From a virus: a stretch of DNA of 45,974 nucleotides. The notes under the pieces were generated by a model. It made no database searches, had not been told where the DNA came from, and was given only the letters and a program-made list of their open reading frames with translations. Positions 1 through 45,974 of this stretch are shown one piece after another (position 1 is the first letter of the stretch; each line of letters opens with the position of its first letter). The stretch lies in the IMG/VR virus record IMGVR_UViG_3300038311_000061, positions 1-45,974 of that record; one strand, 5' to 3'. The translations under genes and the position numbers were made by a program.

Positions 1-742
1 TCAAAAACATGTCAACTCTAACATCAAAGCACCACAAACCCAACCATGGGACGAAAAAACAATGGGAGAAATCGTTGGTGGCATTGCCCAGCGCAATGGG
101 TATCAACCCGAAGTTCATCCCGACGTTGCCAGTATCTATTTTCCGCATATTGACCAAACCGAAGAATCTGACGTTCACCTCTTGACCCGTCTCGCTGAAC
201 AGCATGACTGTTTTGTGAAATACCAAGATGGCAAGCTACAATTTAAGCCACGTGAACAAACTAACGGCACGATAACCCTCGACAAAAAGGAAAGTACTTC
301 AATTAGCGGTGTAGTCGTAAGTTCAAGAACAAAGTTTGATAGCGTTCGTGCCGCTTGGCATAACAACGACACAAATGAGCGAAAATATGAAGTAATCGGT
401 GATGATAGCGGGCAACAATTTGACATGCGCATATCTTATCCAACCAAGGGCGAAGCTATTAACTCTGCTAGTTCAAAACTAAAGCAATTGAAGCGTGGAA
501 CCGGTCAGATCGATTCTCTAATCATCCCTGGTAATCCGATGGTGAGAGCCGAAATGAACCTTATTTTAACTGGGTTTAGACCGGAAATTTGTGGTATTCT
601 CTGGGTGATTAGCCAAGTGACTCACAGCTTCTCAAATTCAGGCTATACGACTACGATTAAATCCGAAATGGATGGGTCATCAATCAGCACTGAAGGTTTT
701 GACGCAGCTAGGGAATATGCTAGTTCGGCTGGCTTATCTTGA
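1..742 (+). CDS. D: Late control protein D / tail hub protein (gpD), C-terminal part
   Basis: This is the 3' part of the gpD gene whose start lies at 45604; base 1 falls inside a codon. Residues such as MGEIVGGIAQRNGYQPEVHP, the stretch HIDQTEESDVHLLTRLAEQH and the tail segment GFRPEICGILWVISQVTHSF are characteristic of the P2 gpD / VgrG-like hub fold. It closes the rightward tail operon. About 350 bp without a plus-strand gene follow before the integrase. Confidence 0.9.
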   Translation, partial: QKHVNSNIKAPQTQPWDEKTMGEIVGGIAQRNGYQPEVHPDVASIYFPHIDQTEESDVHLLTRLAEQHDCFVKYQDGKLQFKPREQTNGTITLDKKESTSISGVVVSSRTKFDSVRAAWHNNDTNERKYEVIGDDSGQQFDMRISYPTKGEAINSASSKLKQLKRGTGQIDSLIIPGNPMVRAEMNLILTGFRPEICGILWVISQVTHSFSNSGYTTTIKSEMDGSSISTEGFDAAREYASSAGLS

Positions 743-887
743 CTTTCAATTTTATTGGCGTATATTTGAAAATATGGTTCGATCATTATGATTATGGGGT
801 ACGATAATTGCCCTTACCGCCTTTACAACCATCTTAATGTATTGTGCCCGTATTGCGCTTATAGCTCCCATTCAATACCATTTGTTC

Positions 888-909
888 GCCTACACTGTAC
901 GGTGTAGGC
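888..909. other. Perfect 8-bp stem-loop in the gap after gpD
   Basis: GCCTACAC, a 6-nt spacer, then GTGTAGGC. It lies in the 743-1095 gap between the end of the late tail operon and the integrase. There is no T-run after it, so it is not a classical intrinsic terminator. It could be a recombination or regulatory site near attP, but that is only position-based inference. Apart from the small minus-strand frame at 930-1022, I see nothing else in this gap. Confidence 0.4.
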
Positions 910-929
910 AACATTCATACTTCCGGTTA

Positions 930-1022
930 TCATAACAACGCATGACCAACCGCCACCCCAAAACCAAACCCTAGTATAAATACAAAAATTATTATTAGGA
1001 ATATCATATCATTAGTAAACAT
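930..1022 (-). CDS. Possible 30-residue single-pass membrane peptide
   Basis: A short minus-strand frame starting MFTNDMIFLIII and ending GVAVGHALL. Nearly all of it is one hydrophobic segment with GxxxG-like glycines. A modest purine-rich site (AGAGAG) lies about 11 bases before the ATG. Two further small membrane proteins on the same strand (2090-2428 and 2432-2611) flank the integrase, which makes it more credible. It could equally be chance. Confidence 0.35.
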   Translation of the reverse strand: MFTNDMIFLIIIFVFILGFGFGVAVGHALL

Positions 1023-1095
1023 GGTCGTGTAACTCTCTGTATGATAAGTACTTTTTACTTCCGATAATGAAAAATTATTACCAGTTCAGCGCAAA

Positions 1096-2088
1096 ATGAG
1101 TGCCAAGAATCTAACACCACTTGCAAAGCAATTTCTCAACCCTGCCGACAAAAAAACCCAAAATAAAATACTGGAATATATTAATATTTCGTCAGCACCA
1201 GCAACCAAACTCGCTTACACTAAACACCTCGGCAGATTTAGATTATGGTTAGATGAACATGATTTTTCATTCCCATGCCAACCGTGGCACGTCGCCAAAT
1301 ACCTAATTGACGAAACCGAACGACGATTACAAGACGAAGGCCAACCTTACAAACGCGCAACGCTTTCCGCTTGGATGGTTGCTATATCACTTGGACATTT
1401 AAGCCTAGGTTTTGATAACCCAGTAAACAATATTATAGTTCAAAAGGTCTATCAAGGCTTGTGCAACCGCTATGGAGTACCACAGGAGCGGGCTAGGGCG
1501 CTCACCCGCAACGAAGTTGTGCGAATGATTGGGACCGAAACCGATAACCACATCAGGGACCAGCGTGACCGGGCATTAATTATTATTGGCTTCACTGGCG
1601 GGTTTCGTACTGACGAATTAGTACGAATCGAATGTACCGATATTTACCCAGTACGCCATGAAAAAGCTAAAGGATATGCGGTTCGTTTAAGAAAAACAAA
1701 GACTGATCAAAAAGGGATCGGACGAGACGTTTATATTCCTTATGCCGGTGCGAGGATTAGCCCGGCAAAAGAACTTGAGGCTTGGCTAAAAGTCGTAAAA
1801 GTTGGTAGATTGTTTCGTAGTGTCAAAAAGGATGGCACGCTAGGCGAGACTTTAACCACACGGGCGATAATCGACATACTCAAGGACCGTGCGCACCGTG
1901 CCCAGGTGGATGATTGGGATATGGTATCTGGACATTCACTCAGAAGGGGATACGTGACATCAGCACACAATCTCGGTTTTGATAACCATGCAATTGCAAA
2001 ACAAACCGGTCAGACGGTGCAAACAGTTGATAGGTACATTGAGGACTTGGACTTATTTGAGAACAATCCGGCAACGAAATTATTCTAA
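1096..2088 (+). CDS. int: Tyrosine recombinase / phage integrase
   Basis: A 330-residue site-specific recombinase that would integrate and excise the phage DNA. Residues about 5-105 form a SAM-like core-binding domain. The catalytic domain shows the full set: Arg in GGFRTDELVR, a Lys-containing beta hairpin (RLRKTKTDQ), the HSLRRGY box (H-x-x-R) and Tyr in QTVDRYIED near the C-terminus. It is intact, unlike the serine recombinase at 12.4-15.5 kb, so it is the likely working integrase. The ATG at 1096 has no clear ribosome-binding site. No attP core can be named from the sequence alone, but it is expected in the flanking non-coding DNA. Confidence 0.93.
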   Translation: MSAKNLTPLAKQFLNPADKKTQNKILEYINISSAPATKLAYTKHLGRFRLWLDEHDFSFPCQPWHVAKYLIDETERRLQDEGQPYKRATLSAWMVAISLGHLSLGFDNPVNNIIVQKVYQGLCNRYGVPQERARALTRNEVVRMIGTETDNHIRDQRDRALIIIGFTGGFRTDELVRIECTDIYPVRHEKAKGYAVRLRKTKTDQKGIGRDVYIPYAGARISPAKELEAWLKVVKVGRLFRSVKKDGTLGETLTTRAIIDILKDRAHRAQVDDWDMVSGHSLRRGYVTSAHNLGFDNHAIAKQTGQTVQTVDRYIEDLDLFENNPATKLF

Positions 2089-2089
2089 C

Positions 2090-2428
2090 TCACTTTAGGT
2101 TAAAGGTAATAGCAATCAGTCTTTTGATGATTTTATTGAAAAAATCTTTCATCTCTTCAGTAGTAAATAGTGAGGCAATACAGGCCATTATTATTCCACC
2201 AGTAGCCATCATCGTTGGACTAGGCGGTTTAGGTAGAAAAAACGAAATAATACCACCACCAACTATGGCAAAAAAACCACACAACAATGATGCTGAGAAC
2301 GAAACTACTAAACTAGTGTCATGCTTACCCTTTTCATAAGAATTCTTTAGCGTCATCGCCACACCAACGATAAACCCCACCATAAATAGGAATGTCATGA
2401 CAATAAATTCATAATAATTGATATTCAT
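2090..2428 (-). CDS. Small membrane protein, unknown function
   Basis: 112 residues, convergent with the integrase. There is an N-terminal hydrophobic helix (about residues 8-26), a second (about 40-62, VSFSASLLCGFFAIVGGGII) and a third around the TMMATGGIIMACIASLF stretch, ending in a short basic tail. It starts 3 bases after the stop of the small frame at 2432-2611, so the two probably form an operon. No family was recognised. Small multi-helix proteins in a lysogeny region may be exclusion or host-modifying (moron) proteins, or holin-like; this is inference. Confidence 0.6.
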   Translation of the reverse strand: MNINYYEFIVMTFLFMVGFIVGVAMTLKNSYEKGKHDTSLVVSFSASLLCGFFAIVGGGIISFFLPKPPSPTMMATGGIIMACIASLFTTEEMKDFFNKIIKRLIAITFNLK

Positions 2429-2431
2429 TGT

Positions 2432-2611
2432 CTACCTACATTGCCCATTCTTACCGTTCCTAATCTCAATCATGATTTTTTTCAAATCTTCAAATTGTTG
2501 AACTGTTGTTTCATAAAACGACAGGTTAAACAGAAACAGTATGATATAGAGGATTAATATCACAAATATCATCAATGTTAGCATTTTAACGTTACTTAAT
2601 TTGATATTCAT
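2432..2611 (-). CDS. Small single-pass membrane protein, unknown function
   Basis: 59 residues starting MNIKLSNVKMLTLMIFVI. There is one transmembrane helix (about residues 9-29), then a short, probably helical tail that ends in NGQCR. It sits directly upstream of the membrane protein at 2090-2428 (start to stop distance 3 bases), both starting with MNI. The topology, one helix plus a helical tail, is also that of inner-membrane spanin subunits, but no outer-membrane partner was found. Confidence 0.5.
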   Translation of the reverse strand: MNIKLSNVKMLTLMIFVILILYIILFLFNLSFYETTVQQFEDLKKIMIEIRNGKNGQCR

Positions 2612-2725
2612 TCAATCACCACCGTAATTTTTACCAAAATAATAATACCAAATCTTCAAAAAAAATCGAGTTTGTAATAGAATTAACACTAAATACTGAC
2701 AACGATAATTTTCTGACAACAAAAT

Positions 2726-3343
2726 ATGCAACAAAGTTATAATAACACTACCGATTACCTAGTAAATAATAAAGGAAATAGGGTACCAAAAGAGCTAATT
2801 AACACGCTCGATATCATTAGAGATGAAGAAGTCCGGTCAATAGTTTGGGCGGCTGAGGACTTGCAGGCAGAAATCCGGCGAATTAAGGAGCTAATTTGGG
2901 AGAAAATTACTGCCTATATTGAACTGGCTTACGACACATACCAGTTGAAACCCGGCGGGCAAAAAGGTAATGTGACTTTAATGAGTTATGACAACCAGTA
3001 TAAGGTAATGATCCAAATTAATGAGAATTTCGCATTCAACGAGCAACTACAAGTAGCAAAACAACTATTAACTGAATGTTTAAGGGAATGGACAGAAGAT
3101 GGTCGCGACGAGCTTAAGTTTTTAGTTGAGGAAGCGTTGCATGTTGACAAACAGGGACGTGTCAACCGGTGGCAAGTCATGCGCCTACTCAAAATCGAAT
3201 CCAACGATCCACGATTTAGGAAAGCCCAACTCGCCATAAAAAATGCCATCATGCCGGTTGACGCTAAGGAATATATCAGGATCCATAAGCGTGACAAGAT
3301 GGGACGATGGGAGTACATTAATTTAAATTTCGCTTCATTATAG
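2726..3343 (+). CDS. DUF3164 family phage protein
   Basis: 205 residues. The pattern VRSIVWAAEDLQAEIRRIKELIWEKITAYIEL followed by GGQKGNVTLMSYDNQYKVMI, and the C-terminal DAKEYIRIHKRD...WEYINLNF, match the DUF3164 family that is common in the early region of Mu-like transposable phages. Its biochemical role is unknown. No Mu A or B transposase is present, so this looks like a Mu-type early gene in a phage that integrates by tyrosine recombination. No clear ribosome-binding site precedes the ATG. Confidence 0.8.
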   Translation: MQQSYNNTTDYLVNNKGNRVPKELINTLDIIRDEEVRSIVWAAEDLQAEIRRIKELIWEKITAYIELAYDTYQLKPGGQKGNVTLMSYDNQYKVMIQINENFAFNEQLQVAKQLLTECLREWTEDGRDELKFLVEEALHVDKQGRVNRWQVMRLLKIESNDPRFRKAQLAIKNAIMPVDAKEYIRIHKRDKMGRWEYINLNFASL

Positions 3344-3353
3344 TGAGATTGAT

Positions 3354-3473
3354 ATGCGTAAAAGTTTACCTGAGTTAATAACAGATATGGAAGATAGTCT
3401 GTGTCAATTTCAACCACTGCAACAACAGATAATAATGAGAGCGTTAAATGATTTAGAACAAATTAATCTTTAA
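3354..3473 (+). CDS. Small ORF after the DUF3164 gene
   Basis: 39 residues starting MRKSLPELITDMEDSLCQF, with a leucine-rich, probably helical body and the ending LNDLEQINL. It starts 11 bases after the DUF3164 gene with a GTGAGATT site before the ATG, so it is likely co-transcribed. No function was recognised. Confidence 0.45.
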   Translation: MRKSLPELITDMEDSLCQFQPLQQQIIMRALNDLEQINL

Positions 3474-3505
3474 TAACATCAGCCAGCTTATCCTTTTATT
3501 GCATA

Positions 3506-4063
3506 CTAACAACCCCTCGCAATTGCAGCCAAAAAATTATTAACGATCTCATCCGTACCAAATTGTTCAATTTCATTAACATGATTAGACGCTATCTCCG
3601 TGATGGACGACGTGTACAACTGCCTAATTGGCGAACGTCGCCCACTCCGTTGAAGCAAGCCACCTGATTTAGAATACCGGGTAAATACGCCAGTGTAGCC
3701 AGATTTAAGCCTAGCAATAAAAGCATTCTTAACCTCTTTACGCCCCTTGGTTTTTTTTACGGTCACTTTGGTACCGGAAAAACCCTGACTCGGTTGAAAC
3801 CGATAAAGCGGAATTGCACCGGTCGATGCAGTCTGAAATGGTAACTGGTTAACCGTTAGTTTAAGTTCGTCACCGCTACTGGAAACATTAACAGCTTGTT
3901 CAATGGTGCTGAGCGGTAAATTAAGCTCACCAGCCATTAACCCGGCGTATTCTCGTTTAATATTGCCACTCAATTTGTTGATGGCCTGACTACTAATGTT
4001 CCGATTAGACGATGAGCATTGCCGAACTAATTTTTTAATTTCGCTGTAATCTATGTCAATCAT
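3506..4063 (-). CDS. Minor tail protein Z-like protein in the lysogeny region
   Basis: 185 residues. The C-terminal half carries the hallmark of lambda-type minor tail protein Z (pfam GPZ): NAFIARLKSGYTGVFTR, a glycine-rich stretch with Arg, then SPIRQLYTSSITEI. In lambda, Z acts in tail completion at the head-tail joint. Here the gene is not in the structural operon. It is on the minus strand and overlaps the stop of an HTH regulator (4060-4329) by the ATGA junction, with a good GGAGG site, so the pair is translationally coupled. The copy may have been moved and kept its tail role, or been taken for another use. The family assignment is fairly firm; the role here is open. Confidence 0.7.
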   Translation of the reverse strand: MIDIDYSEIKKLVRQCSSSNRNISSQAINKLSGNIKREYAGLMAGELNLPLSTIEQAVNVSSSGDELKLTVNQLPFQTASTGAIPLYRFQPSQGFSGTKVTVKKTKGRKEVKNAFIARLKSGYTGVFTRYSKSGGLLQRSGRRSPIRQLYTSSITEIASNHVNEIEQFGTDEIVNNFLAAIARGC

Positions 4064-4329
4064 ATTTCCTCCAATTTATCCAATCGTTGCTTAATAATCT
4101 CGATTTCATTAAGTAGCTTATCATAAGCCGGTAATTTCTCTTGGCTTTTCAACATCACCCCTTCACCAGTTAATAACCAGCGTTCATTAATGATACGATA
4201 ACACCTCACTATACCGCAAATTATAGCTACATTAGGAGTAGCTTTACCATTTACTACGTTGGTGAAATAACTACGAGAAACACCGCATTTATCGGCAACT
4301 TCAGCTTGTGTTAAATGAAGCTCTTTCAC
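4060..4329 (-). CDS. HTH (XRE/CI-type) transcriptional regulator
   Basis: A helix-turn-helix is seen in LTQAEVADKCGVSRSYFTNVVNGKATPN, followed by WLLTGEG (a CI-type N-domain signature) and a C-terminal coiled coil (LLNEIEIIKQRLDKLEEI). The end points given use a GTG start (89 residues). However, the frame stays open about 17 codons upstream and encodes IDTINVRIATVV, which would supply the first helix of the fold. The true start may therefore be a rare codon such as ATT near 4365, preceded by AGGAAA. The gene overlaps the Z-like gene by four bases (ATGA). It is probably a second lysogeny regulator beside the repressor at 4648-4986. Confidence 0.8.
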   Translation of the reverse strand: MKELHLTQAEVADKCGVSRSYFTNVVNGKATPNVAIICGIVRCYRIINERWLLTGEGVMLKSQEKLPAYDKLLNEIEIIKQRLDKLEEI

Positions 4330-4452
4330 TACCGTTGCTATCCTAACGTTTATAGTATCTATACGAATTTTCCTATTGCATCATGTTCAATAATGAACGA
4401 TAATTTATCGGTGCGATTACTACTATCCCTATCTAATATGAGGCCATTTCTC

Positions 4453-4472
4453 CCCTCCCTATAAGGAGGGGC
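4453..4472. terminator. Perfect 7-bp GC-rich hairpin
   Basis: CCCCTCC, CTATAA, GGAGGGG. It lies between the minus-strand regulator at 4060-4329 and the small plus-strand ORF at 4495. There is no T-run on either side, so it may attenuate or protect RNA rather than act as a classical terminator. Confidence 0.45.
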
Positions 4473-4494
4473 TTTCTAAGGGAAAGTATCAAAT

Positions 4495-4641
4495 ATGAAC
4501 GTTACAGAAATCAGTGATTTACCACCGGATATCATGGAAGAAGTCATTTCGTTTTTTACACCAGATTTACTTAAATTTTTGTCTATCGAAACACCGGATT
4601 TAACCGACGACGATGGTGAAAATCTCATGGATTACATCTGA
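4495..4641 (+). CDS. Small acidic protein, unknown
   Basis: 48 residues, starting MNVTEISDLPPDIMEEVISF and ending DDDGENLMDYI. It is strongly acidic with no membrane segment. It is placed on the plus strand between two minus-strand HTH regulators. A weak AAGGGAAAG site lies before the ATG, and a GC hairpin at 4453-4472 is just upstream. A small acidic protein beside repressors could be an anti-repressor or DNA mimic, but nothing in the sequence proves this. Confidence 0.45.
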   Translation: MNVTEISDLPPDIMEEVISFFTPDLLKFLSIETPDLTDDDGENLMDYI

Positions 4642-4647
4642 ACCTAT

Positions 4648-4986
4648 TTAGCCACCCATAATCCTCCTTTCCATTTCTTTGAAAAGCAGTAGTTGTTGAG
4701 CGATTCCCAGTACTAGCCGCTGCTGGGACTCGCTCAGTTTTTCATAGATCACACCAATTTCAGACCCCTCTTGGTATAAGTATACTTGCCCTTCCCCTGT
4801 CAAAAGCCAATTTAACGATACACGTAATTCTTCATGTACCTTAATCAAAGATTCACTACCAGGCAGTATTTTATCTGCCACATAATCCTGAAGAGTTCTG
4901 TATTGGATACCAGATTTTTTAGAGAAATCAGTCAAGTTCATACCTTGTGACTGTATCGTTTCTCTTAGCCGCCTACCTACACTCAT
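4648..4986 (-). CDS. CI-like phage repressor (HTH)
   Basis: 112 residues. The N-terminal domain (MSVGRRLRETIQSQGMNLTDFSKKSGIQYRTLQDYVADK, then LRVSLNWLLTGEG) matches the Bacteriophage CI repressor HTH family. The C-terminus is short and helical, and there is no LexA-type Ser/Lys peptidase domain, so RecA-driven self-cleavage is not expected. It is transcribed away from the palindromic region at 5043-5103 and opposite to the Ner-like gene at 5137. This is the layout of a lysis-lysogeny switch. A GGAG site lies 8 bases before the ATG. Confidence 0.85.
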   Translation of the reverse strand: MSVGRRLRETIQSQGMNLTDFSKKSGIQYRTLQDYVADKILPGSESLIKVHEELRVSLNWLLTGEGQVYLYQEGSEIGVIYEKLSESQQRLVLGIAQQLLLFKEMERRIMGG

Positions 4987-5022
4987 TTTTCAACTCCAAT
5001 AACAATAATATGAAAAATACTA

Positions 5023-5051
5023 TTGACTAAATAAATAATTCCGTGTAGTCT
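5023..5051 (+). promoter_or_regulatory. Candidate rightward early promoter
   Basis: TTGACT (5023-5028) and TAGTCT (5046-5051) are separated by 17 bases, fitting a sigma-70 promoter that reads toward the Ner-like gene. The -10 hexamer lies inside the palindrome GTGTAGTCTACAC (5043-5055), so a bound repressor would block it. This is an inference from the sequence pattern. Confidence 0.5.
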
Positions 5052-5103
5052 ACACTTCCAATGTGTTCCAACATAGACGTACTGAGAACACATTGGAAGT
5101 GTA
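5043..5103. promoter_or_regulatory. Operator region with nested palindromes
   Basis: Two structures overlap. One is GTGTAG-T-CTACAC (5043-5055). The other is a perfect 18-bp inverted repeat with arms at 5051-5068 and 5086-5103 and a 17-nt spacer; its left arm begins TACACTTCCAATGTGTTC. The region sits between the divergent repressor and Ner-like genes, so these are the likely operators. The arms could also fold in the 5' leader of the early transcript. Confidence 0.75.
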
Positions 5104-5136
5104 AATCTAACCAACTTTAGCTTTAAAAGCAACATA

Positions 5137-5382
5137 ATGAAACCCTCAAAATTGACGCCAAATGAAGTAAAAGCTGAGCTGCTAAGACGCGGATTCACGC
5201 TGAGTAAATGGGGAAGAAAAGCAGGGTTTTCGGCCCGAAATGTATCTAGGGCAGTAGCATATTGGACAGGGAGAACCGATTCTAACCCAACTGGGGAAAA
5301 AACCAGACTAATCCTCATTGGAATTAGTAAAGAAGTAGGTTTTGCAATTCATCCAATTGCAGAACCTGCGCATTTGCATTAG
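5137..5382 (+). CDS. Ner/Nlp-like HTH DNA-binding protein
   Basis: 81 residues. The pattern KAELLRRGFTLSKWGRKAGFSARNVSRAVAYWTGR...GEKTRLILIGISKEVG resembles small Ner/Cro-type phage DNA-binding proteins: a helix starting LxRRGxTLxxWxxxxG, a recognition helix, then a helix rich in Ile/Leu. It is the first gene of the rightward early operon, divergent from the CI-like repressor. It probably acts as the Cro/Ner-type negative regulator of early transcription. A hairpin (5392-5410) follows the stop. Confidence 0.75.
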   Translation: MKPSKLTPNEVKAELLRRGFTLSKWGRKAGFSARNVSRAVAYWTGRTDSNPTGEKTRLILIGISKEVGFAIHPIAEPAHLH

Positions 5383-5391
5383 CAAAAAAAT

Positions 5392-5410
5392 AGGGCTAAT
5401 CAATAGCCCT
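5392..5410 (+). terminator. Short hairpin after the Ner-like gene
   Basis: AGGGCT, 7-nt loop, AGCCCT, immediately downstream of the Ner-like stop and before the gene at 5431. There is no T-run behind it; an A-run precedes it, so it could terminate transcription on the opposite strand or attenuate the early operon. Confidence 0.4.
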
Positions 5411-5430
5411 GAAACCAAATATCTTAACTG

Positions 5431-6726
5431 ATGGGAAATTATATCATGAAACCGACCAAAACCCAACAACTACAAGCCACGGCGTCTCGCATTTTTGGCG
5501 ACAACGTTCAAATCGAATACAAACCGGGTGGAATCAGATCCGGTTGGTACATATCGAAAGGCGAACACACTTACTGCTTTGGTAAGAACGAGCAAGAAGC
5601 TATTGATTGGCTTAAAAGTTCGCCAATATTCCAAATATCATGCAACATAATTGACTACACCATAGTCAGGAATATCAGACACTCATTAAGTCAATTATCG
5701 GTTGACCGGCACGAGTTGAGAATAGCAGGCTCTTTTTTACTAAAAGACATTTTATACCTTCTGACCAAACCCAGAATAGCGATTCTATCGTGGCTTTGGT
5801 GTTTGGGAATTCCTTTAAAAAGGAGGATAGGGGATTATCCCGATCTGGAAATAAAGAGAAGTAGAAGTGGTTTAGGAACAAACAAAATAGCCGAAATACT
5901 ACTAACTCTTAGCGGAAAGTCAAACATTTTCAGATTCCAACAATCGGAATCACCCTATAATCACATCTTTTACCACAAGCCTCCACGCCTTATTGAAATT
6001 CAACATACAGTTGAGCTACAAGAATGCGTAAGTCTGGATGACATTATTTTTACTGGGACCAAGCCATTTTATGGCCACATATTTAATATCTGGCTGAGGC
6101 ATCTATTAATGTTGCCAATAGAAGAAATAGAACAAGCCCTGCAAAAATGCCATCGACATTACAACTCAGTAACTGCACCGCCCCACCCTGATGAAATCAA
6201 TAACACCATCATCATGCTAGCAGTTTGGGAACTGTTGGCTGGTTTTATAGAGGCCAGTCCAGAACTCAAAGAAAATCTAACTGTAAGCATTCTCTCCAGA
6301 TTCCAACCACAGGAGAGTAGCATAATGAGAAAAAAACACCGACTCACCATGGAATGGCGCCGGCAAATTTACCGGCAATGCCAACGCTTTAAAGTTATTT
6401 ATTTCAGAAGGAACGCAATTAACGAAGAAAAAAGCATAATTTACAGTGCTATGGAAAATCGCCTACTGCACTTTAGTCAAGCCACTGTAGATCATGTCAT
6501 TCCATTATGCCAACTAGTCGATCAATTCCTACAAAACAAGGGACTAGATCGGACAACTAAGCCTAAACATTATTCTGAAGATTGGAAAAAATTCCATCAA
6601 CAGAATGCAGTACTGCAAATAACCTCCGCAGAGTTCAACCAACAAGCAGGGGTCGAAGTGTGGAAAGAACAGGAGAAATGCCGTGTTGCGAGAAACAAAG
6701 CCAATAAAAGCAGTAACAACGTTTAA
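5431..6726 (+). CDS. Early-region protein with possible DUF3223/HNH-like C-terminus
   Basis: 431 residues, function not certain. Residues about 10-60 form a small domain with RSGWYISKGEHTYCFGKNEQEAIDWL, a 'display strand plus helix' pattern. The middle (about 70-330) is helical and unrecognised. The C-terminal part holds ATVDHVIPLCQLVDQFLQNKGLD, then WKKFHQQNAVLQITSAEFNQ. This resembles DUF3223-type domains with a His-containing DHVxPL motif related to HNH nucleases, but the usual final Cys/His pairs are not evident. A second ATG at 5446 is an alternative start. It lies between the Ner-like gene and the primase, so a role in early DNA metabolism is likely but unproven. Confidence 0.55.
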   Translation: MGNYIMKPTKTQQLQATASRIFGDNVQIEYKPGGIRSGWYISKGEHTYCFGKNEQEAIDWLKSSPIFQISCNIIDYTIVRNIRHSLSQLSVDRHELRIAGSFLLKDILYLLTKPRIAILSWLWCLGIPLKRRIGDYPDLEIKRSRSGLGTNKIAEILLTLSGKSNIFRFQQSESPYNHIFYHKPPRLIEIQHTVELQECVSLDDIIFTGTKPFYGHIFNIWLRHLLMLPIEEIEQALQKCHRHYNSVTAPPHPDEINNTIIMLAVWELLAGFIEASPELKENLTVSILSRFQPQESSIMRKKHRLTMEWRRQIYRQCQRFKVIYFRRNAINEEKSIIYSAMENRLLHFSQATVDHVIPLCQLVDQFLQNKGLDRTTKPKHYSEDWKKFHQQNAVLQITSAEFNQQAGVEVWKEQEKCRVARNKANKSSNNV

Positions 6727-6772
6727 GTCGCCCAAAACTAAACATCGGAGTTGTGGGAATTGTTGCCACAAA

Positions 6773-6795
6773 GTGAATTCTCATTGTGAATTCAC
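6773..6795. repeat. Perfect 8-bp inverted repeat before the primase operon
   Basis: GTGAATTC, a 7-nt spacer, then GAATTCAC, with AAA/TTT bases extending the pairing imperfectly. It lies in the short gap between the 5431 gene and the primase. It is a possible operator or RNA hairpin. Confidence 0.4.
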
Positions 6796-6878
6796 ACTTT
6801 GGGGCTATGTCGGTCTGGCAACAAAAATCACAGCAACAACTAAGGCTTGTGAGTATTGGTTTCCACAGGGGTAATGAA

Positions 6879-6983
6879 ATGAATAAGGTTTGGTTACATT
6901 TTATCGGCGGCTATTATCAAATAATCGAACGCTTTATAAATGAAAAAACTATCATTTCGATATCAAATTATAAGAAGGCGTAA
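6879..6983 (+). CDS. Small ORF coupled to the primase
   Basis: 34 residues, MNKVWLHFIGGYYQIIERF and then a Lys/Ile-rich tail. Its stop codon overlaps the primase ATG (TAATG), which is typical of translational coupling. A GGGGTAATGAA site precedes it. No function was recognised; it may only serve to couple translation. Confidence 0.45.
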   Translation: MNKVWLHFIGGYYQIIERFINEKTIISISNYKKA

Positions 6984-9904
6984 TGACCACAGACATTCTC
7001 AACAATTTAAAGGCCATAAACATAGCCGATGTGGCAACCCGATTGGGATTAAAACCATCCGGATCGCCACACGGTGATCGGCAGATGTTTCATGGACCAC
7101 AAGGCAATGGCAAAACCCCTTCTTTATCCTTGGATCTAAGGAATGGGGTTTTTAAAAACTGGGCGGTCAACGGTGCATCTGGTTCAAATATTGATTTAGT
7201 TATGCACGTCCAAAATAGTGATTTTAATACCGCAATAAACTGGCTGTGCGAAGCTTTTAGAATTGAAAAAACTCACCAGCCAGTTGTGTCCCGAGAAAAA
7301 CCACCATTACACGTATACATCGCTGAAAACTGCCTAAAACAGGCATCAAGCGATGATAGGCTAATTCAATATTTATTAAATCGGGGAATAAGCCAATCGG
7401 TAATCAATCAAGCGATCAAATGCAAAACGATTGGCTTTAATACCTATACCTCGCCATCAAAAAATCCAGGAGAGCCATTTTATGGTGGACCAGCGGTAGC
7501 TTTCATAGTTAGATCCCTAAATCCTGGTCATGTTCAAGCGGTAGATATGCGTTACCTCGATCCTGACCTAAATGGTGGCATGAAAACTCAATGCCACGGC
7601 TCCAAAAAAGGTCAATTTTGGACCGCAAATTACCACGCCGTGAAACCGGCACATACAGTGATAATCGTAGAATCCTGCATCAATGCGCTAACTGTCGAAA
7701 CGGCAGAAATACCAGGCTACGTGGGAATATCCACGCAGGGAGTCGAGAATGCCACGGAGATAAATTGGGGTTTTCTCCGTGGCAAGCGCGCTCTGATCTG
7801 CATGGACAAGGATGGAAAAAAGGGAAACGGAATGTTCCCAGGACAACAGAAATCATGGGAATTATACAATATTCTGTGTAGTTTAGGAATAAGCGCGTTC
7901 CTTATCGATCAATCTTCATGGACTCAGCAAAAGTCGTGTCAGGATGTAATTGACTATCTAGAATCCCACCCCGATGAAGAAAAACAGCTACTTGAAAACA
8001 TCGATAACCAGTCATTCCTAGTAGCCAATGACCGGCTAGAAAAATTAAGACATGTTATATGCCGGTATGACATTGACCTGAACGATCTAGCCAAGCAATC
8101 GATTACCGATGTGAAAACCGCCTTAGAAAGAATTGATAATTACCTTATACCAGGCGTACCTGGGAAGCATAATTGGGGCGAAAAACCGCGAGTTTACCTG
8201 CCCACAATTGACCAGGAAGATTACTGGCGCTTCCGAACCGAACCTGAACATACCACCTTCCTAAAAACCATCACAGTCACAACCGAAGAAAATGGCTCTA
8301 AGGAAAAAATTGAGGAAGAAGTACCTGAGCATGTTGCCGGTTTTAGAATCGCTAATTTGACGAAAGTTATCGTCGCTGGCTATGTGGCGACGTTGAAAGG
8401 CGTGCATGACGATGCGCCCAGTACACTTTATGCCGTCCAGGTACAAACCCGAAAGGACGGTAACCAGTTAGTGAAAAAAGTCTTTGCAGAGGGATTATTC
8501 AATCCTAAAAACTGGGAGGATTCATTCGGACCAATTTATAACCAGCATCATTTCAAGCGTGCTCTGAACATCATGGAAAACATCGCCAACGTGAACCAAC
8601 ACAATGCGGTCAATTTCGTCGGTTTAGCATGGTTCAACGGGCATTTAAAAGTTAACTCCGGCGACACTTGCTACTTTCCTGAACCAGAGCAACAATGTCC
8701 ATATTCCAGTATGAAATTCCACTCTGGCAGCGTTGCCGATGCTCAGAAAATTATTAGCACATTCCAGGACACGTTTGGCCGAAATGCGGCAACGATGATT
8801 CTAACGTGGATATTGGGAACCCATCTCAAGTTATTCACTGGCTACTATCCCCATATGGTAGTGTCTGCCGATAAAGGAACCGGTAAATCCCGCCTAATTG
8901 AAAAGCTCGAAGTGACCACTGGGATTAGGAAATTTAGTTCGGACTCACTAAGTGAGTTTCGCCTAAGAACTGCTACCAGTGGCACTTCATTTCCAATCGC
9001 TTTTGACGAACTCTCTAATACATCTATGAAAAAGCGCTCTTTGCTGGAATCGAGAATGCAGCAATGTTATTCATACGACACCACCAAGACCCGTACCGAC
9101 ATGCTTGAGTTCATTATTATTACTCCAGTACTGGTAAGCGGTGAAGATGTCGATATGCGCAATGTTATTTCAAAAACCGTCTGCGCATCTTTGAAGCGGG
9201 ATTTTCGCGGTGAAGAAATTAATATTCACAACCTTCCCAAGTGGCCAATGCTGCAATGGTTAACATTCCTAACCACAGTTAATCGTAACACTTTCGACCA
9301 AAAGTTAGGCGAATGCCGGACATTTTGCCAGCGGGTAGCATCATCAAAGGATTCGACATCGATGCGGATGATGGAAAACTACGCTCTAGTTTTACTAGCC
9401 TGGAAGCTGGTTTGTGAATTCGCCCAAATCGCCGAAACGCAAGGCGATTACATCAACCACCTAATCAGCGAAATGAACTCCCATATTCAGCAAACGGATG
9501 CCGATAGGGAACCGTGGATGTGGGTGATGGAAAAAATCAGCATGGAACTACACAAGGGAACCTATCCCTACCCGTGGCAAATCAGCCAAGTTAAAAGCGA
9601 GCAACAAAACTACCAGTGTCTCTTGATTAAAATTAGGGACATCATGGACTACATTAATAATTCCAACGATATGCGTGAATTCAGGGAACGCTTGCCGATA
9701 TCAAGCGGAAATGCACTTAAAGCTCAATTAAAGAATGCTGGCATGATATTTAAGGATCCGGTGCACATGCGAATTATGGAAACGGGTAATCGACACATGA
9801 ACTGCATAGCCATCCCATTATTTGGTTTAGCTCAGTACGGAATATTTGTGCCGGGAGCAGATTATGACAGTGATGAACTGTTGAAGGATGTTGCAGGTTT
9901 ATAA
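6983..9904 (+). CDS. Phage replicative primase/helicase (Toprim plus AAA/SF3-like helicase)
   Basis: 973 residues. The N-terminal part (about 1-95) looks like a CHC2-type primase domain without the zinc cysteines (DRQMFHGPQGNGKTPSLSLD). A Toprim domain follows at about 225-320, with the acidic motifs VESCINAL and CMDKDGKKG. A middle domain contains VIVAGYVATLKGVHDDAPS. At about 620-760 lies a helicase ATPase with Walker A (SADKGTGKSRL) and Walker B (IAFDELSN). The combination matches DUF927/Toprim replication proteins of temperate phages and P4-like elements, which prime and unwind at the phage origin. It heads a cluster of small genes running to 11.4 kb. Confidence 0.9.
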   Translation: MTTDILNNLKAINIADVATRLGLKPSGSPHGDRQMFHGPQGNGKTPSLSLDLRNGVFKNWAVNGASGSNIDLVMHVQNSDFNTAINWLCEAFRIEKTHQPVVSREKPPLHVYIAENCLKQASSDDRLIQYLLNRGISQSVINQAIKCKTIGFNTYTSPSKNPGEPFYGGPAVAFIVRSLNPGHVQAVDMRYLDPDLNGGMKTQCHGSKKGQFWTANYHAVKPAHTVIIVESCINALTVETAEIPGYVGISTQGVENATEINWGFLRGKRALICMDKDGKKGNGMFPGQQKSWELYNILCSLGISAFLIDQSSWTQQKSCQDVIDYLESHPDEEKQLLENIDNQSFLVANDRLEKLRHVICRYDIDLNDLAKQSITDVKTALERIDNYLIPGVPGKHNWGEKPRVYLPTIDQEDYWRFRTEPEHTTFLKTITVTTEENGSKEKIEEEVPEHVAGFRIANLTKVIVAGYVATLKGVHDDAPSTLYAVQVQTRKDGNQLVKKVFAEGLFNPKNWEDSFGPIYNQHHFKRALNIMENIANVNQHNAVNFVGLAWFNGHLKVNSGDTCYFPEPEQQCPYSSMKFHSGSVADAQKIISTFQDTFGRNAATMILTWILGTHLKLFTGYYPHMVVSADKGTGKSRLIEKLEVTTGIRKFSSDSLSEFRLRTATSGTSFPIAFDELSNTSMKKRSLLESRMQQCYSYDTTKTRTDMLEFIIITPVLVSGEDVDMRNVISKTVCASLKRDFRGEEINIHNLPKWPMLQWLTFLTTVNRNTFDQKLGECRTFCQRVASSKDSTSMRMMENYALVLLAWKLVCEFAQIAETQGDYINHLISEMNSHIQQTDADREPWMWVMEKISMELHKGTYPYPWQISQVKSEQQNYQCLLIKIRDIMDYINNSNDMREFRERLPISSGNALKAQLKNAGMIFKDPVHMRIMETGNRHMNCIAIPLFGLAQYGIFVPGADYDSDELLKDVAGL

Positions 9905-9915
9905 GAGGAATAAAG

Positions 9916-10194
9916 ATGAAAAATATTCAAACATGGCAATCTATTGAATCAGCACCAAGGGATAGTACCGCTATTATAGTTACAACGACTATAGTAGCTC
10001 CACTTACTCGACTTGTTAGAGCTGAAGCTACTTTAGACGAATGTGACGAAACAAACACCGCTATCGTCACATGGTCAAAAGAAAAAAGAGACTGGGTTAG
10101 TTATTCATTTTTATCGCCAACGACTCTGTCTTATGAAATCGTGCAATTGAGTTTTGAACCTACGCACTGGATGTCTTTGCCCCCTCCGCCCTAA
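9916..10194 (+). CDS. DUF551-like small phage protein
   Basis: 92 residues beginning WQSIESAPRDSTAIIV and ending FEPTHWMSLPPPP. The terminal PTHWMxLPxPP motif and the IESAP start are hallmarks of DUF551 proteins, frequent in gammaproteobacterial prophages and of unknown function. A good AGAGGAATAAAG site precedes the ATG, 11 bases after the primase stop. Confidence 0.8.
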   Translation: MKNIQTWQSIESAPRDSTAIIVTTTIVAPLTRLVRAEATLDECDETNTAIVTWSKEKRDWVSYSFLSPTTLSYEIVQLSFEPTHWMSLPPPP

Positions 10195-10212
10195 GTACCA
10201 GAGGAATAAAAA

Positions 10213-10416
10213 ATGAACCTTCAATCCGACTATCAAGCGTTACAGTATGAACTATATAAACTCAAGCAAGAAAAAAAGTTATTAAGGTCTAAGTTAAACA
10301 GGGTCTGTTGTAGGCACAGATATATTCAGGATGAATTACGGAAACATATGAAGGCATGGAGATCCAGACAAAGAATGAAACAAACATCAATAGATGGGGC
10401 ACTAGAATTTCGGTGA
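10213..10416 (+). CDS. Small basic coiled-coil protein
   Basis: 67 residues. The first half (DYQALQYELYKLKQEKKLLRSKLNRV) is a clear heptad-type helix, followed by a basic stretch. It is preceded by a GAGGAATAAAAA site. Its stop TGA overlaps the GTG start of the next gene (GTGA), so the two are translationally coupled. No family was recognised. Confidence 0.65.
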   Translation: MNLQSDYQALQYELYKLKQEKKLLRSKLNRVCCRHRYIQDELRKHMKAWRSRQRMKQTSIDGALEFR

Positions 10417-10616
10417 CACTTCAGCCATTGAGTTACATCAACGAATATACTGACTCTGGCAAAGCTTTATCCAGCTTACGTCGTAAAATCGATAGTTTAA
10501 CCATTGTCTTTGAAGGTTTGGCAACCGGTTCAAATTGGAATCAATCAGCGTTAGATGGCATATGGCTGCTATTGCGAGACCTTCAACAACATATTGCCAT
10601 GCTGGATAAGGAGTAA
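10413..10616 (+). CDS. Small dispersed-family protein, paralog 1
   Basis: 67 residues from a GTG start that overlaps the previous stop. The start is supported by paralog 4 (45142-45378), which begins MTLQ where this one reads VTLQ; an ATG at 10356 is the alternative. The family signature is LRRKIDSLTIVFEGLATGSNWNQSALDGIWLLLRDLQQHIAML. Three further members lie at 16312, 26770 and 45378. It is probably an all-helical protein with acidic ends and unknown function. Unlike the other three, it has no terminator-plus-leader unit upstream and is expressed from the early operon. Confidence 0.75.
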   Translation: MTLQPLSYINEYTDSGKALSSLRRKIDSLTIVFEGLATGSNWNQSALDGIWLLLRDLQQHIAMLDKE

Positions 10617-10685
10617 TCGCTATGACTAATTAAACTATCCCACAACGCCTTAATTATCTCGAAACACCGTAAAGGAGAATTGACT

Positions 10686-10982
10686 ATGATAAATTTACCT
10701 ATCTTTGAATTTCAAGATCATCCGGTACGCAATGTCGAGCATCGTTAGATTCGACTTTCAATAAAGATTACGAATGGAAGGAGGAGGAAAGGGCACTAGT
10801 CACCATGCAACTTAAAGAAGTACCGATTTCGTTATGTATGGAAACAGTTGAAACTTGTTAATGAATTGCGAAAACAAAGACGTTGGAACGAAGTCGGGAA
10901 AATATCACGAGAGGATTTTTCAGACGAATATGAAAGTTTACTTAGATATCGAAACGACAGGGCTGGACCCAGTAAACGATGA
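10686..10982 (+). pseudogene. Decayed antirepressor-like or early gene
   Basis: A strong AAGGAGAATTGACT site precedes an ATG that opens MINLPIFEFQDHPVRNVEHR and then stops at 10746. The opening resembles BRO-N/Ant antirepressor N-termini. Coding-like sequence goes on in another frame (STFNKDYEWKEEERALVTMQ) to 10861. It then returns to the first frame (RYVWKQLKLVNELRKQRRW and onward) up to a TGA at 10980-10982. The simplest reading is one gene with two frameshifts. It could instead be several tiny genes. The last part overlaps the start of the exonuclease gene. Confidence 0.4.
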
Positions 10983-11457
10983 GTTACTGGAAATCGCTAT
11001 AGTTGATGGTAGCGGTACAGCAGTGCTTAATACGCTCATCAGACCCACTAATAACCTCATATGGCCAGATGCAGAAGCGATTCACGGTATCACTCCCGAA
11101 ATGGTTACACACGCTCCAGAGCTTTACCTGATTGCCCCTCAAATTGAATCAGCCGTAACAGGGAAAGACGTTATTACCTACAACGCAAGCTTCGATGCCG
11201 GATTCTTGGGTTCACTGTTGTCGTCGGCGGGTTCTGTACAGTGCTGTATGGAAGTTTGGGCAGAACATGTCGGCGAATGGTCTGAATATCACGGCGGCTA
11301 CCGTTGGCAAAGTTTGGCTGAAGCCGCTGCTGTCGTGCATTTTGATTGGCCTAGCAAAGCACATCGTGCTCTTGCTGATGCGCTAGCTTGTCGAGCAGTG
11401 TGGCAATACCTGGCAGATCCAGATGAACGTAAGCGCGTGGATGCTATTAAAAGTTGA
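10930..11457 (+). CDS. DnaQ-like 3'-5' exonuclease (DEDDh)
   Basis: 175 residues from MKVYLDIETTGLDP. All DEDDh motifs are present: Exo I DIETTG, the HGITPEMV stretch, Exo II YNASFDAGFL and Exo III HRALADALA with the catalytic His. This is the fold of DNA polymerase III epsilon / RNase T nucleases. A longer frame starts at 10855, but the family begins at the strand MKVYLDIE, so 10930 is preferred. It is the last gene of the early operon, just before a strong terminator, and follows paralog 1 and a decayed gene. Likely role: processing of DNA ends or RNA during phage replication or host takeover. Confidence 0.85.
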   Translation: MKVYLDIETTGLDPVNDELLEIAIVDGSGTAVLNTLIRPTNNLIWPDAEAIHGITPEMVTHAPELYLIAPQIESAVTGKDVITYNASFDAGFLGSLLSSAGSVQCCMEVWAEHVGEWSEYHGGYRWQSLAEAAAVVHFDWPSKAHRALADALACRAVWQYLADPDERKRVDAIKS

Positions 11458-11494
11458 TTATTCACTAATATTTCTCTCCTCTCCTACCTCCTTC

Positions 11495-11520
11495 GGTGTC
11501 TTGATAGGCACCTTTTTTTT
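11495..11520 (+). terminator. Rho-independent terminator of the early operon
   Basis: GGTGTC-TTGATA-GGCACC (one G-U pair) followed by eight T. It lies about 40 bases after the exonuclease stop and closes the rightward early operon. Confidence 0.85.
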
Positions 11521-11664
11521 GCCCTAGCTATAAAATTATAAAATTAATTATTGTTACACAAGTTGTAATGTCAAACATTTCTACACACAACTAGTGGATA
11601 TTCCCAGAATTTCACTAAATGAGGGTTAAAGACACGTAAGTAATTGATTTTGGTGAGACGTGCT

Positions 11665-11852
11665 TGTTGAATTTTTCACCCCTAATTCAACAGGCATTGA
11701 GTACTATTAATAAATACTTATTTTTAAAGAAAAATAATATATATTATAATAATAAGGCTGTTGAATTTTTCACCCCTAATTCAACAGGCATTGAGTACTA
11801 TTAATAAATACTTATTTTTAAAGAAAAATAATAAATATTATAATAATAAGGT
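11665..11852. repeat. Two tandem copies of a 94-bp repeat
   Basis: Copies at 11665-11758 and 11759-11852 differ by only a few bases, and a third begins (TTGTTG) before the sequence diverges. Each copy holds a perfect 9-bp inverted repeat TGTTGAATT...AATTCAACA, followed by a very A/T-rich tail. More GTTGA/TCAAC words follow up to 11970. The stretch 11521-12028 has no gene. It could be a recombination site region of the neighbouring broken serine recombinase, a replication origin with iterons, or a regulatory region. Confidence 0.8.
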
Positions 11853-11946
11853 TGTTGCGATTTTAATTTCCCTACTCAACATCGGTTGTTCTTTTTAACA
11901 GTTGTTGAGCAGTTTCAACAAGGTAAAAACTCTGTTAAACTAGCGA

Positions 11947-11970
11947 AACAATTCACTTTTTTGAATTGTT
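11947..11970. promoter_or_regulatory. 9-bp inverted repeat upstream of the coiled-coil membrane gene
   Basis: AACAATTCA, a 6-nt spacer, TGAATTGTT. A second GC-rich hairpin (CCCAG...CTGGG, 11976-11999) follows. They share the TTGAAT word with the 94-bp repeats. Possible operator or crossover site. Confidence 0.5.
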
Positions 11971-12028
11971 GAATGCCCAGTGTTGAGTGTTGCGCTGGGA
12001 ATGTGTGTGTATAGATCTGGAGAAAAAA

Positions 12029-12385
12029 ATGCAGATACCTATTGAAAATTACCTCGCTATTAGTGAAGGAATTATTGGTTCATTCCGGCAAGATCGAGAT
12101 AAGCGCCGGTTTTTTGTCCTGTTCGTGATGTTGTTGGTAACAATAGCAATGAATGTTGCGAATGCGCAGACAATTAAAGAGTATGGCAATAAGCTGGATC
12201 AGCATAGTATCCAGCTCCACGACCTAAATAATAAGTTTGAGCGTGTGCTTGTAGCTATGAGTTCGCAGAAAGACCGAGATAGCGAACAGGACGAGCGTTT
12301 AAAGGAGTTAGAGAGAGAAAATGAGGAGCAAGATGAGAAGAACAAAGAGCAAGATAAGAGAATTGATAAGTTAGAGGAGGAATAA
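12029..12385 (+). CDS. Membrane-anchored coiled-coil protein
   Basis: 118 residues. A short N-terminal region is followed by one transmembrane helix (FFVLFVMLLVTIAMNVANA, about residues 28-46) and a long charged coiled coil rich in Glu, Asp, Lys and Gln to the C-terminus. The ATG at 12029 has a GGAG site 8 bases upstream; a longer frame from 11987 lacks one. The layout resembles an inner-membrane spanin or an accessory protein of a mobile element. It stands directly in front of the broken serine recombinase (4-base gap), so it probably belonged to the same inserted element. Confidence 0.7.
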   Translation: MQIPIENYLAISEGIIGSFRQDRDKRRFFVLFVMLLVTIAMNVANAQTIKEYGNKLDQHSIQLHDLNNKFERVLVAMSSQKDRDSEQDERLKELERENEEQDEKNKEQDKRIDKLEEE

Positions 12386-12389
12386 TAAA

Positions 12390-12555
12390 TTGTTCATCGC
12401 CATCATCCACGCCCGTGTCAGCACTGACGAACAAGCTGCTGAACAACTCCCTATAAAAAGCCAGATCGATGCTGGTTATACTTTGGTAGATAAGCTAAAG
12501 GCTAAAGTCAGCCAAGTTTTTACCGAGGAAGGTGTGTCTGGTCGGTCGATGCACC
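12390..12555 (+). pseudogene. Large serine recombinase, N-terminal fragment
   Basis: A TTG start after AGAGGAGGAATAATAAA opens LFIAIIHARVSTDEQAAEQL, with the catalytic Ser in ARVSTDEQ, and continues to EEGVSGRSMHR. It then breaks off where an ISAs1 remnant begins. The rest of the catalytic domain (about 80 codons by family comparison) is missing. The remainder of the gene resumes at 13042 and again after the IS4 element. With the later nonsense codon this gene has several independent lesions and cannot be functional. Confidence 0.85.
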
Positions 12556-13041
12556 GGTAAGTATTTTTGGAGAAGAAATTGATAAGGGGCATGGACGCTT
12601 GGAAATACGACGCTACTGGGTGACGATAAATACGCAGCATTTAGATACACTCCCTTCAGTTGAAAAATGGAAGGGGTTAATGAGTATGGGTATGGTAGAT
12701 CGTCGTTGTCGGATTGGTGAGAAACAGACTTGTGAACGACGTTATTTCGTAAATTCTATTGCTGCAGATGCGAAGCTTTTTTCTGAAGCTGTGCGTGGGT
12801 ATTGGGGGATAGAAAATCATTTGCATTGGCGGTTGGATGTCTTGTTTCGTGAGGATGCTAGTCGAATTCGTAAAGGGAATGCGCCAGCTATTATGGCTAC
12901 AGTACGTCATTTGTGCTTGGGGCTTTTTGATGTGGATACCACCATTTCTAACCTCGCTAAAAAAACGTCGAAAGGCTAGTTGGAATGATCGGTACCGCGC
13001 TAATATTGTCTTTGGTAAGTATTTTTAATGCGCTGGCCCTG
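12556..13041 (+). mobile_element. ISAs1-family remnant (3' end with transposase C-terminus)
   Basis: The frame from about 12558 reads GEEIDKGHGRLEIRRYWVT, then GYWGIENHLHWRLDVLFREDASRIRKGN (each segment matches ISAs1/H-repeat DDE transposases, including the terminal Glu region). The reading frame breaks at a run of seven A (12959-12965). The true C-terminus (LKKRRKASWNDRYRANIVF) continues in another frame to a TAA near 13026. The sequence then ends in GCGCTGGCCCTG, the expected right end of an ISAs1 element. The left half is gone. The 13-mer GGTAAGTATTTTT occurs at both 12556 and 13014, which may reflect the deletion event. Confidence 0.85.
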
Positions 13042-13064
13042 TATGAAAAATAATGCTGCTAATG
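13042..13064 (+). pseudogene. Serine recombinase, short middle fragment between two insertions
   Basis: After the ISAs1 end, the bases up to the IS4 element encode MKNNAAN in the frame that resumes as GYFNRGRVPYGYRV after the IS4 element. They are followed directly by the IS4 inverted repeat. The last ten bases, GCTGCTAATG (13055-13064), are the left copy of the IS4 target duplication. Confidence 0.75.
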
Positions 13065-14279
13065 CTCTGTACAGGACATTAATTGAATTTATGTGTAGAT
13101 AAGTATATTAATGCGATAGAATGGTCATATTATGTTAAAAATAGGCAGTTACCAACTTACCTAAGGATCAAACATGACCACAACCACTCTACTCGCTCAA
13201 GAATTATCTCCTTTAAACTGGTCCGGTGCAAGACTGATTTTGATAGCCCATTTTCTCATTGGGGTAATCAAATTACGCACCGTCAACTTAGTGCGGTTAG
13301 CGGGCGTCTTTGATACAAAGGTGGAAGTCGATTCCAACTACAAGCGCCTCCAACGCTTCTTCCGACATTTTGAACTGGATTTTGATGCGGTTGCTCGGCT
13401 CATCTATCGATGGTTACCAAGTGGAGAATGGATACTCTGTTTGGACCGAACCAATTGGCAGATAGGTACTACGAGTGTGAACGTTTTGGTATTGGCTGTA
13501 GCATATCGAGGGATTGCAATACCCCTCATTTGGACTGGTCTTAATAAGAAAGGAAATTCCAGTACCAAAGAACGAATAACCTTGTTGGAGCGCTTTATTA
13601 AACTGTTTGGTAAAGAGCGGATAGCTTACCTTACTGCGGATCGAGAGTTTCGTGGCCATGATTGGCTACGCTACCTCGTTTCCGAGCAAATTCCGTTTCG
13701 AGTGCGAATCCCGAATAATACTCAGGTACCCAATCGGCATCGAAACCAGACCGTGCCGGTCACTCGCCTCTTTCGGTTGAGAGTCGGTGAAGTCATGGTA
13801 CTTAGCTCAGCAAGAAGAGTTTGGGGCATTTCGGTTTATCTCGGAGCCGTGCGTACTCCAGAGGAACTCGCCATTATTATCGCCAACGCGCATAACCAAC
13901 ATCTCGTGGCGGATTATGCTCGTCGTTGGGAAATTGAGACCTTATTTGGGTGCCTGAAATCACGGGGATTTGACTTAGAACAGACCCGTTTACGTGACCC
14001 ACAAAGGTTGAGTAAACTTCTAGCACTTCTAGCCATGGCCTTTTGTTGGTGTTATCGAATCGGCGAATGGCAGGCGACGCAAAAACCCATCCGGCGCTTG
14101 AAACATGGACGTCCGGTTTATTGCCTCTTTCGTTATGGGTTAGATTATCTGAGCCGAATACTCTTCCAGGCGGGATCAAGGTTTGGTCAATTCAAGGAGA
14201 TATTGGAATGGCTCTTTGGTAAAAAAACTACTATAAATTCTATTCTTTGCTAATAGATTTTATTAATGTCCTGTACAGA
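13065..14279 (+). mobile_element. Complete IS4-family insertion sequence
   Basis: About 1.2 kb bounded by inverted repeats. The left copy is CTCTGTACAGGACATTAAT at 13065-13083. Its exact reverse complement lies at 14262-14280; the outermost G is shared with the duplicated target. The flanks GCTGCTAATG at 13055-13064 and 14280-14289 form a 10-bp target-site duplication, normal for IS4-family elements. The transposase is intact, so the insertion may be recent. The element splits the already damaged serine recombinase. Confidence 0.93.
13174..14253 (+). CDS. IS4-family transposase
   Basis: 359 residues, apparently full length. DDE residues: the first Asp in WILCLDRTNWQIG, the second in YLTADREFRG, and Glu in the YREK signature YARRWEIETLFGCLKSRGFD. 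The C-terminus ends a few bases before the right inverted repeat. It moves the element by cut-and-paste. It is transcribed in the same direction as the recombinase it interrupts. Confidence 0.92.
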   Translation: MTTTTLLAQELSPLNWSGARLILIAHFLIGVIKLRTVNLVRLAGVFDTKVEVDSNYKRLQRFFRHFELDFDAVARLIYRWLPSGEWILCLDRTNWQIGTTSVNVLVLAVAYRGIAIPLIWTGLNKKGNSSTKERITLLERFIKLFGKERIAYLTADREFRGHDWLRYLVSEQIPFRVRIPNNTQVPNRHRNQTVPVTRLFRLRVGEVMVLSSARRVWGISVYLGAVRTPEELAIIIANAHNQHLVADYARRWEIETLFGCLKSRGFDLEQTRLRDPQRLSKLLALLAMAFCWCYRIGEWQATQKPIRRLKHGRPVYCLFRYGLDYLSRILFQAGSRFGQFKEILEWLFGKKTTINSILC

Positions 14280-14280
14280 G

Positions 14281-15464
14281 CTGCTAATGGTTATTTTAAT
14301 AGGGGTAGGGTGCCATATGGTTACCGAGTTATTCCCGATGGGGCTAACCCAAAGCGTAGGCGGTTAGCTATTGAACCGGGGGAGAGTGTTGTAGTCTATG
14401 CTATGTTCAAGGAAAGGCTAAGGGGTATGGGGGCTAAGAATTTATCCCGGTATCTAAATACCCTAGGAGGTAATAGAGGTAGACCGTGGAATAAAGCCAG
14501 TGTGACCGGTGTTTTAAGGAGTGAAGCGGTTATCGGACGAACTGTTTTCAACCGTTATGACAAAACTCATGGTAAGCGACTAAAAGATGAAAGTGAATGG
14601 ATTCGAGTTGACAGTCACGAGCCGATTATTGATATTGGCACATGGCAAATCGTTCAAGAAATGATGAATGAAGGAATTAATCCAGCATCTGGTAGCCCAA
14701 ATAGCAGACATCTTTTTACCGGTTTGTGTCGTTGTGCTAAGTGTGGGTCGATAATGTTAGCTAAGAGTAGCCGTGGTGGTAAATATTACTACTATGAGTG
14801 TGGTAGTAAGTCTAAGTATGACCGATGTGACTAAAAGGCTGTAAGACTTGATAAAGTTGAAGATTCTTTGATTGATGTAATTTGCCAACGTGTTTTTAGT
14901 CCTACAGCTTTGCGTGAAATAGTTGACGACATGAAAAAACTATACCTTGAGCACCAACAAAAGAGAAGTCGCCAGTGGCAAGAATCCAATGCAAGGCTGA
15001 TTAAATTAAGACAGGAAATTGATAATTTATTGGATGTTTTGCAGTCTGTTGGAACAGAAAATACAGAAATCGTCGATAGGTTGAAAGAAAAGTCAATTGA
15101 AAAGCAGCGATTGGAAGCCCTAGTTGCTACTAATGGCAGTAAGATGGTGAGGGATCTTAATTCACTTAAGATAGATACAAACTTGTTAAGTGAATATCTA
15201 ATTAATATGGTAAATAAATTTAGGCTTAATGAATCGTCAAGAATAAGAGCGTTTTTTAAAATGTTCATTCAAAAAGTACTCTTATCTGAAGTACAAATTG
15301 AATTATTTTATAGTCCAGAAATAATAATAAATACAAAGGCTTATATTGAAGTACCTAGCATGGTCTGGAAAGATGTTAAGTGGCTCCCCGGGACAACCAT
15401 ATTAAGTAGTTATAAGTTAATTAAAATCGATATTCAATTGCCAAGGTACTCCCTGACCACCTAG
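14281..15464 (+). pseudogene. Large serine recombinase, C-terminal part with internal TAA
   Basis: The frame picks up with AANGYFNRGRVPYGYRV, then the recombinase domain (VYAMFKERLRGMGAKNLSRY, NKASVTGVLRSEAVIGRTVF) and a zinc ribbon (CRCAKCGSIM...YYYECGSK..DRCD). A TAA at 14832-14834 interrupts it. The same frame then stays open from KAVRLDKVEDSLIDVICQRV through a long coiled-coil region to 15464. The TAA is therefore a point nonsense mutation within one gene. Together with the 5' deletion and two IS insertions the integrase function is lost. The bases 15465-15528 hold nothing I recognise. Confidence 0.88.
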
Positions 15465-15528
15465 CCATGCCATCACGCTGACTGCGAAGTTTAGCTCTGT
15501 ATGATTTTTAAAAAAATGATTTCCATTT

Positions 15529-16077
15529 CTATTTATTAATAGCCTCCAACCCAATGCTGTAAATACCCTGATGCACCCCACCACCATCCTCCGGTACCTT
15601 AAAATACCCTCTTAAAATATAAGAACCATCTATCTTCTTATTAAACTCATAACCTTTCCCACTAAAATTGTACTCAGTACCGCCGCAAGCGGTCACAAGA
15701 GGCATACTTTCCTCATCAGTGCTATTAGCCTCAATTTCAGCAGCATCTCTCACGCATTCCTCATTTTTATTGATTACAAGTAGATAAGATTCTTTACCAA
15801 AATTTACCTCAATAAACTGGTTACTACCCTCATTTTTTATATTGATTTTTATGTCTAACTGAACGGTTTTACCAAAGTTTTTTTCTATGAAATTGAATAA
15901 TTTCTCTCCGCTAGCAGAATCAGTGATTGGTTCATTGTAAAGAGGAACTTTCCTCTGATCCTCAATTAACTCCGGAATTGATTTATATTGACTGGCAGCT
16001 TGGCTTAATGATGTTAGTAATATAGCCAATAAACCAAAGCACAATGGCACCAAATTATTAAATAACATTTTTTTCAT
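15529..16077 (-). CDS. Exported protein with signal peptide, unknown function
   Basis: 182 residues from the ATG at 16077, which has a GGGAGATTAAT site. A longer frame from 16161 lacks one. The N-terminus MKKMLFNNLVPLCFGLLAIL, followed by SLSQAASQ, is a type I signal peptide with a likely cut after QAA. The mature part is acidic with two cysteines (ECVRD and TACGG), possibly a periplasmic disulfide. It is on the opposite strand to all its neighbours, between the broken recombinase and a late cassette. It looks like a lysogenic-conversion (moron) gene. No family was recognised. Confidence 0.65.
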   Translation of the reverse strand: MKKMLFNNLVPLCFGLLAILLTSLSQAASQYKSIPELIEDQRKVPLYNEPITDSASGEKLFNFIEKNFGKTVQLDIKINIKNEGSNQFIEVNFGKESYLLVINKNEECVRDAAEIEANSTDEESMPLVTACGGTEYNFSGKGYEFNKKIDGSYILRGYFKVPEDGGGVHQGIYSIGLEAINK

Positions 16078-16145
16078 ATTAATCTCCCTATTGACACTTA
16101 CCACCACCACCAGTAATATAAAAAATCTAAGTGACACGACGGTTT

Positions 16146-16172
16146 CGCACTCTTCAGACATGCGGGTTTTTT
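16146..16172 (+). terminator. Terminator-like hairpin of cassette A
   Basis: CGCA...TGCG with a run of T behind it. It matches the hairpins that precede the leader at the other three sites (21456, 26623 and, on the minus strand, 45519-45546). The stem is shorter here. Confidence 0.5.
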
Positions 16173-16191
16173 ATTTTCAAAAGGTTTCTTT

Positions 16192-16269
16192 GGCGGGATA
16201 GAAAAGGTGAAAGCCCTGTGGAAATATACAGAATACCACCGCTCATCGTGTGAGTTAGTGATTCCCGCC
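16192..16269 (+). ncRNA. Conserved three-stem leader element, copy A
   Basis: Outer stem GGCGGGA (16192) / TCCCGCC (16263). Inner stem GGTG (16206) / CACC (16237), enclosing a further CTGT/ACAG hairpin. Third hairpin CTCA/TGAG (16242/16251). The same design occurs at 26663 and, on the minus strand, at 45423-45489. Between copies the pairs change together: outer GC to AU, inner UA to GC. It lies 42 bases before paralog 2. The paired changes argue for a structured RNA, perhaps a cis-regulator of the downstream gene. The class is unknown to me. Confidence 0.65.
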
Positions 16270-16311
16270 ACCCATAATATTTACCCAACTATCTAACTAC
16301 ACGAGAATATT

Positions 16312-16587
16312 ATGACTCACCAATGCATAAATTGCCAACAGGCATCTAATAAACCCATCAATTACACCATTTCATTCGACAGTCCAATCGAAGCAATGTC
16401 TGCTTTGCGTCACAAAATCGATAGCTTAGGAGTTGTTTTTAGTGGCCTTGCAGATGTTTCTGGTTATACCGAATCCGCTTTGGTTGGGGTGTTGCTGCTT
16501 TTGCACGATATCCAAAAGCACGCTGCTGTCTTAGAGGACTTATTTCTTGAACAACAGCAACAACGTTCTAACTGCGATCACCACTAA
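16312..16587 (+). CDS. Small dispersed-family protein, paralog 2
   Basis: 91 residues. The core ALRHKIDSLGVVFSGLADVSGYTESALVGVLLLLHDIQKHAAVLE matches the other three copies. The C-terminal tail, rich in Gln and ending CDHH, is unique to this copy. The N-terminus has a CINCQQ pair of cysteines. It is preceded by terminator plus leader A. It starts a small rightward group with the membrane protein at 16660 and the FtsK-like translocase. Function unknown. Confidence 0.8.
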   Translation: MTHQCINCQQASNKPINYTISFDSPIEAMSALRHKIDSLGVVFSGLADVSGYTESALVGVLLLLHDIQKHAAVLEDLFLEQQQQRSNCDHH

Positions 16588-16596
16588 TTAACTATG

Positions 16597-16629
16597 GCAT
16601 AACCGCGTGCCGAAAGCGCACGGTTATGC
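16597..16629 (+). terminator. Long hairpin after paralog 2
   Basis: GCATAACC pairs with GGTTATGC (8 bp). Four more inner pairs (GTGC/GCAC) lie across a 2-nt bulge, with a CGAAAGC loop. There is no T-run. It could be an RNA-stabilising or attenuating structure between paralog 2 and the gene at 16660. Confidence 0.5.
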
Positions 16630-16659
16630 GACTAAATTTACCTAAAAAGGAGGTAATTT

Positions 16660-16866
16660 ATGTCAACTCATCATCATACCACACGTAAAAAACCGTCACG
16701 CCCACGCCATAGACGTATTAACAAGCTTAAACCCAATCAATCGATTTCCTGGCTGTCCAAAATGGAACCAGCAATTATAAGGCTTACTTGGAAAATAGGC
16801 CTTATTATGTTTCTAATTGGCTGTATTCATATCATAACTAGTGAATATTATAGGGGGATATGTTGA
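16660..16866 (+). CDS. Small basic membrane protein upstream of the translocase
   Basis: 68 residues, starting MSTHHHTTRKKPSRPRHRR (strongly basic, cytoplasmic or nucleic-acid-facing), then one transmembrane helix (IGLIMFLIGCIHIITS). It has a perfect AAGGAGGTAATTT ribosome-binding site. It lies 34 bases before the FtsK-like gene. The first GAATATTC octamer (16865) overlaps its stop. It is a likely membrane partner of the translocase, inferred from position only. Confidence 0.7.
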   Translation: MSTHHHTTRKKPSRPRHRRINKLKPNQSISWLSKMEPAIIRLTWKIGLIMFLIGCIHIITSEYYRGIC

Positions 16867-18569
16867 ATATTCTAATTAACTGGCGTAAGGGGGGGGTAAA
16901 ATGTTGAGATTTAGTGCAACCTTAATTCTAACGTTGTCGATAGCAATATCTGCAACATTGACCGTTAGGTTTATGATGATGCAGGGTGCGAACAGCGAAA
17001 TAGACATGACCTTGAACGTCGGTATGGGGCTGATTTTAGCTATTGCTGAATTGGTGTTTGCTGCCATGATGGTGTATTTGTATGATTGTGAGAGATATTT
17101 TTTATCAATATTATTCCTATTTACAATTGCTCCGCTAGTGCTTATTTCGATAACTGCAAGCAATTTACAATTGTTAGATTCCCAGTCGAAAACTGAACAC
17201 CATGCAATGGTTAATGACACTGGTTATAATGCTCTTCTTCAAATGCAGAGAAGTTATTCTGAACAAATTAGCGAAATCAAGTCTCACCCGTTCTATAATG
17301 AACATAATCCTATTAACAAAAAGCGGTTTGATGAGCAGATTGACCAAATCTTAGCTAAACAGGAGACTGTTAGTCAGCAAATTGCTAATTTCAATCCAGC
17401 CACATTAGAATCAGGTAACGGATTCCAGGTTATGGGTAAATGGTTAGGGATGTCAGCTAATCAATTTAAGCAAAATGTATTTTTTATCGCTTCAATTCTA
17501 TTAGAGGTGGTAATGTTATTGTGTACGATATTTCTAACTGTGACTACTCCACACTCCGGTAAAAATTCATCACCAGGGGGGCCGTCCAATAGACCGCGTA
17601 AAGGTCTATTTAGAAAACTTTTTTCGTCGTTTAAATTACCAAGTATTGTCCAGCAACCCACATCTCAACCTAGTGGAGCTAGAGCATTGAATATTCAAGA
17701 GAATATTAACTCGGAATATTCCAGGAGAAATGCCGATGGCCAGCTAGCTTTCAAAGTATCGGATGATGGAAATATCAATGCCAGTCTAGATGAATTTCCT
17801 CATATTATTATTGCCGGTAGAACCGGTTCGGGAAAGAGTAATTTTACCAGGGCGATGTTACTGCAACTACTTAATAAAAATGGACCAAAACAGCTTCAAC
17901 TGATTATTATTGATTTGAAAAACGCTGAATTTTTTATGTATGAGAGCCTTCCGCATTTAATGAAGCCGATCCTCTCGACAAAAGAACCGAATTTTAGGGA
18001 AAGGGCTATTGAATATTTAACGTTTTTAGAGAATGAAGTTTCGAGAAGGCAAGCCATTCTTTATGATGCAGGTTGTAGGGACTATCAGAGTTATTTATCT
18101 AAAAATAAATCAGCACCATATCCATATTTACTAGTTATTATTGAGGAAATTAGTATCATTTCCACCAACAAACAAATCCAAGAAAGGTTGAGAAATCTAA
18201 CTTCTCTTGCTAGAAGTACTGGAACGAGTATTGTTGTAACCACTCAATATCCGTATGCAAGGGTGATTGGTACTGATATTACAGGTAATTGTGGCGGTAA
18301 GTTCTGTTTCAAAGTTGAAACAATAGCTCAGTCTCTAACCATCCTTGGTTCAAGGGGTGCGGAAATTCTTAAGGGTAGTGGACACGGAATATTCTCAAAT
18401 AATGGTGATAGAATAGAATTCCAAGCGCCTTTAGTTGATGATTCGTATGAAGAAACACTAATGGAAAAATATTCCAAGCCATCGAATATTATTCCGTTCC
18501 ATAAGAATATTCAGAATATTCCAGATAATAGTTTGAATATTCAAGAGAATATTCCAGACGAGAATATTC
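16865..18569. repeat. Cluster of nine GAATATTC octamers
   Basis: Exact copies start at 16865, 17689, 17714, 18387, 18505, 18514, 18535, 18547 and 18562. Five fall within 65 bp just before the HTH-coding part. By eye only two more were found in the rest of the genome (32949, 39033). The palindromic octamer is read in all three codon phases within the gene (LNIQ, EYS and GIF contexts). This means the DNA word, not one peptide motif, is repeated. Variants GAATATTA occur at 16304, 17701 and 18484. Confidence 0.85.
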
Positions 18570-18682
18570 CACTTGTCGAGCGAGCAAAAAAGCTTCGGCA
18601 AGAGGGTAAAAAGCAGACTGAAATTGGTGAAATATTAGGTATACCCCAAGGAACCGTTTCAAAGTTATTAAGGAGAGCTTAA
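16901..18682 (+). CDS. Membrane-anchored FtsK/SpoIIIE/TraB-like DNA translocase with C-terminal HTH
   Basis: 593 residues. Three transmembrane helices lie in the first 95 residues and a fourth at about 190-212. A linker follows, then an FtsK/SpoIIIE-type ATPase at about 295-520: Walker A AGRTGSGKSNF, Walker B LLVIIEEIS, and TTQYPYARVIGTDI. The last 35 residues form a helix-turn-helix (RAKKLRQEGKKQTEIGEILGIPQGTVSKLL). This is the layout of translocases that pump double-stranded DNA and read short DNA words with a C-terminal winged helix or HTH. Such a gene is unusual in a tailed phage, which packages with its own terminase. A TAAGGGGGGGGTAAA site precedes the ATG. Eight GAATATTC octamers lie inside the gene, with one more just upstream. 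Confidence 0.85.
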   Translation: MLRFSATLILTLSIAISATLTVRFMMMQGANSEIDMTLNVGMGLILAIAELVFAAMMVYLYDCERYFLSILFLFTIAPLVLISITASNLQLLDSQSKTEHHAMVNDTGYNALLQMQRSYSEQISEIKSHPFYNEHNPINKKRFDEQIDQILAKQETVSQQIANFNPATLESGNGFQVMGKWLGMSANQFKQNVFFIASILLEVVMLLCTIFLTVTTPHSGKNSSPGGPSNRPRKGLFRKLFSSFKLPSIVQQPTSQPSGARALNIQENINSEYSRRNADGQLAFKVSDDGNINASLDEFPHIIIAGRTGSGKSNFTRAMLLQLLNKNGPKQLQLIIIDLKNAEFFMYESLPHLMKPILSTKEPNFRERAIEYLTFLENEVSRRQAILYDAGCRDYQSYLSKNKSAPYPYLLVIIEEISIISTNKQIQERLRNLTSLARSTGTSIVVTTQYPYARVIGTDITGNCGGKFCFKVETIAQSLTILGSRGAEILKGSGHGIFSNNGDRIEFQAPLVDDSYEETLMEKYSKPSNIIPFHKNIQNIPDNSLNIQENIPDENIPLVERAKKLRQEGKKQTEIGEILGIPQGTVSKLLRRA

Positions 18683-18801
18683 ACGATCAGGTCAATTCGC
18701 ATAAAAAAATATAGTTTCTACACCGGGATATTGTAATTAATAACCTAAGTTCAATAACCTGCCTTCGGAATTAATTATGTTAAATCGGTTTGATATTAAT
18801 A

Positions 18802-19302
18802 ATGAATAGTCAATACCACATCTCCGGTCCAGAACTCGCCAGAGTTTTTGGACTGGACATCAGAAGAATTAACCAATTAGCCAGGGAAGGCACGATCCCT
18901 CGTGTTCAAAGGGGAGTTTACGATCTAAAAGATTGTACTACTGCCTACGTTGCATACCTGCGTAGCCGTGGCACGTTACCGGAGGATATTGAAGCAAACC
19001 CAGATGTACTTGATCCACGGCGCGAACGTGCCCGGCTAAATAAAGCCCAAGCTGATGAAAAAGAATTCCAGAATGCTATATTAAAAGGAGAATATATCAG
19101 CATTCAAGAGGTAAAAAACTTTGAAATTGAGCGAGCAACCATTTTCAATTCCCAAATTGACGCGATACCTGGTCGTTATGCTAGTACTATTGCAGCAAAG
19201 TTAGGGGTAGATTCTGCTCATATCTATGATATTTTACTGAATATTTCTCTTCAAATTCGCCAGGCAACTTCCAATGGATTCAAATCTCTGTCTTCTGAGT
19301 AA
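18802..19302 (+). CDS. Terminase small subunit (Nu1-like)
   Basis: 166 residues from the ATG at 18802; a TTG at 18790 is an alternative and neither has a strong site. The N-terminal part is a winged HTH (ISGPELARVFGLDIRRINQLAREGTIPR), typical of lambda Nu1 DNA-recognition domains. A helical part with RRERARLNKAQADEKEFQNAILKGEYIS follows, the usual signature of phage terminase small subunits. It would bind the packaging start site and present it to the large subunit encoded next. Confidence 0.85.
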   Translation: MNSQYHISGPELARVFGLDIRRINQLAREGTIPRVQRGVYDLKDCTTAYVAYLRSRGTLPEDIEANPDVLDPRRERARLNKAQADEKEFQNAILKGEYISIQEVKNFEIERATIFNSQIDAIPGRYASTIAAKLGVDSAHIYDILLNISLQIRQATSNGFKSLSSE

Positions 19303-19358
19303 ATATAGATTACATCAATTACTTATTGCGTGTCATAATATTTGTTTAATTGGGATTG

Positions 19359-19383
19359 CTGATAGTACTGATAGTACTGATAG
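19359..19383. repeat. 9-bp tandem repeat between terminase genes
   Basis: CTGATAGTA is repeated 2.8 times in a row in the 146-bp gap between the terminase subunit genes. In lambda-type phages the cos/packaging site lies near the small-subunit gene. This could be part of such a site or of a protein-binding array, but it may be simple slippage. Confidence 0.5.
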
Positions 19384-19448
19384 GGTTAATTCACTTGTAA
19401 ATAAAGAAAAAATTGGTATTTTCTTTGATTCTGTTCTAGATTTCTTAG

Positions 19449-21386
19449 GTGGTTATATTGGATTCACGTCTTTTGCAACTGGCCAACGATCTGAGCCAGA
19501 TAACCAAACCGCCTCCCAAACGTAACCCAGCCGAATGGGCACGTCAAAGACGAATATTACCGAGCACATCGTCAGAACCTGGCCGATTTCGTCCGGAGAG
19601 AACCCCTTGGGTTGTACCAATTTGTGCGGCTATTGCAGATTATCGTTACAACGAAGTTGTTGCGGTTATGGGGTCGCAACTCGGTAAGACTGATGGTGTA
19701 ATTTTGAATGCAGTTGGTTGGCGGTTAGATGATAATCCAATTCCAACTCTGATTTACTTACCAACTCAGAAAGCAGCCGAATCCCTATCGAAGGACAGAA
19801 TCGATAAAATGTTACGGTCGTTGCCGGACATTTGGTCAACTTTAGATCAGAAGACCAATAAGATTAGCGAAAAATTCATTAAAGGGGTTCGTTTAGGGAT
19901 GGGTTGGGTGTCAAAAACCGAGGTTGCCAGTCATCCAGCCGGTATGGTTTTTTTTGATGAGGTGGATCGTATTGCGCCAATAAAGGGGGAGGGTGATCCG
20001 TATGAACTTACCCGGGTGCGTGGGTCCAGTTATCCAAATTTTACCCAGGTATCGACATCTTCACCGACTGAGGGTGATGTTACTGATGAGCAACATTCCC
20101 TAACTGGTCTTTTTCATTGGAAAGTATCAAGCAATGTTAAATCACGCTCTTGGCTGTTGTGGCAATCGGGTACGAGGCACGAATTCATGTTACCGTGTCC
20201 GCATTGTGGCCAGTATTTTTCACCAAAGCTATCATTATTGTACTATCAGGAAAGTGTTTCGATTGAAGAAGAAACTAAGTTGCGTTGCCCGCACTGTGCT
20301 GTGCTGATTGAGCAACATCATAAACATGATATGATTGCAATGGGGTTAATGATTTCACCCGGACAGTGGGTTGATAACGGTTGCATCAAAGGTGAGCCGC
20401 TAACCTCAAAAACTTATTCTGCCTGGGTAAGTGGGTTGTGTTCGCCGTGGATTAGTTGGGGGCAACGAGCGGTTGAATATAGTCGTGCAGTAAAGTCTGG
20501 TGAACATGCGATTATTCAATCCATTGTGAATACTAGATTTGGTGAATTATTTACCTTAAAGGGTGAATCGCCAGCGTGGGAATTGGTTTCGTCCTTAAAA
20601 ACCGCTTCAAATTATCGTATTGGTACCATTCCAGATGAGGTACAGTTCCTAACTACCGGTGTTGATGTCCAATCAAATCGACTTGTGGTGGTAGTAATGG
20701 GTTGGGCGTTGAATGATGGGCAACGTGAAGGATATTTGATTGAATATGTTGAGATATTTGGTAACACCGCTTATGATGATGTTTGGACCCAGTTAGAGGA
20801 TGAATTTATTTACCGAGAATTCGCTGGTGGGCGAAGTATTATTGAGACAGGTATTGACTCAGGTTTTAACCCGTCTAAATTTGCTCGTTCTGAGAATAAG
20901 GATCGTAATATTATTTACGATTTTTGTCGTAGGAATCGGATGAAAGTAGTCCCTACAAAAGGGAATAGTCGTACAATGCTTCAAGAGTACGCAATGAAGC
21001 ATATTGATGTGCATGTCAGCGGCAAGATTAACAAAGCCGGATTGACACTTTATTTAGTAAACCAATCAGAAATTAAGAAGACGATTTATAAACGCTTAGA
21101 TTGGGATTTGAAAAAGCCTGGCCATTGGCATTTCCCATCGGATACACCAGATCAGTTTTTCCAGCAACTGACAGCAGAGGAATTGATTGATGGGGAATGG
21201 CGGCAAACCGGTGAAAACCACGTTTTAGACTGCGTTGTTATTAATTATTTCCTTGTATTAAAGCACCGGCGCTTATTTGCTTCAGAACAAGCTACTAATG
21301 TAGTGGCCACTAGTCAGGATAGTTATAAGAGAGAGGATTCACCCCATATATCACCCCAGTCTAGTTCGCGGCCTGATTGGTGGTGA
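19449..21386 (+). CDS. Terminase large subunit (GpA family)
   Basis: 645 residues, normal length for GpA/lambda A. The N-terminal ATPase has Walker A GSQLGKTDG (about residue 75) and Walker B MVFFDEVD (about 167). A zinc-ribbon-like region (LPCPHCGQYF...LRCPHCAVLI) lies in the middle, and the nuclease domain begins at TTGVDVQSNRLVVVVMGWAL. It packages DNA into proheads and makes the end cuts. The start codon is GTG at 19449; a TTG at 19458 preceded by AGGTGG is also plausible. GpA-type packaging goes with cos ends, so the closed contig probably reflects circularised or concatemeric DNA. Confidence 0.93.
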   Translation: MVILDSRLLQLANDLSQITKPPPKRNPAEWARQRRILPSTSSEPGRFRPERTPWVVPICAAIADYRYNEVVAVMGSQLGKTDGVILNAVGWRLDDNPIPTLIYLPTQKAAESLSKDRIDKMLRSLPDIWSTLDQKTNKISEKFIKGVRLGMGWVSKTEVASHPAGMVFFDEVDRIAPIKGEGDPYELTRVRGSSYPNFTQVSTSSPTEGDVTDEQHSLTGLFHWKVSSNVKSRSWLLWQSGTRHEFMLPCPHCGQYFSPKLSLLYYQESVSIEEETKLRCPHCAVLIEQHHKHDMIAMGLMISPGQWVDNGCIKGEPLTSKTYSAWVSGLCSPWISWGQRAVEYSRAVKSGEHAIIQSIVNTRFGELFTLKGESPAWELVSSLKTASNYRIGTIPDEVQFLTTGVDVQSNRLVVVVMGWALNDGQREGYLIEYVEIFGNTAYDDVWTQLEDEFIYREFAGGRSIIETGIDSGFNPSKFARSENKDRNIIYDFCRRNRMKVVPTKGNSRTMLQEYAMKHIDVHVSGKINKAGLTLYLVNQSEIKKTIYKRLDWDLKKPGHWHFPSDTPDQFFQQLTAEELIDGEWRQTGENHVLDCVVINYFLVLKHRRLFASEQATNVVATSQDSYKREDSPHISPQSSSRPDWW

Positions 21387-21455
21387 TATTAAATAATTCT
21401 TGACTTTTCCAACTTGGAACACTAGTATTACCAATACTACTAACCCAGCGGTTAT

Positions 21456-21484
21456 CCGCACCCGTCAATTAATGCGGTTTTATT
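21456..21484 (+). terminator. Intrinsic terminator after the terminase (cassette B)
   Basis: CCGCA, a loop of 12, TGCGG, followed by TTTTATTAT. The same CCGCA...CCGT...TGCGG-T-run design precedes the leader at 26623 and, on the minus strand, at 45519-45546. Confidence 0.7.
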
Positions 21485-21509
21485 ATACCTATAATAATGC
21501 CAGTTTTAT

Positions 21510-21570
21510 GGTGGGATGAGAAGGGGAAATAGGTCAATAGGTTAATACCCCTCACCGACTCTCAGTCCAA
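21510..21570 (+). ncRNA. Conserved leader element, orphan copy B
   Basis: The core GGTGGGATGAGAAGGGG...AATACCCCTCACC...CTCAGTCC matches copies C and D. The outer closing strand is not preserved: hairpins AAACGTTC/GAACGTTT (21569-21588) and ACCGCTT/AAGCGGT plus T-run (about 21640-21661) follow instead. No family member follows; the next gene is the head protein at 21751. It looks like a decayed or rearranged cassette. Confidence 0.5.
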
Positions 21571-21750
21571 ACGTTCTTATGAACGTTTGTTGGAATGGAT
21601 TGCGAGTTTTGCCCGTAATAGGCAATTACCATCCACAGACCGCTTTAAGCTAAGCGGTTTTGTCATTGTCCGCAAGGGCATTATAAAAAAAGTTTAAAAA
21701 TTAAAATAGGGCTAAATAACACAATTTAATTGGTGTGCTAGCATATAGCT

Positions 21751-21987
21751 ATGATTACATTGGAAATTGCTCAGCAGCACCTAGATGCCTGGATTCAAGC
21801 CGATCTAGCCCTCGCAAATGCTAGAAGTTATATGGTGACAACCCCTAATGGTTCAACCCAGGTTACCCGCGCTGACCTTAATGATGTTAAAAAACAGATA
21901 GCTTACTGGCAGCAACAAGTTAGTGTCTTGTCAACTATTGACCTATCAACCTATTCCCGTTTTTCGGGGTCACGATTTACCGAATGA
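21751..21987 (+). CDS. DUF6148-like head protein (gpW position)
   Basis: 78 residues, MITLEIAQQHLDAWIQADLALANARSYM, then TRADLNDVKKQIAYWQQQV. This helix-beta-helix layout is that of small head-tail joining proteins (lambda gpW-like, DUF6148) that lie between terminase and portal. The stop overlaps the portal ATG (ATGA), so the two are coupled. About 360 bp without a gene precede it and hold cassette B. Confidence 0.75.
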   Translation: MITLEIAQQHLDAWIQADLALANARSYMVTTPNGSTQVTRADLNDVKKQIAYWQQQVSVLSTIDLSTYSRFSGSRFTE

Positions 21988-23474
21988 ACATCTTAGAACG
22001 TGCTATTTCGGCTATCTCTCCACAATGGGCGGCAAAGCGTGCTTATTACCGGCACATGGTTAATATTTATGAAAGTGCCTACCCATCTAGATTAAGAAAA
22101 CCACCACCGGTTGATGGTGGTGATGCTGATTATTCGGTTGCTAGTGCCGGTGAAACATTGGTGCAAAAGGCTCGGTATGTTGACTCGAATTCGGATATCG
22201 GTACCGGTGCTTTGGATAGTTTGGTAGCTAGAACCGTGGGCGAAATGATTCGTACTGAGCCATTGGTAAAACGAACTGATGGTATTCCGGCAACGGAATT
22301 GAACGAAAAGTTACAGGTTCTTTACCATCGCTGGATGGAATCGCCAGAAATTACCGGCGAACTTAAGCGTGGCGAAGTGCAACGAATCGCCTGTCGAACA
22401 TGGTATCGTGATGGCGAATTACTGTGCTTGCGACGTGAAGGAATCAATATTCCCCATAATACCTTTCTACCGCTCAGTATTCAATTACTCGAAATTGACC
22501 ACCTGCAAATAAGCCACACCATTCCACCTAATATTACCAACGGTGTAGAAAAGGACGTTTGGGGACGGCCAGTTGCCTACCATATTTTGCCAGTGCACCC
22601 CGGTAGTATTAGCAGATTCGCCCTACCAAACCCAGTGCGAATCTTAGCTAGTGAAGTGATTCACCCTAAAATTATGAAACGGATTAGCCAAACCCGTGGT
22701 GTCACCCAATTTCATGCGACTTTTGATCGAATCCAGGATGTCAGAGATGTTGATTTGTATGAACGCATAGCGGCAAAGATGGGTGCCGCCATCGGACTAA
22801 AGATCGAACGGCCGATCGAATACCAACCAATTGTTAATAGTAAAAACCAGGTCGTTAATCGAATGAAAGTTGAGGAATTTTGGCCAGGTATGGTACTTGA
22901 TGGTCTTGAACCCGGCGAAAAAGCTGAAATGCTCAACCCTGGTGGGCGTCCTAACCCCGAAATTATCAAATTTCGGCACGATCAGCTGAGATCGGCTTCT
23001 GCCGGTTTAGGTATTTCATTTTCAGCGCTTTCAAATGTTTTCGACGGTAATTACTCGGCACAACGCCAAGACATGGTCCAAAATGAGAGCAAAATTGACG
23101 CAAAGACAGACAGTTTTATTAGTGGTTTTGTCAGCCCTGTGTACAAATGGGCAGTGGAGGCAATGATTCTATATGGCTTTATTGATTTTTCCTTATTCAA
23201 AAGCGTGGATCTATGGACTGTTTTTGATGCTGTTCATCACGGTCCTGCTTTGCCTTGGATTGACCCACAAAAGGAGATCGAGGCAAAAGTTCAAGCGGTT
23301 GAGGCTGGTTTCAAGAGCCGCGCCCAAATCATTAGAGAAAATGGCAATAATCCCGACGCTGTACGTAGCGAGATCGCGATGGAACGGCAACGGGACCAGG
23401 AGCAAGGTTTATCGTTCGGTAGCGGGGTGAAGAAAGATGGAAAAAACCTGGTTCAGGATACAAGCGAAAAATGA
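21984..23474 (+). CDS. Portal protein (lambda family)
   Basis: 496 residues. The motifs AKRAYYRHMVNIYESAYPSR, DADYSVASAGETLVQKARYV and NYSAQRQDMVQNE are typical of lambda gpB-type portals. It forms the dodecameric ring through which DNA enters and leaves the capsid. It overlaps the genes on both sides, as in lambda-like head operons. Confidence 0.93.
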   Translation: MNILERAISAISPQWAAKRAYYRHMVNIYESAYPSRLRKPPPVDGGDADYSVASAGETLVQKARYVDSNSDIGTGALDSLVARTVGEMIRTEPLVKRTDGIPATELNEKLQVLYHRWMESPEITGELKRGEVQRIACRTWYRDGELLCLRREGINIPHNTFLPLSIQLLEIDHLQISHTIPPNITNGVEKDVWGRPVAYHILPVHPGSISRFALPNPVRILASEVIHPKIMKRISQTRGVTQFHATFDRIQDVRDVDLYERIAAKMGAAIGLKIERPIEYQPIVNSKNQVVNRMKVEEFWPGMVLDGLEPGEKAEMLNPGGRPNPEIIKFRHDQLRSASAGLGISFSALSNVFDGNYSAQRQDMVQNESKIDAKTDSFISGFVSPVYKWAVEAMILYGFIDFSLFKSVDLWTVFDAVHHGPALPWIDPQKEIEAKVQAVEAGFKSRAQIIRENGNNPDAVRSEIAMERQRDQEQGLSFGSGVKKDGKNLVQDTSEK

Positions 23475-24417
23475 AGACGTGGCCGAAATATTTATTTACG
23501 ATGAAATCGGCGGTTGGGGGATTACTGCCAGCAGCTTTATTCGTAGTTATAAAGAAAAAGTGATGGCTAGCACGACAACCATCAATTTACACATCAATAG
23601 CCCTGGTGGTTATGTGTTTGATGGAAATGCTATTTATGCTTTTTTAAAGGCACAGCAACGCACAATCAATACCTTCATTGAAGGGATTGCAGCCAGTATT
23701 GCGAGTGTGATTGCAATGGCTGGTGATACTATCAATATTTCCTCAAATAGTATGTTAATGATTCATAACCCAAGCGGTACTGTTATTGGCGAGTCCCAAG
23801 ACATGCGGAAAATGGCCGACATACTTGATAAGATTAAGAATACGGTTCTTATCGTTTACCAAGAGAAGACCTCAAAGGATATTAATGACTTATCATCTTT
23901 AATGGATTTAGAAACTTGGTTTACGGCCGAAGAAGCTGTTACTGAGGGATTTGCTGATCAAATCACAGAGCCGGTGAAGGTTACAAATCATTTCGATTTA
24001 TCAAAATTCAAATTCAAGAATGCACCAGCAATTGTAATACCGAAAATCGTCGAGGAAGAAAATATGTTGACAGAATCTAACGCAACGGTTGCGACAACAC
24101 TTACGGAGCCGACAGTAGATAATGGCGAAGTACAGCGATTGCAAACTATTATCAATGCCGAAACCCAGCGTAAGGAGGGCATTAATGCACTATTTTCAAT
24201 GTTCCCAGAACCTGAATATCAGGCTCTTTATGCGAAGTGTTTAGGAGGTAATTATTCTGTTGACCAGTCGCGTGCAGAGATAATTAAGCTAAAGAACGAA
24301 CAGCATCAAACTCAACCAATTAGTTCAAATGCCAGTTTCGGTACTCAACCGATTGAGGAAAGTCCATTGGTTACTCTTGCTAGAAGTATTTACGGAGGTA
24401 ATGTAAATGGTCATTAG
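23437..24417 (+). CDS. ClpP-like prohead protease (S14)
   Basis: 326 residues. It shows the ClpP-type core INLHINSPGGYVFDGNAIYA, the nucleophile region GIAASIASVIAMAGD (Ser at about 85-88) and the His in LMIHNPSG. The C-terminal third (from about residue 210) is low in protease signature and may act as scaffold, as lambda gpC/Nu3 does. It cleaves prohead proteins during maturation. It starts 38 bases before the portal stop and ends inside the next gene. Confidence 0.9.
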   Translation: MEKTWFRIQAKNEDVAEIFIYDEIGGWGITASSFIRSYKEKVMASTTTINLHINSPGGYVFDGNAIYAFLKAQQRTINTFIEGIAASIASVIAMAGDTINISSNSMLMIHNPSGTVIGESQDMRKMADILDKIKNTVLIVYQEKTSKDINDLSSLMDLETWFTAEEAVTEGFADQITEPVKVTNHFDLSKFKFKNAPAIVIPKIVEEENMLTESNATVATTLTEPTVDNGEVQRLQTIINAETQRKEGINALFSMFPEPEYQALYAKCLGGNYSVDQSRAEIIKLKNEQHQTQPISSNASFGTQPIEESPLVTLARSIYGGNVNGH

Positions 24418-24784
24418 CGAGCGAATTTATCTTGGTGATGGCGTTAAATACGAGTTCAGTTATGAGTATTGTCGTGAAGTTGGAACACTTGTTACCGGAC
24501 AGAATCTCAAAGAATCAACAGTACTTGGGAGAATTACCACAACAAAGAAATTAACCAAATGGAACCCCGTTGCTACTGATGGTAGCGAGACGATCGCTGG
24601 TATTTTGGTTGGCGATGTGGACGCGACCGCCAGTGACCAACCTTGTGTCTTAATTTCCTACGGTCCAGCAGTTGTATTGTTGGATTTCCTAATTTTACCC
24701 GATGGCGTGACCGAACAACAAAAAGCTAATGCCAAAGAACAGCTTTGGTCAGAACTTCGAATCAGATGTGCAGAGGCAGGTTAG
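24407..24784 (+). CDS. Head decoration protein D
   Basis: 125 residues. The pattern GTLVTGQNLKESTVLGRITTTKK, then GSETIAGILVGDVDATASDQ, is typical of the phage HDPD (lambda gpD-like) family, which stabilises the expanded capsid. It overlaps the protease end and is followed by the major capsid gene after 1 base. Confidence 0.88.
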   Translation: MVISERIYLGDGVKYEFSYEYCREVGTLVTGQNLKESTVLGRITTTKKLTKWNPVATDGSETIAGILVGDVDATASDQPCVLISYGPAVVLLDFLILPDGVTEQQKANAKEQLWSELRIRCAEAG

Positions 24785-24785
24785 T

Positions 24786-25802
24786 ATGGCGGATTATTTC
24801 TTAGAAAACCCGTTTAAGGGGCCAGGTTTCGACATGATGAGCATGACCGAAACGATTAATATCATTCCGAATACCTATGGAAGAATTCAACAGGCTGGTA
24901 TTTTTTCAACAAAGACTATTTCAACAACAGTGGTTGGAATAGAAGAAAGTCATGGGGTACTGAATATTATTCCAGCTATTAAGCGGGGATCTCCTTCAAC
25001 GAAAAATACTACCAGCAAGCGCAAAATGCGCTACTTTGAGTTGCTACATATTCCACTTGATGATCAGATTACGCCAGAAGAACTTCAGAATATCCGAGCT
25101 TTTGGGCAAAATACTTTAAAACAAGCCGCGCAAGAAATGATGGATAGATTGATAACAATCAGACGTAAACATGATATTACTTTGGAATATCTAAAAATGG
25201 GGGCAATGCTAGGTGAAATACTGAACGCAGACGGTTCTACATTGTATAATTTGTATGACGAATTCAACATCGTTAAAAAAGTTATAGGGTTTTCAACTGA
25301 CGTTGCTACTACAGATATTCGCGAAAAATGTTTTGGAGTGTCCCGATGGATGGAGGATAATCTAATGGGAGAGGTTATAAGTTTTGTAGATGTTTGGTGT
25401 AGTCAAGGTTTTTTTGATGCCCTAGTCGGACATAAGGCTGTTAAAGAGACATACTTGAATTATGCCGAAGCCGCCGAGAAAGTTGGTGGCGATATCAGAA
25501 AAGGATTTAGTTATGGGGGGCTTAGGTTTTCAGAATATCGTGCAGTAGCTACAACTCCTGACGGTACTGTGCGTCGATTCATTCCTGATGGCAAGGCTAT
25601 TGCGTTTCCAATGGGAACAACTGATTCGTTTAGAACATTTTTTGGTCCCGGTAATTACATTTCAACTGTTAATACAATGGGAAGGGAGCTTTATGCTCGT
25701 GTTCGTTTCCCTGACGATGATAGGAGTGTTGAAATTGAAACCGAACAAAACCCGTTGCCAATCTGCAAGAGACCCGCACTATTGGTGCACTTAGATGCCT
25801 AA
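24786..25802 (+). CDS. Major capsid protein E
   Basis: 338 residues from MADYFLENPF at 24786; upstream codons of the same frame overlap the decoration gene and are unlikely to be used. It shows ISTTVVGIEESHGVLNIIPA and FFGPGNYISTVNTMG...YAR, typical of the gpE major capsid family. It forms the capsid shell. The stop overlaps the following gene. Confidence 0.92.
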   Translation: MADYFLENPFKGPGFDMMSMTETINIIPNTYGRIQQAGIFSTKTISTTVVGIEESHGVLNIIPAIKRGSPSTKNTTSKRKMRYFELLHIPLDDQITPEELQNIRAFGQNTLKQAAQEMMDRLITIRRKHDITLEYLKMGAMLGEILNADGSTLYNLYDEFNIVKKVIGFSTDVATTDIREKCFGVSRWMEDNLMGEVISFVDVWCSQGFFDALVGHKAVKETYLNYAEAAEKVGGDIRKGFSYGGLRFSEYRAVATTPDGTVRRFIPDGKAIAFPMGTTDSFRTFFGPGNYISTVNTMGRELYARVRFPDDDRSVEIETEQNPLPICKRPALLVHLDA

Positions 25803-26115
25803 TCTCAACCAACAACGCGATCAAGATTTAGAATGGATTATCAAAGAATCCGATAGCCTAATTTCAATTATTTCCAAGGATGGATTTAACCGAGTTGATG
25901 AGATACCTGCAATTATTTATCACAATGTAGAAGAACCGCCACCATACGGTTACAAAGAAACTTTATCCACCAAGCATCACGAAGTGACGATTCTCCAAAG
26001 CGCTGTTGAATTCCCAATTTTAAATGGTGCTAAGGTATTATTTGGTGGTAAAGAATTTACGGTCCACTACGTGATGAGTCCGGAATCTAAAACGATGACA
26101 TTGTACGTCCGATGA
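25795..26115 (+). CDS. Head-tail attachment protein (FII-like)
   Basis: 106 residues, overlapping the capsid stop. The end region EFPILNGAKVLFGGKEFTVHYVM...MTLYVR is a small beta-barrel pattern seen in lambda FII/Phage_attach proteins that complete the head and bind the tail. It overlaps the next gene by four bases. Confidence 0.75.
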   Translation: MPNLNQQRDQDLEWIIKESDSLISIISKDGFNRVDEIPAIIYHNVEEPPPYGYKETLSTKHHEVTILQSAVEFPILNGAKVLFGGKEFTVHYVMSPESKTMTLYVR

Positions 26116-26594
26116 ACATTAGGCAACTGCTTAGCGAGTCAATTACCGAGGTTGCCAATGATGTATTGCCGCTGGCAGTTGGTGATGCTTGGATGAGTGA
26201 ACAATTTACGGTACTTTTCCCGTCGTTGAAGTGGTTAGAACCGTGTCCTAATTCTGATGATGGGTTATGGTCAGGATTTGCGGTTTTAAGGGGAGATGTA
26301 TTAGTCAGGGTGCATACTGATGCGGTATCTCCAATTGATTTGACACCGCTTATGCTAGCGTTACGTCAATCTCCAATTATTATTGAGCCTGATTCGAGTG
26401 TGCAGGTTGGCGAATTCGGGGTGCAACTTTACTTTCGGCCTGACGAAATTCGGGATCTAATGTACGAATCAGGAATAATTCCCATTATTCAAGGCTATCT
26501 TGAGAATTGTTATATTTTTCAGCGGACTGATTTTATGCCGGAGTTGTTTGAACCTGAAATACTTGACACCAATTTAACGATTGGTTTGAAATAA
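26112..26594 (+). CDS. Neck/tail completion protein, unknown family
   Basis: 160 residues, starting MNIRQLLSESITEVANDVLP. No family was recognised with confidence. It is coupled to the FII-like gene (ATGA) and is the last gene before cassette C. In lambda, this position is taken by Z, but a Z-like gene sits at 3506-4063 on the other strand. This protein could be a replacement for it or another neck part. Confidence 0.55.
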   Translation: MNIRQLLSESITEVANDVLPLAVGDAWMSEQFTVLFPSLKWLEPCPNSDDGLWSGFAVLRGDVLVRVHTDAVSPIDLTPLMLALRQSPIIIEPDSSVQVGEFGVQLYFRPDEIRDLMYESGIIPIIQGYLENCYIFQRTDFMPELFEPEILDTNLTIGLK

Positions 26595-26622
26595 TTAACA
26601 TCATCAAACACAAAGCGGTTCC

Positions 26623-26649
26623 CGCATCCGTAACTTTGCGGTTTTTTTA
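26623..26649 (+). terminator. Intrinsic terminator of the head operon (cassette C)
   Basis: CCGCA, a 10-nt loop, TGCGG and seven T. It closes the head operon and begins the second leader cassette. Confidence 0.8.
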
Positions 26650-26662
26650 TGCCTGTTTTATG

Positions 26663-26728
26663 GCAGGATGAGAAGGGGAAATAAATTGAATACCCCTCGC
26701 CAGCTTTGTGTGGTGATTGAGTCCTGCC
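26663..26728 (+). ncRNA. Conserved three-stem leader element, copy C
   Basis: Outer stem GGCAGGA (26663) / TCCTGCC (26722). Inner stem GGGG (26676) / CCCC (26694). Third hairpin CGCC/GGTG. The frame from ATG 26668 is open through the leader into paralog 3 (MRRGNKLNTPRQL...IESCRPQF); copy D shows similar residues. So a leader peptide or fused form is possible too. The family member has its own ATG at 26770 with an AGAGG site. Confidence 0.65.
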
Positions 26729-26769
26729 GCCCTCAATTTAGGCGGCCTATCAAACACAAAGAGGTTATC

Positions 26770-27021
26770 ATGTCTACTAATTCAACCTTTGAATACACCG
26801 TAAATTATGGTGGTACAATGGACGCTTACATTACTTTACGCAATAAAATCGATTCCCTAGCACCAATATTTGAGGGGCTAGCGGCAAATTCTAATTATGA
26901 TGAATCCACCTTGAACGGCATCTTTTTTACCCTACGTGATTTAAGGCAACATGCTGCCGCGTTGGAATTGGTGCTTACTGAAGTGTTCAAGCAAAGTAAT
27001 GTTCATCGGCTAGTTGGATAG
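26770..27021 (+). CDS. Small dispersed-family protein, paralog 3
   Basis: 83 residues from the ATG at 26770 (AAAGAGGTTATC before it). The core is TLRNKIDSLAPIFEGLAANSNYDESTLNGIFFTLRDLRQHAAALE. It is followed after 11 bases by a 3'-5' exonuclease, a pairing that recalls paralog 1 and the DEDDh exonuclease in the early region. The cassette stands between head and tail operons. Function unknown. Confidence 0.8.
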   Translation: MSTNSTFEYTVNYGGTMDAYITLRNKIDSLAPIFEGLAANSNYDESTLNGIFFTLRDLRQHAAALELVLTEVFKQSNVHRLVG

Positions 27022-27032
27022 GAGGAAAAGGA

Positions 27033-27647
27033 ATGATAGTTTACGATTGTGAAATAGTTAAAGCCATTCCACCTGCTGATATTAATCAACAGATGAATGG
27101 TATAAAATATTGCGCCGGTTGGCGCGACTTTGACAACATGGGTATCAGCGTCATTTGCGCGTATGACAATGTGTCAGAAAGATACCGTGTTTTTGATGGA
27201 AAGCATCTATCAGAATTCCAGAAACTAGTCGATCAAGCTGACTTAATTATTGGCTTTAATAACCTAGCTTTTGATAATCGGCTTTGTCGAGCCAATGGCG
27301 TAAATATCCCGGACGAAAAATGTTTTGATATTCTCGTTAAAATTTGGGAAGCTGCCGGACTCGGACCAGAATATAAATATCCAAGCCATTCAGGCTTTAG
27401 TCTAGATGCTTGCGTAAAAGCCAATTTCCCTGGCGAAGCTAAAACCGGACATGGCGAACAGGCACCGATCCAATGGCAACGTGGCGAGATTGGTGCCGTA
27501 GTTGATTACTGTTTGCATGACGTAAAATTAACCGAAATGTTGTTTACAGAAATGAGAATTAACGGAGCTATTGTTAATCCGAATAATGGCAGATTATTAA
27601 CAGATAACCAAGGAATATGGTGTTTTTCTTGGCATAAAGATTATTGA
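27033..27647 (+). CDS. PolB-like 3'-5' exonuclease (RNase H fold)
   Basis: 204 residues. Exo I is YDCEI, Exo II is LIIGFNNLAFDNRL and Exo III is VVDYCLHDVKLT (DEDDy type). GFSLDACVKANFPG and QWQRGEIGAVVDY are typical of predicted exonucleases related to DNA polymerase B. It has a good AGGAAAAGGA ribosome-binding site. It is out of place inside a tail operon and was most likely brought in with paralog 3. It may act on host or phage DNA. Confidence 0.8.
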   Translation: MIVYDCEIVKAIPPADINQQMNGIKYCAGWRDFDNMGISVICAYDNVSERYRVFDGKHLSEFQKLVDQADLIIGFNNLAFDNRLCRANGVNIPDEKCFDILVKIWEAAGLGPEYKYPSHSGFSLDACVKANFPGEAKTGHGEQAPIQWQRGEIGAVVDYCLHDVKLTEMLFTEMRINGAIVNPNNGRLLTDNQGIWCFSWHKDY

Positions 27648-27651
27648 AATA

Positions 27652-28359
27652 ATGGGGCTAAATAACAACCCGTTTAGTGTTGGCGGCGCTTTCGATTCCA
27701 AAGAAGGCGAACGCCGCAACTCAAACTTGATAAAAAAAGGTAAAATCGTGGAGGCACGTTACGACGTGAAGGGCGCGCCTCCTGATCCTGAATTGCCCAA
27801 CTTCACTAATGAAGACACCAATCAGAATTACCGTGGCCCACTCTACCGGGTAGAAATGGGAGACCAGAAAACTTATTGGATTCCGCAACTCGAACGGCGA
27901 TCAGGGAAAGACCAAAGTTATTGGGCATTCGAGGTTGGCGAACAGGTTATTATCGTGTGTCCTGATGGTGATATGCGCCAAGCGGTAATTATTGGCGCAT
28001 TGCCGTGTAACGATTTTCGTCCACCAATCGGCTTTGACGACGAAACTTTTGATAAGAGGCCGTGGCGCGAAACCGTTCACCGAACTAGATATAAGGACAA
28101 TACTTTGGTTGAGTATGACCGGGAGAAACATCGATTTCTAATCGTTCTTCCTGACCAATCTAAAGTTGAAATAATCTACTCAGGTACGACAAAACTTCAC
28201 ATCAATTGCTCTGGTGAGGTAACAGTACAGTCCGGCGACCATATTACAATAAGTGCCCCAAAAATAACTATAGGTGCTGTTGGTGAAGTAATAATTAGTT
28301 CCGGGGAACGAGTTACCTTGCAAGCACCAACGATTGCCCTGAACGGGCATGTGGTTTAA
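27652..28359 (+). CDS. V: Baseplate assembly protein V (spike)
   Basis: 235 residues. The OB-fold part (GPLYRVEMGDQKTYWIPQLER, FEVGEQVIIVCPDGDMRQAVI) and the C-terminal beta-helical tip (EVTVQSGDHITISAPKITIG, LQAPTIALNGHVV) match P2 gpV, the trimeric membrane-piercing spike. It is the first gene of the P2-like baseplate operon. The start at 27652 is the best available ATG. Confidence 0.9.
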   Translation: MGLNNNPFSVGGAFDSKEGERRNSNLIKKGKIVEARYDVKGAPPDPELPNFTNEDTNQNYRGPLYRVEMGDQKTYWIPQLERRSGKDQSYWAFEVGEQVIIVCPDGDMRQAVIIGALPCNDFRPPIGFDDETFDKRPWRETVHRTRYKDNTLVEYDREKHRFLIVLPDQSKVEIIYSGTTKLHINCSGEVTVQSGDHITISAPKITIGAVGEVIISSGERVTLQAPTIALNGHVV

Positions 28360-28577
28360 TTTTTGGTTGGTCTCCCTCTGGGAAGACGATTTTTCTTATA
28401 GTTATTAATACTACTAATCTCAATTTGCCATACCGGCTTAATTGAACCAATCCGCCACACTTTTACTCCCCTTAATTTTCCACTATCCAATAACCTTTTT
28501 ACTTGGCTCGTCGACACTTCTAAAAGTGTTGCCGCTGTCATCGTATCAGTTGATTGCATTATTTTTTCTAACCTCAT
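28356..28577 (-). CDS. Excisionase/MerR-type HTH protein inside the tail operon
   Basis: 73 residues. TAATLLEVSTSQVKRLLDSGKLRGVKVWRIG is a winged HTH of the excisionase class, with a basic tail (KKNRLPRGRPTKN). An internal ATG at 28559 is the alternative start, with a GAGG site in front of it. It is transcribed against the baseplate genes, between V and W. It may be a phage regulator or directionality factor, or a DNA-binding moron. It converges with gene V, overlapping it by 4 bases. Confidence 0.7.
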   Translation of the reverse strand: MRLEKIMQSTDTMTAATLLEVSTSQVKRLLDSGKLRGVKVWRIGSIKPVWQIEISSINNYKKNRLPRGRPTKN

Positions 28578-28680
28578 TGGTTGATGTTCATCATAAATAC
28601 TAAACGTTCATAAAGAATATTTAAATAGAGCGTTTTTGCTCGTATTTTATTTTATTTCCTTGATTGCTATGCTGTTTAAC

Positions 28681-29022
28681 ATGAAAGGGATGAACGTTGA
28701 TACCGGAAAATTATTGAACGGTTATGAACATTTACTGCAAAGCGTTACCGATATTTTGACAACACCAATTGGTAGTCGTGTCATGTTGCGTGATTATGGC
28801 AGTGAAATCCCGAAATTAATTGATTCTAATATGAATCCAGCGACGTTTGCGAAAATTTATGCGGCTACCGCAGAAGCACTAGATAAGTGGGAACCGCGAT
28901 TGAGCTTAACAAGGGTTCAGGTTTTATCAGTTTCATTTAACGGTAGTTGTACCATTTATTTAGAAGGTCTTTATGAAGGGCAACATGTCGAGTTAGACGC
29001 TGAGATACTTAGGTTATCATAG
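28681..29022 (+). CDS. W: Baseplate assembly protein W (gp25-like)
   Basis: 113 residues from the ATG at 28681. The start matches P2 gpW (MKGMNVDTGKLLNGYEHLLQ), then DILTTPIGSRVMLRDYGSEI is the gp25/GPW hallmark. The longer frame from 28636 adds a hydrophobic stretch not seen in the family and is not used. It is the wedge protein that links sheath and baseplate. Confidence 0.92.
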   Translation: MKGMNVDTGKLLNGYEHLLQSVTDILTTPIGSRVMLRDYGSEIPKLIDSNMNPATFAKIYAATAEALDKWEPRLSLTRVQVLSVSFNGSCTIYLEGLYEGQHVELDAEILRLS

Positions 29023-29034
29023 GTTATCATAGTT

Positions 29035-29937
29035 ATGGGTGGATTTACTGCAATTGAATTAGAAAAACTACCTGAGCCGACGATTGTCGAAACACTTAAT
29101 TACTCGTCGATAAAGGACTCGCTGATTGCCGAATTCAAGGCTCGTGCGACTGATTACGATTCAATTGTAGAAAGTGATCCCGCTTATAAACTGTTGGAAG
29201 TCGCTGGTTATTTGGATGTTTTAATTCGTGCTCGCATTAATGATGCTTTAATGGGTAATTTGTTGGCCAAGGCCGTTGGTTCTGATTTAGATCATCTGGC
29301 TGCATTTTATGGCGTGCAACGCCAGCAGACTGACCCCGGTAATCCGAGTGCCACACCACCAATTGAACCAACTTACGAAACCGACAGCCGCCTTAGAACT
29401 CGTGCTCAGTTAGCGTTGGAGGCACTGACAACCGCTGGTAGCGAAGGTGCTTATACTTTTCACGCACTGACTTCTTCGTCCGAAGTTAAGGACGTTGATA
29501 TCTACGGTCCAAGTGATGAACCCGGTCGCGTAGTTGTTACAGTTTTAAGCAATGATGGTGATGGAATGCCTAGCGATAATCTGTTAGGTACGGTTAATGG
29601 TGCGTTGAATTCCGAAAATATTCGGCCACTAACCGATTTCGTCACCATCCAAGCACCCGAAATAATTCACTATACTGTTAATGCAACACTATTTTTCTAT
29701 TCTGGACCTGACCCGTTGGTAGTAAAAGCGTTAAGCGAGCAGAAGTTAAACGATTATGTTACCGAACATCATTTACTTGGTCACGATATTCCACTTTCTG
29801 GAATTTATGCAGCATTACATCAGGTTGGTGTGCAACGGGTTGTTCTAACTACACCGACTGATGATATTGTCGTGCAACGCCAACAGGCTGCCTATTGTGA
29901 CAAGTTTGTTGTATCTATTGGGGGTCTTGATGAATGA
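29035..29937 (+). CDS. J: Baseplate assembly protein J
   Basis: 300 residues. GYLDVLIRARINDALMGNLLAKAVGSDLDHLAAFYGV and DSRLRTRAQLALEALTTAGS are hallmarks of P2 gpJ. It is a wedge protein of the baseplate. A small tandem (AGGTTATCAT twice) lies just before it. Its end overlaps the small membrane gene at 29930. Confidence 0.92.
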   Translation: MGGFTAIELEKLPEPTIVETLNYSSIKDSLIAEFKARATDYDSIVESDPAYKLLEVAGYLDVLIRARINDALMGNLLAKAVGSDLDHLAAFYGVQRQQTDPGNPSATPPIEPTYETDSRLRTRAQLALEALTTAGSEGAYTFHALTSSSEVKDVDIYGPSDEPGRVVVTVLSNDGDGMPSDNLLGTVNGALNSENIRPLTDFVTIQAPEIIHYTVNATLFFYSGPDPLVVKALSEQKLNDYVTEHHLLGHDIPLSGIYAALHQVGVQRVVLTTPTDDIVVQRQQAAYCDKFVVSIGGLDE

Positions 29938-30136
29938 GGTTTTAGTAAAAAGGTTAAAAGAGCCGTCTACTTATGCTGGTATTGGTGTCGTTATTCTTGT
30001 ATTTGCAAAAATGAATGGTCAAGACGTCGAGTACATAATTAACACAATAGTAGCAGCTATGGGAGCTATGGCGGTCCTAATGGGAGAAGGTAAATCGAGT
30101 GATGATAAAAAACCTTCATCTGAGGAACAAAAATAG
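29930..30136 (+). CDS. Holin-like small membrane protein inside the baseplate operon
   Basis: 68 residues starting MNEVLVKRLKEPSTYAGIGV. There are two hydrophobic stretches (TYAGIGVVILVFA and YIINTIVAAMGAMAVLMG) and a charged Lys/Ser/Glu tail. This is the layout of small class II-type holins. It overlaps J by 8 bases and I by one base, so it is translated with them. No endolysin neighbour exists. Holin is the best guess, made from topology alone. Confidence 0.6.
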   Translation: MNEVLVKRLKEPSTYAGIGVVILVFAKMNGQDVEYIINTIVAAMGAMAVLMGEGKSSDDKKPSSEEQK

Positions 30137-31074
30137 TGGATTGGCAAAGCCTTCTTCCACCTAATTCTTCCCAGTTAGAACGTGATTTAGAGGCGTCTAT
30201 TACCGATCTCCTTTGGCAGATTCCAATCGAGATCAATAAAATATTACGCCCAGATGAATGCCCTATTCAATTGCTACCTTGGTTAGCATGGGCGCTAAGT
30301 GTTGATCAGTGGGATGTTGGTTGGTTAGAAGCGACGAAACGTCAAGTTGTTGCGGAGAGTTTCGCCATTCACCAGAAAAAGGGTACTCGTTGGGCAATCG
30401 AACGGTTATTGGAAATTACTGGTCATAGCGATGTAGAAATTATCGAGTGGTGGCAGACGCAACCCAAAGGCCGTTCGCACACCTTCTATATGAAAATCCC
30501 GGTATCACCCGGTTTTGATCCAGTTATTCTTAGTGAGTTTCAATATAGTCGGATTAGGAAAGTTGTCGATAGTGTTAAACCGGTTCGTAGTCAATATCGA
30601 TTTTCAATTACCAGCCGATTTGAAACCATTAAACCACCTCAAGTTATTATTGTTGATGATGGTAGCGGTGGCACAATTGTAAAGGTTGACGGTAGTTGTC
30701 CGGCAGAAGCTGGCATTAGTATTCCAACACTGGTTTGCCAACGTGATGCTAAGACAGTAACTGAAACTGCTCATAATTTTTATTGTATTCCCCACGTTCC
30801 TACCGAATCAGGTACTACTAAACCAGGTAATTATCCCGCTCAGAGTATTTCAGCATTGCCAACTAACTTGTTGAGTGGAGATATTTTTGTTAAGCCGAAT
30901 TTGAGCTTAACTTGGGAAAAGTTATTGGAATGTCACGTATCAACTCAACCGATTGCCTTATCCTTGAGAAATATGAAGACTGGTTCGGAAACTGAGTTTA
31001 ATTGTACTAGCGAATTTAGTACTACAGCATTATTTCAACCGATCTCAATGCTGAATTGTGAGGCAGTTTTATGA
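30136..31074 (+). CDS. I: Tail protein I
   Basis: 312 residues from GTG at 30136. LLPPNSSQLERDLEASITDL, LLPWLAWALSVDQWDVGWLE and KGTRWAIERLLEITG are hallmarks of P2 gpI. The C-terminal extension (from about residue 175) beyond the usual gpI core is unrecognised and may carry fibre-binding beta structure. It is part of the baseplate wedge that anchors the tail fibre. Confidence 0.9.
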   Translation: MDWQSLLPPNSSQLERDLEASITDLLWQIPIEINKILRPDECPIQLLPWLAWALSVDQWDVGWLEATKRQVVAESFAIHQKKGTRWAIERLLEITGHSDVEIIEWWQTQPKGRSHTFYMKIPVSPGFDPVILSEFQYSRIRKVVDSVKPVRSQYRFSITSRFETIKPPQVIIVDDGSGGTIVKVDGSCPAEAGISIPTLVCQRDAKTVTETAHNFYCIPHVPTESGTTKPGNYPAQSISALPTNLLSGDIFVKPNLSLTWEKLLECHVSTQPIALSLRNMKTGSETEFNCTSEFSTTALFQPISMLNCEAVL

Positions 31075-31853
31075 GTGTTGCATTAATTCCTCTAATTACT
31101 AATGCTGGTTTGGCGGCATCATTTAATGCCTCAAATACAGGTATATCAGCAACGATAACCCATATTGCGGTCGGCGATGCTTCTTATATTCCTAATACCG
31201 ATCAGACCGAATTAATTTCAGAAAAACAACGAGTACTAGTTGCTGATGGTGAAAAATCCGCACCAACTCAAATTCACCTAAGTGCTATTATTGATGGTGG
31301 TGATCAGTATTGGATTAATGAGATTGGTTTCTTTCTAAGTGACGGGACTTTACTGGCAGTTTGGAGTGATTCAACCCCATACAGTTATATTACCTATAGT
31401 CGCATTGAACTAAATGGTGTGGTTGAAGTTACTGGTTATAATGAATCGTTTCAGGTTGGTAATTATTTACTAAGTTATATCGGTTCAGAACAATTTCAAT
31501 TAACAGCACCTGACAATGCTGTTCTTGGTGTTGCCACTGTTGGCGTTGAATATAATGATTCTCATTTGACATTCACTATTACCGGTAGCGGTTGGTTACC
31601 AGATGATCAAGCACAAATCAAAGTTTGGGCATCAAAGCCACTCGGTTATAAGTCTGCTGATGTCGATTTTTTATTAGCCTTTGATTTATTGTTATCAGCG
31701 TTGCCTGCTGACAGTATTACTGTGAATGCAACCGGAGCTAATTTGAATCTAGGAACAACCGATAGTGCTATCGTTAACCTAGCCGCTAGTCAGATTATTC
31801 AGGATTTACAAATGATTAAATTTAATGACAGATTATTATCGTTAGGAGTGTAG
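31071..31853 (+). CDS. Tail fibre N-terminal protein (gpH/DUF3751-like)
   Basis: 260 residues. LIPLITNAGLAASFNASNTG, THIAVGDASYIPN and YWINEIGFFLSDGTLLAVWS match the phage tail-collar fibre (DUF3751) N-terminal domain of P2 gpH that docks on gpI. Instead of a long fibre shaft it ends with a small extra domain, and a separate beta-helix protein follows at once. The fibre may therefore be split over two genes. Confidence 0.85.
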   Translation: MSVALIPLITNAGLAASFNASNTGISATITHIAVGDASYIPNTDQTELISEKQRVLVADGEKSAPTQIHLSAIIDGGDQYWINEIGFFLSDGTLLAVWSDSTPYSYITYSRIELNGVVEVTGYNESFQVGNYLLSYIGSEQFQLTAPDNAVLGVATVGVEYNDSHLTFTITGSGWLPDDQAQIKVWASKPLGYKSADVDFLLAFDLLLSALPADSITVNATGANLNLGTTDSAIVNLAASQIIQDLQMIKFNDRLLSLGV

Positions 31854-34391
31854 ATGTCCACACTAACCGAACAAGTTGCAAACCTTGTTACAGCCACCGA
31901 TGGTTTAACCGGTGAGGTAATTAGTAAATTAGGCCAAATCAATAGCGAACTAGACGCTAAGAAGGCCGAAATAGACGCTTATTGGGTATCAAAATCTAAC
32001 CAAATTGATACTGATTGGAATAATAAGGAGATCGAAATTAATCAGAGGCTAGAGGACTTTGATAATCTCGTTTTCTACGCCAAACCAACATCAAGTGGAA
32101 CCGGTGATGGGTTAAGTTCTGCTAATGCCGCCACACTTCAAGACATTCTTGACAACAAACTGGTCAACTCTGTTAAAAATAAAGTGTATTTAGCACCAGG
32201 GTTGCACGTTCTAAATAGTGGGACAACGATAGAAGATTACTATATAGTACATTTCCTACCTGAAGGTACTTATGATAATTTAAATCCACCAATAATTATC
32301 ACACCGTCAACAACGGATGCCGATATTTCCAGAGACGAAATCGGTAATCCCTCACCAAGCCAGGTTTGTACGGCTCACGATAGCGACGAATACCCGCTTG
32401 TAATCAAAAATTCGATGGTAGCTATTGAAAATGTCAGGTTTCGCGGAACTAGACATGCCTTGAGGCTAGAAAAATCTACTGCAACGATATCTGGTGAAGT
32501 TCACTTTGACGTTTGGGTATTTAGTATCTCGTGTACGGCTCACCGAGGGGTTGGTCTGTATTGCGTTGACTCAAAAGTGTATGGCTCTGGTCAATGGCAC
32601 ATCAATATTTATCACCCCGACTATACTGCGTGTTCTGATGTTCTTAGCAATTATGCAGCTCCAATTGTGTGTGAACGGAGTGAGATTTACTTGAATGGCC
32701 GACTCGAATGGACAGGAAATATTCCAGTAGCCGAATTACCGACCGAAAATGTTCCAAAATATCGAGCAACGGTTGAAAGTAGTCCGAGAACGTGTATAAA
32801 TGCTCGTGATAAATCATTTATTCGTATTCAAAATTTTACTTATAAAAGTTGTGTTCAGCTTTTCTACGCAGAAACCCAGTCAGTGATTGATGTCCAATAT
32901 GTTGAGGCGATTGGAACGGAGCCGGTGAAATGGATTGGTCAAGCAATAGAATATTCTAAAATATTACTGAGTAATAAGTTTGATGACTGGCCAACCGATG
33001 CACAGAAGAAGTTTAAAGTTGAAAATACAGGTAATGTGACGGAAAATGCTAGTGTAATCGCTAATATAAAATCAGAAATTTACTTGGAAGGAATTGAGGT
33101 AATTGGAACTTGTGCATGTTCCACTTTTGCCTTGCTTGATAAGGATTCTGAATTTTATATGGAAAATTCTATTATTTCTGCTGAAAATCGGGATGCAAAT
33201 CTCGGTTTTTTTAAGATATTACAGAATTATAATTCAAGGGCATTTTTAAAAAATTCTGTAATGACAACTAGAAATGGGGATAGCGATACGGCTATTACTA
33301 CAATATCGGGTAGAGTTACGTCAAATGATAATTCAATAACATCAACAACATCTCATTACCAAAATAATTTTGGAATTATAATAAAAGACGGTGTTGCTCA
33401 TGGAGGTAAAACCTTTACTGAACCAACTCACATATTAATACCTGACGATTTCTCGAATCTGGAAGAGGTAATATCATACCTAAAAGATAAATCCTGGTCT
33501 TCAACGATTTACATTGATATAGCCGCTGGGAATTTTGAATTTGGAACTTCCAATCTTTATAGCCTTGCAAATGTGGTAATATCTGGGGCTGATCCAATAG
33601 AGAAAAATGTGATTTCGCTTATCTCTATCACAGGCAGTTCTGGTAATTATGACGTAACGTTACAACTCAGCGATACAAACGGTCTACAAAATGGCAATTT
33701 TCTAAATATACAATCTAATGTTTATAATGAGGGAATAAGTGGTGTAGGTTCCGATCATTTGTCGGGATGTCATAAAATAAAATCGATTTCAGGTAATAAT
33801 GTAACCTTGAATATGAGTTATATAGGAAGCATAAGTTCTTCTACAACAGTAACAGGTGGAAGAGTAGTATATCTTCCAACACAGATATCATTTGGAGAAA
33901 TTGGGATTTGGTTTCATAATAGTATGGTAACTATACAAAATATGTGCTTAATAGGAAGCGATATTTACACACATTGGCTGTCATCAAGTGCATTGATTTC
34001 TGATGCAAATTCAAGTGTTTTTATTTCAAAATTAGGTATAGTTAATTTCGGCAAAGCACTGATAGCAAAGAGCACGTCATATATCAAAGCCCAACATGTG
34101 TGCGCTAGCAACAATAGAACAGGTGTTGCTGCTGTATACAACGGATTTTGTTTATTAATCATAGGCGCAACTACAGGAAACTCTCTTGGTGGAGCATTAT
34201 CCATGTTAGGTGGAACAATCTCATTTAGTGCGTCATATGCTTATGGAAATGGTGTTGAAGATGTTCTTGCTCATAATTCTGGACTAGTAGTAGGAATTGA
34301 TCCTTCCTATGTAGGAAATATATCTCCAATCTTAAACACTGTCGGTAATGCAAATTCCCTAATTTCTAACTACGTCGGTGAGTTCATATAA
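31854..34391 (+). CDS. Beta-helical tail fibre/tailspike
   Basis: 845 residues. A short coiled-coil N-terminus (about 1-65: LDAKKAEIDAYWVSKSNQID) is followed by two stretches of right-handed beta-helix character (about 75-400 and 515-800). There are many N/G/S turns and the pattern VYLAPGLHVLNSGTTI, and later IYIDIAAGNFEFGTSNLYSL. This fold is common in tailspikes and capsule depolymerases. No catalytic residues can be fixed by eye. It is the likely host-range determinant. Confidence 0.75.
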   Translation: MSTLTEQVANLVTATDGLTGEVISKLGQINSELDAKKAEIDAYWVSKSNQIDTDWNNKEIEINQRLEDFDNLVFYAKPTSSGTGDGLSSANAATLQDILDNKLVNSVKNKVYLAPGLHVLNSGTTIEDYYIVHFLPEGTYDNLNPPIIITPSTTDADISRDEIGNPSPSQVCTAHDSDEYPLVIKNSMVAIENVRFRGTRHALRLEKSTATISGEVHFDVWVFSISCTAHRGVGLYCVDSKVYGSGQWHINIYHPDYTACSDVLSNYAAPIVCERSEIYLNGRLEWTGNIPVAELPTENVPKYRATVESSPRTCINARDKSFIRIQNFTYKSCVQLFYAETQSVIDVQYVEAIGTEPVKWIGQAIEYSKILLSNKFDDWPTDAQKKFKVENTGNVTENASVIANIKSEIYLEGIEVIGTCACSTFALLDKDSEFYMENSIISAENRDANLGFFKILQNYNSRAFLKNSVMTTRNGDSDTAITTISGRVTSNDNSITSTTSHYQNNFGIIIKDGVAHGGKTFTEPTHILIPDDFSNLEEVISYLKDKSWSSTIYIDIAAGNFEFGTSNLYSLANVVISGADPIEKNVISLISITGSSGNYDVTLQLSDTNGLQNGNFLNIQSNVYNEGISGVGSDHLSGCHKIKSISGNNVTLNMSYIGSISSSTTVTGGRVVYLPTQISFGEIGIWFHNSMVTIQNMCLIGSDIYTHWLSSSALISDANSSVFISKLGIVNFGKALIAKSTSYIKAQHVCASNNRTGVAAVYNGFCLLIIGATTGNSLGGALSMLGGTISFSASYAYGNGVEDVLAHNSGLVVGIDPSYVGNISPILNTVGNANSLISNYVGEFI

Positions 34392-34396
34392 AAGAT

Positions 34397-34861
34397 ATGA
34401 TTATTTTGATTAATAATTCTAGGATTCATAGTACTTATCAAGACATTCCATTAGATATTCTGGCAGAAATGTCCCAAACAGGGTTTACTGTCATGGGATG
34501 TCCTAATGATAGTTCAATTTCGTTTGAACCTGGAAAACCTTCTCCACTCAATCAAGATATTGATAATTCATTAAAACGAAAAATTCATATTGAAACCGGC
34601 AAATTAAATCGAAAAATGAAAGAAGAGATTGGCATAATCTGGAACAATCTCACAATAAAAACAACAGCAGAAGCTGTAACTAAACTTGAGACCGCCAAAC
34701 GACAATTAGAACAAGCCAATATTGACTCAGTACCGTGGCGTTTTGATGATGGTAATTTTCGAGAATTAACAGTAGCCGATTTAGATGATCTAATTATTAG
34801 AGTGTCTCAAGCTGTCCAAAAAAACTTCTTAGATGAAAAAAACGAGGTTTTATCACTATGA
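34397..34861 (+). CDS. Tail fibre-associated protein (chaperone-like)
   Basis: 154 residues directly after the tail fibre, and it overlaps the sheath start. The C-terminal region (SVPWRFDDGNFRELTVADLDDLIIRVSQAV) resembles DUF4376-type domains that are found next to phage tail fibre genes and often described as fibre assembly proteins. The exact role is not certain. Confidence 0.6.
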   Translation: MIILINNSRIHSTYQDIPLDILAEMSQTGFTVMGCPNDSSISFEPGKPSPLNQDIDNSLKRKIHIETGKLNRKMKEEIGIIWNNLTIKTTAEAVTKLETAKRQLEQANIDSVPWRFDDGNFRELTVADLDDLIIRVSQAVQKNFLDEKNEVLSL

Positions 34862-36966
34862 CAACAGACTTCCTTCATGGAGTAGATTATGTTCGTATCA
34901 ATACGGGAATTAGACCTGTTGAAATATATCGATCTAGTGTAATTGGCCTAATCGGAACCGCTCCCGATGCCGACCCCAAGGTTTTTCCAACAAACGTCCC
35001 AGTCATTATGTTAGGACGTGACACTACAATGATGGCAGCGCTTGGTCGTCGTGGCACACTTCCGTGGAGTTTAGATGGGATTTTTGACCAAGCCAATGCA
35101 ACGGTTGTTTTGATTCGTGTACCAAGGGCACCCAGTCCGAAAACCAGTGTGTTGCTCTCATTACTAAATACTAAGGAAACGATTACCGAACCAGTTACAC
35201 GTGGCGGAACTGATATAGATGAACTAGCAAATGACGACATCGCCATGATCCATTCGATTAAAATGGGTGGAACAGTCGATTACATTAGAAACATCGACTG
35301 GGAACGGGACGGCAGCAATATAAAATGGCTTAGACATGACCATAGTGAAACCATATCACGTCGTCGTTCAACAGTGGATCCGCTCGAATACCAGGATGAA
35401 ATTTTATCAATTACCAAAATTTGGGATAATGATCGAATCTATGTGGGTGGGACAGACTACCAAATCCATGCTAATACTGGCGGGGTTGAATGGCTAACGG
35501 GTGGAACCCAACCAGCGGAACTTGCCGAATACTATATTAATTATGTTTATTCCCACCGACCAATTACGGGTGCGATCTATGACTGTGAATATAGTTACTA
35601 TGTTCATAATTTAGCAGAAGGTGAGGTAGTCACACGCTCATCTACATCAGATAGTGACTATTTGGAAAATTCCAACGTTCTAAATATCCGTGATATACAA
35701 GCAGGTAGTGAAACTTATATTGAGGGGACTGATTGGGAATTACTAAATGATACTGTCCACTGGTTAACTCATGAAGAGGTTGAGACAGTCACTAGAACAG
35801 CGGGTAATGATGCACTAATTAATTCCGAAAATGTTCTTGATGTTGAATCAGTTTACCAGGGTACAACCATTTTCACTAAAAACGTTGATTGGACTGTGAC
35901 TTTGAACGGCGAAATTAGCTTTATTAGTGCTAATCAACCAAATCTTGGTGAAAATTATAATGTTGCATACTCTTGGGGACACCGACCTGCTGATGGAACT
36001 CAATATGAGGCTACTTATACCTATAAAACTGGTGAAGTTACTGCTATATCAAATGTTGTTGGTGGCGTTAATATCGATACTGGCCTTTATGAAGGCGTTC
36101 ACGCACTTTTAGCCGCTGAAGGCGAAGTATTCATAAAACCAAAAATCCTCATAGCACCTGGGTTTACGCAATATGTACCGGTGACAGCAGAAATGTTAGG
36201 GATTGCTGACGAATTACTGGCAGTAATAATCGCCGATGGACCGAACACTAATAATCAGGACGCGATTCGATTTCGTCGGGAATTTGGCGACAAGCGGGTT
36301 TACGTTGTTGACCCGTGGGTGAAATTCTGGAACACCGACACTGATGGATATGATCAACAACCGGCATCAGCAAGGGTCGCAGGAATCATCAACAAGGTTG
36401 ACAACCGCTCCGATGGTATTAAACGCGGATGGTGGTCATCACCATCAAACGAACTTATGAACGGTATCACCGGCACAGCCAGACCAATACCTAAGACTGG
36501 CGGGGTTCACAGTGTTGCAAATTACCTAAACAGTAACGAAGTTACGGTAGTTTGTGGTGCGGAAGATGGCGGCTATCACCTGTGGGGTAACAGAACTTGC
36601 TCAGCCGACCCACTTTATTGGTTTATTAATGCGGTTCGTACTGACGACATGATCCAAGAAAGTCTCACTCAAGCAATGCGTTGGGCAATTGACCTTGGAA
36701 TTACTAGAACATTTTTTGAGAACGTCACGGAGAGTGTCAACGCATTCTGCCGAAGCTTAGAAGCTTTAGGGGCAATTGCTATTGGGAAACAAAGCCCTTG
36801 CTGGGTTGATAAAAAACTAAACACTCCTGACCAAATGATGCAAGGAAAAGCTGTTGTAAACTTTGACTATGATAGATTTTATCCTTGCGAGCATTTAACT
36901 GTTCAACGTTATATCAATCATGATTATCTAACAACTATCTTTGATAGTGCTAATTTCCTAAGATAG
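34858..36966 (+). CDS. FI: Tail sheath protein with internal repeat insertion
   Basis: 702 residues, much longer than the P2 sheath (about 400). The N-terminal part (YVRINTGIRPVEIYRSSVIGLIG) and the C-terminal part (AFCRSLEALGAIAIGKQSPC, VQRYINHDYLTTIF) are P2 FI-like. At residues about 110-390 four repeat units are inserted. They have the pattern YIxxxDWE..xxIxWL; units 2 and 4 carry an additional HRPxxGxxYxxxYxY part. The repeats probably face outward on the sheath. Confidence 0.9.
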   Translation: MTTDFLHGVDYVRINTGIRPVEIYRSSVIGLIGTAPDADPKVFPTNVPVIMLGRDTTMMAALGRRGTLPWSLDGIFDQANATVVLIRVPRAPSPKTSVLLSLLNTKETITEPVTRGGTDIDELANDDIAMIHSIKMGGTVDYIRNIDWERDGSNIKWLRHDHSETISRRRSTVDPLEYQDEILSITKIWDNDRIYVGGTDYQIHANTGGVEWLTGGTQPAELAEYYINYVYSHRPITGAIYDCEYSYYVHNLAEGEVVTRSSTSDSDYLENSNVLNIRDIQAGSETYIEGTDWELLNDTVHWLTHEEVETVTRTAGNDALINSENVLDVESVYQGTTIFTKNVDWTVTLNGEISFISANQPNLGENYNVAYSWGHRPADGTQYEATYTYKTGEVTAISNVVGGVNIDTGLYEGVHALLAAEGEVFIKPKILIAPGFTQYVPVTAEMLGIADELLAVIIADGPNTNNQDAIRFRREFGDKRVYVVDPWVKFWNTDTDGYDQQPASARVAGIINKVDNRSDGIKRGWWSSPSNELMNGITGTARPIPKTGGVHSVANYLNSNEVTVVCGAEDGGYHLWGNRTCSADPLYWFINAVRTDDMIQESLTQAMRWAIDLGITRTFFENVTESVNAFCRSLEALGAIAIGKQSPCWVDKKLNTPDQMMQGKAVVNFDYDRFYPCEHLTVQRYINHDYLTTIFDSANFLR

Positions 36967-36975
36967 AGGTGCAAT

Positions 36976-37491
36976 ATGGGCGTGCAAATTCCTAAAGTAT
37001 TAAGGGCCTTCAACGTTAACGTTGAGGGCAAGGGTTATGCAGGAAAAGCCATAGAAATTAAGCTGCCAAATCTTGAATATAAATATGAGGATCATCTAGC
37101 AGCAGGTATGGATCACCCTTGGCCAATTGATTTAGCTCAAGAAAAAATGGAGATGGAGCTAACATTTGCTGAAGTAAATGCCGATCTGAAAAAACTTGTC
37201 GGCATATTCAACGGTTGTAAAACTAAAATTATGTGCTGGGGAGCAATAAACGACGGAACTTCCCCCGAGGCGCAAAATGTAACAATTATTGCTGAAGGCG
37301 TGTTCTCAAAACACGAACACACCAGTTGGAAATCTGGCGAAAAAACTGAGGAAAAATACACCTTTAGACTGGTTTTTTACAAAGAAACAGTTGACAGTAG
37401 TGATACTACTGAAGTTGACACCGAAAATTTCAAACGTTTGGTTGGTGGAACAGACCAACTCGAATCAATTAGGGCAGCAATAAAACTCTAA
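36976..37491 (+). CDS. FII: Major tail tube protein
   Basis: 171 residues, full length for P2 FII. PKVLRAFNVNVEGKGYAGKA at the start and KYTFRLVFYKETVDSSDTTE near the end fit the family. It polymerises around the tape measure to form the inner tube. A good AGAGGTGCAAT site precedes the ATG. Confidence 0.92.
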   Translation: MGVQIPKVLRAFNVNVEGKGYAGKAIEIKLPNLEYKYEDHLAAGMDHPWPIDLAQEKMEMELTFAEVNADLKKLVGIFNGCKTKIMCWGAINDGTSPEAQNVTIIAEGVFSKHEHTSWKSGEKTEEKYTFRLVFYKETVDSSDTTEVDTENFKRLVGGTDQLESIRAAIKL

Positions 37492-37501
37492 AATCTGAAC
37501 C

Positions 37502-37843
37502 ATGGAACAAACCACTTTTGACAACAATTTTCGTCCTATTGAATCAGTAGACGATATTACCGGCGAAGACACTTTAAAAGTGAAGCTTCGCTTTCCAATT
37601 AAATGGCAAGGCGCTGATTTCGACCATATTACATTCAGATATCCAAGCGTGGCCGACATGAAATATTCCAGCAAATCCAAGGATGAGCAAGAGAAGCTTG
37701 AGCGTCTTATAATAAAAATTGCCATTGAACCGCCTATGAGCCCAGAGTCCGTTGAGAACTTGTCATTTGTAGATTTAAACCTGATCAATATAGCTTTGGC
37801 AAAATCAGGTTTTTTGGCATTGACATCCATGGATCGGACATAG
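37502..37843 (+). CDS. E: Tail assembly chaperone gpE
   Basis: 113 residues, zero-frame product. KVKLRFPIKWQGADFDHITFRYPSVADM and IAIEPPMSPESVENLSFVDL match Mu gp41/P2 gpE-type tail assembly chaperones. A slippery site lies near its end, giving a longer second product to 38010. It lies between tube and tape measure genes, as expected. Confidence 0.85.
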   Translation: MEQTTFDNNFRPIESVDDITGEDTLKVKLRFPIKWQGADFDHITFRYPSVADMKYSSKSKDEQEKLERLIIKIAIEPPMSPESVENLSFVDLNLINIALAKSGFLALTSMDRT

Positions 37844-38010
37844 ACGATGTAATAGCAGATATCGCATTTATGTTTCATTGGTCATTGGGTGATATAGAAA
37901 ATATACCAATGAACAGATTATTAAGTTTTCATGAACACGCAGTTAAGCGTTATCAACAACTCTTAAAATTCACCGCCAGCAATAGCGCTATATGCCCACT
38001 ACTTCGGTAA
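37502..38010 (+). CDS. E': Tail assembly chaperone frameshift product gpE-E'
   Basis: A -1 frameshift on T TTT TTG (37810-37816) joins the first 105 codons to 64 codons of the -1 frame. These read GIDIHGSDIDDVIADIAFMF, HWSLGDIENIPMNRLLSFHE and so on, ending LLR at TAA 38008-38010. The extension has a good coding look and overlaps the tape measure start at 37992. The same heptamer is known from P2 E+E'. The ratio of the two products normally controls tape measure folding. Confidence 0.85.
37810..37816 (+). promoter_or_regulatory. Programmed -1 frameshift site
   Basis: The heptamer T TTT TTG is in the correct phase (zero-frame codons GGT TTT TTG) for tandem slippage to TTT TTT, and the -1 frame is open for 64 codons downstream. 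Confidence 0.85.
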
Positions 38011-41000
38011 ACATCCTATTTCGTGCTAATGATCAAGTTTCGGGTGTTTTCCGAAAGATCTTTAGTGGGATAACCGGTAATTTTTCGTCAATTAATTCGG
38101 CATTTGGAAAGCTGAATACTGGTTTAGCCAGTAGCGCTTCGCTCACCCAAAAAAATGCTAATATCCTTGCAAATGGTTTCGCTAAGGCGGAAGTAAGATT
38201 ATCCTCATTTAGCCGTGCGTTTCAACGCTTCAACAAGGAAGTTGTTGGGAATATGGACATATCCGTCGCAATGTCTGGTGTCCAACAACTCGGCCAAAAA
38301 ATCACCGATACATTAAAATCCCCAGTTGGTGCTGCAATTGAATTTCAATCAGCAATGTCCGACGTAAAGAAAGTTGTTGATTTTCCAACCCCAGTAGCAC
38401 TAAAAGAGTTGGAAAAAACACTTTTCCGAATGTCCACAACGGAAAAAATTCCGTTAAGGCCAGAAGATCTAACAGCCATTGCAGCAGCCGCTGGCCAACT
38501 AGGCATCAACCTAAAAGATATTCCCGACTTTACCCGCACAGTCGCTAAAATGAGCACCGCTTTCGATATGTTGGCAGGCGATGCTGGCGATTCGATGGCG
38601 AAATTAGCAAACATATACCAAATTCCAATTACCCAAATCGGCTTAGTTGGCGACGCAATCAACCATTTAAGCAACAACACAGCCGCGAAGGCCAATGACA
38701 TGGTGAACGTACTCGGCAGAGTCGGCGGTGTTTCAAAAGCATTCGGTTTAACGGCGGTTCAAGCCGGTGCGTTAGGTAACGCATTTTTAGCACTAGGGAA
38801 ACCTGCCGACGTTGCGGCAACTGGCATAAATGCTATGTTGACAAAACTTCAAACAGCGTCAAAACAAGGGAAAAAATTCCAAGAAGCACTTGGACTGCTA
38901 AACATCGATGCCAGCAAGCTAGAACAATCGATTGGAAAAAATGCTCAAGGTGCGTTACTGGCATTTTTAAAAACACTGGAAAAGGTCGACAAAAGTAAAA
39001 GGATGGGGGTATTAACTGACCTTTTTGGTTTAGAATATTCTGATGACGTTGCGGCCTTAGTTGGCGGACTAAACGAATATAAGAAGGCCATCGGGTTAGT
39101 TGCTAAAGAGGCGAATTATGCTGGCAGTATGCAGAAGGAATTTGAGGCTAGAGCTGCAACTACTGCAAATACTATCCAACTACTCAAGAATCGCGCTCAT
39201 ATCCTTGGAATCACTATTGGCAACGCCCTACTACCGACGATAGACCAAGCATCAAATTTCCTTGGGACACTTATCGATAAAGTTACTGCTTTTGCCGAAG
39301 CCAATAGTGGCATGATCAAACAAGTGTCATTTGCTGTGGCCGGATTCGGTGGTTTCTTGTTAGCATTATCGGGAATCGGTTTAGGCGTACAAGTAGCAAC
39401 TGCCAGCATTGCCGCAATTAAATTAGCCGTATCACTGGCGATTTCCCCAATTGGATTATTTACTACCAGTTTAGTTACCGGTGCAATATTAATCCAAAAA
39501 AATTGGTCATCAGTAAAATCCTTTTTCACTGGTTTTTTTGATGGAATAAAGCTTGGATTTTCTCCAATTCAAGTTGAATTTTCCAAATTAGTAACCGCGT
39601 TAACCCCAATAAAACAGGCTTTATCTCCAATAATTGACTTTTTCAAACAATTATTTGAACCGGTCAGCCGCAGCGCAAAGGCAATTGCAGAATTTTACAC
39701 TGCCGGACATAGCCTAGGAACGGGCTTAGCGTCAATTATATCGGGCACCATAAAATTAACAACGAGCCTAGTAAAACAATATAGCTCAGTGGGCGTAGCG
39801 ATTATCGAAACCTTGGGCGATGGTGCAGTTAAAGCTGGGAAATATCTATGGAACAAGATCCTGTCAGTATTTCAATTTGTATCCGATCTATTTCCTCATA
39901 GTCCAGCAAAGTCAGGTCCATTCAGTTCATTAATTGAATGGGGACAATCATTAATAGAAACATTTGCTTATGGTGTGCTTGCCGGTGGGAAATATCTATG
40001 GAACACATTGAAAAATGTGTTTGAAGTTGCTGAAACACAATTTTTTAATTTCATAAAGTGGGTAACTGCTAAAGTTAGCAGTATCGACTATTCAGGACTA
40101 TCTACATCAATAATAGAGTCGAGTATATCAGGCTATACTTTTGTAAAAACCAAAACAACTGAACTAATTGGATGGATAGATGATAAGTTTAAATCCATCG
40201 ATTTTTCTGGCTTAGTAACTAGTCTGGGAAAAGTAATAGGAATTACTTATGATTACGTCATTGATAAAATAACCAAGCTGATTGAGTGGATTAGTGATGC
40301 TTTCAGCGGTATTAATATTGTCAATTCCTTTGAAACAGCACTAGGAAAGCTAAACAGTATCGTTGCCAGCTTCGGAACTTGGTTATTTTCACAAGTCGGT
40401 AAAGCATTTAAACTGGCCTTTGAAAATCCTGCTATTGGTGCCGCAATGACCGGTGTCCTAATTGCATTTCAGAACAATCCGATACTATCCTACATTAGAA
40501 CTTGGTTAATACCGGCAATAACACTAACAGTAGGTGCATTAGGAACGTGGGCAACCGCTTTAGCAACAGTTACAATGTTTTTCGGTAGATTTATTGGTAC
40601 AGCAACCGGTATTGGTATAGCCATAACTTTAGCCATTCAGTACAGGGAACAGCTTGCCTTAATTTCATCAGCAACAAAGCTTTTAGCTAATGACATCGCT
40701 CAAGTGAATTTTTCCCAAATGTGGGCTGACACTAATTTTAGAATGGTCAGCGGGTTTTTTAAGGAGATGTATACCGATGCCCAAAAGTTTTTTACTGGTA
40801 CTTTTGCTGGTGACTTACTTAATAATATTAGAAATTTAGCAGGTTTTTTTCAAGAAAATTACAAATGGATTGGGGTATTTGGCGTTGCATTAATGGGCTT
40901 AATTGCAAAGTTCACAATTTTCAAGAGAAAGGACCCTTGTGCTGGCAATCCACTAGCGAAATGCTTTAAAAAACAAACACAACAATTAATCCAGATACAA

Positions 41001-44000
41001 AGGGAAATGGTCAAGCCACAACAAAGCATATTGCTAACACCACCTGGAAGAATTATTGATGGTGAATGTAAACATATTATTGATGGTGGAAAAGACGATA
41101 AGAAAAAGTTACCTCACGACGAAACTAAGAAAAAAACAGGCTTATTTTCAAACATAAGAGAAGCCAGTTTAGCAGCAACAACCGCAATAGCTACTGCGTG
41201 GAAAAAAGCCAGTGAGGCAGTTGCCAATTATATTGACGAAGCTAAATTCACGGGTTCCATGCCAGAAAAGGGCAGCCAATCCGAAATAAATCGGCGTACT
41301 TCGGAAAGGGCTGATCAAATATCAGAGGAAAGGGGATACCGAACTAGGGATCAACGAGCAGAAGCCAGGAAAGAGGCACAGTCAGAAGTATCCAAGCAGG
41401 CATCAAAACAAAGAACTTACTTTCAATCGGTCGTTGCAGCGGCAGCCAATTTCAGTAGCAAAATGGGCAGCTATTTCACTGTTGCACGAGCTAAAATCGC
41501 TGCTTTTGGTACTTACATCGCTAGTTCAACTATCGGCACTAAAATCATCGCGGTATTTGGTAACTCATGGATATTCGCTAAAACTAAAGTGATTGGATTC
41601 TTTAGAGTACTATCAAGTTTAACATTAGTGAGCACAGCCGCATCAATGGCTATGGGTGCATTCGGTACCGTAGTTGCTGCATTATCTAGCCCTATTTGGA
41701 TTACCGTTGCTGCGGTCACGGCCGTTGCCGGCGCTGCTTATTTAATTTATCGGAATTGGGGAAACATTGGCCAATTTTTCTCTGGATTATGGCAACAAGT
41801 TTCGGGATTTTTCACAAGTTACGGTGGAAAAATTGTCAACTTTTTGAACCAAGTTTGGCCAGGTTTAGGCAGTTTGGTTGGAGCAATCGGTAATCTATTC
41901 GTTGGATTAGGTCCAATGATAGGTGGTATTTGGGATACTATTGTCGCTACATTAAAACTGGATTTCGCTAGTGCTGGGACAGCATTATTAAGTGCACTAA
42001 GTTCTGGAATTAGAGCCGCTGGAACATTTCTTTACGACGCCTTTTTTGCTGTGTTAGAAATGATTGGCCTATACCTTCCACACAGTGATGCTCAGAAAGG
42101 ACCACTAAGCACCTTAACTCAATCAGGCATGGCCATCCCAATGACATTAGCAAAAGGTGTAATGGCGGCTGGCTCAGTATTGATTGAATCACTGACAGCA
42201 ATTCTTACTAAAGCTTGGGATTACATCAGTAGTTTTGACTGGTCAAGTATTGGTAATAAGGTATTCCAAGGTACAAAGACCGTTACCACTAATGCAATTA
42301 CCTCGGCTCGTTCAAATATACCTGGGTACGATAGTGCTATTAATGCCGTTTCTGGGTTAATGGGTAAAGTTTTTGGTGATCCGCTAGCAAAAGTTGACCC
42401 AACCGAAAGTGGTAAAGCCGCTATCAACAGTATCGGAAAAGGTATTACACAAGCTGGCGACGAACCGATTAAAGAACCACTGCGTGGAACGCTATTCAAT
42501 ACAGCAAAACTACTACCTAATAGTGATGCGGAAGAAGGTCCATTTAGTACTTTAACTAAATCAGGCACGGCCATTCCACAACAATTAGCGATTGGGGTAG
42601 AAAGCAACCAACGGATTTTTCTAGATTCTATCCAAAATATGGTGCAACAAGCCGGTGCAATCATTGCTAATGCTAACCTGGGTGCAACTAATGTCTTATC
42701 ACAAGGAAGTGTTGCACCACAAATAGCTAGCCAGGAATTACCAATTACCGCACCAACGCTACCAGTGGTAGGGTTACCTAAACCTAAAGTCATGACAGTC
42801 ACGGATAAAGGTGCTATTACTGACATAATTAGACAAACCGCAAAAAAATATAGTATCTCTGAAGAAGACTTTTTAAGATTTGCTGCTATTGAAACGGGAA
42901 ATAAGTTCGATCCACGAGCCTATAACAAAGGCAGTAAAGCTAAAGGCTTATTTCAATTTGTTCCAATTGCATCAAAACAATACGGTATTACCGGACGTGA
43001 ATTTGATGCTAAAGTAAATACTGATGCGGCGGCTAGAATGTACATAAATAATGCCAAGCAAATGAAGAAGAAGGGCATTGAAACATCGGCTGCAAACATG
43101 TACTTAGCTCATCAACAAGGTGTTGGTGGATTAAATCAAATAGTGAGAGCATCAAGAGGGCAAGCTGGGTTAAAAGCATCAATAAAGCGGAATATTATGT
43201 GGAATGTGCCAGGCGCCGTAAAAAAACGCATGGCTGGAAAATCCGATCAAGAAATTGCTAAAATCTTTTTGCAACACTGGCATAACAAGTTTGCTGCCAT
43301 TGATGTCAGCAAAATAACTAAAACAGCAGCAGGGAAGGCAAATATTTCACCAAATGTTGTCATGCCAGCCGCCGCAGCTATACCTGCAATAAGTGGCTCC
43401 GCACCGGCCGGTGGAAAATTCACAGAAAAAGGGTTAACACTTAAAAGCCGTGAAGCAATAGCAGGGGGTGGAACCAAAGAAGGAACATTCGCATTAGGGC
43501 ACGCAATCCAGAAAAACGTAGAAGGATTTAAATATTTTACGGCCTTTGACGACGCATACCATCATAGTAAAGCTTACCAAGCAAGAAAAAGAGCAGCAGG
43601 TAAGAGTATTTCTAGTCCACATAACAGGGGAGTCGCACTCGACTTCACCATCAAAGATGCAAGTAAAAGTGCAAAAGCAGCACAACAGACGAAAGACATC
43701 CTTGCCCAAGCAGGGGTAAAAGGACGTGTTATTGATGAGTATAAGATAAAAACGGCCGGTGGTACTGGTGGTCATATTCACGTCGATTTTAAAAATGCTA
43801 CCGATGCCGAAAAATTTAAGCAGTTTATGTTAGGTGCCAACCAAACTGCTAAAACGGTTTCTACCGCAACAACTGATCTGAAAAAAGCTACGCCAAGCAT
43901 AGCCAATAATATCGGCAAATCGACAGATAATTTAACCAAGGCCGTGGCAACTACTCAAACACCACCGACATTACCAACCCCACCATCAATTAATCCATTA

Positions 44001-44516
44001 ATACCGAAGTCGTCGTTTGTCGCCGACGAACCATCACTTATGCCGAAAACTCTCCCAGATCTGGAAATTAAACCAATCCCCGATTTGGTACCGCCTATAA
44101 CCTCAACACCAATCGACAATATTCTAAAAGAGAAAATGCCAACGTTTCCATTAGGAAACCTACCACCAATAACTGACATACTAAAAAATCCATCAACCGT
44201 TATAAGTGACGTGCTAAAAGGTGGTATTCCTAACGTAACTGACATACTGAAAGGAAAAGTACCAGAAAATTTACCGTTGCCGCCAACATTATCGGACATT
44301 TTCAAGCAAGAAACGGCGGCGGTAACCAATAATAGTACAGTCAATAATCAAAGTTTCTCTAAGCAAAACAAGAGCATTTCTATCAATGTCGGGGATATCA
44401 GGGTAGAAGTAGGCGGCAACAGTGGCGTTGATGTGAATAGTATCGGCCAACAAATCAAGAGTCAGTTAGAATCAGCTCTAAGTAACAGTTGGCGTGGTTC
44501 AATGTTCGATATTTAG
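37992..44516 (+). CDS. T: Tape measure protein with lytic transglycosylase and M15-type peptidase domains
   Basis: 2174 residues, about one seventh of the genome, which predicts a tail roughly 300 nm long (0.15 nm per residue). The N-terminal part (about 100-400) is the phage minor tail/TP901-type domain. Hydrophobic stretches lie at about 455-510, 825-890 and 1190-1260. Three PHS-type repeats occur, LFPHSPAKSGPFSSL, YLPHSDAQKGPLSTL and LLPNSDAEEGPFSTL (about residues 633, 1361 and 1507). A lytic transglycosylase domain follows (about 1615-1720; FAAIETGNKFDP with the Glu, then KGLFQFVP). Next is an M15/VanY-like domain (about 1830-1945; SPHNRGVALDF and GGHIHVDF). It sets tail length and may cut the cell wall during DNA entry. 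Confidence 0.9.
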   Translation: MPTTSVNILFRANDQVSGVFRKIFSGITGNFSSINSAFGKLNTGLASSASLTQKNANILANGFAKAEVRLSSFSRAFQRFNKEVVGNMDISVAMSGVQQLGQKITDTLKSPVGAAIEFQSAMSDVKKVVDFPTPVALKELEKTLFRMSTTEKIPLRPEDLTAIAAAAGQLGINLKDIPDFTRTVAKMSTAFDMLAGDAGDSMAKLANIYQIPITQIGLVGDAINHLSNNTAAKANDMVNVLGRVGGVSKAFGLTAVQAGALGNAFLALGKPADVAATGINAMLTKLQTASKQGKKFQEALGLLNIDASKLEQSIGKNAQGALLAFLKTLEKVDKSKRMGVLTDLFGLEYSDDVAALVGGLNEYKKAIGLVAKEANYAGSMQKEFEARAATTANTIQLLKNRAHILGITIGNALLPTIDQASNFLGTLIDKVTAFAEANSGMIKQVSFAVAGFGGFLLALSGIGLGVQVATASIAAIKLAVSLAISPIGLFTTSLVTGAILIQKNWSSVKSFFTGFFDGIKLGFSPIQVEFSKLVTALTPIKQALSPIIDFFKQLFEPVSRSAKAIAEFYTAGHSLGTGLASIISGTIKLTTSLVKQYSSVGVAIIETLGDGAVKAGKYLWNKILSVFQFVSDLFPHSPAKSGPFSSLIEWGQSLIETFAYGVLAGGKYLWNTLKNVFEVAETQFFNFIKWVTAKVSSIDYSGLSTSIIESSISGYTFVKTKTTELIGWIDDKFKSIDFSGLVTSLGKVIGITYDYVIDKITKLIEWISDAFSGINIVNSFETALGKLNSIVASFGTWLFSQVGKAFKLAFENPAIGAAMTGVLIAFQNNPILSYIRTWLIPAITLTVGALGTWATALATVTMFFGRFIGTATGIGIAITLAIQYREQLALISSATKLLANDIAQVNFSQMWADTNFRMVSGFFKEMYTDAQKFFTGTFAGDLLNNIRNLAGFFQENYKWIGVFGVALMGLIAKFTIFKRKDPCAGNPLAKCFKKQTQQLIQIQREMVKPQQSILLTPPGRIIDGECKHIIDGGKDDKKKLPHDETKKKTGLFSNIREASLAATTAIATAWKKASEAVANYIDEAKFTGSMPEKGSQSEINRRTSERADQISEERGYRTRDQRAEARKEAQSEVSKQASKQRTYFQSVVAAAANFSSKMGSYFTVARAKIAAFGTYIASSTIGTKIIAVFGNSWIFAKTKVIGFFRVLSSLTLVSTAASMAMGAFGTVVAALSSPIWITVAAVTAVAGAAYLIYRNWGNIGQFFSGLWQQVSGFFTSYGGKIVNFLNQVWPGLGSLVGAIGNLFVGLGPMIGGIWDTIVATLKLDFASAGTALLSALSSGIRAAGTFLYDAFFAVLEMIGLYLPHSDAQKGPLSTLTQSGMAIPMTLAKGVMAAGSVLIESLTAILTKAWDYISSFDWSSIGNKVFQGTKTVTTNAITSARSNIPGYDSAINAVSGLMGKVFGDPLAKVDPTESGKAAINSIGKGITQAGDEPIKEPLRGTLFNTAKLLPNSDAEEGPFSTLTKSGTAIPQQLAIGVESNQRIFLDSIQNMVQQAGAIIANANLGATNVLSQGSVAPQIASQELPITAPTLPVVGLPKPKVMTVTDKGAITDIIRQTAKKYSISEEDFLRFAAIETGNKFDPRAYNKGSKAKGLFQFVPIASKQYGITGREFDAKVNTDAAARMYINNAKQMKKKGIETSAANMYLAHQQGVGGLNQIVRASRGQAGLKASIKRNIMWNVPGAVKKRMAGKSDQEIAKIFLQHWHNKFAAIDVSKITKTAAGKANISPNVVMPAAAAIPAISGSAPAGGKFTEKGLTLKSREAIAGGGTKEGTFALGHAIQKNVEGFKYFTAFDDAYHHSKAYQARKRAAGKSISSPHNRGVALDFTIKDASKSAKAAQQTKDILAQAGVKGRVIDEYKIKTAGGTGGHIHVDFKNATDAEKFKQFMLGANQTAKTVSTATTDLKKATPSIANNIGKSTDNLTKAVATTQTPPTLPTPPSINPLIPKSSFVADEPSLMPKTLPDLEIKPIPDLVPPITSTPIDNILKEKMPTFPLGNLPPITDILKNPSTVISDVLKGGIPNVTDILKGKVPENLPLPPTLSDIFKQETAAVTNNSTVNNQSFSKQNKSISINVGDIRVEVGGNSGVDVNSIGQQIKSQLESALSNSWRGSMFDI

Positions 44517-44525
44517 GAAGAATCT

Positions 44526-44924
44526 ATGGCAGGCGGTCACACACAACTAATTTGGGGTGGTTTTGAATTCAAACTGGACACAGCCGGCTTAGAAACATTC
44601 GGCAAGCAGAGCACTTACCGGTGGCCAGTACAAGAGCGAATTGAACGGCCAGTAGCGTTACAATTCGTTGGTGAAGGCGAAAATACCATCAGCATCGCTG
44701 GCTACATCCATCCCCAATTTAAGGGAACAGCCACAGAGCTTGATAAACTCCGGAAAATAGCGGAAGAAGGCAAACCCAAGATTATGACCACCGGTACAGG
44801 AAAAGTATTAGGTAAGTACGTTTGTACCGACATAAAGGACGATTATAGTAGTATGCTTGATGATTTAAGGCCAAGGCGGGTTGATTATACAGTCACTTTC
44901 AAAAAGTATTTTGATGACCAATGA
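44526..44924 (+). CDS. U: Tail protein U
   Basis: 132 residues. LIWGGFEFKLDTAGLETFGKQ, QERIERPVALQFVGEGENTI and LRPRRVDYTVTFKKYFDD match P2 gpU. It is a baseplate hub-linked tail protein. A GGAAGAATCT site precedes the ATG. It overlaps the X gene by four bases. Confidence 0.92.
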   Translation: MAGGHTQLIWGGFEFKLDTAGLETFGKQSTYRWPVQERIERPVALQFVGEGENTISIAGYIHPQFKGTATELDKLRKIAEEGKPKIMTTGTGKVLGKYVCTDIKDDYSSMLDDLRPRRVDYTVTFKKYFDDQ

Positions 44925-45145
44925 GCACAACTTACATTTGCGTTGATAATGAAGTGCTTGATAGCATTTGCTACCGGTACTATGGAGTATCAACGCCAGC
45001 AACCGAAATAGTGTTAAAACAGCCAGAGAATGCACACTTAGCGAATATCGGACCGCGATATGAAGCTGGTACCCAGATATTTTTACCGGACATTGCAAAG
45101 GACATTTTAACACCAAAGGTTGAAAGAATTAAGTTATTTGATTAG
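44921..45145 (+). CDS. X: Tail protein X
   Basis: 74 residues. The LysM-like pattern LDSICYRYYGVSTPATEIVL, then GPRYEAGTQIFLPDI, is that of P2 gpX. Its stop overlaps the convergent paralog 4 gene by four bases. The D gene follows after the cassette. Confidence 0.9.
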   Translation: MSTTYICVDNEVLDSICYRYYGVSTPATEIVLKQPENAHLANIGPRYEAGTQIFLPDIAKDILTPKVERIKLFD

Positions 45146-45378
45146 TGGTTATCATCCAGCATTGCCGCATGTCTTTGGATATCGCGTAACAGTAACCAAA
45201 TACCATCTAATGCTGACTGGTTCCAATTGGAACCGACAATAAGACCTTCTAGTACGATAGTTAAACTATCGAGTTTGCGGCGTAAGGTTGATATAGCTTC
45301 GCTGGTGTCGGTGTATTCATTGACGTAGTTCAACGGTTGAACTAATTCGGAATGGTGTTCTACGGATTGTAAAGTCAT
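45142..45378 (-). CDS. Small dispersed-family protein, paralog 4
   Basis: 78 residues from MTLQSVEHHSEL (CAAGAGGTCACC upstream). The core TLRRKLDSLTIVLEGLIVGSNWNQSALDGIWLLLRD is nearly identical to paralog 1, so these two are the closest pair. It is transcribed against the tail operon, with its own terminator and leader at 45423-45546. The frame is open upstream through the leader to 45507 (IRRGNILNTPRRLG..VESCHPHF), much like copy C. Confidence 0.8.
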   Translation of the reverse strand: MTLQSVEHHSELVQPLNYVNEYTDTSEAISTLRRKLDSLTIVLEGLIVGSNWNQSALDGIWLLLRDIQRHAAMLDDNH

Positions 45379-45422
45379 GGTGACCTCTTGGTATTTAGTA
45401 AATATGCCACCAAAGTGAGGGT

Positions 45423-45489
45423 GGCAGGACTCAACTGCCATACCAAGACGGCGAGGGGTATTCAATATATTTCCCCTTCTTATCCTGCC
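45423..45489 (-). ncRNA. Conserved three-stem leader element, copy D
   Basis: On the minus strand: outer stem GGCAGGA/TCCTGCC, inner stem GGGG (pairs with 45455-45458)/CCCC, then a GCC/GGC hairpin. It has the AAGGGGAAATA and GAATACCCCTCGCC words of copy C. It lies 44 bases before the ATG of paralog 4. Confidence 0.65.
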
Positions 45490-45518
45490 AAAAAACAGAC
45501 GTAACAATTCTTAGGCAC

Positions 45519-45546
45519 AAAAAAACCGCAAAATTAACGGATGCGG
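45519..45546 (-). terminator. Intrinsic terminator of cassette D
   Basis: Minus strand: CCGCA, loop, TGCGG and seven T. It is the same design as the hairpins at 21456 and 26623. It lies between the D gene start and leader D, so it would stop transcription that enters the cassette from the D side. Confidence 0.75.
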
Positions 45547-45603
45547 AAACCGCTTGGTATTAGTAGTAAGCTACGCCTAATAGATTAAGAATAAAGTGTC
45601 AAT

Positions 45604-45974
45604 ATGAAGCCAATAAAAAGCATATCCGGATTAAGTAAAGCCGCCAATGATCGGGTACTCTCAATAACAATTGAGGACTCCGCTGGTATTCAAAGTGATC
45701 GTGTGTCAATCACACTTGACGACCGCGATTATAAGCTGGAATGGCCACAGCCTGGCCAAATTGTCACAGTATCACTCGGTTATGAGGAAACCGGTTTAAC
45801 GGTGATGGGAGAGTTTGAACTTGATGAACCGTCTTACAGTGAACCGCCACGCACGATGACTTTATCCGGTCACGCTCAAAAACATGTCAACTCTAACATC
45901 AAAGCACCACAAACCCAACCATGGGACGAAAAAACAATGGGAGAAATCGTTGGTGGCATTGCCCAGCGCAATGA
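45604..45974 (+). CDS. D: Late control protein D / tail hub protein (gpD), N-terminal part; continues at base 1
   Basis: This is the 5' part of a P2 gpD-like gene, which continues in the same frame from base 1 to 742 once the circle is closed (about 337 residues in all, typical for gpD). It opens MKPIKSISGLSKAANDRVLS and continues with the beta-rich start of the phage late control D family. In P2-type phages gpD forms the baseplate hub around the spike. It follows gpU and gpX, the usual P2 order, although a small cassette on the opposite strand sits between X and D. The ATG at 45604 has only a weak ribosome-binding site. The last base of the window (a) differs from base 99 (g), so the final codons here are best read from the start of the window. 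Confidence 0.9.
   Translation, partial: MKPIKSISGLSKAANDRVLSITIEDSAGIQSDRVSITLDDRDYKLEWPQPGQIVTVSLGYEETGLTVMGEFELDEPSYSEPPRTMTLSGHAQKHVNSNIKAPQTQPWDEKTMGEIVGGIAQRN
45876..45974. repeat. Terminal overlap with the start of the window
   Basis: Bases 45876-45973 are identical to 1-98; the final base differs (a against g). This direct repeat at the contig ends indicates a circular or circularly permuted molecule of about 45,875 bp. Confidence 0.95.

Follow-up and report, generated by a model that had tools for sequence, protein, structure and literature searches.

Gene content and features of the translocase locus

The window, as the whole stretch of DNA analyzed is called here, comprises the 45,974 nucleotides of virus record IMGVR_UViG_3300038311_000061, a circular assembly whose ends share an exact repeat of 98 bp. 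At its center of interest lies a gene for a DNA translocase preceded by a small ORF, with the following features.

16660–16866, plus strand: small basic single-pass membrane protein of 68 aa (18 K/R/H versus 2 D/E; one hydrophobic segment, residues 37 to 61)
16901–18682, plus strand: FtsK/SpoIIIE-type DNA translocase of 593 aa (PF01580, 3e-24; phrog_1358, 4e-53; phrog_3551, 1e-33; FtsK structures 2ius and 2iuu)
16901–17560, plus strand: N-terminal membrane module of the translocase (hydrophobic segments at residues 2 to 27, 34 to 63, 63 to 92, and 189 to 218, with a helical stretch between)
17738–18199, plus strand: FtsK/SpoIIIE ATPase core, residues 280 to 433 (Pfam match; Walker A motif GRTGSGKS)
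18572–18676, plus strand: C-terminal tri-helical HTH, residues 558 to 592 (Sigma70_r4 and HTH_23 matches, below curated cutoffs; helices in the AlphaFold model)

The four hydrophobic segments (Kyte-Doolittle), which are helices in the model, mark an N-terminal membrane anchor, and the Pfam match and the Walker A motif place the ATPase among those of FtsK/SpoIIIE-type translocases; together with the HTH matches, these findings agree with the domain content originally predicted for this protein (membrane anchors, an FtsK-type ATPase, and a C-terminal HTH). The comparison first drawn, with the C-terminal winged helix of FtsK, SpoIIIE, and TraB, did not hold for the fold: three helices make up this short HTH, which is sigma-r4/HTH_23-like and not a winged helix of that type, and no FtsK gamma winged-helix domain was detected in the translocase among Pfam and NCBIfam matches. 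The AlphaFold model, made from the pair alignment with the relative described below, was poor overall (mean pLDDT, 41.6), and residues 558 to 592 formed three helices with moderate confidence (pLDDT of 54 to 79 by blocks).

The window also encodes a tyrosine recombinase, a repressor-like HTH protein, and a primase; no ParA or ParM NTPase was recognized among the window ORFs scanned. Four paralogs of about 85 aa (10356–10616, plus strand; 16312–16587, plus strand; 26668–27021, plus strand; 45142–45507, minus strand) have in common the pattern RxK(I/L)DSL..(V/I)(F/L)xGL...LLRDxQxHxAxL. Within 12599–15464, two DDE transposase ORFs adjoin a serine recombinase split into two ORFs (14247–14834 and 14868–15464), possibly one recombinase that has been interrupted. 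A short domain at the N terminus (GDNVQIEYK..SGWY) is common to three otherwise different phage proteins, encoded at 5431–6726 of the window and at 4164–6836 and 6968–7936 of contig L053, one of them being a SNF2-type helicase.

A palindromic octamer is clustered in the translocase gene

The octamer GAATATTC, a perfect palindrome of 8 letters, occurred 11 times in the whole 46-kb circular phage record, versus a mean of 1.18 and a maximum of 5 in dinucleotide shuffles, a mean in keeping with the earlier estimate from base composition of about one copy per genome. The recount confirmed that nine of the 11 copies are located in and just before the translocase gene, within 1.7 kb (16865–18569), eight of them inside the ORF; the remaining two are at 32949 and 39033. 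The copies at the locus are arranged as follows.

16865–16872: GAATATTC, 36 bp before the translocase ATG
17689–17721: array 1, in the linker before the ATPase (GAATATTC at 17689 and 17714; GAATATTA at 17701)
18387–18394: lone GAATATTC, codons G-I-F
18505–18569: array 2, in the linker between ATPase and HTH (five copies of GAATATTC packed into 65 bp, at 18505, 18514, 18535, 18547, and 18562)

Near copies of GAATATTC accompany array 2 at 18467 and 18484. Shuffles that preserve codon usage had been proposed as a control together with the original prediction. In synonymous shuffles of the window translocase gene with its own codons, GAATATTC reached a mean of 1.5 and a maximum of 7 copies, and the observed 8 copies were reached in 0 of 20,000 shuffles; the five-copy linker was equaled in 5 of 20,000 codon-preserving shuffles. 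When all 8-mers were counted de novo, GAATATTC ranked top in the window translocase gene, and no word exceeded own-gene shuffles in 13 other window genes tested. Some adjacent copies resemble local duplications, and short tandem duplications are present in both translocase genes (that of the window and that of the relative described below). Since such duplications contribute, the array copies are not all independent events, and the P values given here are therefore guides only.

The frame of six of the eight in-gene copies is identical (xxG AAT ATT Cxx, encoding N-I-P/Q); of the others, the copy at 17714 encodes E-Y-S and that at 18387 encodes G-I-F. The octamer is thus read in all three codon phases, as claimed at first, which is a true but weak point given that six of eight copies share one phase.

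The arrays are conserved in a second phage

When viral contigs were scanned for three closely spaced octamers, 46 stretches were returned, and the corresponding scan of genomes returned 119; a full translocase homolog (63% amino acid identity) was encoded in only one of these, phage IMGVR_UViG_3300038311_000057 (49,474 bp), referred to here as the relative. Two full members are known, the window and the relative, and two are too few for naming a system. Octamer clusters elsewhere, as far as inspected, were mostly tandem or low-complexity repeats.

Of nine octamers in the relative, seven fall within the translocase gene, at the same two domain borders as in the window (10538, 10571, and 10581 for array 1; 11375, 11396, 11426, and 11468 for array 2). 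In synonymous shuffles of the relative's gene, the mean was 1.46, and 7 copies were reached in 0 of 20,000. The linker peptides of the two translocases differ by indels, with the octamer retained, and the copy at 10571 lies in an inserted segment. The copy upstream of the window gene is absent from the relative, and the copy at 18387 has one mismatch there (GAATATTT), so that the latter is probably due to chance. A homolog with the same HTH and no cluster, and similar counts in codon shuffles, had been named among the findings that would speak against the original prediction. Neither was obtained: the homolog with the same HTH that we found (63% identical) carries the arrays, and the shuffles fell short of the observed count.

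Between window and relative, the HTH was 78%, the membrane module 75 to 82%, and the ATPase 39 to 57% identical. If recognition and anchoring were fixed while the motor drifted, such a pattern would be expected; an alternative source of the ATPase divergence is module exchange at the arrays, which is weighed below. By blastp, window and relative had no structural genes in common, and the matches other than the translocase were confined to a small membrane protein, an HTH protein, and proteins of replication type. Gene and arrays therefore travel together. In the relative, the translocase is preceded at the same place by a 65-aa protein that, like the 68-aa window protein, is small and basic and crosses the membrane once; the alignment of the two was weak.

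Occurrence in other genes, phages, and genomes

In the de novo word test, 24 further genes of the two phages had no word above their own shuffles, and the same was true of 11 distant FtsK/TcpA-type genes from phages and plasmids, where some of the phage proteins have other C-terminal domains. Through the SSB gene of the relative, we arrived at a host-like gammaproteobacterial order, a host assignment that is tentative. Of 43 genomes of this order, 42 lacked octamer arrays and one matched through an 18-bp tandem repeat; GAATATTC is thus not a general host motif. No known prokaryotic role of GAATATTC stood out among the top papers listed in a literature search.

In annotated phages and plasmids, no translocase relative covering 80% of the protein was present among the matches listed, which were about 25 to 33% identical, mostly in the ATPase. 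Protein-pattern scans with the translocase, its N terminus, and its HTH returned the one relative and unrelated HTH proteins. Profile searches for homologs, which covered samples of Pseudomonadota genomes only, gave 0 matches for the N-terminal membrane module in 369 gammaproteobacterial genomes (a class-wide sample) and in 399 Pseudomonadota genomes. In the host-like order, the membrane module was found without the motor in 2 of 43 genomes, as a stand-alone protein in mobile elements:

L196 (G758), 1072–2001, minus strand: stand-alone membrane module without ATPase, near an integrase-type gene
L197 (G759), 3–536, minus strand: stand-alone membrane module without ATPase, cut by the contig end

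A third match to the membrane module (L198) was rejected as resembling a sensor histidine kinase, and a search of this order with the full profile returned mostly proteins of the size of chromosomal FtsK.

Three further observations concern parts of the locus found apart from it. In L023, an intergenic GAATATTC array (7403–7555) is located upstream of a sigma-r4-like HTH gene (7847–8344) that resembles the translocase HTH; the array could be accidental, or GAATATTC could have a second user here. Proteins with part of the translocase HTH (L190; L191 and L192, near copies) had no octamers nearby, but these proteins are different ones, with an HTH identity of only 39 to 48%. In L229 (G755:C66), an FtsK-like gene (2138–4030) without the translocase HTH or octamers is directly followed, as judged by eye, by a ParM/actin-like gene (4043–5119), possibly another motor-partition pairing in the host-like order.

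Selection on the DNA word and proposed function of the arrays

Conserved residues under the octamers of the window had the same codon in the relative in 22 of 25 cases, versus 147 of 327 elsewhere (Fisher, P = 3e-5), i.e., a synonymous identity of 88% under octamers versus 45%. At N-I dipeptides, the preceding codon ended in G in 17 of 20 cases in the two translocases versus 16 of 94 in other genes of both phages (P = 1e-8), and the full octamer was present in 12 of 20 versus 0 of 94 (P = 2e-11). This G before AAT-ATT ended codons for seven different amino acids (L, E, S, K, Q, G, and R), and the base following the octamer core was C whether Q, P, or H was encoded. The E-Y-S copy, which is in another phase, was conserved between the phages (17714 and 10581). 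These findings bear out the earlier claim that the DNA word, rather than a peptide, is kept. They also bear on a neutral or peptide-level origin, in which an N-I-P/Q linker would have grown by short tandem duplications and the DNA word would have no function. Such an origin fits the single phase of six of the eight copies, the tandem repeats in both translocase genes, and a host FtsK linker (L100) in which GAATATTC occurs in tandem through an E-Y-S-D peptide repeat. However, the kept G, the kept C, and the conserved copy in another phase make a peptide repeat insufficient, and the synonymous identity under the octamers and the irregular spacing of the copies further argue against it, so that we consider this origin quite unlikely. 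A real function of the arrays at the DNA level is, in our judgment, highly probable.

We propose that the GAATATTC arrays act in cis, as a DNA site contained within the gene of the translocase itself and placed in stretches coding for flexible linkers, where DNA words would be cheap for the protein. The C-terminal HTH of the translocase would bind the GAATATTC palindromes, and this binding would gather the membrane-anchored ATPase on the DNA of the phage, where the motor would be loaded, presumably as a hexamer. The motor might then move or anchor the circular phage genome, for segregation of an extrachromosomal prophage or for passage through the septum or between cells. Since the palindrome gives no direction, the orientation of the motor would come from elsewhere or would not be needed. 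Directly observed are the arrays and the domain order of the protein, as well as the excess of the octamer over codon-preserving controls and its DNA-level conservation in the second phage; these observations suggest that the pump recognizes its own gene as a handle for moving phage DNA. That the HTH of the translocase reads GAATATTC seems to us somewhat more likely than not; for the complete reading, in which the arrays are an in-gene cis site that loads or anchors the motor on phage DNA, with its own HTH as the most likely reader, we see the case as evenly balanced. Counted against loading are the lack of conservation of the copies at 16865 and 18387, the single phase of most copies, the contribution of local tandem duplications to the arrays, the inability of a palindrome to orient a motor, the low overall quality of the structure model, the small number of full members (two, too few for covariation of HTH and word to show), and the absence of octamers near the proteins with part of this HTH.

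Three other readings were weighed. The HTH or a protein dimer might bind the arrays to tune or block transcription of the gene, and the motor would then need no address. The window copy lying 36 bp before the ATG and the similarity of the HTH to sigma-r4/HTH regulators are consistent with such autoregulation, but the conserved copies lie 0.8 to 1.7 kb inside the gene, away from the promoter, and the upstream copy is missing in the relative; we regard it as improbable as the main role, and it may be a side effect of HTH binding. Another DNA-binding protein of phage or host might read the arrays, which would be located here owing to the linkers of the gene. Both phages encode further HTH proteins, and the pairing of HTH and octamer is our own proposal; however, no octamers were found near the CI-like gene (4648–4986), the host-order genomes are without octamer arrays apart from the one tandem repeat, and the arrays accompany the translocase gene in both phages, which have few other genes in common, so that a separate reader is likewise improbable. 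The arrays might also be recombination borders at which phages swap the ATPase-coding module. They do flank the ATPase-coding region, the most diverged part of the gene, and TTGAATATTCAAGAGAATATT is exact at both of its borders in the window gene (about 17687 and 18533), but simple evolution can explain the ATPase divergence, several copies per border are unnecessary for exchange, and synonymous identity is low gene-wide (0.46, 0.39, and 0.36), so that no recent exchange is visible. We therefore hold exchange at the arrays to be very unlikely.

If loading through the arrays is true, gene and address are one piece, and any replicon gaining the gene would thereby also gain a DNA-moving handle, a minimal portable means of segregation or transfer for phages living as plasmids. 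A wider form of this proposal, a one-gene DNA-positioning system in which the gene is its own centromere, replaces ParA/ParM-type partition in extrachromosomal prophages, and is passed between unrelated phages as a cassette, strikes us as conceivable but rather unlikely. The synonymous-site test used here could serve for other motor genes in the search for hidden cis sites.

Comparison with known systems

VP882, phiHAP-1, and the P. aeruginosa phage-plasmid pPAC1.3b have terminases 33 to 39% identical to that of the window, and in VP882 and pPAC1.3b, the head-tail gene order is also similar. Both VP882 and pPAC1.3b carry ParA-type partition genes in their annotation, and, unlike the window, neither has an annotated FtsK-type gene.

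Escherichia coli FtsK is a DNA translocase that uses the 8-bp word KOPS (PMC2680272), and the phage protein has in common with it the ATPase family and an 8-bp DNA word. KOPS is oriented, chromosome-wide, and linked to a gamma winged helix, whereas the phage has a palindrome whose copies are grouped in a single gene, and its translocase gave no match to a gamma domain. KOPS and SRS had been drawn on as analogies at first; a perfect palindrome is incapable of giving direction as they do, and rather than oriented guide words along the replicon, we found 9 of 11 copies within 1.7 kb. A palindromic word and an HTH other than the FtsK-gamma winged helix mean that this is not a KOPS-type polar system.

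Streptomyces TraB recognizes 8-bp TRS repeats (PMC4170104), and clt of pWTY27 takes in 16 bp of traA (PMC3583192). As with TraB and clt of pSVH1 and pWTY27, a mobile element here encodes a membrane-anchored FtsK-type ATPase whose gene has short repeats clustered close to it or partly within it; in the phage, these take the form of two in-gene arrays kept in the relative. Differences from TraB/clt transfer are the palindromic word, its location inside the gene at two borders between domains, an HTH of another type than the winged helix, and the nature of the element, a tailed phage. The translocase scored 40.7 bits against the TraB family model NF041214 (cutoff, 800), in the ATPase part only, which places it outside that family. 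SpdA2 of pIJ101 binds the palindromic sps inside spdA2, a site that affects segregational stability (PMC4170104). The palindromic site in its own coding region is shared with the phage gene; binding has been demonstrated for SpdA2 and is proposed for the translocase, and SpdA2, unlike the translocase, is no motor. The nearest parallels are thus clt on TraB-type plasmids of Streptomyces and sps, the palindrome within the gene for SpdA2, and the translocase, outside the KOPS and TraB families as tested, is a variant of the known type of motor with its own address word.
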